From assembly GCF_022647325.1 (NCBI RefSeq), contig NZ_CP071405.1, positions 620,001 through 684,000 of the forward strand: DNA of 64,000 nucleotides, in the 5' to 3' direction. Shown piece by piece: positions 1 to 64,000 of the stretch. The stretch is from Pantoea deleyi. GTDB lineage: Bacteria; Pseudomonadota; Gammaproteobacteria; Enterobacterales; Enterobacteriaceae. Both the position numbers and the translations under genes were made by a program. Under the pieces are notes generated by a model. The model did not search any database. It was not told the DNA's origin and saw nothing but the letters and a program-made list of their open reading frames with translations. Position 1 is the stretch's first letter; each line of letters starts with the position of its first letter.

Positions 1-1
1 C

Positions 2-2080
2 GTCAGTGAGCTGGAAAAAACACAGGGTATTGATCGTGCCAATGCGTACTTAACGAAAACCTTCGTTGAGCGCACATTGCCACGCGTCGAAACCGTTAAC
101 ACTCAATATCGCCTCGCTGAAATGAGCAGCAGCACGTTTAACCTGCTGGCAGGCAATGCCGCAAAACAGGCAGGTGCGGCCAGTGCTGGCGGTCAGCTAT
201 GGGAGCTGATGCGCCGCTTTAACCGCCTGCCTGATATGGCTCGCTCCGACGTTGATTTGCTTGCCGGGGATGTGGCTAATTTCATTCTCGCCGAGCTGGT
301 ACAGGCACACGAGCAGGCCAGCGATGAGTCAGATTATAAATACACGCACCGCGTTTACATGACCGCCGCCACCATCACCCGTGAGCTGAGCCAGACGCCG
401 CCATTATGGGACAAAGTCACGTCACGACTGTTTGACCCGGAGGAAGTTACCCCGGCGATCATGCGTATGCATACGGAAAAATGGTGGAAGGGCCGACTGC
501 GCCGCGTGGCTGCATCATGGCGTGAACATCTTCAGATTGCCCTGGCTAACGTCAGCAAAAAGCATACTCCCTACGCCAGCAGCATGACCGTTTCAGAGTG
601 GCGCGAGCAGAAGCGCCGCACCCGTGAATTTTTGAAGGGGATGGAGCTGGAAGACGAGGAAGGCAACCGCATCAGCCTGATCGAAAAGTACGACGGCAGT
701 GTAGCCAATCCAGCGATCCGTCGCTGCGAGCTGATGACCCGCATTCGCGGATTTGAAAACATCTGCAACGAAATGGGTTTTATCGGCGAGTTCTATACGC
801 TGACCGTCCCCGCGCGCTATCACGCCACAATTAAAACCGGGCATCGGAATCGCAAATGGAACGGTGCCAGCCCGGCTGATACGCAGCGTTATCTATGCAG
901 CGTCTGGCAGAAAATCCGCGCCAAGTTACACCGCGAAGAAATCCGCATTTTCGGGATCCGCGTTGCTGAGCCTCATCATGATGCGACCCCACATTGGCAC
1001 ATGCTCATGTTCATGCGCCCTGAACAGGCTGAGCGCGTGCGAGAAATTATGCGCGATTACGCCTGGCAGGAAGATAGCAGCGAGCTGACGACAGACAAGG
1101 CCCGTAAGGCACGTTTTCACGCCGAGGCTATCGATTCAGAGAAGGGCAGCGCAACAGGTTACGTTGCTAAATACATTTCCAAAAATATCGACGGTTATGC
1201 GCTGGACGGTGAGACAGACGACGAAAGCGGCAAAGACCTTAAGGAAACCGCCTCGGCAGTTTCTGCCTGGGCGGCACGCTGGCACATCCGCCAATTTCAG
1301 TTTGTGGGCGGTGCGCCGGTCACGGTTTACCGCGAGCTGCGCCGCATGGCAGACAGCGAAACCGCGCACGGCCTGAGCGTTGAGTTTGCTGCCGCGCATG
1401 ACGCGGCCGACGCAGGAGACTGGGCCGGATACGTTAACGCCCAGGGCGGGCCGTTCGTGCGCCGTGACGATCTGGCTGTGCGCACCTGGTATCAGGCAAG
1501 CGAAGATATGAATGAGTACGGCGAGGAAACCGTGCGCATCAAGGGCGTTTACGCAACTGAAGTTGGCGACGATACGCCAATTTTAACCCGTCTGATGCAA
1601 TGGAAGATTGTCCCGAAACGTGCCGTTGATTTGGGTTTTGAATTTAAGGACGCGTCTGCGTCCTCTCGGAGTTCTGTCAATAACTGTACGGGAGGTTTGA
1701 GATCTGAGGATTCGAACCCGACGGAAAGTTACGAAAAAATCGACCTGGACGGCATGAGCAGGAAGGAACGGCGGCGGCTTTTAAGTCGGATAAGATCGGA
1801 AAAACCAGAAAAGCGGCATCTGAGGCTGAGGCGGTCGGACAAAGTCGAAGCTGCGTGTGAAAAACTAATAAGCCAGGTGAGAGATTTAAGCGGTGAAACC
1901 ATCAGCCGCGGGCTGGCCGTGCGTCTGATCGGTGGCACGCAGACTAAAATCGGCGGTCATTTTTTCCGCAGCCTGCCTAATGGTGAACTGGCCCGCCCAA
2001 TACTGGAGCAGAAGAGTGTTTCCGTATTAGAACGATTTAATCGTTTAGCAGAAAAACACCGTACAAAAAGCGAAAAATGA
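2..2080 (+). CDS. A: Replication initiation endonuclease gpA (5' end outside window)
   Basis: P2-type rolling-circle initiator. It nicks one strand at the phage origin and becomes joined to the 5' end, starting replication with host Rep and polymerase. The reading frame is open to the left edge, so the N-terminus is missing; about 692 codons are visible against about 760 in P2. The metal-binding HUH motif (PHWHM) lies at nt 989-1003 and the paired catalytic tyrosines (GYVAKY) at nt 1157-1174, the spacing expected for two-tyrosine HUH enzymes. The C-terminal part is basic and Arg/Lys rich. The candidate nick site lies inside the gene, as in P2. Confidence 0.95.
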   Translation, partial: VSELEKTQGIDRANAYLTKTFVERTLPRVETVNTQYRLAEMSSSTFNLLAGNAAKQAGAASAGGQLWELMRRFNRLPDMARSDVDLLAGDVANFILAELVQAHEQASDESDYKYTHRVYMTAATITRELSQTPPLWDKVTSRLFDPEEVTPAIMRMHTEKWWKGRLRRVAASWREHLQIALANVSKKHTPYASSMTVSEWREQKRRTREFLKGMELEDEEGNRISLIEKYDGSVANPAIRRCELMTRIRGFENICNEMGFIGEFYTLTVPARYHATIKTGHRNRKWNGASPADTQRYLCSVWQKIRAKLHREEIRIFGIRVAEPHHDATPHWHMLMFMRPEQAERVREIMRDYAWQEDSSELTTDKARKARFHAEAIDSEKGSATGYVAKYISKNIDGYALDGETDDESGKDLKETASAVSAWAARWHIRQFQFVGGAPVTVYRELRRMADSETAHGLSVEFAAAHDAADAGDWAGYVNAQGGPFVRRDDLAVRTWYQASEDMNEYGEETVRIKGVYATEVGDDTPILTRLMQWKIVPKRAVDLGFEFKDASASSRSSVNNCTGGLRSEDSNPTESYEKIDLDGMSRKERRRLLSRIRSEKPEKRHLRLRRSDKVEAACEKLISQVRDLSGETISRGLAVRLIGGTQTKIGGHFFRSLPNGELARPILEQKSVSVLERFNRLAEKHRTKSEK
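1651..1692 (+). other. Candidate phage replication origin (gpA nick region)
   Basis: P2 gpA acts in cis and nicks within its own gene. This stretch, with the core CTCGGAGTTCTGTCAATAA at about 1664-1682, resembles my recollection of the P2 cleavage region and encodes the VNNCT peptide often seen there in P2-like A proteins. The assignment comes from remembered similarity, not alignment, and the exact nick is not fixed. Confidence 0.4.
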
Positions 2081-2242
2081 TGGCCTACAGCTTGAAATTC
2101 TGAAGTAGCAGTCAATCAGATCATTTAGTTTCCCGACAAGCTGATTTTTGAGATGAGGCGTGGATAAAAATCTTCCTTATCAGCTAGATAAAAAATTAAA
2201 TTGGCTGGGATATTTTTCTTTCTCAACCTGTAAATGCTGTGA

Positions 2243-2262
2243 TACTGTATAAATAGACAGTG
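2243..2262. promoter_or_regulatory. LexA (SOS) box
   Basis: The sequence TACTGTATAAATAGACAGTG contains a perfect CTGT-N8-ACAG core with AT-rich centre and the usual TA flank. It lies 18 bp before the start of the 63-aa gene at 2281 and overlaps a likely -10 element (TATAAA, 2248-2253), so LexA would block transcription of the 2281 and 2491 genes until DNA damage. Coliphage 186 controls its antirepressor gene tum by LexA in the same way. Confidence 0.85.
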
Positions 2263-2280
2263 GTTTGGTGGGGAGGGCAC

Positions 2281-2472
2281 ATGGATAACGGTTTAAAAGA
2301 GCGAGTGATGCTTGAGCGGGTAGAATTGATTGCGCGGCTTACTTCTGAGGGGATCTGCAGGGACCAGGACAGGGTGATCGCCTTGAATCTCATCGCAGAA
2401 ATAGCGCGTAACACCTCAATAGCCAATCAGCAGTTTTCGGTCGTCTTTTCGGCTGTGCCGCTTGATAAGTAA
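2281..2472 (+). CDS. Small SOS-controlled phage protein, function unknown (63 aa)
   Basis: First gene after the LexA box. A strong Shine-Dalgarno (GGGGAGGG, 2270-2277) precedes the ATG at 2281. The protein is predicted largely helical (LKERVMLERVELIARL, then VIALNLIAEIARN), with no membrane segment or signal peptide. I do not recognise the family. Its position directly before a DinI/Tum-like gene (18 bp gap) in the same transcript suggests a role in prophage induction or the SOS response, which is inference. Confidence 0.65.
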   Translation: MDNGLKERVMLERVELIARLTSEGICRDQDRVIALNLIAEIARNTSIANQQFSVVFSAVPLDK

Positions 2473-2490
2473 AATCGAGGTTTCAAAGTT

Positions 2491-2724
2491 ATGCGTATTG
2501 AAATCACACTCGATAAGAATCAAAAAGTCAGTCAGTCGGTGGTAGAGGCTTTCCGGGAAGAAGTAAATAAACGAGTGACCGCGCTATTTCCTGATGCAGT
2601 AGTACAGGTGCGCTAGGGCAGTTACACCAAAATCGAAATGCCCGGTGTAAATGTTGGTGAAGGCTGGTGCAGGCTAAATGATCTGCTTCAGAACGTCTGG
2701 GAAGATGACAGCTGGCTGCATTGA
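2491..2724 (+). pseudogene. DinI/Tum-family gene broken by an in-frame amber stop
   Basis: A GAGG site (2477-2480) precedes ATG 2491. Translation gives a DinI-like N-terminus (MRIEITLDKNQKVSQ) up to Arg41, then TAG at 2614-2616, then the same frame continues with the family's C-terminal half (GSYTKIEMPGVNVG... and VWEDDSWLH) to TGA at 2724. Bridged, the product is 77 residues, the normal size for phage DinI-like proteins. Related proteins, as I recall them, have lysine here (RKGS), so a single AAG to TAG change would explain the break. Unless the stop is suppressed the product is a 41-aa fragment lacking the C-terminal helix. Confidence 0.85.
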
Positions 2725-2738
2725 TAACCGTGCTGATG

Positions 2739-2756
2739 CCAAAATCTCGATTTTGG
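2739..2756. terminator. Perfect hairpin after the DinI-like gene
   Basis: An 8-bp perfect stem, CCAAAATC and GATTTTGG with loop TC, lies 15 bp after the DinI-like stop codon. No T-run follows (CGGCGGC), so it is a hairpin or weak terminator rather than a clear intrinsic terminator. Confidence 0.35.
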
Positions 2757-2798
2757 CGGCGGCACGGTTGAACAACGAGCATTGCGAGGCGTTAGTAA

Positions 2799-3044
2799 AT
2801 GGCGGGAAGTGACGCAAATTATCAGATAGTTTATCGGGGCGATAACCTCGAATGCTTCCATTCCGGCGGTTGGGTTTTCTTCCAGCGGCCTAAACATGCG
2901 GGCGGGGGGTTCTGGCTCGGCAGAACTTACGATTTCGTTTTCATGATCGAGCTGCCGCGACCGGTTTCACTTTATGAAGGCATTGTTTACCTGCAACAGC
3001 TGAAATTTGAAAGCGCTTCACCCTCCAGATTTCACGCTATCTGA
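2799..3044 (+). CDS. Small phage protein of unknown function (81 aa)
   Basis: ATG at 2799 follows an in-frame TAA directly upstream, which fixes the earliest start; GAGG at 2786-2789 could serve as ribosome binding site. The product is Gly/aromatic rich (GGWVFFQRPKHAGGGFWLGR) with no signal peptide or clear membrane helix. I do not recognise the family. It is the last gene before the cos region, at the right end of the packaged chromosome, where P2 keeps non-essential genes. Confidence 0.45.
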   Translation: MAGSDANYQIVYRGDNLECFHSGGWVFFQRPKHAGGGFWLGRTYDFVFMIELPRPVSLYEGIVYLQQLKFESASPSRFHAI

Positions 3045-3062
3045 TCCGTAAAGGAGCCATGC

Positions 3063-3161
3063 ATGCATAATGTGCATGGATCTGCATTAATTTCTGAGGC
3101 GTTCAAACACCCCGCAGGGCCAGTAGCGGCGCTGTTTTTGGAGTGGTATGCAACTGCATGA
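3063..3161 (+). CDS. Possible 32-aa peptide before cos
   Basis: An AAGGAG ribosome binding site (3051-3056) lies 6 bases before ATG 3063. The frame encodes a 32-residue peptide (MHNVHGSALISEAFKHPAGP...). It ends at 3161, 22 bp before the cos nick region. It has a good start signal but no recognised homology, and the region also holds repeated ATGCA motifs that may be packaging sites, so the coding call is tentative. Confidence 0.35.
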   Translation: MHNVHGSALISEAFKHPAGPVAALFLEWYATA

Positions 3162-3183
3162 AAAGCGATGCACAAAGCGGGCA

Positions 3184-3202
3184 GGCGTGGCGGGGATAGC
3201 AT
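3184..3202 (+). other. cos site (19-nt cohesive end of P2-like phage)
   Basis: The sequence GGCGTGGCGGGGATAGCAT, followed by TGCGCGCTGA, matches at nearly every position the P2 cohesive end as I know it (GGCGAGGCGGGGAAAGCAC followed by TGCGCGCTGA). It lies between the A-side genes and the leftward Q gene, where P2 cos must lie in a prophage. Terminase (gpP/gpM) would make the staggered cut here, putting A at the right end of virion DNA and hicAB at the left end. Confidence 0.85.
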
Positions 3203-3366
3203 TGCGCGCTGAGGGTGCAAACATGTATGCCGCAGCGTGCGTCAGCGCCTCGCTGTGTGGTTTGCTGGCTCCGTGTCACCCCAAGTCGGTCGCGATAAAC
3301 CATCCCCTCAGAGGCGCTTATACGCACGCATACTGCATATCACTAAAGCTCGGTTGAGTGGTGCCG

Positions 3367-3405
3367 AAAAGTGACACCAAAAGAACTTGCGGTAGTGTCA
3401 CTTTT
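3367..3405. promoter_or_regulatory. hicAB promoter with perfect inverted-repeat operator
   Basis: Two 11-bp arms, AAAAGTGACAC (3367-3377) and GTGTCACTTTT (3395-3405), are perfect inverted repeats with a 17-bp spacer. A plausible promoter overlaps them: TTGCGG at 3387-3392 and TACTAT at 3409-3414, spacing 16. HicB antitoxins with a C-terminal ribbon-helix-helix domain bind such repeats and repress their own operon, so this is the likely HicB operator. Transcription would begin near 3421, at or next to the hicA ATG. Confidence 0.65.
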
Positions 3406-3420
3406 TGGTACTATAAACCC

Positions 3421-3675
3421 ATGAACAAACGACACCAGAAAACGCTGTCAGATGTGTTCGCCCGGCCGGTTAGCGGTTCAATAAAGTGGAGTGATATTGA
3501 ATCTCTTTTTATCGCTCTCGGTGCGGAGGTTCACGAAAGGGAAGGTTCAAGGATTGCGGTACTGCTGAAAGGGCAAAAGAAAATATTTCACAGGCCGCAC
3601 CCCAGACCGACAACTGACAAGGGGGCGGTTAACTCCATCCGGTTATGGCTCGATAGTTTAGGAATCAGACCATGA
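3421..3675 (+). CDS. hicA: HicA-family toxin (mRNA interferase)
   Basis: 84-aa product beginning MNKRHQKTLSDVF. It matches the enterobacterial HicA subtype with the conserved FHRPHPRP segment, which holds the catalytic histidine of the double-stranded-RNA-binding-like fold; the family cleaves mRNA and arrests growth when free of HicB. The ATG at 3421 was chosen because the promoter/operator ends just upstream and homologues start here. The stop overlaps the hicB start (ATGA), the usual coupling of this pair. It is phage cargo between cos and Q and may stabilise the prophage or interfere with other phages. Confidence 0.9.
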   Translation: MNKRHQKTLSDVFARPVSGSIKWSDIESLFIALGAEVHEREGSRIAVLLKGQKKIFHRPHPRPTTDKGAVNSIRLWLDSLGIRP

Positions 3676-4013
3676 ATAATACACTTAAAATCGACGGCCA
3701 TCTGGCCGTCATCACCTTTGACCCTGAGATCGAAATGTTTCGTGGGGAGTTTGTCGGCCTGAACGGCGGAGCTGATTTCTACGCTTATAGCGTCGAAGAG
3801 TTGAAAAAAGAGGGTTCAATATCACTGGCGGTTTTTCTCGAGGAATGCCGCAAGGATGATATCGAACCTTATAAGACATTCAGCGGCAAGGTGACTACCC
3901 GCCTGACGCCAGAACGTCATCAGGCGCTGGCTGTAACTGCTCAGGCGCACGGTGTTTCTATCAATGAGCTGCTCAACGAAGGCGTTGATTTGGTCATTGA
4001 AAAGCACTCGTAG
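3672..4013 (+). CDS. hicB: HicB-family antitoxin
   Basis: 113-aa partner of the preceding toxin. The N-terminal part (LAVITFDPEIEMFRGEFVGL...DFYAYSVEEL) is the partly degraded RNase-H-like HicB fold that covers the toxin active site. The C-terminal segment (TRLTPERHQALAVTAQAHGVSINELLNEGVD) is a ribbon-helix-helix DNA-binding domain, which fits autoregulation at the inverted repeat before hicA. It overlaps hicA by 4 bp and is followed within 10 bp by a bidirectional terminator. Confidence 0.9.
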   Translation: MNNTLKIDGHLAVITFDPEIEMFRGEFVGLNGGADFYAYSVEELKKEGSISLAVFLEECRKDDIEPYKTFSGKVTTRLTPERHQALAVTAQAHGVSINELLNEGVDLVIEKHS

Positions 4014-4021
4014 CTTTAAGG

Positions 4022-4053
4022 AAAATAAATGGCCTATTTAGGCCGTTTATTTT
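4022..4053. terminator. Bidirectional terminator between hicB and the 539-aa cargo gene
   Basis: The stem is AAAATAAA-GGCC paired with GGCC-TTTATTTT around loop TATTTA, with A-rich and T-rich flanks on both sides. It lies between two converging genes and should stop transcription from each. Confidence 0.75.
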
Positions 4054-4070
4054 ATTTATAAAGCTGTGCT

Positions 4071-5690
4071 TTATTTTTTTGTTGTTTTCGATAATAAGAA
4101 GTCTAAAATAAAGACAGTAATCATAATAATAATGAGGTAAACTCCATCTTTATATTTGGCCATGTTGAGGTAGGAAATGAGGCTGTCTATTTTACTTCCT
4201 TCCAACATTGGGCTAATAACAGGCGTTAAAGATGTGCAGGCTATTAAGCCAAATATCCATTCAGTTCTTTTAGATGTCCTCTCGCTTAGCTCCGCTTCTT
4301 TTAATTTCATAATTTCTGTTTTAGCTTTTAATAAAGAGTTCATGTTGTTTAGGGAAGTCCTAATGTCACTATCATGCAAAAAGCTTAGGACATAGTCTTG
4401 TATTTCTCCAAATCTTCTCGATGTTATCCGTAACCATTCTTCAAAAGTAATTATCTCTTCTCTGATTCTAGCTAAATTGATGCTGCTTTTAGATATGCTT
4501 ATTTCTTGTGATTTTATTTCAAAAAATACCGCTGCCAGATCTCGCATGTCACTTTTGACAAGAGCATCCATCATCAAGTTTTCTGATGAGTAAGTCGCTT
4601 CTTTGTTGCTTATCATGTTAGTATATGTATTTTTAGCTAAAAGCGTTAAACATACCCCTGGCTCGGAGAAAAAGTTATAATCATCAAATGCTCTATGATC
4701 AATGTGTTCTTTGCTTCGGCCGTATTTTATATAATATGAAGATTTGGCAAGAATTGAATTTATCATGACTTCGCTGTTTTTACTATTTTCAGTGGCAGTA
4801 TCCTTTTGGTTTTCGTGTTCAAACACAAAGATGTTTGGTTTGCCTTGCCAGTATCCATATAAAGAATCTCTATCTAGCTTACTAAGCTTGTTATATTTTT
4901 TCCCTTTTTTGAGTGTATAAGATACTATGGCCGCTATATGCCGGGCTATATCACTAATGCTATCTTCTAACTTAAGCGCGCCCGCATAATCGACGTACTC
5001 TTCGTTTAAATTCAAACTATCAATGTTGGGGGTTTTAAGCTCAGATTTCAATAATGATATGTACGCTTCTTTGATTTTCCTAAAGTTATGGCGCAATGCA
5101 TAATTAACACATTCTGATTCAATGTCTAGATGCTTTTTCACATAAGAAAATGGACTAGTTATATAATTTAATTTCCTTAAGGGCATGTTTACCCTTTCAT
5201 CAATGAATTCCTTTATATCACCTTCGTAGGTTCCATCATCCATAAATGTGACTTGTGTAATGCCAATTTCATACACTCTCACCATGGGAAATAAATATCG
5301 CTGGTCATCGTTAGGGTCTATGAAGAAAGGTTTAATAGAGCCAATAATTGAGTTTGAGAAGAATCCACCTTGTAAGTGCATAACTTTTTCTTGTGAAAGG
5401 CGCATGTTTATACACTTCATAAATCCAGCTTTAGTGAAGTCACATAAATCATCTAGGTCTATATTTTTTAACCCTGTCACGGTTAAGCCTAGAAAATCAT
5501 GTGAATATTCAAGTTGAAGCTCTTGATTAGAAATCGCACCTTTATTGGAATAGTAAAGTTTATTGCTGGGTGTTAAAACTGAAGAAAAAACACCTGTTTC
5601 TATGAGTTTAGAAGCTAAGTCTTCTGAATCGGAATATGTTGGGGTGCTAATGGTGTAATTGTGCCAAACTGCCGCATCAGTGATTTCCAT
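4071..5690 (-). CDS. AT-rich phage cargo gene: unrecognised protein with two C-terminal membrane helices (539 aa)
   Basis: I do not recognise this protein. It begins MEITDAAVWHNYTIS; the start at 5690 has a modest GGA site, while an upstream start at 5741 would add 17 residues. The first ~450 residues look soluble and mixed alpha/beta. A helical stretch (SLLKAKTEIMKLKEAELSER) leads into TM1 (about residues 478-496) and TM2 (about 516-533), with a lysine-rich end. This layout recalls CorA-like or Abi-type membrane effectors, but no GMN motif is present. It lies in the cos-Q cargo region beside hicAB, opposite to hicAB, and its base composition is much more AT-rich than the phage core, which suggests separate acquisition. 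A phage-exclusion role is inference. Confidence 0.85.
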   Translation of the reverse strand: MEITDAAVWHNYTISTPTYSDSEDLASKLIETGVFSSVLTPSNKLYYSNKGAISNQELQLEYSHDFLGLTVTGLKNIDLDDLCDFTKAGFMKCINMRLSQEKVMHLQGGFFSNSIIGSIKPFFIDPNDDQRYLFPMVRVYEIGITQVTFMDDGTYEGDIKEFIDERVNMPLRKLNYITSPFSYVKKHLDIESECVNYALRHNFRKIKEAYISLLKSELKTPNIDSLNLNEEYVDYAGALKLEDSISDIARHIAAIVSYTLKKGKKYNKLSKLDRDSLYGYWQGKPNIFVFEHENQKDTATENSKNSEVMINSILAKSSYYIKYGRSKEHIDHRAFDDYNFFSEPGVCLTLLAKNTYTNMISNKEATYSSENLMMDALVKSDMRDLAAVFFEIKSQEISISKSSINLARIREEIITFEEWLRITSRRFGEIQDYVLSFLHDSDIRTSLNNMNSLLKAKTEIMKLKEAELSERTSKRTEWIFGLIACTSLTPVISPMLEGSKIDSLISYLNMAKYKDGVYLIIIMITVFILDFLLSKTTKK

Positions 5691-5735
5691 ATTTAATCCA
5701 TCATGATATGAAAAAATAAAAATATTACACCATAT

Positions 5736-5780
5736 TACCATTTGTTGCGCTACAAAGTTTTATGTAGACAACAAATGGTA
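5736..5780 (-). terminator. 12-bp perfect inverted repeat between Q and the cargo gene
   Basis: Arms TACCATTTGTTG (5736-5747) and CAACAAATGGTA (5769-5780) are perfect, with an inner CTAC/GTAG pair. On the minus strand the hairpin follows the Q stop by 33 bp and is followed by AT-rich sequence with T-runs, so it may end the P-Q transcript. It also lies 45 bp before the cargo gene start and could be an operator. Confidence 0.5.
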
Positions 5781-5813
5781 TCTTATGAGCGAAGTTATGA
5801 GAGTAAGCTAACT

Positions 5814-6854
5814 TTACCCATTACTTTCAAGTACATAAGGTTTAAAAGAAATTATATCTTCACCAAGCCACATATTAATCTCTTTCATACGTTCCTGAAG
5901 CGGTGTCAGTTCGTTTCTTACAAAGACCTGCGCCGCCTTCACTGCATCACCAAATCCGCCGGTGTTATCCGGGATAATCCCCATCATCTGCGGCGGCACG
6001 CGGTGCGCGCTTAACAGGTCGTCGCGGCTGGCCTTCTTGATGTTAAAGAAATCGTCTTTCGTTGCCACCTCGCTGAGCGGCAGAATCTTGATCCCGTCCG
6101 GCTTTCCGTTTGGCGCGTACATAAACAGGTTGCGGAAGTTACCCAGCCCTTTCGTGTCGCGCATCGCCTGGCGCATCCGGTCAACGTCGCTGCTGCTCTG
6201 CGCCGCGTCGGTCATATACAGGATGTAACCGGCGTGCGCGCCGTTCTGGTAATACTTGCGGCGGAACAGCGTTGCCGCCTCATTCAGCCAGGCGGAGTTA
6301 AGCGCGCTGAGGTATTCCGGCAGGCCGTAGAGCTCCTGATTAATATCCGGCTCCAGCAGGTGAAACACGCTGCCGGCCGAAAATTCGTGCGGCTCTTTCC
6401 AGTCATTCACAAACCAGTAAACGCCGTCCTTCACGCCTCTGCGGGTAAATTTGGCCGGGGTGGTTTCAAGGCGCAGCGGCTTACCCAGGCCATTGCGGCG
6501 CAGCTCGGCAAAGGCGTTGCCGAACACCAGATAATCAAGCGCAAACTTGCTGAACTCCTGCTGACTCATCATCGGGTGCGGAATAAACGTTGATGCCAGA
6601 ATGTTGCGCTTTACGTAAATCGGCGAGCTGTGATGCACGGCCGAGCGCAGGCTTTTAGCCAGCCCGCTAAAACTGACCGGCGGCTCAAACCAGCGCCCGT
6701 TACCGATGCACTCTGCATAATCCAGAATGTCGCGCTTATCCATAACCGGCGTGGGGTCGCCAAAGGTAAACGCCTCGGCGTGCTGCTGCGGTGCGGTTGC
6801 CTGTACCGGCTGCGCGGTGGCGGTGTGAGCCTTGCGGCCTCTGCGTTTGCTCAT
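5814..6854 (-). CDS. Q: Portal protein gpQ
   Basis: 346 aa, matching the P2 portal length (344). P2 Q forms the dodecameric ring at one capsid vertex through which DNA is packaged and to which the tail connects. Family features seen are the N-terminal basic segment (MSKRRGRKA), TFGDPTPVMDKRDILDY, PPVSFSGLAKSLRSAVHHSSPIY and, near the C-terminus, LLSAHRVPPQMMGIIPDN. The start ATG overlaps the terminase stop (TGATG), so translation is probably coupled to P. It is transcribed leftward, opposite to the O-S operon, as in P2. Confidence 0.96.
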   Translation of the reverse strand: MSKRRGRKAHTATAQPVQATAPQQHAEAFTFGDPTPVMDKRDILDYAECIGNGRWFEPPVSFSGLAKSLRSAVHHSSPIYVKRNILASTFIPHPMMSQQEFSKFALDYLVFGNAFAELRRNGLGKPLRLETTPAKFTRRGVKDGVYWFVNDWKEPHEFSAGSVFHLLEPDINQELYGLPEYLSALNSAWLNEAATLFRRKYYQNGAHAGYILYMTDAAQSSSDVDRMRQAMRDTKGLGNFRNLFMYAPNGKPDGIKILPLSEVATKDDFFNIKKASRDDLLSAHRVPPQMMGIIPDNTGGFGDAVKAAQVFVRNELTPLQERMKEINMWLGEDIISFKPYVLESNG

Positions 6855-8617
6855 CAGTAAAATTCCAGAATAGAGGGGTTAGCGCCGCCGCTGGCTGCGG
6901 TAAGCGGTTCGTTTAAAAGTGCGTGCATGATGGCCCAGGCGACGTCGGCGTGGCTGGCCTCTTCGCTGCGGCTCGCCTCATAGGTTGAGCGGTTGCCGCT
7001 GGCCGTCATGGTTTTGCGGATAGCCATAAATGACTGCGTGATATCCGTCGCCCCGGCGTCATACTCAAGCCGCCCGCTGCTGATGGTGTCTTTCGCCTTG
7101 AGTACCATTGCGGTTTTCACTTCCGGTGAGTATTTGATCTCGCGCGCGGCCGGGTAAAACTGGCGTACCAGCTGGAAAACACCCTGGCCGATGCCGGTTG
7201 CATCCACGCCGATATATTCCACAGTGTATTTTTTCGTTAAGTCCTCAATTGATTTCGCCTGCGCGGCAAAGTCCATGCCCCGCCACTGGTGACGCTCTAG
7301 CACGCGGAATTTACCGCCCGCAACGAGCGGCGGCGCGATAACCGCACAGCCTGCGCTGTCGCCGGTATGCGACGGGTCATACCCAATCCAGACAGGCCGG
7401 TAAGCAAACGGGCGCGGCAGATAGGGGTTAAAGTCCTCCCACTCTTCCAGGCTGTCGATCATGCAGCTCTGCAGCTCGGCGAACGGGAACACGCTCGCCT
7501 CGTCGTCGACAAACTCACACATCAGCAGGTTCTGATATTCCGCCGGGCTGTATTCAAGCTGCAGCTGGTCAATGTCGAACAGGTTGCAGCCGCCGGTCAG
7601 CGCATCCTCAACCGTGACAATCTGCCGCCACTGTCCGTCACCGCACAGCGCGCCTTTTGCCAGGTGAGAATGCGACAGGTCTATCTCGATGCGATCATCT
7701 TTGCTGCGCCGCCCCCTGTTGAACAGCTCGCCCGACCAGAACGGATAGGCGCTGTGCGACAGGGCTGACGGCGTGGAAAAGTAGGTCGTGCGCCACTTTT
7801 TGTGCAGCGACATGCCGCTGGCGACTTTGCGCAGCTCCTGGAATTTCGGTATCCAGAAATATTCGTCCAAGTACAGATTGCCGGTGTAGCTCTGCGCGGT
7901 ACGCACGTTCGTGCCGAGGAATATCAGGCGCGCGCCGTTCGGCAGCACGATGGGATCGCCTTTCAGGTTAACGTCAGCCTGGCGGGCGAAGTCAATGATG
8001 TAGTTTTTGAAGACGTGCGCCTGCGCCTTGCTGGCCGAAAGAAATATCTGGTTGCGGCCGGTGGTCAGCGCGTCTATCAGCGCCTCGCGGGCAAAGTAGA
8101 AAGTTGCGCCAATCTGGCGGGACTTCAGGATATTGCGGATGCGGTGAGTCAGCCCTGCGCGGTGCCAGTTGAGCTGATACTCAAAGCAGTTATCCATAAA
8201 CACGCCGGTGAGTTTGTCGATCTGCTCGTCGCTGAACTCATTTTTAACAACCGGCTGGCGCTCGCCTTTATTGCGGTTGCGTACGTTCGGATTTAAGTCG
8301 GCCTCGTTGCCGCTGCTGCGGTAGCGCTCAACGCGGGCAAGGCGCTCAATCTGACGGCCGAGCGCGTCTATCTCTTTGTAATCACCATTACCCTTTACCT
8401 CTTTCATGATGAGCTGGATCAGCCGGGCTTCCATGCTGGATTCAACACGACTGATGGGCGCAACGTCGTCCCACGCGTCGCGCAGCTTCCAGCTCTGCAC
8501 GGTTGGCGTTTTCTGTCCGAGCGTCTCCGCAATCTGGCGCACGGAATAACCCTGCCAGTAAAGCAGCGCAGCCTGACGGCGCGGATCGCTGATGATGGTT
8601 GTCGGTGTCGTTTTCAT
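6854..8617 (-). CDS. P: Terminase large (ATPase/nuclease) subunit gpP
   Basis: 587 aa, close to P2 gpP (590). The packaging motor pumps DNA into the procapsid and cuts at cos. An N-terminal helix-turn-helix (LLYWQGYSVRQIAETLGQ, about residues 17-34) is followed by a P-loop-like segment (KSRQIGATFYFARE, about 162-175), a Walker B-like LYLDEYFW and the nuclease region starting GYDPSHTGDSAG (about 410). The start at 8617 (MKTTPTT) was preferred to the longer frame because homologous sequence begins just after it. The gene diverges from O. Confidence 0.96.
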   Translation of the reverse strand: MKTTPTTIISDPRRQAALLYWQGYSVRQIAETLGQKTPTVQSWKLRDAWDDVAPISRVESSMEARLIQLIMKEVKGNGDYKEIDALGRQIERLARVERYRSSGNEADLNPNVRNRNKGERQPVVKNEFSDEQIDKLTGVFMDNCFEYQLNWHRAGLTHRIRNILKSRQIGATFYFAREALIDALTTGRNQIFLSASKAQAHVFKNYIIDFARQADVNLKGDPIVLPNGARLIFLGTNVRTAQSYTGNLYLDEYFWIPKFQELRKVASGMSLHKKWRTTYFSTPSALSHSAYPFWSGELFNRGRRSKDDRIEIDLSHSHLAKGALCGDGQWRQIVTVEDALTGGCNLFDIDQLQLEYSPAEYQNLLMCEFVDDEASVFPFAELQSCMIDSLEEWEDFNPYLPRPFAYRPVWIGYDPSHTGDSAGCAVIAPPLVAGGKFRVLERHQWRGMDFAAQAKSIEDLTKKYTVEYIGVDATGIGQGVFQLVRQFYPAAREIKYSPEVKTAMVLKAKDTISSGRLEYDAGATDITQSFMAIRKTMTASGNRSTYEASRSEEASHADVAWAIMHALLNEPLTAASGGANPSILEFY

Positions 8618-8761
8618 ACCGGCAAGGCTACCGGTGCCGAAAATGGCGCGCCTGCTGTCCCTGTTTGCTGATGCATCAGCGGGCTGGCATTCGTTGAGGG
8701 ATTGTGTGGCGACAGGGAAACTGGCCCCGAACCGACCCAACACCTGACCGGAGCCTGATTA
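8618..8761. promoter_or_regulatory. Divergent late promoter region P / O
   Basis: In P2 this gap holds two back-to-back late promoters activated by Ogr. Here the 144-bp gap separates P and O in the same arrangement. The nearest thing to an Ogr box (TGT-N12-ACA) is TGT at 8705-8707 with ACT 12 bases later, which is one mismatch and not well placed for O. The region call rests on gene arrangement. Confidence 0.45.
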
Positions 8762-9610
8762 ATGGCAGCAATCAAATCAAAGCGTTTTCGTATCGCAGTT
8801 GAAGGCGCAACCACCGACGGCCGTGTCATTTCCCGCGACTGGATTTCGCAGATGGCGAAAAACTACAGCCCGGAAATGTACGGCGCCCGCATCAACATGG
8901 AGCATATCCGGGGCTATGCCGCTGACAGCACTTTCCGCCGCTTTGGTGACGTGACCGCCGTCGAGGCTGAAGAAATCGGCGACGGGCAGCTCAAGGGCAA
9001 GCTGGCGCTGTTCGGCTGGATTGATCCGACGCCTGAGCTGGTCGAACTGACCAAAGCGCGCCAGAAAATCTACACCTCCATTGAAGTTAACCCGGAGTTC
9101 GCCGACACGGGCGAGGCGTATCTGGTCGGCCTGGCCGTCACCGACGACCCGGCAAGCCTCGGCACCGAGATTCTGAGCTTCAGCGCCACGGCAAAAGTTA
9201 ATCCGCTGGCGTCCCGCAAGCTGGATAAAGGCAACCTCTTTACCGCCGCAGAAGAAACCGTGATCGAGTTTGAAGAAGCAGCGGAGCCGTCTCCGTCCCT
9301 GCTGGCGCGAATCTCGGCGATGTTCTCTGCGAAAAAGAAAACCGACGGCGAGCAGTTCGCCGACGTCAGCGCGGCAGTAACGGCCGTCGCCGAGCAGGTG
9401 CAGCTGAACGCGGAGAGTCAGGCGCAGGAGCTGTCGGCGCTGGAGCAGTCCGTCAGCGCACGCCTTGAGGCTATCGAGCAGCAGGCCGGGGAAGACCGCG
9501 CCGCTTTCGCTGCGCTGCAGGGCCAGCTTTCGCAGACCGATGGCAGCTTTAACCGCCGCCCGGCGGCAACCGGCAGCGATCCGAAGTCCGGCGCGCAGAC
9601 CGACTGCTAA
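8762..9610 (+). CDS. O: Capsid scaffold and protease gpO
   Basis: 282 aa (P2 gpO is 284). The N-terminal half is the serine protease that matures the capsid, connector and scaffold proteins; the C-terminal half is the scaffold that sizes the procapsid. Asp19, His48 and Ser106 line up with the Asp-His-Ser triad reported for P2 gpO. The C-terminal part is rich in Ala/Gln/Glu and likely helical (TAVAEQVQLNAESQAQELSA). First gene of the rightward O-N-M-L operon. Confidence 0.95.
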   Translation: MAAIKSKRFRIAVEGATTDGRVISRDWISQMAKNYSPEMYGARINMEHIRGYAADSTFRRFGDVTAVEAEEIGDGQLKGKLALFGWIDPTPELVELTKARQKIYTSIEVNPEFADTGEAYLVGLAVTDDPASLGTEILSFSATAKVNPLASRKLDKGNLFTAAEETVIEFEEAAEPSPSLLARISAMFSAKKKTDGEQFADVSAAVTAVAEQVQLNAESQAQELSALEQSVSARLEAIEQQAGEDRAAFAALQGQLSQTDGSFNRRPAATGSDPKSGAQTDC

Positions 9611-9662
9611 TCAGGCGTGGCCTGAACGTTAAAACCCAACACAGAGATAAACAGGAACGCCA

Positions 9663-10775
9663 ATGCGCAAGAATACCCGCTTTAAGTTTAACCAGTTTAT
9701 GACCCGCCTCGCCGAGCTGAACGGCGTCGAAACCGACGACATGAACAAGAAATTTACCGTTGAGCCGTCGGTCACGCAGACGCTGATGAACCGCGTGCAG
9801 GAGTCTTCCGATTTCCTGACCCGCATCAACATCGTGCCGGTGTCCGAAATGAAGGGCGAGAAAATCGGGATCGGCGTATCCGGCTCGATTGCCAGCGTGA
9901 CCGACACGGCAGGCGGCGACGAGCGCGAAACCGCTGATTTCGCCGCGCTGGATAAGCAGGGTTATGAGTGTGTGCAGGTCAACTACGATTTCCACATCCG
10001 CTATAACACCCTCGACCTGTGGGCGCGCTATGAAGATTTTCAGGCCCGTCTGCGTGACGCCATCGTGAAGCGCCAGGCACTTGACCGCATCATGATCGGC
10101 TTCAACGGCGTGACCCGTGCCAAAACCTCGAACCGCGCCAAATTCCCGATGCTGCAGGACGTGGCCGTAGGCTGGCTGCAGAAGTACCGCAACGATGCCC
10201 CGGCGCGCGTGATGAGCAAAATCACCGAGGAAGACGGCACCGTCGTCTCTGAAAAAATCCGCGTCGGCAAAAACGGCGACTATGCCAGCCTCGATGCGCT
10301 GGTGATGGATGCCACTAACACCCTGATCGAGCCGTGGTATCAGGAAGACCCGGAGCTGGTTGTTATCGTGGGCCGTCAGCTGCTGGCTGATAAATACTTC
10401 CCGATCGTCAACCAGTCGCAGGCCAACACCGAGCAGCTGGCCGCTGACGTCATTATCAGTCAGAAACGCATCGGCGGTCTGCCAGCGGTGCGCGTGCCGT
10501 ACTTCCCGGCCGACGCCATGTTTATCACCCGCACCGATAACCTGTCGATTTACTTCCAGGAAGGCACGCATCGCCGCCTGATTGACGAGGTGCCGAAGCG
10601 CGACCGCATCGAAAACTATGAGTCAATCAACGAGGACTACGTGATCGAGGATTACGCGGCCGGTTGCCTGGTTGAAAACATCGAAGTCGGCGAGTACGCG
10701 GCACCTGCTGCCACCACACAGGAAGCAGCGGCAGAAAGCGGCAGCGCTGACGGCACCGAAAAAACGGAGGCGTAA
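9663..10775 (+). CDS. N: Major capsid protein precursor gpN
   Basis: 370 aa; P2 gpN is 357 and adopts the HK97 fold after cleavage of its N-terminus by gpO. The beginning (MRKNTRFKFNQFMTRLAELN) and internal blocks (NRVQESSDFLTRINIVPV, RYEDFQARLRDAIVKRQALD, RVPYFPADAMFITRTDNLSIYF) are typical of the P2 family. The Ala/Glu-rich C-terminal tail after VGEYAAP accounts for the extra length. Located after the scaffold and before the small terminase, as in P2. Confidence 0.96.
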   Translation: MRKNTRFKFNQFMTRLAELNGVETDDMNKKFTVEPSVTQTLMNRVQESSDFLTRINIVPVSEMKGEKIGIGVSGSIASVTDTAGGDERETADFAALDKQGYECVQVNYDFHIRYNTLDLWARYEDFQARLRDAIVKRQALDRIMIGFNGVTRAKTSNRAKFPMLQDVAVGWLQKYRNDAPARVMSKITEEDGTVVSEKIRVGKNGDYASLDALVMDATNTLIEPWYQEDPELVVIVGRQLLADKYFPIVNQSQANTEQLAADVIISQKRIGGLPAVRVPYFPADAMFITRTDNLSIYFQEGTHRRLIDEVPKRDRIENYESINEDYVIEDYAAGCLVENIEVGEYAAPAATTQEAAAESGSADGTEKTEA

Positions 10776-10778
10776 CGC

Positions 10779-11447
10779 ATGTTAAGTCCTGCCCGACGTC
10801 ACCGCATGCGCCAGCAGGCTATCGAAGCCTCGCAGAACGCCGACAACCCGCTGCGCCACGCCAGCGGCTATGAGCAGATGCTCATCAAGCTGAACGACGA
10901 CAAGCGCCGCCTGAAGAAAGTGCACTCTAACGAGCGCAAGGCGGAAATGAAGCGTCAGCTGCTGCCTGAGTACCTGCCGTGGGTGTCCGGCGTGCTGGAG
11001 AAAGGCAAAGGCGCACAGGATGCCGTACTGATGACCGTCATGATCTGGCGGCTCGATGCGGGCGACGTGCCCGGCGCGCTGGAGATTGCCCGGTACGCGC
11101 TGAAGCATGGCCTTGTATCGCCTGACGGCTTTAAGCGCGCCAGCCTGCCTTATCTGCTGGCCGAGGAAGTCGCCAGCGCGGCAACGCGCGCCTGGACGGC
11201 AAAAGCGCCGGTCGATGTTGACCCGCTGCTGGCAACCATTGCGATGACGGAATCTGAAGACATGCCCGACCAGGTGCGCGCCAAGCTGCACAAGATAACC
11301 GGGTATGTGCTTCGCGATGCGGGCAGGGCTTCGGAGGCGATGACCCACCTTGCAAGAGCGCATCAGCTGCACGACGGCTGCGGCGTCAAAAAAGACATTG
11401 AGCGGCTGGGAACGGCGATGAAAAAAGAAGCTATCGCCCGCCGCTGA
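10779..11447 (+). CDS. M: Terminase small subunit gpM
   Basis: 222 aa. In P2, gpM recognises cos and with gpP forms the terminase. The beginning MLSPARRHRMRQQAIEA and the central block RLDAGDVPGALEIARYALKHGL are family hallmarks. It starts 3 bp after N and probably depends on read-through translation. It would recognise the cos region near 3184. Confidence 0.94.
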   Translation: MLSPARRHRMRQQAIEASQNADNPLRHASGYEQMLIKLNDDKRRLKKVHSNERKAEMKRQLLPEYLPWVSGVLEKGKGAQDAVLMTVMIWRLDAGDVPGALEIARYALKHGLVSPDGFKRASLPYLLAEEVASAATRAWTAKAPVDVDPLLATIAMTESEDMPDQVRAKLHKITGYVLRDAGRASEAMTHLARAHQLHDGCGVKKDIERLGTAMKKEAIARR

Positions 11448-11539
11448 CCGAACGCGACCCCGCGCACGGGCGGCAGGACGGCAACGCACTTTCAGTGTCT
11501 GCGCCGTCCTCCACCGCCCACCTATTTCAAAGGCCGATT

Positions 11540-12010
11540 ATGAATAACACGGTTGTTATCCCCGCCCCGCGACCGGCAGACGCTGCCGAGCCGCCGGTAA
11601 AGAATACGTTTTTCTGGCCTGACGTTGACCTGCAGCAGCTGCGCGATTCGCTGCGCTATGAGGGAACGGTCACGGCGCAGCGCCTGCGCCTGGCCGTGAA
11701 AACGGCGATTTCAGAAGTAAACGCCGAGCTGTACGACTGGCGCGCCGCGCAGATGGCGGCGGGCTTTAAGACGCTGGCCGACGTGTCTGCGGAATCGCTG
11801 GACGGCGAGAGCGAAAAGGTTACGGCCTACCTCGCCGCCGTCGGCGCGCTGACCGCCGCCACCATCGCTGAACGCTATCGCGGCTATGACGCCAGCGGCA
11901 CAAAAAAGGCGGGCGAAATCGAGGCCAGCGCTGACGAGTACTGGCGCGACGCGCGGTTTAGTATCAGCCGCATCGCCGGTAAGCCCGGCTGCATTGTGGA
12001 TCTGCTCTGA
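11540..12010 (+). CDS. L: Head completion protein gpL
   Basis: 156 aa from ATG 11540, which has an AAAGG site 7 bases upstream; a longer frame from 11495 lacks one and is less likely. P2 gpL closes the filled head and joins the neck. The visible blocks FFWPDVDLQQLRDSLRYEGTVT, AQMAAGFKTLADV and YWRDARFSISRI agree with the family. The stop overlaps the X start (TGATG). Confidence 0.92.
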   Translation: MNNTVVIPAPRPADAAEPPVKNTFFWPDVDLQQLRDSLRYEGTVTAQRLRLAVKTAISEVNAELYDWRAAQMAAGFKTLADVSAESLDGESEKVTAYLAAVGALTAATIAERYRGYDASGTKKAGEIEASADEYWRDARFSISRIAGKPGCIVDLL

Positions 12011-12213
12011 TGAACGTTTACGCGCAGCAGGGCGATACCGTTGACGAAATCTGCCATCGCTATTACGGGCGAACCGGGCACGCCGTTGAGCTGGTTTACG
12101 CGGCCAATCCGGGCCTCGCCGAAAGCGGGCCGGTACTGCCGCACGGCTGCGAGGTGACGCTGCCTGATCTGCCGGAATCTTCAGCGGGCGAAACCGTCAA
12201 CCTGTGGGACTAA
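12010..12213 (+). CDS. X: Tail protein gpX (LysM-like)
   Basis: 67 aa, the same length as P2 gpX. A LysM-like repeat (YAQQGDTVDEICHRYYGR...VELVYAANPGLAE) covers most of the protein and it ends in ETVNLWD, the family's characteristic end. It overlaps L by one base and leads into the lysis cassette. Confidence 0.95.
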   Translation: MNVYAQQGDTVDEICHRYYGRTGHAVELVYAANPGLAESGPVLPHGCEVTLPDLPESSAGETVNLWD

Positions 12214-12215
12214 AA

Positions 12216-12434
12216 ATGGAAAAAATCAGCTCTGTGATCAATTACCTGATTGGCCTCATCCTGATGTGGTTCGGCCGTCATACGCCGCAGGATATCGCCT
12301 TTATGGTCGGTTCGGGCGTGGCCGTTATCACGCTCATTACTAACGTGGCGACGTTCTTTATCAACTGGCACTACCGCCGCAAAACCTATGAGCTGCAGCG
12401 CCTGCGGGGGGTGAACCTTGAGCCAGACCGTTAA
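12216..12434 (+). CDS. Y: Holin
   Basis: 72 aa with two hydrophobic stretches, VINYLIGLILMWFG and FMVGSGVAVITLITNVATFF, then a basic C-terminus (WHYRRKTYELQRLR), a small-holin layout. It lies where P2 keeps holin gene Y, just before the endolysin. Holins form membrane lesions that time lysis and, with SAR endolysins, depolarise the membrane. The gene overlaps the endolysin start by 17 bp. It is shorter than P2 Y and may be an unrelated holin type. Confidence 0.85.
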   Translation: MEKISSVINYLIGLILMWFGRHTPQDIAFMVGSGVAVITLITNVATFFINWHYRRKTYELQRLRGVNLEPDR

Positions 12435-12927
12435 ACGCTGCGCCGTGGTGGCCGTGCTGGCGATTGCTGCGCTGCTGCCACAGTTTAAAACCCTGAAAAC
12501 GTCCGAGGCCGGGCTTGCGCTTATCGCCAACGCTGAGGGGTGCCGCACCTCGCCCTATCAGTGCAGCGCCGGAGTCTGGACTAACGGCATTGGTCACACC
12601 GAAGGCGTGACGCCACAAAGCCAGGTCAGCGAGCGGCAGGCGGCGGTTAATCTGGTGTATGACGTGATGCGCGTGGAGCGCGGGATCGATGCCTGTATGT
12701 CGGCTGAGATGCCACAGCCGATTTATGACACGGCCGTTTCATTCGCCTTTAACGTCGGCGTACGCGCGGCCTGCAGCTCGACCTTCGCCCGTTACATCAG
12801 GCTGCAGCACTGGCCTGATGCCTGTAACGAGCTGCGGCGCTGGGTGTTCGTTAAGGGCGTGAGAAATCGCGGGCTGGAGAACCGCCGCGCGAATGAGACA
12901 GCCTACTGCCTGCGGGGTGTGTCATGA
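12418..12927 (+). CDS. K: Endolysin, T4-type lysozyme (GH24) with SAR signal-anchor
   Basis: 169 aa. Glu40, Cys49 and Thr55 occupy the Glu-(8)-Asp/Cys-(5)-Thr catalytic pattern of phage lysozymes (EGCRTSPYQCSAGVWTNGIGHT region). The N-terminus (about residues 8-20, CAVVAVLAIAALL) is a weak hydrophobic segment typical of SAR endolysins, which reach the periplasm by Sec and wait tethered until depolarisation. The only workable start is TTG at 12418, with a GGGGG site 7 bases upstream inside the holin gene. It overlaps lysB by 4 bp. Confidence 0.92.
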   Translation: MSQTVKRCAVVAVLAIAALLPQFKTLKTSEAGLALIANAEGCRTSPYQCSAGVWTNGIGHTEGVTPQSQVSERQAAVNLVYDVMRVERGIDACMSAEMPQPIYDTAVSFAFNVGVRAACSSTFARYIRLQHWPDACNELRRWVFVKGVRNRGLENRRANETAYCLRGVS

Positions 12928-13346
12928 CGCGCCTGATTGCCGCTTTGCTGGCCGTGGCGCTGCTGGCGCTGGGCGTGACCGGCTGGCAGTGGAAACTCGC
13001 GAAAGATGACCTGACCAGCGCGCAGCGCATTATCGGCACGCTGTCGGCCGGTATCGAAAGCCGCGACAAAGCGATAGCCAGGCTGGATGCGGATGCAAGG
13101 GCAAGCCAGAAGCGCGAGGCCGAGCTGCGGCTGATGCAGGGGCGCGCCAGCACGGCCGCGCTTAACCGTGAAATGACCATACAGAGAGAAACCGATGCGA
13201 ATCCGATACTGCGTGACTGGTCTGCTGCTGCTCTGCCTGACGATGTTATCCGGTTGCACACCCGCCCGGCCTTCAGCAGCGCCAGAGATTATCTGGACTG
13301 GGTGTCCGCGCGTGACAAGCTGTCCGGTGCCGGGAAACAGCCTTAA
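12924..13346 (+). CDS. lysB: Inner-membrane spanin (LysB/Rz-like)
   Basis: 140 aa. One N-terminal membrane anchor (LIAALLAVALLALGVTGW) is followed by a helical Arg/Ala/Asp-rich periplasmic domain, as in Rz-type i-spanins. It joins the lipoprotein encoded inside it to span the periplasm and fuse the membranes at the end of lysis. Start is coupled to the endolysin (ATGA). P2 lysA is not present in this cassette. Confidence 0.9.
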   Translation: MTRLIAALLAVALLALGVTGWQWKLAKDDLTSAQRIIGTLSAGIESRDKAIARLDADARASQKREAELRLMQGRASTAALNREMTIQRETDANPILRDWSAAALPDDVIRLHTRPAFSSARDYLDWVSARDKLSGAGKQP

Positions 13347-13515
13347 AACGGCGGGCGATCTGGCGGCGGATAATCGACAGCTTGAGGCCGCGCTCGCCGC
13401 CTGCGGGCTGCAGGTCGAAATCATCAAAGACTGCCAGGAACAACACGATGCTGAAACCACAACAGCTGCGCCAGGCACTGACCGACAGCGTGCCGGAGCT
13501 GCAGCGAAACCCTGA
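13195..13515 (+). CDS. lysC: Outer-membrane spanin lipoprotein (LysC/Rz1-like), nested in lysB
   Basis: A +1-frame gene starting inside lysB and running past its end (106 aa). The signal MRIRYCVTGLLLLCLTML ends at lipobox LSGC, followed by a Pro-rich mature start (TPARPSAAP), the standard o-spanin layout. AGAGAG lies about 6 bases before ATG 13195. The 3' part also overlaps the start of R. Confidence 0.88.
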   Translation: MRIRYCVTGLLLLCLTMLSGCTPARPSAAPEIIWTGCPRVTSCPVPGNSLKTAGDLAADNRQLEAALAACGLQVEIIKDCQEQHDAETTTAAPGTDRQRAGAAAKP

Positions 13516-13915
13516 CGCGCTGAACGTGTTTATCGACAGCGGGCGCATCGTCTCGACGCTTGCCAGCTCGCTGTCGTTTGAATACCAGTACCGGCTTAAC
13601 ATGGTTATCACCGATTACGCCGGGAATATCGATCTGCTGATCGTGCCGCTGCTGGCATGGCTGCGAACGAATGAACCCGACATTATGGCAACCGAAGAAA
13701 AGCGCCGCACGGGCTTTACCTTCCAGGCGGATGTGATCAGCGACACGGCCAGCGATATCAGTATCGAGCTGCAGCTGAGCGAGCGCGTGATTGTGAAACA
13801 GGCCGACGACGGGCTGCATGTGACCCACGTCGGCGAGAACCCGCTGCCGGAGAATGACGCCCGGCCGGTGCAGCTTTATGTTCACGGTGAGCTGGTCAGC
13901 GAGTGGCAGACATGA
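13448..13915 (+). CDS. R: Tail completion protein gpR
   Basis: 155 aa, the same as P2 gpR. It begins MLKPQQLRQALTDSVPELQRNPD and contains the family blocks SSLSFEYQYRLNMVITDYAG and PLLAWLRTNEPDIM. Needed to complete the tail end that joins the head. The start at 13448 lies inside lysC; the end overlaps S by 4 bp (ATGA). Confidence 0.94.
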   Translation: MLKPQQLRQALTDSVPELQRNPDALNVFIDSGRIVSTLASSLSFEYQYRLNMVITDYAGNIDLLIVPLLAWLRTNEPDIMATEEKRRTGFTFQADVISDTASDISIELQLSERVIVKQADDGLHVTHVGENPLPENDARPVQLYVHGELVSEWQT

Positions 13916-14361
13916 GCGGGCTGCAGCTGGTAAATGACCGGCTGGAGGCGCTTATCAGCAGTCTGTCAGCCCCCGCACGAAAAGAGATGGCGCGAACCAT
14001 TGGCCGCAGGCTGCGCACGAGTCAGCAGCAGAATATTAAGCGCCAGCAGGCCCCAGACGGTACGCCGTTTAAGCCCCGCAAAACGCAGCCGGTGCGCAGC
14101 AAAAAGGGCCGGATACAGCGCGAGATGTTCGCAAAGCTGCGCACGGCTAAATACATGAAGATGCAGGCCAGCCCCAATGAAGCCGTGATCGAGTTTGCGG
14201 GTAACGTGCAGCGCATGGCCCGCGTGCATCATTACGGGCTGCGTGACCGGCCGTCACGGAAAGGTAAAGAAGTTCAGTATGAGGCGCGCCCATTATTGGG
14301 GATTAGTGAGCGCGATATGGAGTTGCTGCAAAATGAAATACTCAAACGGCTAGGCGGTTAA
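13912..14361 (+). CDS. S: Tail completion protein gpS
   Basis: 149 aa (P2 S is about 150), of the Mu gpG/P2 S virion morphogenesis family. Basic protein with RRLRTSQQQNIKRQQAPDGTPF and VHHYGLRDRPSRKGKEVQYEARPLLGIS. Coupled to R by ATGA. It is the last gene before an AT-rich cargo insertion on the opposite strand. Confidence 0.94.
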   Translation: MSGLQLVNDRLEALISSLSAPARKEMARTIGRRLRTSQQQNIKRQQAPDGTPFKPRKTQPVRSKKGRIQREMFAKLRTAKYMKMQASPNEAVIEFAGNVQRMARVHHYGLRDRPSRKGKEVQYEARPLLGISERDMELLQNEILKRLGG

Positions 14362-14383
14362 GATATGCGCGCACTCAGGAGTA

Positions 14384-15034
14384 TCAGTGTTTAAGTTTAG
14401 TTCTAATGTAACTTGTCATATTGCTTAGCTCTGATTCAAATTGTTTTTTAAACACATCTTCATCGCCAGCATCAAATATATCATCATGTATTTGATGCTG
14501 TTTATCTTGTAAGTGTTCCTTATCAAATTTTTCATAATGCGGGCTTCTTAATATCAAGTAATTTTTTAGGCTGATTAATAATTTCTTTTCTTGCCTTTGT
14601 AGCACTTTCCACATGTCACTTAATTGATTATCCCACAATGCCTCGGCTTCAATTAAGTTTGCATAAATATCAGTTTTGACCTCAACTACTCGGTTCCAGC
14701 GGTTTTCATAAGCTTTATAAAGTCCATGATATCGAACGCCATCATCATTCAATTTCTTACTTTCCTCTTCTGAAGGCTGTGGCATTTCTTGTGATGACAT
14801 AAAAGGGTTGCGAACGTCATTCACCGCATCTCGATACTTGAAAAGGTTAATAAGTAGATTTTTAGACAGGTTGTAATTAGCCTGACCGTTAATCTGTTTT
14901 TTCCATGTGCCTAATCCTTTGAAAGCAATTATTGCACCAGTCAAAGCTGCTCCTGTGACGATAGTGTCTTTTAATGCCCCCATGATTTCAGGAAGAGTAA
15001 GTTTTATAAATTCATATAAATCAGATGCTGTCAT
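14384..15034 (-). CDS. AT-rich cargo gene between S and V: unknown membrane-anchored protein (216 aa)
   Basis: No family is recognised. One hydrophobic segment lies near the N-terminus (about residues 24-40, IVTGAALTGAIIAFKGL), followed by a long charged, helical, probably cytoplasmic part with many Lys/Glu/Asp. The ribosome binding site AAGAGGAAAG precedes the ATG at 15034. The gene points against the tail operon and is far more AT-rich than its neighbours. P2 carries an unrelated non-essential gene (orf30) in this S-V gap, so this is a known cargo slot. A role in lysogen phenotype or phage exclusion is inference. Confidence 0.8.
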   Translation of the reverse strand: MTASDLYEFIKLTLPEIMGALKDTIVTGAALTGAIIAFKGLGTWKKQINGQANYNLSKNLLINLFKYRDAVNDVRNPFMSSQEMPQPSEEESKKLNDDGVRYHGLYKAYENRWNRVVEVKTDIYANLIEAEALWDNQLSDMWKVLQRQEKKLLISLKNYLILRSPHYEKFDKEHLQDKQHQIHDDIFDAGDEDVFKKQFESELSNMTSYIRTKLKH

Positions 15035-15141
15035 TCTTTCCTCTTAACAGATTTTTTATGCTCCGAGAAATCACCTTGATTTCTTACCAGTTAACCAGCG
15101 GACACAAGAGAATAGCTCCTGCTAGTAACAATCTCCAACAT

Positions 15142-15732
15142 ATGGATATGAATGAACAACTCGCAGAAATTCAGCGCCTGCTGCGCAACCTGATCCGCAT
15201 CGGAACCGTGTCGGCCGTCAACCTTGACGGCGGGCTGTGCCGTGTCGATACGGGAAAAAATACGACCGGCTGGCTGCACTGGCTGAGCGCCCGCGCGGGT
15301 AAAACCCGCTCCTGGAATGCGCCGTCAGTGGGTGAGCAGGTGCTTATTCTTTGCCTCGGCGGCGAACTCGATACCGGCTTTGTACTGCCGGGCATTTTCT
15401 CGGATGACAATCCGGCTCCGTCTGCCTCGGCCGATGCACTGCACTGGTCATTTCCCGATGGCGCGGTGATTGAGTACGAGCCAGAAAATGGCGCGCTGAC
15501 TGCAACCGGCATACAGACGGCAACCATCAAAGCGGCGGTAAAAATCCTGTTCGACTCGCCGGAAGTGGAATGCACAACGCTGCTTAAAACAGCGCAGCTG
15601 GAAGTCACTAAGGGCGGCACGATGAAAGGCGACGTGACGCATACCGGCGGCGACCTTTCCTCAAACGGCAAGGTACTGCACAAGCATAAGCACCCTGGCG
15701 ACAGCGGCGGCCAGACGGGGGAACCGATATGA
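15142..15732 (+). CDS. V: Baseplate spike protein gpV
   Basis: The P2 V spike pierces the outer membrane. The sequence starting MDMNEQLAEIQRLLRNLI has the OB-fold region (APSVGEQVLILCLGGELDTGFVLPG, DNPAPSASADALH) and the C-terminal apex with the metal-binding HKHKH motif (near residue 183, GKVLHKHKHPGDSG), as in P2. About 196 aa; an ATG at 15148 is an alternative start. The stop overlaps W (ATGA). Confidence 0.95.
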   Translation: MDMNEQLAEIQRLLRNLIRIGTVSAVNLDGGLCRVDTGKNTTGWLHWLSARAGKTRSWNAPSVGEQVLILCLGGELDTGFVLPGIFSDDNPAPSASADALHWSFPDGAVIEYEPENGALTATGIQTATIKAAVKILFDSPEVECTTLLKTAQLEVTKGGTMKGDVTHTGGDLSSNGKVLHKHKHPGDSGGQTGEPI

Positions 15733-16079
15733 CAACCGCAAAATATATCGGCATGAACCGGGAAACCGGCGCCGCGCTGACCGATCTCGATCATATCCGG
15801 CAGTCAGTGCGCGACATTCTGCTGACTCCTGTCGGCACCAGGGTGATGCGTCGCCAGTATGGCTCGCTTTTATCCGCTCTGATTGGCCAGCCTCAAAATG
15901 AGGCGCTGCGCCTGCAGATTATGTCGGCCTGCTATCTGGCGATCCTGAAGTGGGAGCCGCGGGTAAAGCTGACAGCCATCAGCTTTGAGTCGTATTTCAA
16001 TGGCGCAATGGTGGTTGAGCTGTCCGGCAACCGCACCGACAGCGCGCAGCCTTTTTCCTTAACCGTTCCTGTGAGCTGA
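15729..16079 (+). CDS. W: Baseplate wedge protein gpW
   Basis: 116 aa (P2 W 115), a relative of T4 gp25. Conserved segments are IGMNRETGAALTDLDHIRQS, DILLTPVGTRVMRRQYGS and LIGQPQNEALRLQI. It forms part of the baseplate wedge with J and I and has close spacing to both neighbours (4-bp overlap with V, 4-bp gap to J). Confidence 0.96.
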   Translation: MTTAKYIGMNRETGAALTDLDHIRQSVRDILLTPVGTRVMRRQYGSLLSALIGQPQNEALRLQIMSACYLAILKWEPRVKLTAISFESYFNGAMVVELSGNRTDSAQPFSLTVPVS

Positions 16080-16083
16080 GACT

Positions 16084-16992
16084 ATGGCAACTATCGACCT
16101 GAGCCAGCTGCCCGCGCCTGATGTGGTGGATTCGCTGGACTATGAAACCCTGCTGGCCGAGCGCAAGGCGACACTGATTTCCCTTTACCCGGCTGATCAG
16201 CAGGAGGCCGTCGCCCGCACGCTGACGCTTGAATCAGAACCCATCGTTAAGCTGCTGCAGGAGAATTCCTATCGAGAGCTGATCCTGCGCCAGCGCATTA
16301 ACGAGGCAGCAAAGGCTGTCATGGTTGCCTATGCACTGGACAGCGACCTTGACCAGCTCGGCGCGAACAATGGCGTAACACGCCTGACCATTACCCCGGC
16401 CGACGATACGACCATCCCGCCGACCGATGCCGTTATGGAAAGTAACGACGATTTCCGGCTGCGCATCGCCTCAGCCTTTGAGGGGATGAGCGTGGCCGGG
16501 CCGACCGGCGCGTATGAGTATCACGCCAGAAGCGCCGACGGCCGGGTAGCGGATGCGTCAGCTATCAGCCCGTCACCAGCCGTTGTCACTGTGACTGTGC
16601 TCGCCCGCGAGGGCAACGGCGCAGCGACAGACGATCTGCTGGCCGTGGTTAACGCTGCGCTCAATGATGAGGATGTACGCCCGGTTGCCGACCGGGTAAG
16701 CGTGCAGTCAGCGAAGATTGTTAATTACGAAATCGAGGCCGAGCTGTACCTCTATCCGGGGCCGGAGGCTGAGCCAATCCGCGCCGCCTCTGAGGCAAAG
16801 CTCGCCGCCTACATCAGCTCGCAGAAGCGTCTCGGCCGTGACATTCGCCTGTCTGCACTGTATGCCGCCATGCACGTTGAGGGCGTGCAGCGAGTCAGCC
16901 TGATTAAGCCGTCGGCTGACGTGGTGCTCGACAAAACGCAGGCCGCTTACTGCACTGGCTACACGCTGACCGTAGGAGGCTCGGATGAGTGA
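16084..16992 (+). CDS. J: Baseplate assembly protein gpJ
   Basis: 302 aa, the same length as P2 gpJ and of the T4 gp6-like wedge family. Family blocks visible are DYETLLAERKATLISLYP, LRQRINEAAKAVMVAYALDSDLDQLGA and GVQRVSLIKPSADVVLDKTQAAYC. It ends 8 bp inside I. Confidence 0.96.
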   Translation: MATIDLSQLPAPDVVDSLDYETLLAERKATLISLYPADQQEAVARTLTLESEPIVKLLQENSYRELILRQRINEAAKAVMVAYALDSDLDQLGANNGVTRLTITPADDTTIPPTDAVMESNDDFRLRIASAFEGMSVAGPTGAYEYHARSADGRVADASAISPSPAVVTVTVLAREGNGAATDDLLAVVNAALNDEDVRPVADRVSVQSAKIVNYEIEAELYLYPGPEAEPIRAASEAKLAAYISSQKRLGRDIRLSALYAAMHVEGVQRVSLIKPSADVVLDKTQAAYCTGYTLTVGGSDE

Positions 16993-17593
16993 TCGCCTGC
17001 TGCCGACCGGATCATCAGCGCTTGAGGTTGCCGCCGCTGAGGCGCTGGCAAGCCCCGGCGCTATGAGCGTGCCGCTGCGGCAGTTATGGAATCCGCAATC
17101 CTGCCCGGTGGAGCTTCTGCCATATCTGGCGTGGGCGTGGTCAGTTGACCGCTGGGATTCAGCCTGGCCGGAATCGACAAAGCGCGCCGTTGTTGCTGCC
17201 TCGCAGTACGTGCACCGGCACAAGGGAACGATAGGCGCTATCCGCCGCGTCGTTGAGCCGCTGGGCTATCTCATCAGAATTATTGAGTGGTGGAAAACCA
17301 ACGAAGCGCCAGGCACGTTCCGGCTTGATGTAGGCGTGCTGGATACCGGCATTACGGAGGAAATGTATAACGAGCTGGAGCGCCTGATAGCTGACGCGAA
17401 GCCCTGCAGCCGTCACCTTATCGGGCTGTCTATCAATCTGGACGCTAACGGCACGCTGCCGGTAGCCGTTGCCAGCTACAGCGGCGACGAGCTGACCATT
17501 TATCCCTATACCCCTGAACTTATCAGCGTCGGCGGGCCGGGTTATTCCGGCGTGGCGGTGCATCTTATTGACCTGACGGAAGTGAGCGCATGA
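16985..17593 (+). CDS. I: Baseplate/tail protein gpI
   Basis: 202 aa, a little longer than P2 gpI (176). It links the baseplate to the tail fibres. Hallmarks are LLPYLAWAWSVDRWDSAWPE and KGTIGAIRRVVEPLGYLIRIIEWW. Overlaps J by 8 bp and H by 4 bp. Confidence 0.95.
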   Translation: MSDRLLPTGSSALEVAAAEALASPGAMSVPLRQLWNPQSCPVELLPYLAWAWSVDRWDSAWPESTKRAVVAASQYVHRHKGTIGAIRRVVEPLGYLIRIIEWWKTNEAPGTFRLDVGVLDTGITEEMYNELERLIADAKPCSRHLIGLSINLDANGTLPVAVASYSGDELTIYPYTPELISVGGPGYSGVAVHLIDLTEVSA

Positions 17594-18648
17594 CGACAAA
17601 ATATTTTGCCCTGCTGACCAATCAGGGCGCGGCTAAGCTGGCGAACGCCGCCGCGCTCGGCACGAAAGTGAATATCACATCATTAGGCGTCGGAGATGGT
17701 GGCGGCACGCTGCCGACGCCTGACGCCGCACAGACAAAGCTCATCGGCGAGAAGCGCCGCGCGCAGCTTAATTCGCTGACCGTTGACGCGGCAAACAGCA
17801 GCCAGATTATCGCGGAGCAGATTATTCCCGAAAGTGAGGGCGGTTTCTGGATTCGCGAAATCGGCCTGTACGATGCCGACGGCGTGCTGATTGCCGTTGC
17901 TAACTGCCCGGAAACCTATAAGCCGCAGCTGGCCGAAGGCAGCGGCCGGACGCAGACCGTGCGCATGATTTTAATCGTGAACAGCACAACGGCCATCACG
18001 CTGAAAATTGATCCATCAGTCGTGCTGGCAACGCGCAAGTACGTTGATGACGCGGTGATCGAGGTGAAGGCTTACGCTGACAGTGTAATGAAAAATCACA
18101 CCGACGCTAAAAACCCACACAGCCAGTACCTGCAAATCGCAAGCGCCCTGGCAGAAATCAAAGACGCCGGGCTGGTTGCTGACGTTCTCAAAAACCTCGG
18201 TTTAGGCGAAGGCGCGCCGGTCATAGGGTCACCTTTCCCCTGGCCTCACGCCAAAATGCCTAATGAGCTGTTTGATTCAATGGCTGGCATGGTCTTTCTG
18301 AAAAGTAACGGGGCGACATTCAGCGGCACGTTATATCCAAAGCTGGCGCTGGCTTATCCGGGCCTGAAACTTGCTGACCTGCGCGGCGAATTTATCAGGG
18401 GCTGGGATGACGGTCGCGGAGCAGACAGCGGGCGCGAGCTACTGAGCACACAGGGGCACGCCCTTCAGCAGCACACTCACACAGTCGTAATGCCGCTTCG
18501 GGTGGCAGACAGTGATCGCGGTAGTCTGGATTCAGCTTACAGCGTTGATAATACGCAGACGGTGACAACAAGCGGGGCATCTGGCAGCACCGCAACCGAA
18601 ACCCGCCCGCGCAACGTGGCGTTTAATTACATCGTGAGGGCAGCGTAA
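17590..18648 (+). CDS. H: Tail fibre gpH, current orientation of an invertible gene
   Basis: 352 aa. The N-terminal ~165 residues (MTTKYFALLTNQGAAKLANAA..., EGGFWIREIGLYDADG) are the conserved P2 H baseplate-attachment domain. From about residue 199 (VLKNLGLG) the sequence is variable because the 25-bp crossover site at 18185-18209 lies here. The present C-terminal part (PFPWPHAKMPNELFDSMAG...DLRGEFIRGWDDGRG) is the collar-like type seen in Mu and P1-type fibres and determines receptor choice. Inversion would replace residues after 199 with 120 residues now encoded on the minus strand at 19933-20295. The stop overlaps G by one base. Confidence 0.93.
   Translation: MTTKYFALLTNQGAAKLANAAALGTKVNITSLGVGDGGGTLPTPDAAQTKLIGEKRRAQLNSLTVDAANSSQIIAEQIIPESEGGFWIREIGLYDADGVLIAVANCPETYKPQLAEGSGRTQTVRMILIVNSTTAITLKIDPSVVLATRKYVDDAVIEVKAYADSVMKNHTDAKNPHSQYLQIASALAEIKDAGLVADVLKNLGLGEGAPVIGSPFPWPHAKMPNELFDSMAGMVFLKSNGATFSGTLYPKLALAYPGLKLADLRGEFIRGWDDGRGADSGRELLSTQGHALQQHTHTVVMPLRVADSDRGSLDSAYSVDNTQTVTTSGASGSTATETRPRNVAFNYIVRAA
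18185..18209 (+). repeat. Left invertase crossover site
   Basis: 25 bases identical to the reverse complement of 20273-20297, lying within codons for VLKNLGLG of H. The core AAAACCTCGGTTTAGG is close to the gix/cix consensus. Confidence 0.93.
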
Positions 18649-19235
18649 TGGCAAAGGTAACGCTTGATAAGAGTGGCCTGGCTAAATCGGCCGGCACACT
18701 GACGATTTTTAACTTTGACGCGGTAAGCGGTGAGTTTACCGGCTCCAGCAATGAGTTTCTGGCTCAGGGCGTTGGCCTGCCTGCTAATGCCTGCATTATA
18801 GCGCCGCCCCCCGCTGAAGCAGGTAGCGTGGCGCTTTATCTTAATGGCAGCTGGCAGGTCATTGCCGATCATCGCGGTGAAACGGTTTATTCAGTTAATG
18901 ACGGCTCAGCAGTATTAATCAGCGCACCGGGCGAATACCCGGCGGACACAACGCCGCTCAAACCTGCAACCACCTGGGATAAATGGGATGGTGAAAAATG
19001 GTTAACTGACACCGACGCGCAGCGGAACGCAGTGGTGAGTAAGGCCGCCAGTGAAAAATCAGCGATGATCAATGAGGCAAACGGCGTCACTCAGGCATGG
19101 CAGACTCAGCTGCTGCTTGGGATTATTACGGAAGAAGATAAAGCCTCGCTCACGGCATGGATGAAATATATTCAGGCAGTACAGGCGGTTAATGTTACTG
19201 ATGCGCCCGATATTATCTGGCCGCCAAAACCTTAA
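18648..19235 (+). CDS. G: Tail fibre assembly chaperone gpG
   Basis: 195 aa Tfa-like protein that helps fold or trimerise the H fibre C-terminus. Seen are MAKVTLDKSGLAKSAGTLTI, KPATTWDKWDGEKWLTD and the C-terminal Tfa block QLLLGIITEEDKASLTAWMKYIQAVQAVNVTDAPDIIWPPKP-like end. It lies inside the invertible segment, so it always moves together with its matching H end. Confidence 0.93.
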   Translation: MAKVTLDKSGLAKSAGTLTIFNFDAVSGEFTGSSNEFLAQGVGLPANACIIAPPPAEAGSVALYLNGSWQVIADHRGETVYSVNDGSAVLISAPGEYPADTTPLKPATTWDKWDGEKWLTDTDAQRNAVVSKAASEKSAMINEANGVTQAWQTQLLLGIITEEDKASLTAWMKYIQAVQAVNVTDAPDIIWPPKP

Positions 19236-19530
19236 TAATAACGGTGCCCGCGGCGATATAATCCCAGCATCGGTTTACTGCAAAAAAATACCCGCTCCCT
19301 CAAAGTTAGGAACAGGCATAAGGTCGCGGTGAGGCGCTATGAATACCATGAGTATTCAGATCTTATTTTCATCTTTTTATCGTGCAAAGAAGTGAGCGTT
19401 TCTGGCTTCTTCCTTTGCATTCCGCCGGTAGGAGCGGCTGGAATTACACGATAATGCTTAGTCTATAAGCATGAAAGTTAATAACAAGCGTAAGCGGTAA
19501 ATAAAAATCGAACTAAAATGGCTCGTCTGA
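19236..19530. other. Structured intergenic region between convergent G and G' genes
   Basis: Some 295 bp without a credible gene. It holds a hairpin GAATAC/GTATTC (19341-19357), a predicted three-way junction at 19380-19451 (outer stem TCGTG/CACGA; inner stems CAAAG-AAG/CTT-CTTTG and ATTCC-GCCG/CGGC-GGAAT) and a perfect 7-bp hairpin ATGCTTA/TAAGCAT (19454-19472). Because two genes converge here it may act as a terminator, but there are no clear T-runs. Confidence 0.5.
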
Positions 19531-19932
19531 TTACACTGGCACTTCAGGCCATGCGATGCTTACGGTATCCTCCACATTTATGCGCATCAGCATGACTCGA
19601 TATTTTCTCCAGGCGACAAGCTGGCTTGCTTCATCATCTGTTGCTATCCCTAAATCGCTCGCATCCTGCAGGGGCTGTATAGCCGCGTCGGCTTCAGCCC
19701 TCAATCTGCTGCGTTTGTCTTCTGCCTGGCTGATTAGCTCCTCTGCTGTAGGCGGCGGCGGCTCAGTCAGGCACGGAAGCATGTCAGCACCGCAGGCAAT
19801 CAGCTTTCCTTCAGCCTGTCCGGAAAGCAAATCAGACCATTTTTTATCAGTGATTTTTACGGCATCATCAGGGATAACCAGATTGATGCTGGTATCGTAA
19901 AAAGCATTTGTAGAAGGTGAATATTTTTTCAT
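19531..19932 (-). CDS. Alternative tail fibre assembly protein (silent orientation)
   Basis: 133 aa, MKKYSPSTNAFYDTSI..., with the Tfa C-terminal pattern ASQLVAWRKYRVMLMRINVEDTVSIAWPEVPV. Its ATG follows the stop of the alternative fibre end without a gap. It is on the minus strand in this orientation, cut off from the late promoter, and would be expressed after inversion. Confidence 0.88.
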   Translation of the reverse strand: MKKYSPSTNAFYDTSINLVIPDDAVKITDKKWSDLLSGQAEGKLIACGADMLPCLTEPPPPTAEELISQAEDKRSRLRAEADAAIQPLQDASDLGIATDDEASQLVAWRKYRVMLMRINVEDTVSIAWPEVPV

Positions 19933-20301
19933 TCAGTACCCCAGCGCCAGCCAGTAAATTCCCTGGCTAGTTGAGCCAGAGCCTGTATTAGTAAGATCAA
20001 AAGACGCTTTATTGCGGAATTGCGCTCCCACACCGTATTCCCCCGACAGTGGTAAAGATGAACCCTTGCAAGCCATAACAGCGACGCCCGCTGTCGGGAA
20101 CTCAATTGGCAGCACAACCACCGTCGTTGCTTTCTGTGTAAATGATCCATACCCCCATTGCAAAATCAGGCCATTTGGTAGTCGGGTATAGCCATTTCCC
20201 GATTTAACAGCCGAGAAAAAACTCATATCAGGCAACTGGCCGGTGCCATTACCTACGGTCTTTTTTGCCGCGTCGCCTAAACCGAGGTTTTTGAGAAACA
20301 A
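19933..20301 (-). pseudogene. Alternative C-terminal end of tail fibre H (silent cassette)
   Basis: Not a decayed gene but a promoterless 3' cassette. From the crossover (FLKNLGLGDAAKKTVGNG) it encodes about 120 residues ending YWLALGY, with a typical short fibre tip (LPNGLILQWGYGSFTQK...TVVVLPIEF). After inversion it would be fused to H residue 199 and give a fibre of about 319 aa. The sequence differs fully from the active tip, so host range should change. Confidence 0.9.
20273..20297 (-). repeat. Right invertase crossover site (inverted copy)
   Basis: Exact reverse complement of 18185-18209, placed 65 bp before the invertase start codon, the same layout as Mu gin and P1 cin. Confidence 0.93.
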
Positions 20302-20361
20302 GAGCCTGGCCCTGCGGCGGGCTGCGCTGGCACACTTGTGCCCATTTGCGGGGAACTCAGC

Positions 20362-20940
20362 GTGCTGATTGGCTACATCAGGGTGTCAACAAATGACCAG
20401 AACACGGACTTACAGCGGATTGCGCTGCAGAGCGCAGATTGTGAGCTGATTTTCGAGGACAGGATAAGTGGCAAAACCAGCGAGAGGCCGGGGCTGAAAA
20501 AGGCGCTGCGCTGCCTGCAGCCTGGCGATACGCTGATTGTTTGGAAGCTCGACCGGCTCGGCAGGAGTATGCGCCACCTGGTCATGCTGACGGAGGAGCT
20601 GCGCGAGCGCGGCGTTAATTTCCGCAGCCTGACAGACAGCATCGATACAAGCACGCCGATGGGGCGATTTTTCTTTCACGTTATGGGCGCGCTGGCTGAA
20701 ATGGAACGCGAGCTGATAATAGAGCGCACCCGCGCGGGGCTGGCCGCTGCGCGGGAAAAGGGGCGCATCGGCGGCAGGCGTCGCGTAATGACGCCGGACG
20801 TGATTAGCCGCGCTGAAAGAATGCTGGCGAATGGCGCGACGCTGCAGCAGATTGCGCTTGTGCTGGAGGTGTCGGTTAAAACCCTTTACCGGTACATACC
20901 GGCCGACAGACAGCGCCAGATTATTAATTCTGTCTGCTGA
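20362..20940 (+). CDS. Gin/Cin-type DNA invertase (serine recombinase)
   Basis: 192 aa from GTG 20362 (GGGGAA site 8 bases upstream), matching the length of Mu Gin (193). The N-terminal catalytic domain has LIGYIRVSTNDQNTDLQR with the nucleophile Ser in RVS, then SERPGLKK, WKLDRLGRSMRHL, TDSIDTSTPMGRFFFHVMGALAEMERE-type blocks and the C-terminal helix-turn-helix (GATLQQIALVLEVSVKTLYRYI). The enzyme inverts 18185-20297 with host Fis and an enhancer expected near the start of this gene. P2 carries the Z/fun gene in this G-FI gap. Confidence 0.95.
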   Translation: MLIGYIRVSTNDQNTDLQRIALQSADCELIFEDRISGKTSERPGLKKALRCLQPGDTLIVWKLDRLGRSMRHLVMLTEELRERGVNFRSLTDSIDTSTPMGRFFFHVMGALAEMERELIIERTRAGLAAAREKGRIGGRRRVMTPDVISRAERMLANGATLQQIALVLEVSVKTLYRYIPADRQRQIINSVC

Positions 20941-21020
20941 CAGACCAGCAAACCCCCATCAGATGCACCGCTAAACCTGACCTGACACCCTGAGCACACC
21001 CTCAAAACGGAGTGCATCAG

Positions 21021-22190
21021 ATGTCTGATTATCATCATGGTGTCCGCATCGTCGAAGTCAACGACGGCACGCGCACCATAACCACTGTATCAACCTCAAT
21101 CGTCGGCATGGTCTGCACCGCACAGGATGCCGATGCGGCAACCTTCCCGCTGAATACGCCTGTTCTCATCACCAATGTGCAGGGCGCAGTCGGTAAAGCA
21201 GGCAAAAAAGGCACGCTCGCCGCCGCGCTGCAGGCCATTGCCGACCAGTCAAAACCCGTCACCGTAGTGGTGCGCGTCGCTGAAGGTGCCGACGAGGCTG
21301 AAACTATTTCCAATATCATCGGCGGCACGGATGAAAACGGTCAGTACACCGGCATGAAAGCGCTGCTCGCCGCGCAGACCCAGCTCGACGTGAAGCCGCG
21401 CATCCTCGGCGTGCCGGGGCTGGATTCACTGGAAGTGGCGACCGCGCTTGCCAGCATCGCGCAGCAGCTGCGCGCCTTTGCCTATGTCTCGGCATGGGGA
21501 TGTAAAACCATTTCCGAAGCCCGCCTGTATCGTCAGAACTTCAGCCAGCGCGAAATCATGGTTATCTGGCCGGACTTTCTCGCCTGGAACACTGCGACCA
21601 GCAAATCCGATACCGCCTTTGCGACCGCCCGCGCGCTGGGCCTGCGCGCCAAAATCGATAACGACACGGGCTGGCATAAAACCCTGTCTAACGTCGGCGT
21701 CAATAACGTGACCGGCATTTCCGCATCAGTGTTCTGGGATCTGCAGCAGACCGGCACCGACGCTGACCTGCTCAACGAGGCCGACGTTACGACGCTGATC
21801 CGTAAAGACGGTTTCCGCTTCTGGGGCAACCGTACCTGCAGCGATGATCCGCTGTTTCAGTTCGAGAACTACACCCGCACGGCGCAGGTGCTGGCCGACA
21901 CGATGGCCGAGGCGCATATGTGGGCGGTTGATAAGCCGCTGACGCCGGTTCTGGTGCGCGAGATTATCGCAGGCATTAACGCGAAATTCCGCGAGCTGGT
22001 CAGCGCCGGTTATCTGCTGGGTGCATCCGCCTGGTATGACGAAAGCGCAAACGACAAAGACAGCCTGAAGGCGGGCAAGCTCTTTATTGATTACGACTAT
22101 ACGCCGGTTCCGCCGCTGGAAGACCTGACGCTGCGCCAGCGCATTTCCGACAAATATCTGGCGAACTTCGCCGCATCCGTAAACAGCTGA
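21021..22190 (+). CDS. FI: Tail sheath protein gpFI
   Basis: 389 aa (P2 FI 396). It forms the contractile sheath. Conserved blocks are [37 protein letters not shown] and the C-terminal [27 protein letters not shown] 21021 has GGAG upstream; the longer frame adds only three residues. First gene of the FI-D operon. Confidence 0.96.
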
Positions 22191-22202
22191 GGAGCCGGAT
22201 AA

Positions 22203-22712
22203 ATGGCACTGCCACGCAAACTGAAGGGCATGAACCTTTTCAACAACGCCAACAGCTATCAGGGCGTAGTCACCGCCGTCACCCTGCCGAAGCTGGCGCG
22301 CAAGCTCGACCCGTTCCGCGCGGGCGGCATGAGCGGCGCGGCCTTTATCGATAACGGCCTGGAAGATGACGCGCTTGATATGGAGTGGAGTATCGGCGGC
22401 ATTGATGAGTTGGTACTCACGCAGTGGGGAGCCTCCGACATTCCCCTGCGCTTTACCGGCTCTTACCAGCGTGACGATACCGGCGAGGAAATCGCGGTCG
22501 AGATCGAGGTGCGCGGTAAGCATCAGTCTTTCGACTTCGGCGAGGCCAAGCAGGGTGAAGACTCGGAAACCAAAATCACCAGTAAAAACACCTATTACAA
22601 GCTGACTTTTAACGGCAAGGAGCTGATCGAAATCGACACCATCAACATGGTGGAGAAGGTTAACGGCACTGACCGCCTTGAGCAGCGCCGTAAAAACCTC
22701 GGCCTGGTATAA
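22203..22712 (+). CDS. FII: Tail tube protein gpFII
   Basis: 169 aa (P2 FII 172). MALPRKLKGMNLFNNANSYQG, FTGSYQRDDTGEEIAVEIEVRG and ELIEIDTINMVEKVNGTDRL match the family. It forms the inner tube through which DNA passes. Starts 12 bp after FI. Confidence 0.96.
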   Translation: MALPRKLKGMNLFNNANSYQGVVTAVTLPKLARKLDPFRAGGMSGAAFIDNGLEDDALDMEWSIGGIDELVLTQWGASDIPLRFTGSYQRDDTGEEIAVEIEVRGKHQSFDFGEAKQGEDSETKITSKNTYYKLTFNGKELIEIDTINMVEKVNGTDRLEQRRKNLGLV

Positions 22713-22718
22713 ACCCTG

Positions 22719-22741
22719 ACGCCAGCGACCTCCGCTGGCGT
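22719..22741. terminator. Hairpin between FII and E
   Basis: Perfect 9-bp stem ACGCCAGCG/CGCTGGCGT with a 5-base loop, directly after FII. No T-run follows, so it is more likely an mRNA-stabilising hairpin or attenuator that sets high FII over E expression than a full terminator. Confidence 0.5.
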
Positions 22742-22770
22742 TACCTGACTACAGTGAACAGAGAACAATC

Positions 22771-23049
22771 ATGGAAAAGAAAGATAGCGTTGTTGAGTTT
22801 GAAACCCCGCTGCTGCGCGGCGAAACCGAAATCAAAAGCGTGGAGCTGATTAAGCCGACCGCCGGAAGCCTGCGCGGCGTGCGCCTGGCCGATCTGTGCC
22901 AGTCGGATGTTGACGCTCTGCTGACCGTGCTGCCGCGCATTACCCTGCCAGCGCTGACAAAGGCTGAATGTAACGCCCTGGATCCGGTTGACCTGATTAC
23001 GCTGGGCGGCAGGGTGATCGGTTTTTTGCAGTCGAAGTCGGACGAATAG
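22771..23049 (+). CDS. E: Tail assembly chaperone gpE
   Basis: 92 aa (P2 E 91). Acts with the frameshift product E+E' as tape-measure chaperone, like lambda G/GT. MEKKDSVVEFETPLLRGETEIKSV opens the protein. The slippery heptamer TTTTTTG (23022-23028) lies seven codons before the stop. Confidence 0.94.
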   Translation: MEKKDSVVEFETPLLRGETEIKSVELIKPTAGSLRGVRLADLCQSDVDALLTVLPRITLPALTKAECNALDPVDLITLGGRVIGFLQSKSDE

Positions 23050-23207
23050 ACTGGCCTCGCGGCCTGACGGTCAATGACCTGATGGCCGACATTGCCACGA
23101 TATTCCACTGGCAACCCTCCGAGATGTACGACATGCCGCTGGCCGAGCTGATCGACTGGCGGCATAAAGCCTTTATCCGCAGCGGAGCGAACCCGGATGA
23201 GCAATAA
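22771..23207 (+). CDS. E: gpE+E' made by -1 ribosomal frameshift
   Basis: On the heptamer T-TTT-TTG (23022-23028) ribosomes can slip back one base and read on to TAA 23205-23207, giving 86 residues of E followed by 59 residues of E' (AVEVGRIDWPRGLTVNDLMADIATIF...DWRHKAFIRSGANPDEQ), about 145 aa in all (P2 E+E' is 142). E' has no start of its own and overlaps the T start by 11 bp. The extension should bind the tape measure T. Confidence 0.92.
23022..23028 (+). promoter_or_regulatory. -1 frameshift slippery site for E/E'
   Basis: The heptamer TTTTTTG is read T-TTT-TTG in the E frame, the same kind of slippery site P2 uses. The -1 frame stays open for 59 further codons. Confidence 0.9.
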
Positions 23208-25659
23208 CCTCAAGGTGCAGGTGCTGCTGAACGCGGTAGACAAAGCCTCGCGCCCCTTCAAAGCCGTTCAGACTGCCGCTAAAAATCTGTCGTCTGACAT
23301 TCGCCAGACGCAGACGACGATTAAGGAGCTGGATGCGCAGGCGGGGAAAATTGACGGCTTCCGCAAGGCCAGCGCGCAACTGGCCGTTATGCAGCAGAGC
23401 CTCAAAGACGCAAAGCAGGAGGTGGCAGCGCTGGCCGTGCAGTTTAAAAACACGGAGCGCCCCACGACGCAGCAGGCCCGCGCACTGGAAAAGGCCCGGC
23501 AGGCAGCGGCAGAGCTGCAGACGAAAACCAACAGCCTGCGCCTGTCGGTGCAGCAGCAGCGCGAGGCGCTTAACGCGGCGGGGATTTCCACCAAAAGCCT
23601 GAGCAGCGAGCAGCAGCGCCTGCGAACCGCATCAGCGCAGGCAACCGTCAGCCTGAGCCGTCAGAAAATGGAGCTGCAGCGGCTGAATGCACAGCAGGAG
23701 CGTCTGAACCAGACCAGTGAGCGCTACCGCAAAGGCCAGGAGCTGTCGGGCAAGGTGCGCAATATGGGTGCGGCCGGTATCGGGGCTGCAACGGTCGGCG
23801 GCATGGCGGCAACCTCGCTGCTGATGCCGGGCTTTGATTTCGCACAGAAGAACTCCGAGCTGCAGGCCGTGCTCGGCGTGGCGAAAGATTCAAAGGAGAT
23901 GATCGCACTGCGTGCGCAGGCGCGTCAGCTCGGCGATACAACGGCCGCGTCTGCCGATGATGCAGCAGGTGCGCAAATCGTTATCGCCAAAGGCGGCGGC
24001 GATGCCGCAGCCGTTCAGGCCGTCACGCCGGTAACACTCAATATGGCGCTGGCAAACAAGCGCACGATGGAAGAAAACGCCGGGCTGCTGATGGGGATGA
24101 AGTCAGCCTTCCAGCTTTCAAACGATAAGGTGGCACACATCGGCGACGTGTTGTCGATGACGCTGAATAAAACGGCCTCTGATTTTGACGGACTGAGTGA
24201 TGCGCTGACCTACGTCGCCCCGGTGGCGAAAAATGCAGGCGTCAGTATCGAGCAGGCGGCAGCAATGATCGGCGCTCTGCATGACGGAAAAATCACAGGC
24301 TCGATGGCCGGTACGGGAAGCCGCGCTGTACTGAGCAGGCTGCAGGCTCCTACCGGCGAATCATTCAAGGCTATCAAAGAGCTGGGGATTAAAACCGCAG
24401 ACGGCAAAGGAAATACCCGGCCGATCTTCACCATCCTGAAAGAAATGCAGGCCAGTTTTGACCGTCACAAGCTGGGAACGGGCCAGCGCGCTGAGTACAT
24501 GAAAACCATCTTCGGCGAGGAGGCCAGCTCATCAGCCGCCCTGCTGATGACTGCTGCCTCAACCGGCAAGCTCGACCAGCTGACCGCCGAGTTTAAAGCC
24601 TCTGATGGTAAAACGGCCGAGCTGGTTCAGGTCATGCAGGATAACCTCGGCGGCGATCTGAAAGAGCTGCAGTCTGCGTATGAGGCTATCGGCACCGACC
24701 TTTTTGATCAGAACGATGGCGCTCTGCGAACACTCACCCAGGATACAGCGGCGCTGCTGCTTAAGGTTGATGGCTGGATTAAAGCTAATCCTGAGCTGGC
24801 GGGCGGTATTGCTAAGGTAGTAATGGGCGGGCTGATGTTAGCCGGGGCGCTGGGCGCTATCGGGCTGGTAGCCTGGCCGGTGATTGCGGGCGTGAATATC
24901 CTGATTGCCGGGGCGGGCTTCCTCGGCACGGCATTCAGCATCGCGGGCGGAGCGATTACGGCGGCGCTCGGTGCTATCACTCTGCCGGTAGTGGCCGTCG
25001 CGGCGGCAATCGTGGCCGGTGCGCTACTGGTTCGTAAATACTGGGAACCCATCAGCGCCTTTGTTGCAGGCATGGCTGAAGGCTTCACAGCTGCGATGGG
25101 GCCGATCAGTGATTCTTTCGGCTCGCTGAAGCCCGCTTTTGAGTGGGTAGGCGGTAAGGTCAAAGAGCTTTGGGACTGGTTCGGCAAACTGCTGGAGCCG
25201 GTTAAATCCACGCAGACCGAACTTGCCGCCGCCGGAGACATGGGTAAGAAATTTGGCAACATGCTGGCCGAGGCGCTGAAAATTCCAAGTCACGCGCTCG
25301 ATCAGCTTATGGGCGGCATTGACTGGGTGCTGGATAAGCTCGGCATCATCGACACGAAATCCGATGGTCTGAAAGACAAAGTGCCGTCGCCAGATCCATT
25401 AGCAACCGGCGGCGCGGGCGCAGATACCGGCGGGCTGGAATACAACCTCGCCTATGGTGGTGCGGCATACCGTCCGGTTTCAGCGCCGTCAGCAGGCGGC
25501 GGATTTACCGACCGCAGCCAGAATACATATCAGTATGAAATCAATATGCATGAGGGGATGACCAAAGACGACGCAATGGCGCTGATGGCGCAGCACCAGG
25601 CCAGAGAGCAGCGCAACCGTCAGGCACAGAACCGAAGCAAGATGGGCTGGGAGGATTAA
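23197..25659 (+). CDS. T: Tail tape measure protein gpT
   Basis: 820 aa (P2 T 815). The N-terminal ~180 residues are coiled coil rich in Gln/Ala/Lys, followed by the TP901-like tape measure domain (PGFDFAQKNSELQAVLGVAKDS, MIGALHDGKITGSMAGTGSRAVLSRL) and hydrophobic stretches around residues 540-610 that may enter the host membrane during DNA injection. It sets tail length. Starts inside the E' extension. Confidence 0.95.
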   Translation: MSNNLKVQVLLNAVDKASRPFKAVQTAAKNLSSDIRQTQTTIKELDAQAGKIDGFRKASAQLAVMQQSLKDAKQEVAALAVQFKNTERPTTQQARALEKARQAAAELQTKTNSLRLSVQQQREALNAAGISTKSLSSEQQRLRTASAQATVSLSRQKMELQRLNAQQERLNQTSERYRKGQELSGKVRNMGAAGIGAATVGGMAATSLLMPGFDFAQKNSELQAVLGVAKDSKEMIALRAQARQLGDTTAASADDAAGAQIVIAKGGGDAAAVQAVTPVTLNMALANKRTMEENAGLLMGMKSAFQLSNDKVAHIGDVLSMTLNKTASDFDGLSDALTYVAPVAKNAGVSIEQAAAMIGALHDGKITGSMAGTGSRAVLSRLQAPTGESFKAIKELGIKTADGKGNTRPIFTILKEMQASFDRHKLGTGQRAEYMKTIFGEEASSSAALLMTAASTGKLDQLTAEFKASDGKTAELVQVMQDNLGGDLKELQSAYEAIGTDLFDQNDGALRTLTQDTAALLLKVDGWIKANPELAGGIAKVVMGGLMLAGALGAIGLVAWPVIAGVNILIAGAGFLGTAFSIAGGAITAALGAITLPVVAVAAAIVAGALLVRKYWEPISAFVAGMAEGFTAAMGPISDSFGSLKPAFEWVGGKVKELWDWFGKLLEPVKSTQTELAAAGDMGKKFGNMLAEALKIPSHALDQLMGGIDWVLDKLGIIDTKSDGLKDKVPSPDPLATGGAGADTGGLEYNLAYGGAAYRPVSAPSAGGGFTDRSQNTYQYEINMHEGMTKDDAMALMAQHQAREQRNRQAQNRSKMGWED

Positions 25660-25662
25660 CCG

Positions 25663-26190
25663 ATGATGATGATTTACGGCATGATGCCGTTTATGCGGCA
25701 GACCCTGCCTTATGGGGATATGCAGCAGAATATCGATTACCGCTGGCCCACTAACAGCCGGTTAGGGCAGCGCCCGTCGTCACAGTTTATCGGGCCGGGC
25801 GATGAAAAAATCACGCTATCCGGGGAGCTGCGCCCGGAAATCACAGGCGGCTCGCTGTCGCTGATGACAATTCGCCTGATGGCCGACGAGGGAATGGCAT
25901 GGCCGCTGATTGGCGGCAGCGGCATGATTTACGGCATGTACGTGATCGAGAGTATTTCTAACACCTTCAGCGAGTTCTACCCCAACGGAACGGCCAGCAA
26001 AATCATGTTTACCCTGAGCCTGAAACGCGTTGATGAGTCGCTGACGTCCATGTTTGGCGATCTGAAAAAGCAGGCTGACGGACTTATCAGCGGCTCCGCC
26101 AGTCTGCCAGGGCAGCTCACTTCAGCAATCGACGGCGTGAAGTCGGCGGCCGGTAGCCTGATTTCAACTGCAGGGGGGCTGCTCGGATGA
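25663..26190 (+). CDS. U: Tail protein gpU
   Basis: 175 aa beginning MMMIYGMMPFMRQTLPYGDMQ, with WPTNSRLGQRPSSQF, GGSGMIYGMYVIESI and TLSLKRVDESL as in P2 U. It is part of the tail tip/baseplate hub. The C-terminal tail is longer and Gly/Ser/Ala rich. Overlaps D by 4 bp. Confidence 0.95.
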   Translation: MMMIYGMMPFMRQTLPYGDMQQNIDYRWPTNSRLGQRPSSQFIGPGDEKITLSGELRPEITGGSLSLMTIRLMADEGMAWPLIGGSGMIYGMYVIESISNTFSEFYPNGTASKIMFTLSLKRVDESLTSMFGDLKKQADGLISGSASLPGQLTSAIDGVKSAAGSLISTAGGLLG

Positions 26191-27359
26191 TCGGGATAAG
26201 CAGTCTGCCGGTGCAGGCCGGGGCGCAGCTGACGCCGGATTTCATGCTGAAGGTTAACTCTAAAGACGTCACAACCAATATCCGGGATCGCCTTATCTCG
26301 ATGACGCTGACTGATAATCGCGGCTTCGAAGCTGACCAGCTGGATATTGAGCTGGACGACGCCGACGGCCAGCTGGCAATGCCGGTACGCGGCGCCGTAA
26401 TAACGCTGCTTCTCGGCTGGAAAGGGCAGGCGCTTTTCGGCAAAGGTGATTTCACTGTTGATGAGGTTGAGCACCACGGCGCGCCGGACACCATGACAAT
26501 CCGCGCCCGCAGCGCTGATTTTCGTGGCTCGCTCAATTCCCGCCGGGAGGTGTCCTATCACGACACTACCCTGGGGGACGTTGTGACGCAGATAGCCGGG
26601 CGCAATAATCTGAAGCCAGTGCTGGCCGATGGCTTCGCCGGAATTGCCGTGGCACACATCGACCAGACGCAGGAGACGGACGCTAAATTTCTGACGCGGC
26701 TCGCCACGCTTTATGGCGCTGTTGCTGCAGTGAAAGCCGGGCGGCTTCTGTTTATAAAGCCCGGTAACGGCGTCACCGCCAGCGGCAAGCCAATTCCGCA
26801 GATGACGATCACACGGCAGGATGGGGACCGGCACAGCTTCAGCATTGCCGACCGTGGCGCATACACTGGCGTCTCGGCGAGCTGGCTGCATACCAAAGAC
26901 CCGAAGCCCAAAAAAGTTAAGGTGAAGCGCAAGCCGAAAGAAAAGCATCTGCGCGCGCTGGAACACCCGGCGGCGAAAAAGAAGAAAACGACAGCGACTA
27001 AAGCGCCGGAGGCCAGGGAGGGGGATTATCTGGCTGGCACGGAAGATAACGTGTTTACGCTGACGACCGTCTATGCGACGAAAGCGGCTGCGATGCGGGC
27101 GGCTAAAGCAAAGTGGGAGAAGCTACAGCGTGGCGTTGCTGAGTTCTCGATCACCCTGGCTATGGGGCGTGCTGACCTGTACCCGGAGACGCCGGTCAGG
27201 GTGAGCGGATTTAAGTCGGTGATCGATGCGCAGCCGTGGATTATAAGTAAAGTGACGCACAGCCTGAGCGGCAGCGGATATACAACCGCGCTTGAGTTTG
27301 AGGTGCTGCTTTCAGATGTGGAGTATGAGGCAGAATCAGACGAAGATGATTCACAATAA
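26187..27359 (+). CDS. D: Tail hub protein gpD
   Basis: 390 aa (P2 D 387), a T4 gp27-like hub. Typical are TDNRGFEADQLDIELDDADGQLA, RSADFRGSLNSRREVSYHDTTLG and the later DLYPETPVRVSGFKSVIDAQPWI. A Lys-rich linker (KKVKVKRKPKEKHLR) is at about residues 243-257. Last structural gene before ogr. Confidence 0.95.
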   Translation: MIGISSLPVQAGAQLTPDFMLKVNSKDVTTNIRDRLISMTLTDNRGFEADQLDIELDDADGQLAMPVRGAVITLLLGWKGQALFGKGDFTVDEVEHHGAPDTMTIRARSADFRGSLNSRREVSYHDTTLGDVVTQIAGRNNLKPVLADGFAGIAVAHIDQTQETDAKFLTRLATLYGAVAAVKAGRLLFIKPGNGVTASGKPIPQMTITRQDGDRHSFSIADRGAYTGVSASWLHTKDPKPKKVKVKRKPKEKHLRALEHPAAKKKKTTATKAPEAREGDYLAGTEDNVFTLTTVYATKAAAMRAAKAKWEKLQRGVAEFSITLAMGRADLYPETPVRVSGFKSVIDAQPWIISKVTHSLSGSGYTTALEFEVLLSDVEYEAESDEDDSQ

Positions 27360-27428
27360 GTGAAAATGTGTTGCTCATTTTGGTATTTAAGAGTATTAAA
27401 GCTACGAGCTTACAGGGAGACGCCACCG

Positions 27429-27647
27429 ATGATGCATTGTCCGTTATGCCAGACCGCCGCACACGCTAAAAGCAGCAGATACATTTCAAAAGAAACAAAA
27501 GAGCGCTATCACCAGTGCCAGAACATCAATTGCAGTTGTTCTTTCAAAACGCACGAAACGTTAGCGATGATTATTGTATCGCCCGGCCAGGTTAATCGTG
27601 TGCCGATCTTTACAGGGCATGAATCCCAGCCATCCTTACTGCACTAA
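27429..27647 (+). CDS. ogr: Late gene activator Ogr/Delta
   Basis: 72 aa zinc-finger protein, MMHCPLCQTAAHAKSSRYIS...YHQCQNINCS, with the four cysteines Cys4, Cys7, Cys30 and Cys35 of the Ogr/Delta family. It binds TGT-N12-ACA-type boxes near -55 of late promoters and contacts the RNA polymerase alpha subunit. AGGGAG lies just upstream. It is followed by a clear terminator. Confidence 0.96.
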   Translation: MMHCPLCQTAAHAKSSRYISKETKERYHQCQNINCSCSFKTHETLAMIIVSPGQVNRVPIFTGHESQPSLLH

Positions 27648-27667
27648 TTTGATGGGTCCATAAAAGA

Positions 27668-27691
27668 AACCCCGCACTGGCGGGGTTTTTT
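27668..27691 (+). terminator. Intrinsic terminator after ogr
   Basis: Stem AACCCCGC/GCGGGGTT with loop ACTG, followed by a T-run. Ends the FI-ogr transcript. Confidence 0.92.
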
Positions 27692-27698
27692 GTGGGCG

Positions 27699-28106
27699 CT
27701 ATTCGCCACCCTTAAAAATATGAGTATTGCCGAACAGCATTGCTCTGGCGGGCTTGTCCATTAGCTTGCCCATTTCATTACAGGTTGTTAGAGGGTTTTC
27801 AAATGAATATCCGCTGGCCTTGAATTTGTTGGTAACGTTGATTGCCTTGATTTTCTTTAGGTAATTAGCAGATGCGTCTTTTGTCCAGATAGGTGAGCAT
27901 ACCCCGCTGGAGATGATCGCATTATAAGATTCATCATCAATATTGTTAGCGGGTATCACAATCATCAACTGATCATCTTTAAGGCTGACTTCCGATGGTT
28001 GCCAGGGCTTAAGTTTATTCTTGAGAGTGCTGATGTCTGAAGTTTGTGCTACGGCACCTGAAGAGAATATTAACGCAGAGCTGATTAGGGCTAAATGTAA
28101 TCGCAT
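27699..28106 (-). CDS. Secreted cargo protein of unknown function (135 aa)
   Basis: A Sec signal peptide (MRLHLALISSALIFSSGAVAQ, cut probably after AVA) precedes a ~115-residue mature domain with two cysteines (SGVCSPIW and LTTCNEM), which may form a disulphide. The mature domain recalls no family I can name. AAAGGACG precedes the ATG at 28106; a longer frame to 28184 lacks a site. It lies between ogr and the attachment site, points toward ogr and is AT-richer than the phage core, so it is probably lysogenic cargo acting in the periplasm. Confidence 0.8.
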   Translation of the reverse strand: MRLHLALISSALIFSSGAVAQTSDISTLKNKLKPWQPSEVSLKDDQLMIVIPANNIDDESYNAIISSGVCSPIWTKDASANYLKKIKAINVTNKFKASGYSFENPLTTCNEMGKLMDKPARAMLFGNTHIFKGGE

Positions 28107-28176
28107 TATCAAACGTCCTTTTGAGGTGAGTTTGCCTGGCGAATAAATCGGGGGGCGGCGATGGCGGTGAAAATGC

Positions 28177-28196
28177 ACCGCCACTTTACCGCCACT
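28177..28196. repeat. Direct repeats near attR, possible integrase arm sites
   Basis: ACCGCCACT occurs at 28177-28185 and again at 28188-28196, 11 bp apart, with a third related copy in reverse orientation (GGCGGT, 28163-28168). Spacing of about one helical turn, roughly 70 bp from the tRNA end, is what tyrosine integrase arm-type sites look like. Confidence 0.45.
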
Positions 28197-28211
28197 CGAA
28201 AAGCCAGATAC

Positions 28212-28236
28212 AAAAAAACCGCTTTAGTAAGCGGCT
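28212..28236 (-). terminator. Terminator after ileX
   Basis: Read on the minus strand, CCGCTT/AAGCGG forms a hairpin followed by TTTTTTT, 28 bp after the tRNA end. If integration occurred within the tRNA 3' end, this terminator is phage-supplied. Confidence 0.85.
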
Positions 28237-28263
28237 TAAGTATATGTTTTATATGAGTAAATT

Positions 28264-28300
28264 TGGTGGCCCCTGCTGGGTTTGAACCAGCGACCAAGCG
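28264..28300. other. Probable attR core (3' end of ileX)
   Basis: The prophage ends directly at the tRNA 3' half. The exact core cannot be set because the other copy (attL) is left of the window. Confidence 0.5.
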
Positions 28301-28339
28301 ATTATGAGTCGCCTGCTCTAACCACTGAGCTAAGGGGCC
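28264..28339 (-). tRNA. ileX: tRNA-Ile2 (anticodon CAU, lysidine-modified)
   Basis: 76 nt including encoded CCA. The acceptor GGCCCCT pairs with AGGGGCC and the anticodon CAU is at 28304-28306. Its sequence agrees with enterobacterial ileX rather than tRNA-Met. C34 is converted to lysidine by TilS so the tRNA reads AUA. Its 3' end faces the prophage and is the likely attB/attR: the tRNA is still complete because the phage supplies the same end. Coliphage 186 also uses a tRNA-Ile gene. Confidence 0.97.
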
Positions 28340-28681
28340 AGCGGAGCGGGGATTATAAAGTATCTCTTCAGAGCGATCCAGCACTCCGCCGCCGGTTGCT
28401 GAAATAATCAGCAGTGAATTAGCTGCTGATTTCTATAACAAATCTGTCGCTCTGCGTTAGCGAAGTTGTAAAACTGCGTCGCAAATGCCCGCTCTGTGCC
28501 GTTAAGAAAATTTCAGGTACTGATGCCCACATGAATATTCCTCTTCTGCAGATGAGTCAGCCAGACTCTGATACGCCTGTGACCCCCAGTCGTGGCGGCA
28601 TGTGAAAAATCCTCAGGCTGGCATGCGGCCGGTGTAATATCTTAATCAGTGATGAATGCAGAAGAGAGGGCAGGAGGAGAT
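28340..28681. other. Gap between ileX and the 80-aa gene
   Basis: 342 bp. The left part holds the ileX promoter. I see no credible gene or strong hairpin in the remainder; reading frames on both strands lack start signals. Confidence 0.6.
28352..28380 (-). promoter_or_regulatory. ileX promoter
   Basis: On the minus strand TGGATC (28375-28380) and TATAAT (28352-28357) are 17 bp apart. A GC-rich discriminator (CCCCGCTC) follows, typical of stringently controlled stable-RNA promoters. Confidence 0.65.
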
Positions 28682-28924
28682 ATGGAGCAGCAGAGCAACA
28701 GGGCGCAATCACAATGCACGCGCAGGGGATCCGGCGCGGGCCTGAAAGCAGACGGAACCCTGTCGATGAACGTCCTCCGGTATGCACATGACAGCATCTG
28801 CACGGCTTCAGCCTCACAGGCTAAATATGAGCGGATACAGGGCTGTGCGCAAGAGCAGGCCACTCTGATGCTGCTGCGTATCCATAAAGCGTCACAGGTC
28901 TTCACACAGGTGGTGACAGCATGA
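28682..28924 (+). CDS. Possible 80-aa protein coupled to mug
   Basis: A strong AGGAGGAG site (28672-28679) precedes ATG 28682 and the stop overlaps the mug start as ATGA, the pattern of a translationally coupled gene. The product (MEQQSNRAQSQCTRRGSG...) has several cysteines, no signal peptide and no recognised domain. Codon use is not clearly coding, so it may be only a leader frame. Confidence 0.4.
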   Translation: MEQQSNRAQSQCTRRGSGAGLKADGTLSMNVLRYAHDSICTASASQAKYERIQGCAQEQATLMLLRIHKASQVFTQVVTA

Positions 28925-29433
28925 TCGAGCATGACATCCGCGATATCATCGCCCCGAACCTTGATGTGCTGTTCTGCGGCATCAATCCGGGCCAGTCGAC
29001 CGCGCATCAGGGCTTTCACTTTGCGCATCCCGGCAATCGCTTCTGGAAGGTGATTCATCTGGCCGGATTTACCCGTCAGCAACTGAAACCGGAAGAGGAG
29101 CAGCGCCTGACGGAAACCGGCTGCGGGATTACCATGCTGGTCGAGCGGCCCACGGTGCAGGCAAGCGAATTAGCGGCGGATGAGCTGCGCGAGGGCGGCC
29201 AGCGCCTGACGGAAAAGGTCATGCACTATCAGCCCGCCGCGCTGGCGATCCTGGGCAAGGAGGCTTTTCGTCGTGCCTTTAAACAGAGCAGGGTTGAGTG
29301 GGGCAGGCAGCCGGCAGGGATGGGAGAAACGCAGGTATGGGTATTGCCAAATCCCAGTGGACTGAATCGCGCTTCACTGGAGGAGATGGTGGCAGCGTAT
29401 CGCCAGCTCTATGTGGCATTGCACCCAGGATAA
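28921..29433 (+). CDS. mug: G/U mismatch-specific uracil/ethenocytosine DNA glycosylase
   Basis: 170 aa. Mug removes uracil and 3,N4-ethenocytosine opposite G. The active-site motif INPG (Asn22, matching E. coli Asn18) and the intercalating loop near NPSGLNR (C-terminal) are present, as are FAHPGNRFWKV and LAILGKEAFRRAF. Converges on rpoD with a shared terminator. Confidence 0.96.
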   Translation: MIEHDIRDIIAPNLDVLFCGINPGQSTAHQGFHFAHPGNRFWKVIHLAGFTRQQLKPEEEQRLTETGCGITMLVERPTVQASELAADELREGGQRLTEKVMHYQPAALAILGKEAFRRAFKQSRVEWGRQPAGMGETQVWVLPNPSGLNRASLEEMVAAYRQLYVALHPG

Positions 29434-29480
29434 GGAGAGCCTGAGCCGGGCAGGGGAGAGGCGTTAACCGGCAGGCATAA

Positions 29481-29504
29481 AAAACCCCGGCGAACCGGGG
29501 TTTT
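29481..29504. terminator. Bidirectional terminator between mug and rpoD
   Basis: Perfect stem AAAACCCCGG/CCGGGGTTTT with loop CGAA, giving a T-run on either strand. It should end both the mug and the rpsU-dnaG-rpoD transcripts. Confidence 0.95.
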
Positions 29505-29510
29505 CAGGAC

Positions 29511-31352
29511 TTAATCGTCGAGGAAGCTGCGCAGCACTTCCGAACGGCTCGGATGGCGCAGTTTACGCAGGGCTTTCGCTTCAATCTGACGGATACGCTC
29601 ACGCGTCACGTCGAACTGTTTGCCCACTTCTTCCAGCGTATGGTCGGTGTTCATATCGATACCAAAACGCATGCGCAGCACTTTCGCTTCACGCGCGGTC
29701 AGGCCAGCCAGCACGTCGTGGGTGGCAGAACGCAGGCTCTCTGAGGTAGCAGAATCCAGCGGCAGCTCCAGCGTGGTGTCTTCGATAAAATCGCCCAGAT
29801 GTGAATCTTCATCATCACCAATCGGCGTCTCCATAGAGATCGGCTCTTTGGCGATTTTCAGCACCTTACGGATTTTATCTTCCGGCATCAGCATACGCTC
29901 AGCCAGCTCTTCCGGCGTCGGCTCACGGCCCATCTCCTGCAGCATCTGGCGCGAGATACGGTTGAGTTTGTTGATGGTCTCAATCATATGCACCGGAATA
30001 CGGATGGTACGCGCCTGGTCGGCGATAGAACGGGTGATCGCCTGACGGATCCACCAGGTCGCATAGGTCGAGAACTTGTAACCACGGCGATATTCAAACT
30101 TATCGACCGCCTTCATCAGACCGATGTTACCTTCCTGAATCAGGTCGAGGAACTGCAGACCACGGTTGGTATATTTCTTCGCAATCGAAATAACCAGACG
30201 CAGGTTCGCTTCCACCATCTCTTTCTTGGCGCGACGCGCTTTGGCTTCACCGATCGACATGCGACGGTTGATATCTTTCACCTGCTCGATGGTCAGGCCG
30301 GTCTCTTCTTCGACCTGTGCCAGTTTCTGCAGGGAACGCATCACGTCATCCTGCACTTCCAGCAGTTTTTCAGACCACGGCTTGTTCATCGCCAGCGCGG
30401 CTTTGAACCAGCTCTCGTTAGTTTCGTTACCGGTAAACAGGGTAATAAAGTTCTTCTTCGGCATTTTGCACAGCTCAATACAGAGCTTCATGATCAGACG
30501 TTCCTGCGTACGGACACGTTCCATCATATTGCGCATGCTGCCGACCAGGTAATCGAACTGCTTCGGTACCAGGCGGAACTGTTTAAAGACGTCAGAAAGG
30601 TTCTGGATCTCGGCAATGGCGGCGGCGTGGCTGCGGCCTTTGCTTTTGATCACGCTGCGGGTGGTTTCGTACTGCTTACGCAGGTCAGAGAACTTCTCGC
30701 GCGCCAGTTCCGGATCGATAGAGTTATCATCTTCGGAATTGTCGTCATCCTCTTCATCATCTTCTTCGTCGTCGTTGCGATCGGCTTCAGAGAGTTCAGA
30801 GCCCACGTGCGTCGCGGTTGGGGCCAGATCTTCTTCTGCGTTAGGATCGACGAAGCCGGTGATCAGATCGGAGAGGCGGGATTCGCCTGCTTCGACTTTG
30901 TCATACTGATCCAGCAGATAGGTAATCGCTTCAGGATATTCGGCAACGGAACACTGAACCTGGTTGATACCATCTTCGATACGCTTCGCGATGTCGATTT
31001 CGCCTTCGCGCGTCAGCAGTTCAACGGTACCCATTTCGCGCATATACATGCGCACCGGGTCAGTCGTGCGCCCGATTTCAGATTCAACGCTGGATAATAC
31101 CTGAGCGGCAGCTTCCGCGGCATCTTCGTCAGTATCGGAGCTGTTTTCATTCAGCATCAGATCGTCAGCATCCGGGGCTTCTTCAACCACCTGAATACCC
31201 ATGTCGTTAATCATCTGGATGATGTCTTCGATCTGATCTGAGTCGACGATATCTTCCGGCAGATGGTCATTGACCTCAGCATAGGTCAGATAGCCTTGCT
31301 CCTTACCACGGGTGACAAGAAGCTTGAGCTGTGACTGCGGGTTTTGCTCCAT
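29511..31352 (-). CDS. rpoD: RNA polymerase sigma factor sigma70
   Basis: 613 aa, the E. coli length. Region 1.1 starts [20 protein letters not shown]; an acidic non-conserved insert follows ([17 protein letters not shown], about residues 195-211); region 2 has [31 protein letters not shown] and [10 protein letters not shown] for -10 binding; region 4.2 has [32 protein letters not shown] for -35 binding. Third gene of the macromolecular-synthesis operon. The leader just before the start (GTGTGGATACCGTCTT) is as in E. coli. Confidence 0.99.
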
Positions 31353-31729
31353 AAGACGGTATCCACACTTCTGTTAAATTAGATTGGTGTCGGTCGGCAG
31401 CGCGCCAACAATAGCAGTGAAGGCGTTTAATTCTTGCCGCTGCCTTCGTCGCGGCGTGGGCTATGCCCAACAGTTATCGGCACTTAAGCCGCTTGTATAA
31501 ATTCTGGTGCTTGTGGCCTGGCTTACCCGCCATTCCTGCCCCGGCAATGCTCGCTTTCTTCACATCCTTCAGACGCGGTAAACGATGCGCTGGCAGTGAC
31601 AGACGTTGCGTCAACGGCCTATACGGCGGCGCTATTTCAGCTCCGGTAAAAACGCACGTGAGCGAAACGGCAACCCTGATCCTCAAACAGACAGGCTGCC
31701 CGCATTCACCGCGGGCAGCGTGTTAAAAC
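31353..31729. other. Long dnaG-rpoD intergenic region
   Basis: 377 bp on the operon path. It holds the hairpin near the dnaG end (31695-31719) and the rpoD leader. A plus-strand frame at 31463-31726 has no start signal and no family features and I treat it as non-coding. An rpoD-specific promoter is possible but I cannot place one with confidence. Confidence 0.6.
31695..31719 (-). terminator. Hairpin between dnaG and rpoD
   Basis: Perfect 9-bp stem GCTGCCCGC/GCGGGCAGC with a 7-base loop, 11 bp after the dnaG stop; only a weak T-run follows on the minus strand. The E. coli operon also has partial termination or processing here, which keeps primase and sigma levels apart. Confidence 0.6.
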
Positions 31730-33475
31730 TTATTTTCTGGCGAACGCCTGGCTGAGCGTCCAGAGCTCACGGCGCTCATCGGCGGTAAGTCCCTGGATAC
31801 GTTCACGCGCAATCAGGAACTCCAGTCGCTCTTCAAGCGCAGAATCATAGATGCTGGCCAGCGAGTCCTGAAACACCGCTTCGGCTTCCTCATCTACTAT
31901 CATGTGGTTCCAGATCGCCAGCGTTTCAAGCGTCTGACTAAAATTTGTCCCGCGATATAACTCTAGTAGCTGCCCGGTGGTCAATCCAGGATTCTCGTTA
32001 CAACGGCCCACTAACTCGATAAAGAGCGGCAGGCCCGGCATTTTCGACTCAGACAGGCCATCCAGCGAGGGCACCATCGAGGCCAGCTGCGGATTCTGCA
32101 CCAGCAGGGCGATAAGCACGCGCATGGTCGTCCGTTTAAGCGGTGGCGCGACCGGCGCAGCACCGCTGGCAGCCTGCTTCGGCATCAGCTTTTCAAGCTG
32201 ATTGTCATCGAGGATCCCCAGCTTGTTCCCCAGCTCCTGACGCATGTAAATACGCAGGGTCTCGCCGGGGATCTGGGTAATCAGCGGTAAAGCCAGCGTG
32301 CTCAGGCGCGCTTTTCCGTCGCGTGAGCTCAGATCCACCTGCGGCAGCAGGCTATCAAATAAAAACGAAGAGAGCGGCATCGCCTGCTCCATCCTCGCTT
32401 CGAAGGCGGCTTTACCCTCTTTGCGTACCAGCGTATCCGGGTCTTCACCATCGGGTAAAAACATAAAGCGTAGCTGACGACCATCATTCATGTAAGGCAA
32501 TGCGGTCTCAAGGGCACGCCATGCGGCTTCGCGGCCAGCGCGGTCGCCGTCGTAACAGCAGATGACCGTATCGGTGCTGCGAAACAGCAACTGAATGTGT
32601 TCAGCGGTGGTGGAGGTGCCTAAGGACGCGACCGCATAATCTATGCCGTACTGCGCCAGCGCCACCACGTCCATGTATCCTTCAACCACAAGCAGGCGGG
32701 CAGGTTCAGGATGGTTCTTGACCGCTTCATAAAGGCCATAGAGCTGGCGGCCTTTATGGAAAATGGGTGTTTCCGGCGAGTTCAGATACTTCGGCGTTTC
32801 GTTACTCAGTACCCGGCCGCCAAAACCGATGACGCGGCCTCGCTTATCGCGAATCGGAAACATGATGCGGTCGCGAAACCGGTCATAGGTCCGGCCTTTG
32901 TCATTGCTGACCAGCATGCCCGCTTCCATCAATGACTCGCGATCTTCCGTCTGCTTACCGAAACGTTTGAGAACGTTATCCCAGCCGGCAGGCGCGTAAC
33001 CGATAGCGAAATGACTGATGACGTCGGCGCTCAGGCCGCGACGGTCGAGATAGTCGCGTGCAGGCTGTGCGCTGGACTGCTGCAGACCCTGCTGATAAAA
33101 GCCGTTCAGGCTCTCCATCAGCTGGTACAGGCTCTGGCGCTGATGGCGTTCCATCTGGCTCGGCCCGCTGCCTGCTTCGTAAGGCACGTCTAAACCGTGG
33201 GAAGTGGCTAACTCTTCAATCGTTTCAACAAACTCCAGTCGGTCGAAGTTCATTAAAAAGTCGATAGCGTTACCGTGGGCACCACAGCCGAAACAGTGAT
33301 AGAACTGCTTTTCGCCGTTTACGGTGAAGGAGGGCGTTTTTTCATTATGGAAAGGACAGCACGCATGGAAATTCTTACCCTGCTTTTTCAGCTTAACGCG
33401 GGCATCGATAAGATCCACGATATCCGTGCGGGCAAGTAAATCGTTGATAAATACGCGTGGAATTCGTCCAGCCAT
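31730..33475 (-). CDS. dnaG: DNA primase
   Basis: 581 aa. The N-terminal CHC2 zinc ribbon (CPFHNEKTPSF and CFGCGAHG, about residues 40-67) recognises template, the central TOPRIM domain (LLVVEGYMDVVALAQYG and CYDGDRAGREAAWRALE) makes RNA primers, and the C-terminal helical domain binds DnaB. Middle gene of rpsU-dnaG-rpoD; low expression is usual owing to the upstream terminator. Confidence 0.98.
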   Translation of the reverse strand: MAGRIPRVFINDLLARTDIVDLIDARVKLKKQGKNFHACCPFHNEKTPSFTVNGEKQFYHCFGCGAHGNAIDFLMNFDRLEFVETIEELATSHGLDVPYEAGSGPSQMERHQRQSLYQLMESLNGFYQQGLQQSSAQPARDYLDRRGLSADVISHFAIGYAPAGWDNVLKRFGKQTEDRESLMEAGMLVSNDKGRTYDRFRDRIMFPIRDKRGRVIGFGGRVLSNETPKYLNSPETPIFHKGRQLYGLYEAVKNHPEPARLLVVEGYMDVVALAQYGIDYAVASLGTSTTAEHIQLLFRSTDTVICCYDGDRAGREAAWRALETALPYMNDGRQLRFMFLPDGEDPDTLVRKEGKAAFEARMEQAMPLSSFLFDSLLPQVDLSSRDGKARLSTLALPLITQIPGETLRIYMRQELGNKLGILDDNQLEKLMPKQAASGAAPVAPPLKRTTMRVLIALLVQNPQLASMVPSLDGLSESKMPGLPLFIELVGRCNENPGLTTGQLLELYRGTNFSQTLETLAIWNHMIVDEEAEAVFQDSLASIYDSALEERLEFLIARERIQGLTADERRELWTLSQAFARK

Positions 33476-33509
33476 ACGCCCCAGATTTTCAGCTCATAAA
33501 CGGCAACAA

Positions 33510-33536
33510 GCCGCGCTTCCTTTCGGAAAGCACGGC
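33510..33536 (-). terminator. rpsU-dnaG terminator (partial)
   Basis: On the minus strand GCCGTGCTTTCC pairs with GGAAGCGCGGC around GAAA, followed by TTGTTG. It corresponds to the attenuating terminator known between rpsU and dnaG in E. coli, which lets S21 be made in excess over primase. Confidence 0.75.
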
Positions 33537-33593
33537 CTTTTACTTGACTCTGTCTGCGTGAATCACGCAATGGAGGCGAACCTCCGGAACGAC

Positions 33594-34037
<444 letters not shown>

Positions 34038-34086
34038 TCATCCCATTGCTGTGATAAACTGCGCGCCGCAAGAATGAGGTGATGCA

Positions 34087-35100
34087 ATGCGAATTCTGGG
34101 TATTGAAACATCGTGCGATGAAACCGGCATCGCAATCTATGACGATGAGGCCGGATTACTGGCAAACCAACTCTACAGCCAGGTAAAACTGCATGCCGAC
34201 TACGGCGGTGTGGTGCCGGAACTGGCCTCACGTGATCACGTGCGGAAAACCGTGCCGCTGATTCAGGCGGCGCTGAAAGAGGCGAATCTGACGCCGCAGC
34301 AGATCGACGCGGTGGCGTACACCGCCGGGCCGGGGCTGGTCGGTGCGCTGCTGGTCGGCGCAACCATTGGCCGCGCGCTGGCGTTTGCCTGGAAAGTGCC
34401 TGCCGTGCCGGTTCACCATATGGAAGGCCACCTGCTGGCGCCGATGCTGGAAGAGAATCCACCGGAATTTCCGTTTGTGGCGCTGCTGGTGTCGGGCGGA
34501 CATACACAGCTGATTGGCGTCACCGGCGTCGGTGAATATGAACTGCTGGGCGAATCGATCGACGATGCTGCGGGTGAAGCGTTCGACAAAACGGCGAAGC
34601 TGCTGGGGCTGGATTATCCGGGCGGGCCGATGCTGTCGAAGATGGCGCAGCAGGGGACGGCAGGGCGCTTTACCTTCCCGCGCCCGATGACCGACCGTCC
34701 GGGGCTGGATTTCAGCTTCTCCGGCCTGAAAACCTTTGCCGCCAATACCATCCGCGCCAATCCTGACGACGAGCAGACCCGCGCAGACATCGCCCGCGCC
34801 TTTGAAGATGCGGTGGTGGATACGCTGTCGATCAAGTGTAAGCGTGCGCTGGATCAGACCGGCTTTAAGCGTCTGGTGATTGCGGGAGGCGTCAGCGCCA
34901 ACCGCACGCTGCGTGAGCAGATGGCGGTCATGATGCAGAAGCGTGGCGGTGAAGTCTTCTACGCCCGTCCGGCGTTCTGTACCGATAACGGTGCGATGAT
35001 CGCGTATGCGGGCATGGTGCGGTTAAAAGGCGGTACGCGCGGCGAGCTGAGTGTCAGTGTGCGACCACGCTGGCCGCTGGCAGAACTGCCTGCTATCTGA
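34087..35100 (+). CDS. tsaD: tRNA N6-threonylcarbamoyladenosine transferase subunit
   Basis: 337 aa. Transfers threonylcarbamoyl to A37 of ANN-reading tRNAs together with TsaB/TsaE. The metal-binding HHMEGHL motif (about residues 110-116) and the ASKHA blocks [25 protein letters not shown] and [13 protein letters not shown] are present. ATG 34087 has GAGG upstream. Divergent from rpsU. Confidence 0.98.
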
Positions 35101-35172
35101 GGATCGGCTTTCACGCGGCTGTCCGCAACGGATAAGCGCAACGCGCGGAAAATCGGATCAGAAGAGAAATGC

Positions 35173-35202
35173 AACGCCTGGCGAAAAACGTCAGGCGTTT
35201 TC
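35173..35202 (+). terminator. Terminator after tsaD
   Basis: AACGCCTG/CAGGCGTT stem with extra CG pair and TTTTC tail, about 70 bp after tsaD. Confidence 0.85.
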
Positions 35203-35312
35203 ATCTCAGGCAACGCGCGGGTCCGGTTACGGGGTGCGCGGCTTTTGCCTCCTGCCAGACTGCCCCTGATTTCTGTTCAGGCATGGCCACACACCACCGC
35301 TTATCTGCAACG

Positions 35313-35918
35313 TTACGGCTGCGATTTCTTCTTACGCTTCCAGATCTTGCCTTCCTGTCCCCGCCACAGCCGCTGAATATTGTCGTGATGACGCAGCAGG
35401 ATCAGGCAGGAGAGCATGGACACCGGGAAGGTAAACTGCGGTTTGAACCACCAGACGTAGAAGGGAGCGATCAGTGCGCTGACAATCGCGCCCAGCGAGG
35501 AGTAGCCACTCAGTAACACCGTCAGCAGCCAGGTGCCGGTCACCAGACCGGTCAGGTCCCAGCCAATTGGCGCAATAGCACCGAACGCCGTCGCCACCCC
35601 TTTGCCACCGCGGAAGTGAAAGAAGACCGGATAGATGTGACCCAGACAGGCGGCAATCGCCGTCAGACCAAGATAGAACGGCGTCACGTGCATCAGGTAC
35701 GCCAGCCAGACCGGCACCATCCCTTTCAGCACATCAAACACGAGTACGCTGGCGGCGGCGCCTTTACCGCCCAGACGCAGGACGTTGGTGGCGCCCGGAT
35801 TACCGGAACCCTGTGTGCGGGGATCGGGCAGGCCTGCGAGTTTGCAGACCAGAATCGCACTGGAAATCGAGCCGCAAAGATACGCGAAAATAATCATACC
35901 AAGCGCGAAAGCACTCAT
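35313..35918 (-). CDS. plsY: Acyl-phosphate:glycerol-3-phosphate acyltransferase
   Basis: 201 aa inner-membrane enzyme that makes lysophosphatidate from acyl-phosphate. Conserved loops are [34 protein letters not shown] and [12 protein letters not shown], with about five membrane helices and a basic end. Divergent from folB. Confidence 0.97.
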
Positions 35919-36026
35919 AACACCGTACCGTTCCCTTTAGGGTCGTTTTGATCTCATCAACCGTGGATAATACGCATAATCCGCCGGAAGTGGTATCCGG
36001 CTCAGCCAAAAACAGAGACTCTCATC

Positions 36027-36386
36027 ATGGATATCGTATTTATAGAACAACTCACGGTGTTCACCACCATTGGCGTTTACGACTGGGAACAGGGCATCCA
36101 GCAGAAGCTGGTGCTCGATGTCGAAATGGCCTGGGATAACCGTCAGGCGGCCCGCAGCGACGACGTCAGCGACTGCCTCAGCTATGCCGATGTCGCATCG
36201 GCGATCCTGACCCATCTGAACGGCAGCCGTTTTGCGCTGGTGGAGCGGGTCGCTGAAGAAATCGCGGATCTGTTGATGAACCGTTTCAGTTCGCCTGGCG
36301 TGCGTATAAAGGTCAGCAAACCGGGCGCGGTGGCCCAGGCGGCGCAGGTTGGCGTGCGAATTGAGCGCGGGACTATTCCTAAATAA
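36027..36386 (+). CDS. folB: Dihydroneopterin aldolase/epimerase
   Basis: 119 aa, folate pathway. Family features: FIEQLTVFTTIGVYDWEQ with the catalytic Glu in YDWE, DCLSYADV, VERVAEEIADLLM and the C-terminal IKVSKPGAV with catalytic Lys. Followed by a terminator. Confidence 0.97.
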   Translation: MDIVFIEQLTVFTTIGVYDWEQGIQQKLVLDVEMAWDNRQAARSDDVSDCLSYADVASAILTHLNGSRFALVERVAEEIADLLMNRFSSPGVRIKVSKPGAVAQAAQVGVRIERGTIPK

Positions 36387-36515
36387 TCTGGATGTGATTG
36401 CCATCACAATGAAACCAAACCAAATTACTGTCTGTCATAGCGTGAGCCGTTTCGTTACAGCAGGCGAAAAAGGGCAGAACCTTAAGGTTTAATTCAGGCT
36501 GGGCGCGGCATATTT

Positions 36516-36545
36516 AAGGCGATAGCAACGGGCTACCGCCTTTTT
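36516..36545 (+). terminator. Terminator between folB and uppP
   Basis: AAGGCG-A-TAGC pairs with GCTA-C-CGCCTT (one mismatch) around AACGG, followed by TTT. Ends folB transcription. Confidence 0.8.
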
Positions 36546-36577
36546 AATGGTTTTGAAACAGATAGAGGGAACATTTG

Positions 36578-37396
36578 ATGGCAGATATTCATCAGCTTTG
36601 GGTTGCTGCAATCCTGGGCATTGTGGAAGGGCTGACCGAGTTTTTACCGGTCTCTTCCACCGGCCACATGATTATAGTGGGTCACCTGCTGGGCTTTGAG
36701 GGTGAAAAAGCCGAGACCTTTGAAGTGGTAATCCAGTTAGGTTCGATTCTGGCCGTCGTGGTGATGTTCTGGCGTCGTCTGTTTGGCCTGATCGGCATCC
36801 ATTTTGGTGAAGTCAGACACGAAGGTGTGGGTACCGGACGTCTGTCGCTGATCCACATCCTGCTGGGGATGATTCCGGCGGTGGTGATCGGTCTGGTGCT
36901 GCACGATCAGATTAAAACCCTGTTTAACCCGATTAACGTGATGTACGCCCTGGTGGTCGGTGGTGTGCTGCTGCTGGCGGCGGAATTCCTCAAGCCTAAA
37001 CAGCCGAAAGCGGTAGGCGTCGATGACATCACCTATCGCCAGGCGTTTATGATTGGCTGTTTCCAGTGCCTGGCGCTGTGGCCGGGCTTCTCCCGCTCCG
37101 GTGCCACCATCTCTGGCGGGATGCTGATGGGCGTGAGCCGCTACGCCGCGTCCGAGTTCTCCTTCATCCTGGCGGTGCCGATGATGATGGGGGCCACCGT
37201 ACTGGATCTCTATAAGAGTATCGGCTTCCTGACGATGGCAGACTTCCCGATGTTCGCCGTGGGCTTTGTCACGGCGTTTATCGTGGCGATGATTGCGATT
37301 AAAGTCTTCCTGGAGCTGATCAAGCGCATCTCCTTTGTCTCGTTCGCCATCTACCGCTTTATCGTGGCGGCTGCGGTTTACGCGCTCTTCATGTAA
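36578..37396 (+). CDS. uppP: Undecaprenyl-diphosphatase
   Basis: 272 aa inner-membrane enzyme (BacA) recycling the peptidoglycan lipid carrier; high levels give bacitracin resistance. Active-site segments [20 protein letters not shown] and [15 protein letters not shown] are intact. ATG 36578 with GAGGGA upstream was chosen over TTG 36575. Confidence 0.98.
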
Positions 37397-37402
37397 ACCT
37401 CA

Positions 37403-37427
37403 GGGCAGCCTGCTAGTCAGGTTGCCC
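37403..37427. terminator. Hairpin between convergent uppP and cca
   Basis: GGGCAGCCTG pairs with CAGGTTGCCC (one G-U) and overlaps the cca stop. No T-run, so a weak terminator. Confidence 0.4.
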
Positions 37428-38645
37428 GAACGCCAGACCCTGCGCAACGGCCGTTATGCGCCGTCGCGTTAACTCCTCCCGAACTTCCGCCCCTTTGAAG
37501 CCCGCCTCGATCACCGCTTTCGTCGGCACCGCCTGAGCCAGGGCAAACGCCCGTCGCAGATAGTCGCCCTGCGGATAGGCCATGCTCTCCAGTCCGGCGC
37601 GTCCGCGCGCATCCGCTTCGCTGGTCAGCGCCATCTGCTCAACACGCTGCGGCTTACGCCAGGCATCGATCCGGTCAAACAGCCCCACCAGCGACGCCGG
37701 AGATTGCCGCTCAATGGTGTGCACGATGTCGTGAAACTCGGTGACGATCAGCGCCAGGTCACGCATCGCATTCGGCACGCGCAGCCGCTGGCAGAGCGCC
37801 GCGACCAGCGGCACGCCGGCCAGACCGTGACCGTGATGGCTGGGCCACAGCGCGGGCGGCGTCAGCGCCTTGCCGACATCATGGAACAGCGTGGCGAAGC
37901 GCACATCAATCTCCCCGGAGAGGGCGGCCGCCATCGCGAGCGTCATCAGCGTGTGTACGCCGGTATCGATCTCCGGATGCCAGCGGATCGGCGCAGGCAC
38001 GCCAAACAGGTTATCCAGCTCCGGGAAGAGCACCTTCAGCGCACCGCAGTCCCGCAGCACCTGAAAATAGACCTGCGGATTGCGGCTGCCGAGCGCCTTT
38101 TCCGTCTCTTTCCAGACCCGTTCCGCAGTGAGATTCGACAGCTCGCCGCTCTCGGCCATCTGCTGCATCAGCTGCTGGGTTTCCGGGGCGATACGGAAGT
38201 TAAGGTGAGCAAAGCGCGCGGCAAAGCGGGCGACCCGCAGCACCCGCAGCGGATCTTCGCTGAAGGCGTCAGAGACGTGGCGCAGCAGGCGCAGCGCCAT
38301 GTCGCGCTGGCCATGATAAGGATCGACCAGGTCGCCGTTTTCATCCTGCGCGATCGCATTGATGGTCAGATCGCGGCGCTGCAGGTCCTGCTCCAGCGTC
38401 ACGTCGGGCGCAGACCAGGTCACAAACCCGGTGTAGCCTTTCCCGTTTTTCCGCTCGGTCCGCGCCAGCGCATACTCTTCGCGGCTTTTGGGATGCAGGA
38501 AAACGGGAAAATCACGACCGACCTGCTGGTAGCCCTGCTCAAGCATGGCCTCAGGCGTGGCGCCCGTCACCACCCAGTCTTTGTCTGTCACGGGCAGATT
38601 CAGCAGCGCATCGCGCACCGCACCGCCAACTAAAAACGTCTTCAC
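37413..38645 (-). CDS. cca: CCA-adding tRNA nucleotidyltransferase
   Basis: 410 aa (E. coli 412) from GTG 38645 with a GGAG site; the longer frame to 38708 adds non-homologous residues. Nucleotidyltransferase head [15 protein letters not shown] with DKDW catalytic acids, [22 protein letters not shown], and a C-terminal HD phosphohydrolase domain ([11 protein letters not shown]). Repairs tRNA 3' ends. Confidence 0.97.
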
Positions 38646-38802
38646 GAAAACTCCAGAGAAAAAGAAATGACCTGCACGCCGGGCGTGTCCTGCGCCTGAA
38701 ATCGGCAATGCATCTCATTTCATTGTTGCACAGATTCCCCGGATTGCAGACATGCCAAAGGGGGGATCAGAAGATCCCCTGTTTCAATCCGGCGAAAGGG
38801 TG

Positions 38803-39423
38803 TCAGTTCATCCAGCGATCGCTTTTCTTGCGACGCGGCAGCATGTGCGGCAGCAACAGGCCCAGCAGCAGGCCGACGCCCAGCACGCCGCCGCCATACA
38901 TAAACCACTGCATGATGATGGTGCGCTGCTTGTCATCCAGCTGAACGTTCGCCGCGCTGACTTTCTTCTGCGCCACGATCAGCTCATTTTTCAGCTTCTG
39001 GTTTTCGCCTTTCAGGCCGTTGATCACGCCATCGCTGCTGGCGACTTTGTTCTGCATTTCTGCGGTGCGCTGGTTCCAGCTGTTGTCGATGTTATCCAGT
39101 TTCGCCGTCAGGTCTTTGACCTGCTGCTCAAGCTGCGGCACACGGGTACGCAGGCTCGGACTGGCGCTGAGCTGGGAGAGCGGGATCCAGGTCGTGCGGC
39201 CTTCTGAATCACGGATCTGGCCATAATGCGTGTCATTGTTGGTCTGCAGCAGCTGCACCTCTTCCCCGGCGTTCAGCTTACCGAGCAGGCGAAACTGGTC
39301 GCCCGGCCCGCTGCGGACCCAGGTCGAGAGTTCATCAGAAACGTAGCGTTTTTCGTCGGCATGGGCAGGTGCAAGGGTGCTGAGGGCCAGCAAAGTGAGT
39401 CCAGCAAGTGTGATTTTTTTCAT
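38803..39423 (-). CDS. ygiM: SH3-domain membrane-anchored protein YgiM
   Basis: 206 aa. Signal peptide MKKITLAGLTLLALSTLAPAHA, then a bacterial SH3 domain (STWVRSGPGDQFRLLGKLNAGEEVQLLQ), a coiled coil (LEQQVKDLTAKLDNIDN...QKLKNELIVAQKK) and a C-terminal membrane helix (FMYGGGVLGVGLLLGLLLP) with basic end. Periplasmic domain held in the inner membrane; role unknown. Confidence 0.93.
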   Translation of the reverse strand: MKKITLAGLTLLALSTLAPAHADEKRYVSDELSTWVRSGPGDQFRLLGKLNAGEEVQLLQTNNDTHYGQIRDSEGRTTWIPLSQLSASPSLRTRVPQLEQQVKDLTAKLDNIDNSWNQRTAEMQNKVASSDGVINGLKGENQKLKNELIVAQKKVSAANVQLDDKQRTIIMQWFMYGGGVLGVGLLLGLLLPHMLPRRKKSDRWMN

Positions 39424-39694
39424 TCGATTTCGTTTGGCTTAGTCTGACTAAAATTTACCGGCACAGTCTGGAGAGGCCTCACATAAATCTGAATGAGAAC
39501 TATCCTGGTCTCATGAGAGTGCGAAAAGGTCTGCGAAAGAACAAAGAAAGCAGAGACAGCGCGGCTTCTGTGCATTAATCTTCGCCTGATAACCCCTTGC
39601 CCTCCAGGCGACAGCGTAAGTAACCTGCTGATAATCGCCTGAAATATGCAGGAAACACCCTCTTAAGTGCCAGCGGCGTAGTGAATAAAAAATT

Positions 39695-41005
39695 ATGACC
39701 ATCGAAATCGAACTAAAGTTCATTGCAACATCACAGGCAGCCGGGAAACTGGCTGAACGACTCTCCACGCTGCCGCATCAGCATCAGGCTGCGCGCGAGC
39801 TGACCAACATCTATTTCGAAACCGACGATAACCAGCTGCGGCGCTGGGATATGGGATTACGCATCCGTGGCGTTGACCAGCGTTATGAGATGACGCTGAA
39901 AGCGGCGGGGCAGACGCTCGGCGGACTGCATCAGCGCCCGGAATATAATGTCGATCTCAGCGAGCCGGTGCTGGACATCGCGCGCCTGCCCGAGGCGATC
40001 TGGCCACCGGGCACCGACGTCGCGGCGCTGCAGCAGCGTTTACAGCCGCTGTTCACCACCCACTTTCAGCGCGAAGTCTGGCTGATTACCAGCGGCAACA
40101 GCGACATCGAAGTGGCCTTTGATCAGGGCGAAGTGACGGCGGGCGAGCTGAGCGAACCGCTGTGCGAGATCGAACTGGAGCTGAAACGCGGCGAACGCCA
40201 GGATCTGCTGGCTTTTGCGCAGGATCTGGTGGCGCTGGGTGGGCTGCGTATGGGGAACCTGAGCAAGGCGGCCCGCGGCTATCAGCTGGCGCAGGGCAAT
40301 CCGCCGCGCCAGATAGTGGCGTTTCCGCTGCTGAAGGCGGGTGCCAAAGCTACCGTCGAACAGGGCATGATCGCTGCGATGTCGGCGGGTCTCCAGCACT
40401 GGCAGTATCATGAAGAGGTCTGGCTGCGTGGCAATGCGGCGGCGCAGGATGCGGTGCGTGAAGCGCTGGATCTGCTGCGCCAGGCGTTCAGCCTGTTCGG
40501 TGCGCTGGTGCCACGCAAAGCCAGCAGCGCGCTGCGTCAGCAGCTGACCACCCTGGAAGAGACGCTGGTAAATGAAGAGCAGGAGGCGTCCGCGTTCTGC
40601 TTATCTTCTCTGTCGGTAGAGACGCAGCTGGCGCTGACGCACTGGCTGGCTGAATCGCAGTGGCGTCAGTGGGTTGACGCCAAAGGCGAGGCCAAGCTGC
40701 AGGGCTCCTTCAAGCGCTTCAGCGACATTATGCTGAGCCGCGTCAATGCCGATCTGCGCGAGACCTTCGCTACGGTCAGGCAGCCAAACGAATATCAGGA
40801 TAAGGCGACCCGGCTGGCGCGTCAGCTGCTGACGGTGCATCTGCTGGCCGGATCCTATCCCGCCGAAATCGTGATGGCCTGGCTCGAACCCTGGCAGCAA
40901 CTGCTTTCCGCCATCCACGAGAAGCAGTTGTCCGGTTTAGCCTGGCTGGCCACGCAGGCGCTGAAACAGTCACCATTCTGGCTCACCAGCGGCGCTGGCC
41001 GCTGA
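39695..41005 (+). CDS. ygiF: Inorganic triphosphatase (CYTH-CHAD)
   Basis: 436 aa. The N-terminal CYTH tunnel domain starts with the signature EIELKF (ExExK, about residues 3-8) and includes the acidic/basic pairs for triphosphate and Mg. The C-terminal helical CHAD domain follows from about residue 215. Cleaves inorganic triphosphate. Upstream of glnE, 34 bp apart, as in E. coli. Confidence 0.95.
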
Positions 41006-41039
41006 CGGGCATTACGTCTTGCCATCTAAGGAGGGAGTT

Positions 41040-43892
41040 ATGTTGTCAGCACTTCCCGCGTTGCTTCGCGACCAGGCGGAAAAGGCCGCCCGACTGCTTG
41101 AGGTGCCGCTGAGTTCGCTCAGCGCGGAGCAGGCCGCCGGACTGGCGTTCAGCGATTTTGTTCTGGAAAACCTGCAACAACATCCCGACTGGTGGCAGAC
41201 GATGCGGGACCAGCCGCCTCAGCCCGACGAATATCAGCACTATCCGGAGTGGCTGAATCAGGCCCTGAGCGGCATCGACAGCGAAGCGGACCTGATGCGG
41301 GAGCTGCGGCTGTTTCGCCGCCGGATGCTGGTGCGTATCGCGTGGATGCAGGCGCTGCGGCACGCCACCACCGAACAGAGCCTGCAACAGCTCAGCCTGC
41401 TGGCCGAAGTGCTGATTAGCCGGGCGCGTGACTGGGTCTGGCAGGCGTGCTGCCAGGACTTTGGCACGCCCTGCAATGCGGAGGGCGAAGCGCAGCCGAT
41501 GCTGATCCTCGGCATGGGCAAGCTGGGCGGGGGAGAACTCAACTTCTCCTCTGACATCGACCTGATTTTTGCCTGGCCGGAGAATGGCACCACGCGCGGC
41601 GGAAGGCGCGAGCTGGACAACGCTCAGTTCTTCACCCGCATGGGCCAGCGGCTGATCAGGGTGCTGGATCAGCCCACAATGGATGGTTTTGTCTATCGGG
41701 TGGATATGCGGCTGCGGCCGTTCGGCGACAGTGGCCCGCTGGTGATGAGCTTTGCCGCGCTGGAAGATTACTATCAGGAGCAGGGTCGTGACTGGGAGCG
41801 CTACGCGATGGTGAAGGCGCGCCTGATGGGGGACGATCACGACCGCTGGAGCCTGGAGCTGCAGCAGATGCTGCGGCCCTTTGTCTATCGTCGCTATATC
41901 GATTTCAGCGTGATCCAGTCGCTGCGCAACATGAAAGGGATGATCAGCCGGGAGGTCCGGCGGCGCGGACTGAAAAACAATATCAAGCTGGGCGCAGGCG
42001 GCATCCGCGAAACCGAATTTATCGTGCAGGTGTTCCAGCTGATTCGTGGTGGGCGTGAGCGCTCACTTCAGTTACGCGCGCTGCTGCCGACGCTGGAGGC
42101 GATCAAAACCCTGGCACTGCTGCCAGCGGATCAGGTCGATGCGCTGCGCGAAGCCTATCTCTTCCTGCGACGGCTGGAAAACCTGCTGCAGAGTCTGGGC
42201 GACGAACAGACCCAGACCCTGCCGGAGGATGACCTGCATCGCGCACGGCTGGCGTGGGCGATGGCGTGCGCCGACTGGGCGGCGCTGATGACTCAGCTCG
42301 ACAGCCAGATGGCGGCGGTGCGGGCCATCTTTGATGAGCTGATTGGCGAAGACACCCCCGATATCGACGATCAGCGCGAGCTGGCAGAGTTTCAGGTGCT
42401 GTGGCAGGACCAGCTGGAGGATAACGAGCTGGCGCCGCTGGTGCCGCAGCTGAGCGACGATCACCGTCAGACGCTGCATCAGACGCTGGAGGCGTTTCGT
42501 CAGGATATCAACCGGCGCACCATCGGGCCGCGTGGCCGTCAGGCGCTGGATCAGCTGATGCCGCGCCTGCTGAGCGAGGTCTGCCCGCGTGACGATGCGG
42601 CGGTCACGCTCAGCCGCCTGACTCCGCTGCTGCTTGGTGTGCTGACGCGCAGTACCTATCTGGAGCTGCTGACCGAATATCACGGTGCGCTGCGCCACCT
42701 GATTCGCCTGTGCGCCGCCTCCCCGATGGTCGCCAGCCAGCTGGCACGCTATCCGCTGCTGCTGGATGAACTGCTCGATCCGGCCACGCTTTATCAGCCG
42801 ACCGCCACCGATGCCTACCGCGATGAGCTGCGGCAGTATCTGCTGCGCATCCCAGCGGAAGATGAAGAGCAGCAGCTGGAAGCGGTACGGCAGTTCAAGC
42901 AGGCACAGCATCTGCGGATTGCGGCTGCAGACATCGCCGGCACGCTGCCGGTAATGAAAGTCAGCGATCATCTTACCTGGCTGGCGGAGGCGATCATCGA
43001 ATCCGTGGTGCGTCAGGCGTGGCATATGATGGTGCAGCGCTACGGTCGTCCTTCGCATCTGGTCAATGAACATGAGCGCGGATTCGCGGTGCTGGGCTAC
43101 GGAAAACTGGGGGGCTGGGAGCTGGGTTACAGTTCCGACCTCGATCTGGTCTTCCTGCACGACTGCCCGGCCGATGCCGTGACCGAAGGGGAGCGCAGCA
43201 TCGATGGCCGTCAGTTCTATCTGCGCCTCGCCCAGCGCATCATGCATCTGTTCAGCACCCGCACCTCGTCCGGGATTCTCTATGAGGTCGATGCGCGGCT
43301 ACGTCCTTCCGGCGCAGCGGGGATGCTGGTCAGCACCTTTGAGGCGTTTGAGGAGTATCAGCGCAGTGAAGCCTGGGCCTGGGAGCATCAGGCGCTGGTT
43401 CGTGCGCGTGTGGTCTTTGGAGAAACGGCACTGAGCCAGCGTTTTAACGCGATCCGTCTGGCGATCCTCTCGCTGCCGCGTCCCGCCGGGGTTCTGCAGA
43501 CCGAAGTGCGCGAGATGCGTGAAAAGATGCGCGCTCACCTCAGCAACAAACACAAAGGCCGCTGGGATATTAAAGCCGACGAGGGCGGCATCACGGATAT
43601 TGAATTCATCGCCCAATATCTTGTCTTACGCTACGCCGCCGAGCAGCCGGCGCTGACGCGCTGGTCTGATAACGTGCGCATTTTTGAGCTGATGGCGACG
43701 TTTGAAAAAATGCCTGCCGATGAAGCGCAGGCCCTGACGCAGGCGTATGTGACGCTGCGCGACGCACTGCATCATCGCGCCCTGCAGGAACTGCCTGGCC
43801 ACGTTGAGCCAGAGGCGTTTGCAGCGGAGCGGCAGACAGTGCTGAACAGCTGGCAACGCTGGCTGGTCGCGCCGTCCTCTATCCTGGCGTGA
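41040..43892 (+). CDS. glnE: Glutamine synthetase adenylyltransferase/deadenylase
   Basis: 950 aa (E. coli 946). Two nucleotidyltransferase domains: the deadenylase with [20 protein letters not shown] (about residues 158-177) and the adenylylase with [20 protein letters not shown] (about 690), each followed by a GlnD-PII-type helical domain. It switches GlnA activity in response to PII and glutamine. ATG 41040 follows AAGGAGGGAG; the frame upstream to 41019 is not needed. Confidence 0.97.
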
Positions 43893-43962
43893 TGCTGATA
43901 GCACCATTCGCAACTGTGCTATCATCCGCGCACTATTTTTAATGCAGTCTGGAGTGTCTGGA

Positions 43963-45387
43963 ATGAAAGTGACTCTGCCCGCGTTCGGCCAAGCCTCAGT
44001 GCTGGTTGTTGGCGATGTAATGTTGGATCGTTACTGGTATGGCCCAACCAGCCGTATCTCCCCTGAGGCACCGGTGCCGGTGGTGAAAGTGGACACGGTT
44101 GAAGAGCGTCCTGGCGGGGCGGCGAACGTGGCGATGAACATTGCAGCACTCGGTGCCGCGTCACGCCTGATTGGCCTGACCGGGGAAGATGATGCGGCGC
44201 GCGTGCTGAGTACCACGCTGAAAGACGTCAACGTTCACTGTGACTTTGTCGCGGTAAAAAGCCATCCGACGATTACCAAACTGCGCGTGCTTTCCCGCAA
44301 CCAGCAGCTGATCCGCCTTGATTTTGAAGAGGGGTTTGAGCAGGTTGATCCGGAGCCGATTCACCAGAAAATGCGTGAATCCCTGGCCGCGGCGGGTGCG
44401 CTGGTGCTCTCCGATTATGCCAAAGGCGCGCTGAGCAGCGTGCAGACCATGATTACCCTGGCGCGCGAGGCGAAGGTGCCGGTCCTGATCGACCCGAAAG
44501 GCACCGATTTCGCCCGCTACCGTGGCGCGACGCTGCTGACGCCGAACCTCTCTGAGTTTGAAGCCGTCGTCGGCAAGTGCAAAAGCGAAGAGGAGATCGT
44601 GGCGCGCGGGATGCAGCTGATTGCTGATTTTGACCTCGCCGCGCTGCTGGTCACCCGTTCCGAAAATGGCATGACGCTGCTGCAGCCAGGCAAAGCACCT
44701 CTGCATCTGCCGACGCAGGCGCAGGAAGTGTATGACGTGACCGGTGCCGGCGATACGGTGATTGGCGTGCTGGCAGCAGCGCTGGCGGCGGGTGACTCGC
44801 TGGAAGAGGCCTGTTTCCTGGCCAATGCCGCCGCCGGTGTGGTGGTGGGGAAACTGGGTACATCGACCGTCAGCACCGTCGAGCTGGAGAATGCGATCCA
44901 CGCCCGTCCGGAGCAGGGCTTTGGCATCATGACAGAAGCGCAGCTGAAAGCCGCCGTCGAAATGGCCCGTCGCCGTGGCGAGAAAGTGGTGATGACCAAT
45001 GGCGTGTTCGACATCCTGCATGCCGGGCATGTCTCCTACCTCGCCAACGCCCGCAAGCTGGGCGACCGGCTGATCGTCGCGGTCAACAGCGATGCTTCGA
45101 CAAAACGTCTGAAAGGAGAAAGCCGTCCGGTCAATCCACAGGAAAACCGGATGATCGTGCTTGGCGCGCTGGAAGCGGTCGACTGGGTTGTGGTGTTTGA
45201 AGAGGACACCCCGCAGCGCCTGATTGCCTCTATTCTGCCGGACCTGCTGGTAAAAGGCGGGGATTACAAGCCGGAAGATATCGCTGGCAGCAAAGAAGTG
45301 TGGGCCAATGGCGGTGATGTGCAGGTACTGAACTTTGAAGACGGTATCTCGACCACCAACATTATCAAAACCATTCGCGGCAGCTGA
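43963..45387 (+). CDS. hldE: Bifunctional heptose 7-phosphate kinase / heptose 1-phosphate adenylyltransferase
   Basis: 474 aa (E. coli 477). N-terminal ribokinase-like domain ([40 protein letters not shown]) and C-terminal cytidylyltransferase-type domain ([17 protein letters not shown], with HAGH). Makes ADP-heptose for LPS core. Start at 43963 ([10 protein letters not shown]) by homology rather than 43942. Confidence 0.98.
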
Positions 45388-45399
45388 GGCCACGTCTGA

Positions 45400-45421
45400 G
45401 CGGGAGCCGCCAGGCTCCCGC
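45400..45421. terminator. Hairpin between convergent hldE and ubiK
   Basis: Perfect 9-bp GC stem GCGGGAGCC/GGCTCCCGC with loop GCCA. No T-run on either side. Confidence 0.5.
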
Positions 45422-45429
45422 CTGAACAC

Positions 45430-45813
45430 TTATTCGGACTTGTTATCCGGCACAGGTTTCACCACGTCGGCAACCGGTGGCGGAGAGACCGCAGGTGAGG
45501 TCGCTACCGCAGCCGCCGGGGTCACGGTGGAGGTGGCTGAAGCGGCTGCCGCTGGCGGCGTACCGGCTGAGGCGCCCTGGCTTTCCAGCTGCGCCAGACG
45601 CTGTTCCAGCGCCGCCAGCTTCTCCCGCGTACGCAGCAAGACCTGCGTCTGCACATCAAACTCTTCACGGTTGACCAGATCCATCCGGGTCAGCTGCGCC
45701 TGAAGAACCTGACGAATTTTCTTTTCGACATCATCCCCAAACTCACGAACACCTTTCGGCATCGCGTCGTGAACCTGACGGGCAAGGTGTTCAATTTTTT
45801 TCGTGTCGATCAT
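45430..45813 (-). CDS. ubiK: Ubiquinone biosynthesis accessory factor UbiK
   Basis: 127 aa; E. coli UbiK (YqiC) is 96. The conserved part ([21 protein letters not shown]...[49 protein letters not shown]) has an amphipathic N-terminus and a coiled coil (about residues 54-79) that trimerises and binds UbiJ. The extra C-terminal ~45 residues are Ala/Pro/Thr rich and probably unstructured. Start at 45813 by homology. Confidence 0.95.
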
Positions 45814-45985
45814 GATGATTTCCTGGTTACGGGGAGCTGTGTCAGCGTGTTTACCAACGTAATAAGTGTTAAGTGTAATGCCAGAAATGAAAAGGATAAA
45901 CCTCAAATCCGTAACGCAGGAAATGCAAAAGCAATTGCGCTATTGATGATTGCCGCTTCAAACATTCGGCGTTATAGTTGAAGAG

Positions 45986-46150
45986 CTTATTCTCAGGGCG
46001 GGGCGCAATTCCCCACCGGCGGTAAATCAGCTTCGGCTGAAAGCCCGCGAGCGCTTTATCCCACTGAAATGCGGGATAAAGGTCAGCAGATCCGGTGTAA
46101 TTCCGGGGCCGACGGTTACAGTCCGGATGGGAGAGGGTAACGACATCTGT
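45986..46150 (+). ncRNA. FMN riboswitch (RFN element)
   Basis: Conserved RFN blocks in order: AGGGCGGGGCGCAATTCCCC, ACCGGCGGTAA, AGCCCGCGAGC, GGTCAGCAGATCCGGT, TTCCGGGGCCGACGGT and ACAGTCCGGATGGGAGAGG. It sits before ribB; FMN binding should lower ribB expression by blocking translation and/or promoting termination. Confidence 0.97.
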
Positions 46151-46252
46151 CGGACAATTGTGTCTGCTTCACGTTATTGCCACGTCTTTTTGACGTCACT
46201 CCTAAGCACGCCCTGATTCTGGTAACCCATACATATAAAGGTTTTTATTACC

Positions 46253-46909
46253 ATGAATCAGACGCTACTTTCTGAATTTGGCACGCCTGAACAGCGTGTA
46301 GAACGTGCTATCGCCGCCCTGCGTGAGGGTCGTGGTGTGATGGTACTCGACGATGAAAATCGTGAAAACGAAGGCGACATGATCTTCGCCGCAGAAACCA
46401 TGACTGTTGAACAGATGGCGCTGACGATTCGTCACGGCAGCGGCATCGTCTGCCTTTGCCTGACGGAAGAGCGTCGCCAGCAGCTCGATCTGCCGATGAT
46501 GGTGGAAAACAACACCAGCTCCTTTGGCACCGGCTTTACCGTGACCATCGAAGCGGCAGAGGGTGTCACCACCGGCGTTTCCGCGCAGGATCGCATCACC
46601 ACCATCCGCACGGCGATTGCCGATGATGCAAAGCCGGCCGATCTGCATCGTCCTGGTCACGTCTTCCCGCTGCGCGCCAGCGAAGGTGGGGTGCTGACCC
46701 GTGGCGGCCACACAGAAGCGACCATCGATCTGGTCACGCTCGCAGGCTTTAAGCCCGCCGGTGTCCTGTGTGAACTGACCAACGACGATGGCACCATGGC
46801 GCATGCGCCTGAAGCGATTGCGTTTGCCCGTCAGCATCAGATGCCGGTCGTCACGATTGAAGACCTGATCGCCTGGCGTCGCACGCACGAAACCCGTCAC
46901 GCCAGCTGA
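46253..46909 (+). CDS. ribB: 3,4-dihydroxy-2-butanone 4-phosphate synthase
   Basis: 218 aa. Converts ribulose 5-phosphate to the four-carbon unit of riboflavin. Active-site loop [16 protein letters not shown] (about residues 33-48), [21 protein letters not shown] and [10 protein letters not shown] are present. Under the FMN riboswitch directly upstream. Confidence 0.99.
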
Positions 46910-46925
46910 GTCATCTGCTGCCCTA

Positions 46926-46952
46926 AAACAGGCCTCCTGCGGGCCTGTTTTT
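46926..46952 (+). terminator. Terminator after ribB
   Basis: AAACAGGCC/GGCCTGTTT perfect stem followed by TTG; strong intrinsic terminator. Confidence 0.92.
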
Positions 46953-47132
46953 GTTTCGGCTCCCGCTGTTGTCGCGCTTTCCGTCTCTTCCCGCGGTCAG
47001 CCAGCCGCTTAATATTACCCCGTTTATTTCATTCAAATTTCCTGATGATCTCCATCATGCTTATCCGCGTGATCCCGGCATCAATGCGCGTATCGTAGTG
47101 ACCATTAAATCACCGGATCCCGGAGTACACGA

Positions 47133-47918
47133 ATGAGTCAGTTACGCATGCCAGCGCTGTTTTTGGGCCATGGCAACCCGATGAATGCCCTTGAAGAGAA
47201 CCGCTATACCGCCGCGTGGCGTCAGGCGGGCGACACGCTGCCGCGTCCGCGTGCGATTATTGCGGTTTCAGCGCACTGGTACACGCGCGGCACTGCCGTC
47301 ACCGCGATGGCGCAGCCGAAAACCATTCATGATTTCGGAGGATTTCCGCAGGCGCTGTTTGATACGCGCTATCCGGCACCGGGTTCGCCTGAGCTGGCGC
47401 AGCAGCTGGTGGCGCAGTTAGCGCCGGTGGCGGTGACGCTGGATCACGACTGGGGACTGGATCACGGTTCCTGGGGCGTCCTGATAAAGATGTATCCGGA
47501 TGCCGATATTCCGGTGGTGCAGCTCAGCATCGATGGTACCCGACCGGCGGCATGGCATTTTGAGATGGGCCGCAAACTGGCTGCGCTGCGCGATCAGGGC
47601 GTGATGATTGTTGCCAGCGGCAACGTGGTGCATAACCTGCGTCAGGCGCACTGGAACGGCAGCAGTGAGGTCTATCCCTGGGCCAGCGGGTTTGAACAGT
47701 TCGTTCGCGATAACCTGGCGGTCCAGAGCGATGCCGCATCACATCCGCTGGTGAACTTTATGGATCATCCTGATGCCGCGCTCGCCAATCCGACGCCTGA
47801 GCACTATCTGCCGCTGCTCTATGTGCTGGGCACACGTCAGCCGGATGACGCCATCACCATTCCGGTTGACGGAATCGAGATGGGGGCCATCAGCATGTTG
47901 TCGGTTCAGGTCGGTTAA
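47133..47918 (+). CDS. ygiD: 4,5-DOPA-extradiol-dioxygenase family protein (YgiD)
   Basis: 261 aa. Class III extradiol dioxygenase with metal-binding histidines in LFLGHGNPMNAL, VSAHWY, DHDWGLDHGSWGVL and SGNVVHNL. E. coli YgiD opens the ring of L-DOPA in vitro; the physiological substrate is unclear. Followed by a strong hairpin terminator. Confidence 0.95.
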   Translation: MSQLRMPALFLGHGNPMNALEENRYTAAWRQAGDTLPRPRAIIAVSAHWYTRGTAVTAMAQPKTIHDFGGFPQALFDTRYPAPGSPELAQQLVAQLAPVAVTLDHDWGLDHGSWGVLIKMYPDADIPVVQLSIDGTRPAAWHFEMGRKLAALRDQGVMIVASGNVVHNLRQAHWNGSSEVYPWASGFEQFVRDNLAVQSDAASHPLVNFMDHPDAALANPTPEHYLPLLYVLGTRQPDDAITIPVDGIEMGAISMLSVQVG

Positions 47919-48023
47919 GCAGAAGATCGGGCGCAGAGGATAAACATGCCCTGCAGCCCGGAGAAGCCGTCAGGCGTTTCTGAACAACATCGCGCGGATG
48001 CACCTCAGGGCGCAGGGGCAGAG

Positions 48024-48059
48024 TCGGGCGGGCCGGCTGACCGGCACCCGCCCGATTTT
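48024..48059 (+). terminator. Terminator after ygiD
   Basis: TCGGGCGGG pairs with CCCGCCCGA, with an inner CCGG/CCGG pair, followed by TTTT. Confidence 0.85.
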
Positions 48060-48076
48060 GGGTTAACGGCGCTTCG

Positions 48077-49237
48077 TCAGCCGATAAAGGCGTGCGGATA
48101 GAAGCGGGAGAGATCCTGGGTGATCAGGTCACGATCCTCGCGCAGACCAATACCCGCTGGTTGATCGTCAATCAGCCAGCTGCCGATCAGCGTATAGCTG
48201 TCGCCAAATTTTGGCAGCGGATGGAACTGCTGGACGATCATTCCCTCTTCGCCATAAGGCCCGTCTACCCGGGCGATCTCCTGACCGTTCTCCACGATGC
48301 GGATGTTAGCGCCTTCACGGGAAAACAGCGGCTTAACCACATATTTCTCCATCGGCGGAACATCATCCTCTGCAAACCAAGCGGGCAGCAGGTTAGGGTG
48401 ATTCGGGAACATCTCCCACAGCATCGGCAGCAACGCTTTATTTGAGATAATGCTCTTCCATGCCGGTTCCAGCCAGCGCACGCCAGCATCCCCCAGCTTG
48501 GTTGAGAACATTTCGCGCAGCATGAATTCCCACGGATAGAGCTTGAACAGGTTGCTGATCACCTGATCCTGAGCGTCGGTAAATTCCCCTTTTTCGCCCA
48601 GGCCAATCTCATCAATGTAGAGAAACTCACTCGGCAGGCCCGCTTCGGTGGCGCAATCCTGAAGATACTGCACGGTTCCGCGATCTTCATCGGTATCGCG
48701 GCAGCAGGCGAAGTGCAGCCAGTTAAACCCGTGCTGCTGATGCAGATCGGCGAAGCGCTCAATCAGCTTCTCCTGCAGGCTGTTGAACTGGTCGCTGCCT
48801 GCGGGTAACTGACCGGCGTTGAGCTGATCTTCCAGCCAGAGCCACTGGAAGAAAGCCGCTTCATACAGCGAGGTCGGCGTGTCCGCATTGTTCTCCAGCA
48901 GTTTGACCTCGCCTTTTCCATCCCAGGCGAGATCGAGACGCGAATAGAGCGAAGGCTGACGCTGACGCCATGAATCGCGCACGAAGTCCCAGGTATGCTT
49001 AGGAATGCGGAATTTCGTCAGCAGCGCCTCGCTGTTGACCACTTTCTCCACCACCTGCAGGCACATCTGATGCAGCTCCGCGGTCACCTCTTCCAGATGT
49101 TCGATCTGCGCCAGCGTGAACTGGTAATAGGCATCCTCACACCAGTAGGGTTCGCCATGCATGGTGTGAAAACGAAAACCGAACTCGGTGGCTTTTTCGC
49201 GCCAGCCGGGGCGTTCTGAAATGGCAATGCGTTCCAT
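48077..49237 (-). CDS. ygiC: Glutathionylspermidine synthase-like ATP-grasp protein YgiC
   Basis: 386 aa, the E. coli YgiC length. ATP-grasp of the glutathionylspermidine synthase family: [48 protein letters not shown] and [26 protein letters not shown]. It lacks the amidase half of GspS, so it probably ligates a peptide to an amine or peptide of unknown identity. Start at 49237 (MERIAIS), 7 bp after ygiB; forms an operon tolC-ygiB-ygiC. Confidence 0.94.
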
Positions 49238-49244
49238 CGGGGCG

Positions 49245-49916
49245 TCAGCCTCCCATTGAGCGGCTGGAGGTGCCGGTGGCGCTGCTGCGTTGCATGCTGT
49301 TCTGTTTGGCCACGGTTTCACCGAAGCCGCCGCGGGTGATGGTCGAGGTGGTCGCCGGTTTCGGGGCCAGCGCCGTTTGCGGCACGGTCATGCTTTTGCC
49401 GGAGGTCGCCGCGCCATAGTTGCGGCCGGACGCATCCACAAACTGACCGTTGGCCGGGCTGCGGGCCGTTTTAGGCGAGAACAGCGGTTGCTGCGCAAAG
49501 CCGGCACCGCCGCCCATCATGCGGCCCATCATGTAACCCGCCATCAGTGGCATCCAGAAGCTGCCGCCACTCTGCTGAGATTCTGCATTGGTGGTGCCCA
49601 CGCCCGCCTGCGCCGGTGTCTGCTGACACTGATTCTCACCAAATTCCGCAACGCAGTCTTCACGCGTGGCATATTTTGGCGCGGTGCGTTCCGCCTCTTT
49701 TTTGGCCTCATTGAAGGCGGTGGTGCACTGTGCGCTCTGACCCGGATTGGCCTTCGAACAGTCATCCGCGTTCTGGTACATCGACACCGTTTCATCGTTC
49801 TGTTCACAGCCAGCCAGCATAAAGACGGCCGATACGGCGAACGCAACGGGCGTTAAATGGCGTGCCTGCCAGCTCTTGCGAAAAGCGGCATAGCGAATAG
49901 ATTTTGTGCGTTTCAT
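49245..49916 (-). CDS. ygiB: Lipoprotein-like YgiB (DUF1190)
   Basis: 223 aa. Begins [17 protein letters not shown], with [11 protein letters not shown] as a lipobox-like end of the signal. The mature part has [12 protein letters not shown] and [10 protein letters not shown] cysteine pairs and a Gly/Met-rich middle ([18 protein letters not shown]), then a Ser/Thr-rich tail. Envelope protein of unknown role linked to tolC. Confidence 0.92.
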
Positions 49917-50028
49917 TATGATTATCCTGTGCCCAAAGGTAGGGCATAGAATAGGGGATGGGGGGGTAAAATTGAAGCTGAAGGCCTGATGCAGCAGGGA
50001 TCTTTACTTAGTTATACGTTCAGCAGAG

Positions 50029-50053
50029 AGACGGGCCGCAAAGCAGCCCGTCT
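50029..50053. terminator. Hairpin after tolC
   Basis: AGACGGGC/GCCCGTCT stem just after the tolC stop. No T-run, so partial termination before ygiBC is likely. Confidence 0.5.
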
Positions 50054-50058
50054 GCTGA

Positions 50059-51525
50059 TTAATTACCGAAAGGATTACCGCTGTTGCGACGCGCCGCCGG
50101 GCGGGCTGCCTCAGACGAACCGGTGGCCACAGGGCCATTATCCACACGCGCGGTCTGCTGCGCGTTTTCCGGTGCCACCGTTTCCGGTGAGGTCGGGATC
50201 TCTTTACCCAGCTGGCTGTTCAGTTTCTGCAGGCTCTGCTCGTTGAGCGTTCCCAGTGCGTAACTGATATTCAGCTGGTTGATCAGGTAGCTGTAACGCG
50301 CATCAGAGAGCTGCTGCTTCGCGTTGTAGAGCACGGTGGTGGCATCCAGCACATCAACGATGGTGCGTGTCCCCACCTGATAGCCCGCTTCTGACGCATC
50401 CAGTGAACTCTGCGCAGAGACCACCGCCTGTTTGTAGGCGCTGATGCTGCTGATAGAGGCGTTCACGTTGTTAAACGACTGACGCACGGTCTGCACCGCA
50501 GAGCGGTGTGCGCTCTCCAGCTGCTCGCTGGCGCTGACGAAATTGTACTGCGCCTGTTTCACCTGCGAGGTCACGCTGCCGCCGCTGTAGAGTGGCAGAG
50601 AGAAGCTCAGACCCACCTGGTTGGAACCGGTGATGGAGTCGGTTGACCCGGTACTCTGGTTCGCACGGCTGCCGCCATATTTGCTGTTAGACAGGCCGGT
50701 AGACGCCTTGAGATCCAGCGTGGGCATGTGGCCGGTTTCCGCGTAGCGGATCTGCTCGCGCGCTAAATCCTGGCTCAGACGCGCAGAGAGCAGCGACAGG
50801 TTGCGGTTTTCCGCCTGCTTCAGCAGCGCGCTGACCGCATCGGGTTTGTCAGTTTTGAAGCGGTCGATGCTCAGCGAGGCCAGCGACAGGTAATCCATGC
50901 CGGTGATCTGACGCAGCGTCTCGACGTTGTTATCCAGGTCGTTGCGGGCGGTTACTTCGTTTGCCAGCACGCTGTCATACTGTGCGCGGGCGTTCTGCAC
51001 GTCGGTGATGGCAACCAGGCCTACGTTAAAGCGCTGTGTGGTCTGATCCAGCTCGCGGTAGATCGACTGTTTCTGCGCTTCGGTGTAAGAAAGGGTATCA
51101 ATCGCTTTCAGCACGTTGAAGTAGGCGGTCGCCGTCTTCAGAATCAGATCCTGCTGCGCGACCTGATAGGTCACATCCTGAATACCGGCGGTCTTTTCCT
51201 GCAGGGTCAGCGCACGCCATTTCGACATATCGAAAAGGGTCTGGGTTAATTGCAGTGTGCCGCTGGTGGTGTTGGAATGCAGACCGCTGTTATCGCGATA
51301 GCCGCTATTATAGGTATAGTCTGCACCCAGGCCGAGCTGGGGTAACAGTGGGCTACGCGATTCGTTGATCTTCTCAAAAGCAGAATCGCGATCGGCAGCG
51401 GCGCTGCGCAGATCCGGGTTGCTCAGACGCGCTTGCTGGTAAACCTGAAGCAGGTCTTCGGCCTGGCTGGCGAAGCTGAAACCGCCCAGGCTCAGCCCAA
51501 TAAAAAATGGGAGCAGTTTTTTCAT
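50059..51525 (-). CDS. tolC: Outer membrane efflux channel TolC
   Basis: 488 aa. Trimeric channel-tunnel for tripartite drug efflux and type I secretion. Signal peptide MKKLLPFFIGLSLGGFSFASQA, mature start EDLLQVYQQARLSNPDLR, repeated OEP domains (QLGLGADYTYNSGYRDN; VGLVAITDVQNARAQYDS; VGTRTIVDVLDATTVLYNA). The C-terminal tail has a longer Gln/Ala/Arg end than the barrel needs. Start at 51525 has GGA 8 bases upstream; the ATG two codons earlier is too close. Divergent from nudF. Confidence 0.98.
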   Translation of the reverse strand: MKKLLPFFIGLSLGGFSFASQAEDLLQVYQQARLSNPDLRSAAADRDSAFEKINESRSPLLPQLGLGADYTYNSGYRDNSGLHSNTTSGTLQLTQTLFDMSKWRALTLQEKTAGIQDVTYQVAQQDLILKTATAYFNVLKAIDTLSYTEAQKQSIYRELDQTTQRFNVGLVAITDVQNARAQYDSVLANEVTARNDLDNNVETLRQITGMDYLSLASLSIDRFKTDKPDAVSALLKQAENRNLSLLSARLSQDLAREQIRYAETGHMPTLDLKASTGLSNSKYGGSRANQSTGSTDSITGSNQVGLSFSLPLYSGGSVTSQVKQAQYNFVSASEQLESAHRSAVQTVRQSFNNVNASISSISAYKQAVVSAQSSLDASEAGYQVGTRTIVDVLDATTVLYNAKQQLSDARYSYLINQLNISYALGTLNEQSLQKLNSQLGKEIPTSPETVAPENAQQTARVDNGPVATGSSEAARPAARRNSGNPFGN

Positions 51526-51735
51526 TTGCATTCCTTTTGTTGCAGCAAATTGCAGTGGGTGCGCTGCCGGGTAAGCCAAAAAATTATCGCCGATTCTAGC
51601 AGAGGGCAACTGTGAGATAAGTTGGCTGAACGTGCCTTCTCCCTCTAATTTACGTAAATAATTCATAAAGAACCACTTACATGGAGCAGGGTAACAGGCT
51701 TTTTTCGCTCCATCCCAATCTGCACAAGGAACCTG

Positions 51736-52374
51736 ATGATGACGGAAGAAAAAAAATCCCCTGTGACTTTCACAAAAAACGATGTAGAAATTATTGCACG
51801 CGAAACCCTCTACGACGGTTTTTTTTCCATTGAGCGCTATCGTTTCCGCCACCGCCGGTTTAACGGCGAAATGAGTGGCGAAGTGCAGCGCGAAGTTTTT
51901 GAGCGCGGACATGCCGCCGTGCTGCTACCTTATGATCCCTTACGCGACGAAGTGGTGCTGATTGAGCAGATCCGCATCCCGGCTTATGACAGCAGCGCCT
52001 CACCCTGGCTGCTGGAGATGGTCGCCGGTATTATTGAGCCGGGCGAAACGGTCGAGCAGGTGGCGCGTCGCGAAGCCGTCGAAGAGGCGGGATTAACGGT
52101 CGGCCGGATCAAGCCCATGCTGAGCTATCTGGCCAGCCCTGGCGGCACCAGCGAACGTCTGTCGGTGCTGATTGGGGAAGTGGATGCCAGCCAGGCAGAG
52201 GGATGCCATGGTCTGGAGGAAGAGAATGAGGATATTCTTGTCCATGTGGTGAGCCGCGAACAGGCTTATCGCTGGGTGGAAGAGGGGATAATCGACAATG
52301 CGGCGTCTGTCATCGCCCTGCAATGGCTGGCGTTGCACCATGAAAAACTACGCGAAGAGTGGATACAAAAATGA
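51736..52374 (+). CDS. nudF: ADP-ribose pyrophosphatase
   Basis: 212 aa Nudix hydrolase cleaving ADP-ribose and ADP-sugars. The Nudix box is [24 protein letters not shown] (GX5EX7REUXEEXGU) at about residues 98-120. Starts ATG 51736 or 51739 (AAGGA upstream). First gene of nudF-yqiB-cpdA-yqiA-parE. Confidence 0.96.
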
Positions 52375-52796
52375 AACAGCGCTATACCCCTGACTTTCCC
52401 GAAATGATGCGGCTCTGCGAAACCAATTTCGCCCAGCTAAGCCGCCTGCTGCCGCGCAACGATGAGGCGGGTGCATCGGTGATCTATCAGGTGAGTGGCG
52501 CCCGTTACCAGCTGACGATTCAGGAGTCGACCCGCTACACCACGCTGGTGGAGATTCGCCAGGTCGCGCCTGCCGTCAGTTACTGGAGCCTGCCTTCGAT
52601 GTCGGTCCGGCTCTATCACGATGCGATGGTCGCCGAAGTGTGTTCAACGCAACAGATCTATCGTTTCAAAGCGCGCTATGATTATCCTAATAAAAAACTG
52701 CATCAGCGCGATGAAAAACATCAGATCAACCAGTTTCTCGCAGACTGGCTGCGCTACTGCCTGGCGCATGGCGCGATGGCAGTTCCGGTCTGCTGA
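52371..52796 (+). CDS. yqiB: DUF1249 protein YqiB
   Basis: 141 aa. [28 protein letters not shown] and [46 protein letters not shown] are the conserved blocks. Function unknown. Overlaps nudF by 4 bp (ATGA). Confidence 0.95.
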
Positions 52797-52838
52797 TGCG
52801 TATAATGCGGTAAATGGCGTGGAGACGAAGGAAACGCT

Positions 52839-53666
52839 TTGGATAGCCTGCTAACTCTTCCTGCGGCGAACGGTTCCGGATTCAGGATTTTACAAATTAC
52901 GGATACTCACCTGTTCGCGGGAAAACATGAATCGTTGCTTGGGGTGAACACCTGGTCGAGCTACAAAGCGGTGCTGGATGCGATTATCGCGCAACAGCGC
53001 GACTACGACCTGATCATCGCCACCGGCGATCTCGCTCAGGATCACTCTGCCGAAGCCTATCAGCATTTTGCTGAGGGTATCTCACGTTTGCCCCGGCCCT
53101 GCGTCTGGCTGCCCGGCAATCACGATTTTCAGCCCGCGATGGTCGATACCCTGGCCGCCGCCCATATCAATGCCCATAAACAGGTACTGCTGGGTGAGGC
53201 GTGGCAGATTGTTCTGCTCGACAGCCAGGTTTCCGGGGTGCCGCACGGCATGCTGAGCGACTACCAGCTGGAGTGGCTCGACAATGCGCTGGGGTGCTAT
53301 CCGCAACGGCATACGCTGGTCCTGCTGCATCACCATCCGCTGGCCTCGGGCTGCACCTGGCTCGATCAGCACAGCCTGCGCAATTCTCACCAGCTGGACG
53401 CGGTGCTGCAGCGTCACCCGCTGGCGCGGACGCTGGTCTGCGGGCATATTCATCAGGAGCTGGATCTGGCGTGGCATGGCCGCCGGGTGCTGGCGACGCC
53501 TTCAACCTGCGTGCAGTTCAAGCCACACTGCACCAGCTTTACCATCGACACCGTGGCTCCGGGCTGGCGCTGGTTTACCCTGCATCCGGATGGCAGCCTC
53601 GACACCGAGGTGAACCGGCTCGACACCGACGCTTTTCGTCCTGATTTAGACTCAGAAGGATACTGA
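52839..53666 (+). CDS. cpdA: 3',5'-cyclic-AMP phosphodiesterase
   Basis: 275 aa metallophosphoesterase breaking down cAMP. Metal ligands: QITDTHLFA, ATGDLAQDHS, PGNHDF, HHHPL, CGHIHQE. The frame begins at TTG 52839 after GAAGGAAACGC, so the start is non-ATG, which may keep expression low. Confidence 0.96.
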   Translation: MDSLLTLPAANGSGFRILQITDTHLFAGKHESLLGVNTWSSYKAVLDAIIAQQRDYDLIIATGDLAQDHSAEAYQHFAEGISRLPRPCVWLPGNHDFQPAMVDTLAAAHINAHKQVLLGEAWQIVLLDSQVSGVPHGMLSDYQLEWLDNALGCYPQRHTLVLLHHHPLASGCTWLDQHSLRNSHQLDAVLQRHPLARTLVCGHIHQELDLAWHGRRVLATPSTCVQFKPHCTSFTIDTVAPGWRWFTLHPDGSLDTEVNRLDTDAFRPDLDSEGY

Positions 53667-53669
53667 CGC

Positions 53670-54251
53670 GTGGCGGCTTTGCTCTATCTGCACGGGTTTA
53701 ACAGTTCGCCCCTGTCGGCGAAGGCGACGCAGTTCCGGCAATGGCTGGAGGCGGAGCATCCGGCGATCGAGATGATCGTGCCGCAGCTGCCCACTTTCCC
53801 GGCCGATGCCGCCGCGATGCTGGAAGATCTGGTGCTGAGCCGCAGCGGCGAAACGCTGGGGCTGGTCGGCTCATCGCTGGGCGGCTACTACGCCACCTGG
53901 CTGTCGCAATGCTTTATGCTGCCTGCGGTGGTCGTCAATCCTGCGGTACGGCCGTTTGAACTGCTGGCGGATTTCCTGGGCGAAAATCAGAATCCCTACA
54001 CCGGCCAGCAATATGTGTTAGAGTCTCGCCACATTTACGATCTCAAAGTAATGCAGATTGAACCGCTGGAAGCGCCCGATTTACTCTGGCTGCTGCAACA
54101 GACCGGCGATGAAGTTCTCGATTATCGTCAGGCGCTCGACTATTACAGCGCGTGCCGGCACACGGTAGAAGAGGGCGGCAATCATGCATTTACTGGATTC
54201 GAGCGCCATTTCCCGCAGATTCTGGACTTTCTGGGTCTGAATCATCCCTGA
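53670..54251 (+). CDS. yqiA: Esterase YqiA
   Basis: 193 aa alpha/beta hydrolase with YLHGFNSSP oxyanion loop, nucleophile Ser in [14 protein letters not shown] (about residue 70) and catalytic His in EGGNHAF. Starts at GTG 53670, 3 bp after cpdA. Short-chain esterase; physiological role unknown. Confidence 0.95.
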
Positions 54252-54255
54252 GTAA

Positions 54256-56196
<1,941 letters not shown>

Positions 56197-56198
56197 AC

Positions 56199-56222
56199 AA
56201 CAGGACGCGCAGGCGTCCTGTT
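56199..56222 (+). terminator. Terminator after parE
   Basis: Perfect 10-bp stem AACAGGACGC/GCGTCCTGTT with loop GCAG, 3 bp after the stop, then CGCTTTAT. Confidence 0.8.
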
Positions 56223-56304
56223 CGCTTTATGACGCCGGTATGATGAACCCGGTGCCGCCTCAGCCGCACCGGTCAGGTTTTCGTGAGCAGAGACAGTAAC
56301 CATT

Positions 56305-57204
56305 GTGAAAATTACGCTGGAAGAGTTACGCGCCTGGGTCGCGGTGGTGGACAGCGGATCGATTACGGCCGCTGCCGCGCAGCTGGCGCAGACCAGTTCG
56401 GGCATCAGCCGCGCCCTGTCCCGGCTGGAGAGCAAGCTGCAGACGACGCTGCTGCATCGCACCACCCGGCGGCTGGCGCTGACGGAAGAGGGGCAGGTGT
56501 TTCTGGCGCATGCGCGGCAGATCCTGGCCTCGGTTGAGCAGGCGGAAGAGCAGATCGCCCAGCGACGGGAGGTGCCCTCCGGGCGGCTGCGGGTCAACGC
56601 CGCCACCCCCTTTATGCTGCATGTGATCGTGCCGCTGGTGGAGGCGTTCCGCGCCCGTTATCCGCTGATCCAGCTTGAACTCAACACCGACGATATCCTG
56701 ATCGATCTGCTGGAGCAGCAGACCGACGTCGCCATTCGCATCGGCGAACTGCGCGACTCCACGCTGCACGCCCGGATGCTGGGCAGCAGTGCGATCCGGC
56801 TGATGGCCAGTCCGGCCTATCTGGCGAAGGCGGGCACTCCGCAGAGCGTGGCGGATCTGGCCCGGCATCAGACCATCGGTTTCAGTTACCCCGAAACCCT
56901 TAACGTCTGGCCCCTCTGGCAGTCGGAAGGCAATTTTATGCGCTTCAGACCGACGATCGCGGCCTCCAGCGGCGAAACCATCCGACAGCTGGCGCTGGCG
57001 GGACAGGGGATCGCGCGCCTCTCCGACTTCGTCAGCCGGGACGATTGTGTGGCCGGGCGGCTGGTGCCGGTGCTGCCGGCTGAGACCCGCGATCTGCGGT
57101 TGCCGGTTCATGCGGTTTACTACCGTAACACCACGCTCTCATCACGCATCGCCTGCTTCGTGGACTTTCTCCGCAGCGAGATCGATCGGCGTCAGCTGCT
57201 CTGA
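56305..57204 (+). CDS. LysR-family transcriptional regulator
   Basis: 299 aa from GTG 56305. N-terminal winged helix-turn-helix (LRAWVAVVDSGSITAAAAQLAQTSSGISRALSRLESKL, about residues 9-47) and a periplasmic-binding-like effector domain (LRVNAATPFMLHVIVPLVEAFRARYPLIQLEL) of the YafC/DsdC-type subgroup. The usual target would be a neighbouring gene; here ygiN-mdaB converges on it. Confidence 0.93.
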   Translation: MKITLEELRAWVAVVDSGSITAAAAQLAQTSSGISRALSRLESKLQTTLLHRTTRRLALTEEGQVFLAHARQILASVEQAEEQIAQRREVPSGRLRVNAATPFMLHVIVPLVEAFRARYPLIQLELNTDDILIDLLEQQTDVAIRIGELRDSTLHARMLGSSAIRLMASPAYLAKAGTPQSVADLARHQTIGFSYPETLNVWPLWQSEGNFMRFRPTIAASSGETIRQLALAGQGIARLSDFVSRDDCVAGRLVPVLPAETRDLRLPVHAVYYRNTTLSSRIACFVDFLRSEIDRRQLL

Positions 57205-57220
57205 ACCTGGCGGTCAGAAA

Positions 57221-57249
57221 GAAAAAACCCCTGTCACAGGACAGGGGTT
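57221..57249. terminator. Terminator shared by LysR gene and ygiN
   Basis: Perfect 10-bp stem AACCCCTGTC/GACAGGGGTT with loop ACAG; on the minus strand a run of TTTTTT follows, so its main job is ending mdaB-ygiN transcription. Confidence 0.88.
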
Positions 57250-57408
57250 AAGGGGCCAGGCCTGGCCATCTTCGCTCGCCGGCACTGCCCGCGCCGGGAA
57301 CAGGACGCGCCCGGAAAGAGGCTCAGGCCTGTGCTTTGCGGGGTGAGCCCGTGCGTTGCTGCCAGAGAGACGCAGAGGCGAGTCGGTCAGCCGCTATGCA
57401 CGCAGCGG

Positions 57409-57717
57409 TCAGGTGCTGGGTTCCAGCACCAGAATTTTCACGTCCACCACGTCATCTTTGATGATGGCGCGATGCGCATCCATGTGCGGCATCTGCTGAT
57501 GCTGCTCCAGATGGCGCAGCGTTTCCCACTGTTCCAGCATAAAAATGGAGTCTGGCGAGTTCTGCTTCCACGGCACCTGTGCCTGATGGTCCAGCAGCGC
57601 GTCATACTGATGGCATCCCTCTTCCGCTAAGACCTGCGGGATCAGCTTTTTCACCGCATCCAGCACAGCCTGACGGCGACCGGGTTTAACACAAAGTTCA
57701 GCAACGACTGTTAACAT
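57409..57717 (-). CDS. ygiN: Quinol monooxygenase YgiN
   Basis: 102 aa ABM-domain protein (MLTVVAELCVKPGRRQAVLDAVKKLI...EEGCHQYDALLD, FMLEQWETLRHLEQHQQMPHM). Partner of MdaB in a quinone redox cycle in E. coli. Located 48 bp after mdaB in the same direction. Confidence 0.95.
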   Translation of the reverse strand: MLTVVAELCVKPGRRQAVLDAVKKLIPQVLAEEGCHQYDALLDHQAQVPWKQNSPDSIFMLEQWETLRHLEQHQQMPHMDAHRAIIKDDVVDVKILVLEPST

Positions 57718-57765
57718 TCGCGAATTCCTCTTTCATGGGAAAATAGGGAGTAGCCACCTTTCATC

Positions 57766-58347
57766 TTACGCAAAAACGCGGCTCAGATGGGTCCGATAAG
57801 CTGCAATATCGCGCGGCACGTCCGGCGCTTTGATCACATCGTTACAGATAAAGGTCGGCAGTGCTTCCATACCCAGGAACTGGTTGGCTTTATGGAAGTG
57901 CAGATAGAGCCCGTCGACGCCCACGCCTTCAAAGAACTGCTCCGGATCGGTAAAGGCCTGCAGCGGCGCATTCCAGGTCAGTGACAGCATATATTTTTTG
58001 CCCTGCAACAGGCCGCCGGAACCATACTTCTTCGCGGCATCGGCGCGGGTGCGGCCATCGCTGGCGTAGAGCGAGCCGTGCCCTTCCGTAAAGACTTCAT
58101 CGATGTAGCGCTTCACCGTCCAGGGTTCGCCCATCCACCAGCCGGGCATCTGATAAATCACGACGTCGCTGTCGAGATACTTCTGCACTTCATCGGCGAT
58201 CACGTAGTCGCTGTCGGCCACGGTGACCGAAACGGTATGCCCCATGTCCCGCAGCTGGCTGGCGGCCACGTCCGTCAGGGTGTGGTTCAGTTCGCCTTTG
58301 GAGTGGGCAAAGGTTTTGCCGCCATCGATAATTAAAATGTTGCTCAT
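57766..58347 (-). CDS. mdaB: NADPH:quinone oxidoreductase (modulator of drug activity B)
   Basis: 193 aa flavodoxin-fold quinone reductase of the NQO1/MdaB type: MSNILIIDGGKTFAHSKGELNHTL, VIYQMPGWWMGEPWTVKRYIDEVF, GSGGLLQGKKYMLSLTWNAP. Two-electron quinone reduction prevents radical formation. Expressed with ygiN. Confidence 0.96.
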   Translation of the reverse strand: MSNILIIDGGKTFAHSKGELNHTLTDVAASQLRDMGHTVSVTVADSDYVIADEVQKYLDSDVVIYQMPGWWMGEPWTVKRYIDEVFTEGHGSLYASDGRTRADAAKKYGSGGLLQGKKYMLSLTWNAPLQAFTDPEQFFEGVGVDGLYLHFHKANQFLGMEALPTFICNDVIKAPDVPRDIAAYRTHLSRVFA

Positions 58348-58502
58348 GAATAGTCTGCCTCGTTTCCTGAATATGCGCTCAGCTTACGCGCGCAGCGGTC
58401 AGAGAAAAATGGGAGGCTGATCACAACACTTTTGCGTTGGCAGCAATAATACCCCGCCTTATGGCACCATCGACGGGCAAACTCACTCTGAAAAACTCAA
58501 AA

Positions 58503-59267
58503 ATGAAAAAAATTATCTTCTCATTGCTGCTGGTCAGCGGGGCCGTCCAGGCTCAGTCGCATCTCGATACTATTCTCACCACGAAAACGCTGAAGGTCTG
58601 CACGACCGGGGATTACAAACCTTACAGCTATCTGCGGCCCGATGGTCAGTATGAAGGGCTGGATATCAGTATGGCGAACGCGCTGGCGACCTCGCTTGGC
58701 GCAAAAGTGGAGTGGGTGCCGACCAGCTGGAAAAGCCTGATGCCGGACTTCCTGGCCAGGCAGTGCGACATCGCTGTTGGCGGCATCTCCGTGACGCTGA
58801 AACGTCAGCAGACCGCCTGGTTCGCCCGGCCGCTGGACGTGGACGGCAAAATCCCGCTGGTGCGCTGTGCCGATAAGGCCCGTTATCAGACCCTGGCGCA
58901 GCTCAATCAGCCCGGCGTGCGGCTGATTGAACCGGCTGGCGGCACCAACGAAGCCTTTGCGCACAGCCATCTGCCCAACGCCGCGCTGACGCTGTTCCAC
59001 GATAACGTCACCATCTTCCAGCAGCTGGTGGAGAACAAGGCGGATGTGATGATCACCGATGCCTCTGAGGCGCGCTATCAGCAGCAGCGCTATCCGTCGC
59101 TGTGTGCGATCAACCCCGATAAACCGCTGCAGTATGGCGAGAAGGCGTACATGATCCCGCGTGACGACATCAGCTGGAAACTCTATGTCGATCAGTGGCT
59201 GCACCTCAGCACCGCCACCGGCGAATATGGCGAGATTGCCCGACAGTGGATGGGGGCTAAGTCCTGA
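58503..59267 (+). CDS. Cyclohexadienyl dehydratase-like periplasmic protein (PheC family)
   Basis: 254 aa. Signal peptide MKKIIFSLLLVSGAVQA, then a substrate-binding-protein fold very like Pseudomonas PheC: LKVCTTGDYKPYSYLRPDGQYEGLDISMANALA, VPTSWKSLMPDF, DIAVGGISVTLKRQQ, GGTNEAFA, VTIFQQLVENKADVMITDA. PheC turns prephenate or arogenate into phenylpyruvate or phenylalanine in the periplasm. An amino-acid binding role remains possible. Start 58503 fits the signal peptide. Confidence 0.88.
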   Translation: MKKIIFSLLLVSGAVQAQSHLDTILTTKTLKVCTTGDYKPYSYLRPDGQYEGLDISMANALATSLGAKVEWVPTSWKSLMPDFLARQCDIAVGGISVTLKRQQTAWFARPLDVDGKIPLVRCADKARYQTLAQLNQPGVRLIEPAGGTNEAFAHSHLPNAALTLFHDNVTIFQQLVENKADVMITDASEARYQQQRYPSLCAINPDKPLQYGEKAYMIPRDDISWKLYVDQWLHLSTATGEYGEIARQWMGAKS

Positions 59268-59459
59268 GTAACCGCCCCGGCGTGACGCGGCTTTTGCCGC
59301 GCTGAAGCGGGCATCCCGTCGGCGGGTAAAATCCGGCTGGCGGGCGGCCTGATCTCCCGCGCTTCCCTGTGACTAACACCAGCGAATAAGGTACTATCCT
59401 CGCCAAACCACCGCCGGGTGTCCCGCCGTTGTGGGCCACGATGTGAGGATGAGAAATTA

Positions 59460-61733
59460 ATGAGCGAACTGACTCAGGATGGTGCAGAGCGTCTTGCCCT
59501 GCATACATTCACCGAGAATGCGTACCTGAAATATTCGATGTACGTCATCATGGACCGCGCGCTGCCCTATATTGGTGACGGATTAAAGCCGGTTCAGCGA
59601 CGTATCGTCTACGCCATGTCCGAGCTGGGGCTTAACGCCAGCGCAAAATTCAAGAAATCGGCGCGTACCGTGGGTGACGTGCTGGGTAAATACCATCCGC
59701 ACGGCGACAGTGCCTGCTACGAAGCGATGGTGCTGATGGCGCAGCCGTTCTCCTACCGTTATCCGCTGGTCGACGGCCAGGGAAACTGGGGGGCACCGGA
59801 CGATCCCAAGTCATTCGCGGCGATGCGTTATACCGAATCCCGTCTGTCAAAATATGCCGAGCTGCTGCTGGGTGAACTGGGTCAGGGCACGGTCGACTAT
59901 CAGCTGAACTTCGACGGCACCCTGCAGGAGCCGAAGATGCTGCCGGCGCGCCTGCCCAACATCCTGCTGAACGGCACCACGGGGATTGCCGTGGGGATGG
60001 CGACCGACATTCCGCCGCACAACCTGCGCGAAGTGGCGCAGGCGGCCATTGCGCTGATCGACTCGCCCAAAACCACGCTGGATCAGCTGCTCGATATCGT
60101 TCAGGGGCCGGACTACCCGACCGAGGCGGAGATCATTACGCCGCGCGACGAAATCCGCAAACTCTACCAGAGCGGCCGCGGCTCGATCCGTCAGCGTGCG
60201 GTCTGGAAAAAAGAAGAGGGCGAGGTGGTCATCACCGCGCTGCCTTATCAGGTGTCGGGCGCGCGCGTGCTGGAGCAGATTGCCAGCCAGATGCGCAATA
60301 AAAAGCTGCCGATGGTCGAGGATCTGCGCGATGAGTCGGATCATGAGAACCCGACCCGTCTGGTGATCGTGCCGCGCTCCAACCGCGTCGATCTCGATCA
60401 GGTGATGAATCATCTGTTCGCCACCACCGATCTGGAGAAGAGTTACCGCGTTAACCTCAACATGATCGGGCTGGATAACCGTCCGGCGGTGAAAAATCTG
60501 CATGAGATCCTGACCGAATGGCTGGTGTTCCGCCGTGAAACGGTTAAACGCCGTCTTAACTACCGGCTGGAACGCGTGCTGCGCCGCCTGCATATCCTGG
60601 AAGGCTTGCTGGTCGCGTTCCTGAATATCGATGAGGTGATCGAGATTATCCGGACCGAGGATGAGCCGAAGCCGGTGCTGATGTCGCGCTTTGGTATCAG
60701 CGAAACCCAGGCCGAATCGATCCTCGAACTGAAGCTGCGCCACCTGGCCAGACTGGAAGAGATGAAGATCCGCGGCGAGCAGGCGGATCTGGAAAAAGAG
60801 CGCGATCAGCTGCAGGCGACGCTGGCCTCTGAACGCAAGATGAACACCCTGCTGAAGAAAGAGCTGCAGGCTGACAGCGCCAGCTACGGCGACGATCGTC
60901 GTTCGCCGCTCTGCGAGCGCGACGAAGCTAAAGCCCTGAGCGAAACGGAGCTGGTGCCGTCTGAACCGGTCACCATTGTGCTCTCCCAGATGGGCTGGGT
61001 GCGCAGCGCCAAAGGGCACGATATCGATCCGGCCGGGCTCAGCTACAAGGCGGGCGACAGCTATCTGGCGGCCGCACGCGGCAAGAGCAATCAGCCGGTG
61101 GCGTTTATTGACTCCACCGGCCGCAGCTACACGCTGGATCCGACCTCGCTGCCGTCAGCGCGCGGGCAGGGCGAGCCGCTGACCGGCAAACTGACGCCAC
61201 CGCCGGGTGCGGTGGTCGAGCAGGTGCTGATGGAGCCGGACGACCAGCGTCTGCTGATGGCCTCCGATGCGGGTTACGGCTTTATCTGTACCTTCAGCGA
61301 TCTGGTGTCGCGCAACCGCGCCGGTAAGGCGCTGCTGACGCTGCCGGAAAATGCCCGCGTGATGACACCGATGGCGGTGCATCATGAAGATGACATGCTG
61401 CTGGCGATTACGCAGGCGGGACGGATGCTGATGTTCCCGGTCGGCGAGCTGCCGCAGATGTCGAAAGGCAAGGGCAACAAAATCATCTCGATCCCGTCGG
61501 CGGAAGCGGCGGCCGGTCAGGATAAACTGGCCTGGCTGATGATCCTGCCACCGGGCAGCGCCATCACGCTCCATGTCGGCAAACGTAAAATGTTGCTGCG
61601 CAGTGAAGAACTCCAGAAATTCCGCGCCGATCGCGGACGCCGTGGCACGCTGCTGCCGCGCGGTCTGCAGAAAATCGATCGTGTCGAACTGGATGCGCCT
61701 GCGCGTCCGGCAAGCCCGGATAGCGAAGCGTAA
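59460..61733 (+). CDS. parC: DNA topoisomerase IV subunit A
   Basis: 757 aa (E. coli 752). Catalytic Tyr in MRYTES (residue 124, E. coli Tyr120). Quinolone region [15 protein letters not shown] is wild type (Ser84 and Glu88 match E. coli Ser80 and Glu84). GyrA-like beta-pinwheel at the C-terminus. Start at 59460 (MSELTQDG), four residues longer than E. coli at the N-terminus. Confidence 0.99.
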
Positions 61734-61739
61734 ACTACC

Positions 61740-61760
61740 CGGCTGACCCTGCGTCAGCCG
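61740..61760. terminator. Hairpin between parC and plsC
   Basis: Perfect 8-bp stem CGGCTGAC/GTCAGCCG with loop CCTGC and no T-run. More likely an RNA-processing hairpin within parC-plsC. Confidence 0.4.
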
Positions 61761-61778
61761 TGGCTCAATGAGGGAACT

Positions 61779-62516
61779 ATGTTACTGATTCTGCGTACCA
61801 TTATCGTCGTCACCTACTCGATCGTCGTCTGTGTCTTTGGCTGTATCTGGTGTCTTTTCTCGCCGCGCGACCCGCGTCACGTCGCCCGTTTTGGTCATCT
61901 GTTTGGCAAGCTGTCGACGGTGTTCGGTCTGAAAGTGGAGCTGCGCAAGCCGGAAGGCGCGGAGAAGTATGGCAACGCGATCTACATTGCGAACCATCAG
62001 AACAACTATGACATGGTGACCGCGGCTAAGATTGTGCAGCCGTCGACGGTGACGGTGGGTAAAAAGAGCCTGCTGTGGGTGCCGTTTTTTGGCCTGCTCT
62101 ACTGGCTGACCGGTAACCTGCTGATCGACCGCGATGACCGCGCCAAAGCGCGTGGCACCATCGGCGAGCTGGTGGATCAGTTCAATCGCAAGCGCATCTC
62201 CATCTGGATGTTCCCGGAAGGGACGCGCAGCCGTGGCCGTGGTCTGCTGCCGTTTAAAACCGGTGCCTTCCATGCGGCGGTGGCGGCGGGCGTGCCGATC
62301 ATTCCGATTGTCGTCTCCAACACCCACGGTAAGGTCAACCTGAATCGCCTGAAGAACGGGCTGGTGATCGTGGAGATGCTGCCCCCGGTTGACGTAAAAG
62401 CTTTTGAATCATCATCGGTGCGTAAGCTGGCTACTCACTGTCGCGAACTGATGGCGGCGAAGCTGGAAGAGCTGAACGCCGAAGTCGCAGAACGCGAAAA
62501 AAACGGAAAAATCTGA
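61779..62516 (+). CDS. plsC: 1-acyl-sn-glycerol-3-phosphate acyltransferase
   Basis: 245 aa inner-membrane enzyme of phospholipid synthesis. N-terminal membrane segment (IIVVTYSIVVCVFGCIWCLF), HX4D motif NHQNNYD (about residues 72-78) and FPEGTRSRG (about 146-154). AGGGA before the ATG. Confidence 0.98.
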   Translation: MLLILRTIIVVTYSIVVCVFGCIWCLFSPRDPRHVARFGHLFGKLSTVFGLKVELRKPEGAEKYGNAIYIANHQNNYDMVTAAKIVQPSTVTVGKKSLLWVPFFGLLYWLTGNLLIDRDDRAKARGTIGELVDQFNRKRISIWMFPEGTRSRGRGLLPFKTGAFHAAVAAGVPIIPIVVSNTHGKVNLNRLKNGLVIVEMLPPVDVKAFESSSVRKLATHCRELMAAKLEELNAEVAEREKNGKI

Positions 62517-62554
62517 CCGGCGACTCCTTCGCCGAACTATCCTGCATGGATGCC

Positions 62555-62582
62555 CACGGTGAGCCCGCGCTGGCTCACCGTG
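62555..62582. terminator. Hairpin between plsC and ftsP
   Basis: Perfect 11-bp stem CACGGTGAGCC/GGCTCACCGTG with loop CGCGCT; no T-run. Confidence 0.45.
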
Positions 62583-62657
62583 AACGCAGCACAGCAAAAA
62601 CAGATCAATAAAAACAGGGTCGGCGCTTAGCGCCACGCGTAAAGGGTCAGAAGTTTT

Positions 62658-64000
62658 ATGTCTTTCAGCAGACGTCAGTTCATCCAGCTTTCTGCTGGCG
62701 TGGCACTCAGCGCCACGGTTATGCCTCGTGCGGCCCAGGCCGCCTCCTCCGCCAGTGGCGACACGCCGCTTCCCGTTCCGCCGTTGCTGGAGTCCCGTCG
62801 CGGCCAGCCGCTGTTTCTCACGATGCAGCGCAGCCACTGGTCGTTCAACGGCGATAACAACAAGGTGCCGGTGTGGGGGATCAATGGCCTCTATCTTGGC
62901 CCCACCGTCCGGGTCTACAGCGGCGATGACGTAAAGCTCATCTACAGCAACCGGCTGAATGAGCCGGTTTCCATGACCGTCAGCGGCCTGCAGCTGCCGG
63001 GTGCGCTGATGGGCGGCGCGCCGCGTATGATGTCGGCGGGCGTGGACTGGTCTCCGGTGCTGCCGATTCGTCAGGCGGCCGCGACCTGCTGGTATCACGC
63101 GAACACCCCAAACCGCATGGCGCCACACATCTACAACGGTCTGGCGGGCATGTGGCTGGTGGAAGACGATGTCAGCAAACAGCTGCCGCTGCCGAAACAC
63201 TACGGCGTGGATGACTTCCCGATCATCATTCAGGACAAGCGCCTCGATAACTTTGCGACCCCGGTGTATGACCCGCCGCAGGATGGCGGCTTCCTGGGGG
63301 ACACGCTGCTGGTCAATGGCGTGCGCAACCCGTTTGTGGAGGTGTCGCGCGGCTGGGTTCGTCTGCGTCTGCTGAACGCGTCGAATGCGCGCCGCTACGA
63401 GATGGTGCTCAGCGACAACCGGCCGTTTATGGTCATCGCCAGCGATCAGGGTTATCTGCCTGCGCCGGTGGCGGTGCAGCGTCTCTCTCTGGCGCCGGGC
63501 GAACGCCGCGAAGTGCTGGTGGATATGTCGCAGGGCGACGAAGTCTCCATCACCGCCGGCACGGCGGCGGGGATTATGGACCGGCTGCGCGGCTTCTTTG
63601 AGCCCTCATCGATTCTGACCTCGACCCTGATCCTGACGCTGCGGCCGACCGGGCTGCTGCCGCTGGTGACCGACAATCTGCCGATGCGGCTGCTGGCCGA
63701 TCAGATTCTGGATGGCGCCGCGGTGCGCACGCGGGAGTTCCGCATCGGTGACAGCATGCCGGGCATCAACGGCGCGGTGTGGGATATGAACCGCATCGAC
63801 ACCTCGACGCAGCAGGGCACCTTCGAGCGCTGGATCCTGCACGCTGACCGGCCGCAGTCGCTGCATATTCAGGGCGTGATGTTCCTGATCAAAAGCGTCA
63901 ATGGCGCTCAGCCGATGGGCGAAGATCGCGGCTGGAAAGATACGGTGTGGGTCGATGGCAGCGTAGAGCTGCTGGTGAGCTTCCCGCAGAGTTCGTCTGA
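62658..64000 (+). CDS. ftsP: Cell division protein FtsP (SufI), 3' end outside window
   Basis: The 447 visible residues begin with a twin-arginine signal (SRRQFIQLSAGVALSATVM, cut near AQA). The rest is the multicopper-oxidase fold that has lost copper ligands, as in E. coli FtsP: QRSHWSFNGDNNKVPVWGINGLYLGPTVRV, CWYHANTPNRMAPHIYNGLAGMWLVEDD. It protects the divisome in the periplasm under stress. The frame is open at the window edge. Confidence 0.96.
   Translation, partial: MSFSRRQFIQLSAGVALSATVMPRAAQAASSASGDTPLPVPPLLESRRGQPLFLTMQRSHWSFNGDNNKVPVWGINGLYLGPTVRVYSGDDVKLIYSNRLNEPVSMTVSGLQLPGALMGGAPRMMSAGVDWSPVLPIRQAAATCWYHANTPNRMAPHIYNGLAGMWLVEDDVSKQLPLPKHYGVDDFPIIIQDKRLDNFATPVYDPPQDGGFLGDTLLVNGVRNPFVEVSRGWVRLRLLNASNARRYEMVLSDNRPFMVIASDQGYLPAPVAVQRLSLAPGERREVLVDMSQGDEVSITAGTAAGIMDRLRGFFEPSSILTSTLILTLRPTGLLPLVTDNLPMRLLADQILDGAAVRTREFRIGDSMPGINGAVWDMNRIDTSTQQGTFERWILHADRPQSLHIQGVMFLIKSVNGAQPMGEDRGWKDTVWVDGSVELLVSFPQSSS

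Follow-up and report, generated by a model that had tools for sequence, protein, structure and literature searches.

Gene X in the Q-A slot of a P2-like prophage of Pantoea deleyi: a candidate phage-exclusion protein with two predicted C-terminal membrane helices

The described anti-phage systems that are closest in position to the gene studied here are old and tin of phage P2 and the systems reported by Rousset et al. (2022; PMC9122126) and Vassallo et al. (2022; PMC9519451), which lie in the slot between the genes Q and A near cos. In E. coli this slot was met 18,150 times in 1,650 arrangements, anti-phage activity was demonstrated for old-tin and some further slot systems, and the cargo also includes partition genes and a toxin (Rousset et al., PMC9122126). 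Four of 21 new systems were found in the same slot (Vassallo et al., PMC9519451). By architecture, the closest described proteins are Cap1 (PMC12642688) and Csx23 (PMC11014256), two-helix effectors of type III CRISPR systems in which a cytosolic ligand leads to disturbance of the membrane.

The gene described here, called gene X, lies in a 64,000-nucleotide stretch of the P. deleyi contig NZ_CP071405.1 (positions 620,001 to 684,000), which as a whole is referred to as the window and to which all coordinates apply. Gene X shares the Q-A slot near cos with the P2 systems and, like other cargo of this hotspot, it is AT-rich and occupies a position whose content varies between prophages. Unlike that cargo, X and four members of a sister family introduced below match no PADLOC model, Old included. 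The slot in the window and its borders contain the following features:

77-2080, plus strand: replication gene A (Phage_GPA, E 4.2e-123), one border of the slot
3184-3202, plus strand: cos-like site with 16 of the 19 bases of the P2 cos motif (3 mismatches)
3358-3675, plus strand: HicA-type toxin (E 5.6e-10), neighbouring cargo
3672-4013, plus strand: HicB-type antitoxin (E 9.6e-14)
4031-4044, no strand assigned: short GC-rich inverted repeat between A- and T-runs, possible terminator for the convergent genes hicB and X
4071-5690, minus strand: gene X, encoding a 539-aa protein with a soluble part followed by two predicted C-terminal membrane helices
5736-5780, minus strand: 18-pair RNA hairpin between the stop of Q and the start of X
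5814-6854, minus strand: portal protein Q (phrog_68, E 3.5e-168), the other border of the slot, on the same strand as X

This map agrees with an earlier note on the window, which had placed an AT-rich gene in the cos-Q cargo region of a P2-like prophage next to a toxin-antitoxin pair. Gene X comprises 539 codons with an ATG start and has a GC content of 0.33-0.38 in four 500-base bins, as compared to 0.57-0.63 in the bins of 6001-11500; it forms an AT-rich block between Q and A and is convergent with hicAB. Small P2-type genes are found in the same flank of X as the cos-like site and gene A. The cos-like site was sought with a 19-mer that we take to be the P2 cos sequence; it matched once in the window, as compared to a mean of 0.05 matches in shuffled sequences, with one match in 5 of 100 shuffles. 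An alternative, longer open reading frame of gene X begins at 5741. This longer reading is unlikely, because the homologues start in the alignment at the M-x-I...W-H position of X, a few of them with four additional residues, and because the leader contains the 18-pair hairpin.

The hairpin at 5736-5780 is more stable than expected (z -4.6 for the whole leader and z -7.8 for the hairpin alone) and is followed on the minus strand by a T-rich stretch. A similar fold is present in two homologous loci (L001 and L002), and visual inspection of the sequence following Q showed none in the other loci compared; the element may terminate Q or belong to a leader. Short inverted repeats of the type found between hicB and X occur at four sites in 3200-6000, as compared to a mean of 2.0 in shuffles, and no Rfam match to a non-coding RNA was obtained in 2000-7000. 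Within the HicAB pair (3358-4013), an inverted repeat at 3361-3377 and 3395-3411 is perhaps an operator, and the true hicA start may be further in. Elsewhere in the window, a tRNA-Met gene at 28264-28339 (minus strand) is a possible integration site of the prophage, and further GC dips (0.44-0.48) at 14001-15000, 19001-20000 and 27001-28000 could be other cargo.

A search of approximately 5.8 billion proteins, with 7994 candidates scored, returned 20 matches including X itself. Eighteen of the other 19 are full-length (535-540 aa) and one has 312 aa; the same 20 were returned by a profile search of proteins and by the single-sequence search. The source labels, where given, are Serratia, Klebsiella, Enterobacter, E. 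coli, Pantoea and Citrobacter. X belongs to phrog_24946 of PHROGs (full-length match, E 2.7e-130), which is listed there with function unknown. In line with the earlier note, which knew no matching family, none of the Pfam and NCBIfam models fits X, sequence searches of the PDB gave no credible match, and PADLOC-DB 2.0.0 returned no family for X at E values up to 1 and none for the four sister proteins. Clear relatedness to a family of metabolic or structural proteins, which the note had named as evidence against its proposal, was likewise sought and not found. Some further matches were set aside: weak ones to SKA1 (E 0.029, under its own cut-off), to dynein-docking chains (E 0.13 and weaker) and to the helicase-binding domain of DnaG (2 of 19 members, best E 0.0027) were taken as helical noise, and a match in genome G023 restricted to residues 417-473 (E 4.9e-4) was dropped. 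Our literature search, which ran outside supplementary tables, those of Rousset et al. and of the DefensePredictor paper among them, found neither WP_001165947 nor phrog_24946 by name and no description of the X family; the passages of the DefensePredictor paper that it covered do not name the family.

The X family is thinly spread over the collections searched. A search of 50,697 phage records with two members as queries was negative, and the family was found in 2 of 72,556 plasmid records. Full-length X was present only in its own genome among overlapping sets of 60, 369, 392 and 394 genomes at growing distance, and a scan of genome contigs for the family pattern yielded 86 pattern stretches with no relative among them. 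With one member as query, a DNA search at the given sensitivity matched 13 of 5426 E. coli genomes (14 records), and the homologue L009 as query gave no match in E. coli genomes; in the tree, P0014 and WP_001165947 are two different E. coli alleles. Seven codon comparisons were made within the family. Five of them gave dN/dS values of 0.08-0.16 (one of the five at dS 1.3), the sixth pair, which is nearly unchanged, had a value of 0.26, and the seventh was saturated. As there are 18 full-length homologues and low dN/dS values in five of the six usable pairs, gene X is a real gene under purifying selection. Five of the 20 sequences aligned are broken copies (the viral contigs L013, L014 and L015, as well as L020 and L023), and in L013-L015 the frame is lost at a short run of A around codon 261-265. 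Homopolymer loss in these copies may reflect a cost of the gene or switching. Sequencing error is possible as well, above all in L023, since several phage genes of this record are annotated as frame-broken.

All 12 viral contigs that include both borders have the order Q-X-A, and the remaining two of the 14 distinct contigs begin inside X with gene A beyond. Similarly, the Q-A interval is the site of X in all seven E. coli records opened of the 14 found. It is the sole annotated gene of the slot in five of these seven (L016, L019, L020, L021 and L022), where L020 is a broken copy and the gene table of L016 is known to be incomplete; hicA is not annotated alongside X homologues in the E. coli slots opened. 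The cos-like site is located between X and A in the window and in L001, L002, L009 and L010, and between Q and X in L003, L006, L007, L008, L011, L013, L014 and L015 and in the E. coli records L016, L018, L019, L021 and L022 (L012, L020, L023 and L155 were left out of this comparison). With X found on either side of cos, the gene thus has the character of mobile cargo that uses the full Q-A interval.

The earlier note had proposed a survey of the same slot in other P2-like prophages. A portal protein search covering 60 host-genus genomes, the own genome included, was positive in 27 at E values up to 1e-60 (36 rows). Thirty-four of the 36 portal regions were taken, leaving out the own genome and one row of genome G012. 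No X was found in these 34 loci, and a gene A match lies within reach in 30 of them. The 30 slots so delimited measure 1.2-6.5 kb, have GC contents of 0.36-0.52 and are mostly unlike each other, the alike pairs being L064/L081 and L072/L077. Among the 58 slot proteins of at least 150 aa, the PADLOC tally includes models of Old, AriA, AbiLi, PD-Lambda-5, PD-T4-6, RT-Protease and PDC-M11A, several of these being overlapping matches of one ATPase type, and the Pfam tally includes protein kinase, D12 methylase, reverse transcriptase and putAbiC. The slot proteins also match ArsB (arsenite pump) and FMN reductase, Pfam families outside defence. Judged from the tally and the translations, one same-genus P2-like prophage (L055) seems to carry ArsB together with an FMN reductase-like gene in its slot.

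A search of whole genomes with the X profile gave weak matches to its N-terminal half in five further genomes. The open reading frames at these positions encode 551-609 aa and have the same plan as X. With one of them as query, 200 proteins were obtained, and none of the 120 listed has a Pfam domain. They form a sister family of approximately 551 aa that is as unannotated as the X family and whose labels include Yersinia, Vibrio, Photobacterium, Pseudoalteromonas, Desulfobacteraceae, Cloacimonetes and Spirochaetales. The X and sister profiles align over 501 columns (hhalign probability 99.3%, E 1.5e-20, 17% identity), phrog_24946 matches two sister proteins (E 3.6e-19 and 1.4e-14), and a tree of 67 rows shows a clean split, with support of 100/99 for the sister family and 90/95 for the X family. 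A partial Azotobacter plasmid protein groups with the X family through a long branch; it is matched by phrog_24946 (E 3.9e-35), gave one weak PADLOC match (PD_DExK, E 0.03) and is adjoined by a YafQ/RelB pair. The full-length sister family is new here. It gave no match in the phage, plasmid and viral-contig collections and was seen solely in bacterial genome contigs.

We took 29 sister loci from genome contigs (in L121 and L122 the gene is in two frames). No recurrent partner gene emerged, as no cluster was present in more than 8 of the 29 loci; the commonest cluster, a tyrosine recombinase, was found anywhere in the flanks of eight. In L103, L104 and L105 the sister gene directly follows such a recombinase, and in L103 and L104 the two lie beside an apparent guaB-guaA pair, an arrangement like that of a small island which recalls satellites. 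The neighbour scan took in the two closest genes on each side of the sister genes, 108 of the 155 neighbours located within 6 kb; the PADLOC results for these 108 and for the 58 slot proteins are tallies, with a table for one member. Four loci were found beside a defence gene. In L096, GajA (E 2.9e-273) is directly downstream of the sister gene, and the lone tallied GajB match fits the next open reading frame. In L114, by coordinates, HamB (1105 bits) is directly upstream and a SIR2 gene lies ~6 kb upstream. Also by coordinates, the end of a BrxL gene lies ~1.2 kb upstream in L112, where two contigs of the genome carry such an end, and a SIR2 gene lies ~1.3 kb downstream of the sister gene in L118. 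A DpdE match fitting L109 by coordinates looks like a general match to an SNF2-type helicase and was not counted. Localization covered 10 of the 29 loci for HamB and 28 (L106 left out) for BrxL, DpdE and SIR2. The proportion of 4 of 29 loci beside GajA, HamB, BrxL or SIR2 is a description without a matched control, with few families located; SIR2 genes are present in 14 of 28 sister genomes and within the sister locus in two.

Within the protein, three segments of gene X stand out:

4089-4145, minus strand: predicted membrane helix 2, residues ~516-534, followed by a short tail
4203-4259, minus strand: predicted membrane helix 1, residues ~478-496, with an FG...P signature conserved in the X and sister families
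4680-4850, minus strand: conserved soluble block, residues 281-337, W-x-G-[KR]-P ... Q ... D-x-R-x-F-x-D

As the earlier note had claimed for X, two hydrophobic C-terminal segments, taken from hydropathy as predicted helices, are present in 19 of 19 X members (residues ~478-496 and 516-534), and also in all 19 sister members examined of 45. The short C-terminal tail contains Lys/Arg in X members, and the tails vary among the sisters. Proline is absent from residues 401-475 in all 19 X members. Heptad periodicity stands out in 401-440, where 32 of 2000 shuffles reached the same strength (among six stretches and two periods compared), but not over 405-475 as a whole (617 of 2000 shuffles). The coiled coil claimed earlier is thus no more than plausible. 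The 15 residues before helix 1 carry a net positive charge in 14 of the 19 X members, no net charge in four (X among them) and -1 in one; the charge is positive in all 19 sisters examined. This pattern favours a cytosolic soluble part without settling the orientation, and for X itself the indication is weak.

Among eight stretches compared in the X family, conservation peaks at helix 1 (mean pairwise identity 0.62); the core 241-475 has a value of 0.50, and the most variable stretches are 181-240 (0.31) and 501-539 (0.34). In the sister family, the best stretch is 321-420 (0.57), with helix 1 at 0.55. Common to both families are G143, W281, G283, K/R284, P285, Q295, D331, R333, D337, L348, E429, F480, G481 and P494.

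This plan resembles that of Cap1 (PMC12642688) and Csx23 (PMC11014256), in which a cytosolic regulatory part is likewise joined to membrane helices. In Csx23 the helices are N-terminal (PMC11014256), whereas those of X are C-terminal. The slot neighbours of X include no CRISPR or nucleotide-cyclase gene, unlike type III CRISPR effectors, and the likeness is one of analogy, not of homology. A soluble part, a long helix and a C-terminal pair of membrane helices are also found in CorA Mg2+ channels. CorA-type effectors of type III CRISPR systems with these same parts exist. Kinship of X with CorA was rejected: against 30 CorA-type proteins from related genomes, chosen by G-[MVI]-N near the end, hhalign gave a probability of 1.1% for X and 8.3% for the sister family, no PF01544 match was obtained in the Pfam scans of X and its relatives, and no GMN-type motif between the helices was seen in the alignment columns.

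The slot position and the neighbours of the sister family together make an anti-phage function of gene X likely, with a probability of about 0.65. The phage-exclusion proposal of the earlier note is partly supported: the position, the cargo character and the lack of a known family are confirmed, and the hotspot slot and the defence neighbours at 4 of 29 sister loci point to defence. Non-defence genes use the slot as well, so that phage exclusion itself stays putative; the sensor-like and abortive properties suggested in the note are likewise putative. A more complete reading, which we put forward tentatively and at somewhat less than even odds, is that X is a one-gene phage-exclusion protein that senses infection and damages the membrane. 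Residues ~1-400 would be cytosolic and hold the conserved recognition core WxG[KR]P...Q...DxRxFxD, and a proline-free, probably helical stalk (401-475) would join this core to a hairpin of two helices within the inner membrane, so that both chain ends would be cytosolic. In the lysogen, X would wait in the membrane. Upon superinfection, the soluble part would meet a phage product or an infection signal, X would rearrange via the stalk, and the hairpins would open the membrane or perturb it, which would halt the infection while sacrificing the cell. The membrane action would thus be contained within one protein, without a neighbouring signal maker. We infer the defence function, topology, trigger, oligomerisation and membrane damage from what is known of other systems.

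X might also be anti-phage by another route, tethered to the inner membrane, with the conserved soluble core as an enzyme or a blocker at the site of DNA entry or at phage membrane complexes and the helices as a mere anchor. The many charged and polar residues that both families keep in the soluble core (W281, G283, K/R284, P285, Q295, D331, R333, D337 and E429) resemble an active or binding site, the region of helix 2 is as poorly conserved (0.34 in 501-539) as expected of an anchor, and helix 1 of the sisters is not their best conserved stretch (0.55 as compared to 0.57 in 321-420). However, the Pfam, NCBIfam and PDB searches revealed no enzyme signature, and the conservation of helix 1 in the X family (0.62, the highest of the eight stretches) goes beyond the need of an anchor; we consider this route unlikely. 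A toxin restrained by a neighbouring gene, hicAB or another, would account for the adjoining hicAB in the window, the YafQ/RelB pair beside the Azotobacter relative and the several broken natural copies (L013, L014, L015, L020 and L023). Such a toxin-antitoxin system is nevertheless highly improbable, as X is the sole annotated Q-A gene in five of seven E. coli records and the commonest other cluster is limited to 8 of the 29 sister loci, a conserved cognate partner being found in neither setting.

It is rather doubtful that X has no anti-phage role at all and serves lysogenic conversion or prophage maintenance, for example in envelope stress or in a plasmid-like manner. Such cargo does exist, since an ArsB-type gene occupies the slot of one same-genus prophage and partition and toxin genes occur in that of E. 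coli (PMC9122126), and 25 of 29 sister loci are without a located defence neighbour, few families having been located. Yet the searches revealed no metabolic or structural homology, sister loci lie beside GajA, HamB, BrxL and SIR2, and X behaves as cargo on both sides of cos, all of which argues against this reading.

Extending the one-gene phage-exclusion reading to the sisters, X and the sister family may constitute one unrecognised superfamily of single-chain immune proteins, in which a putative new soluble fold with the core WxG[KR]P / DxRxFxD would sense infection and drive a membrane hairpin directly, without a second messenger or partner, and of which one branch would have become cargo of P2-like phages. 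We regard this generalization as doubtful. The putative superfamily would range over enterobacteria, vibrios, pseudomonads, halomonads, Desulfobacterota and beyond.

If X is protective, a protein family without a curated model, often alone in a known slot, would join the antiviral repertoire of P2-like prophages, and via the sister family the repertoire of several other bacterial lineages would be extended as well. The residues common to both families would then provide a list of mutational targets for a one-protein sensor controlling a membrane hairpin.
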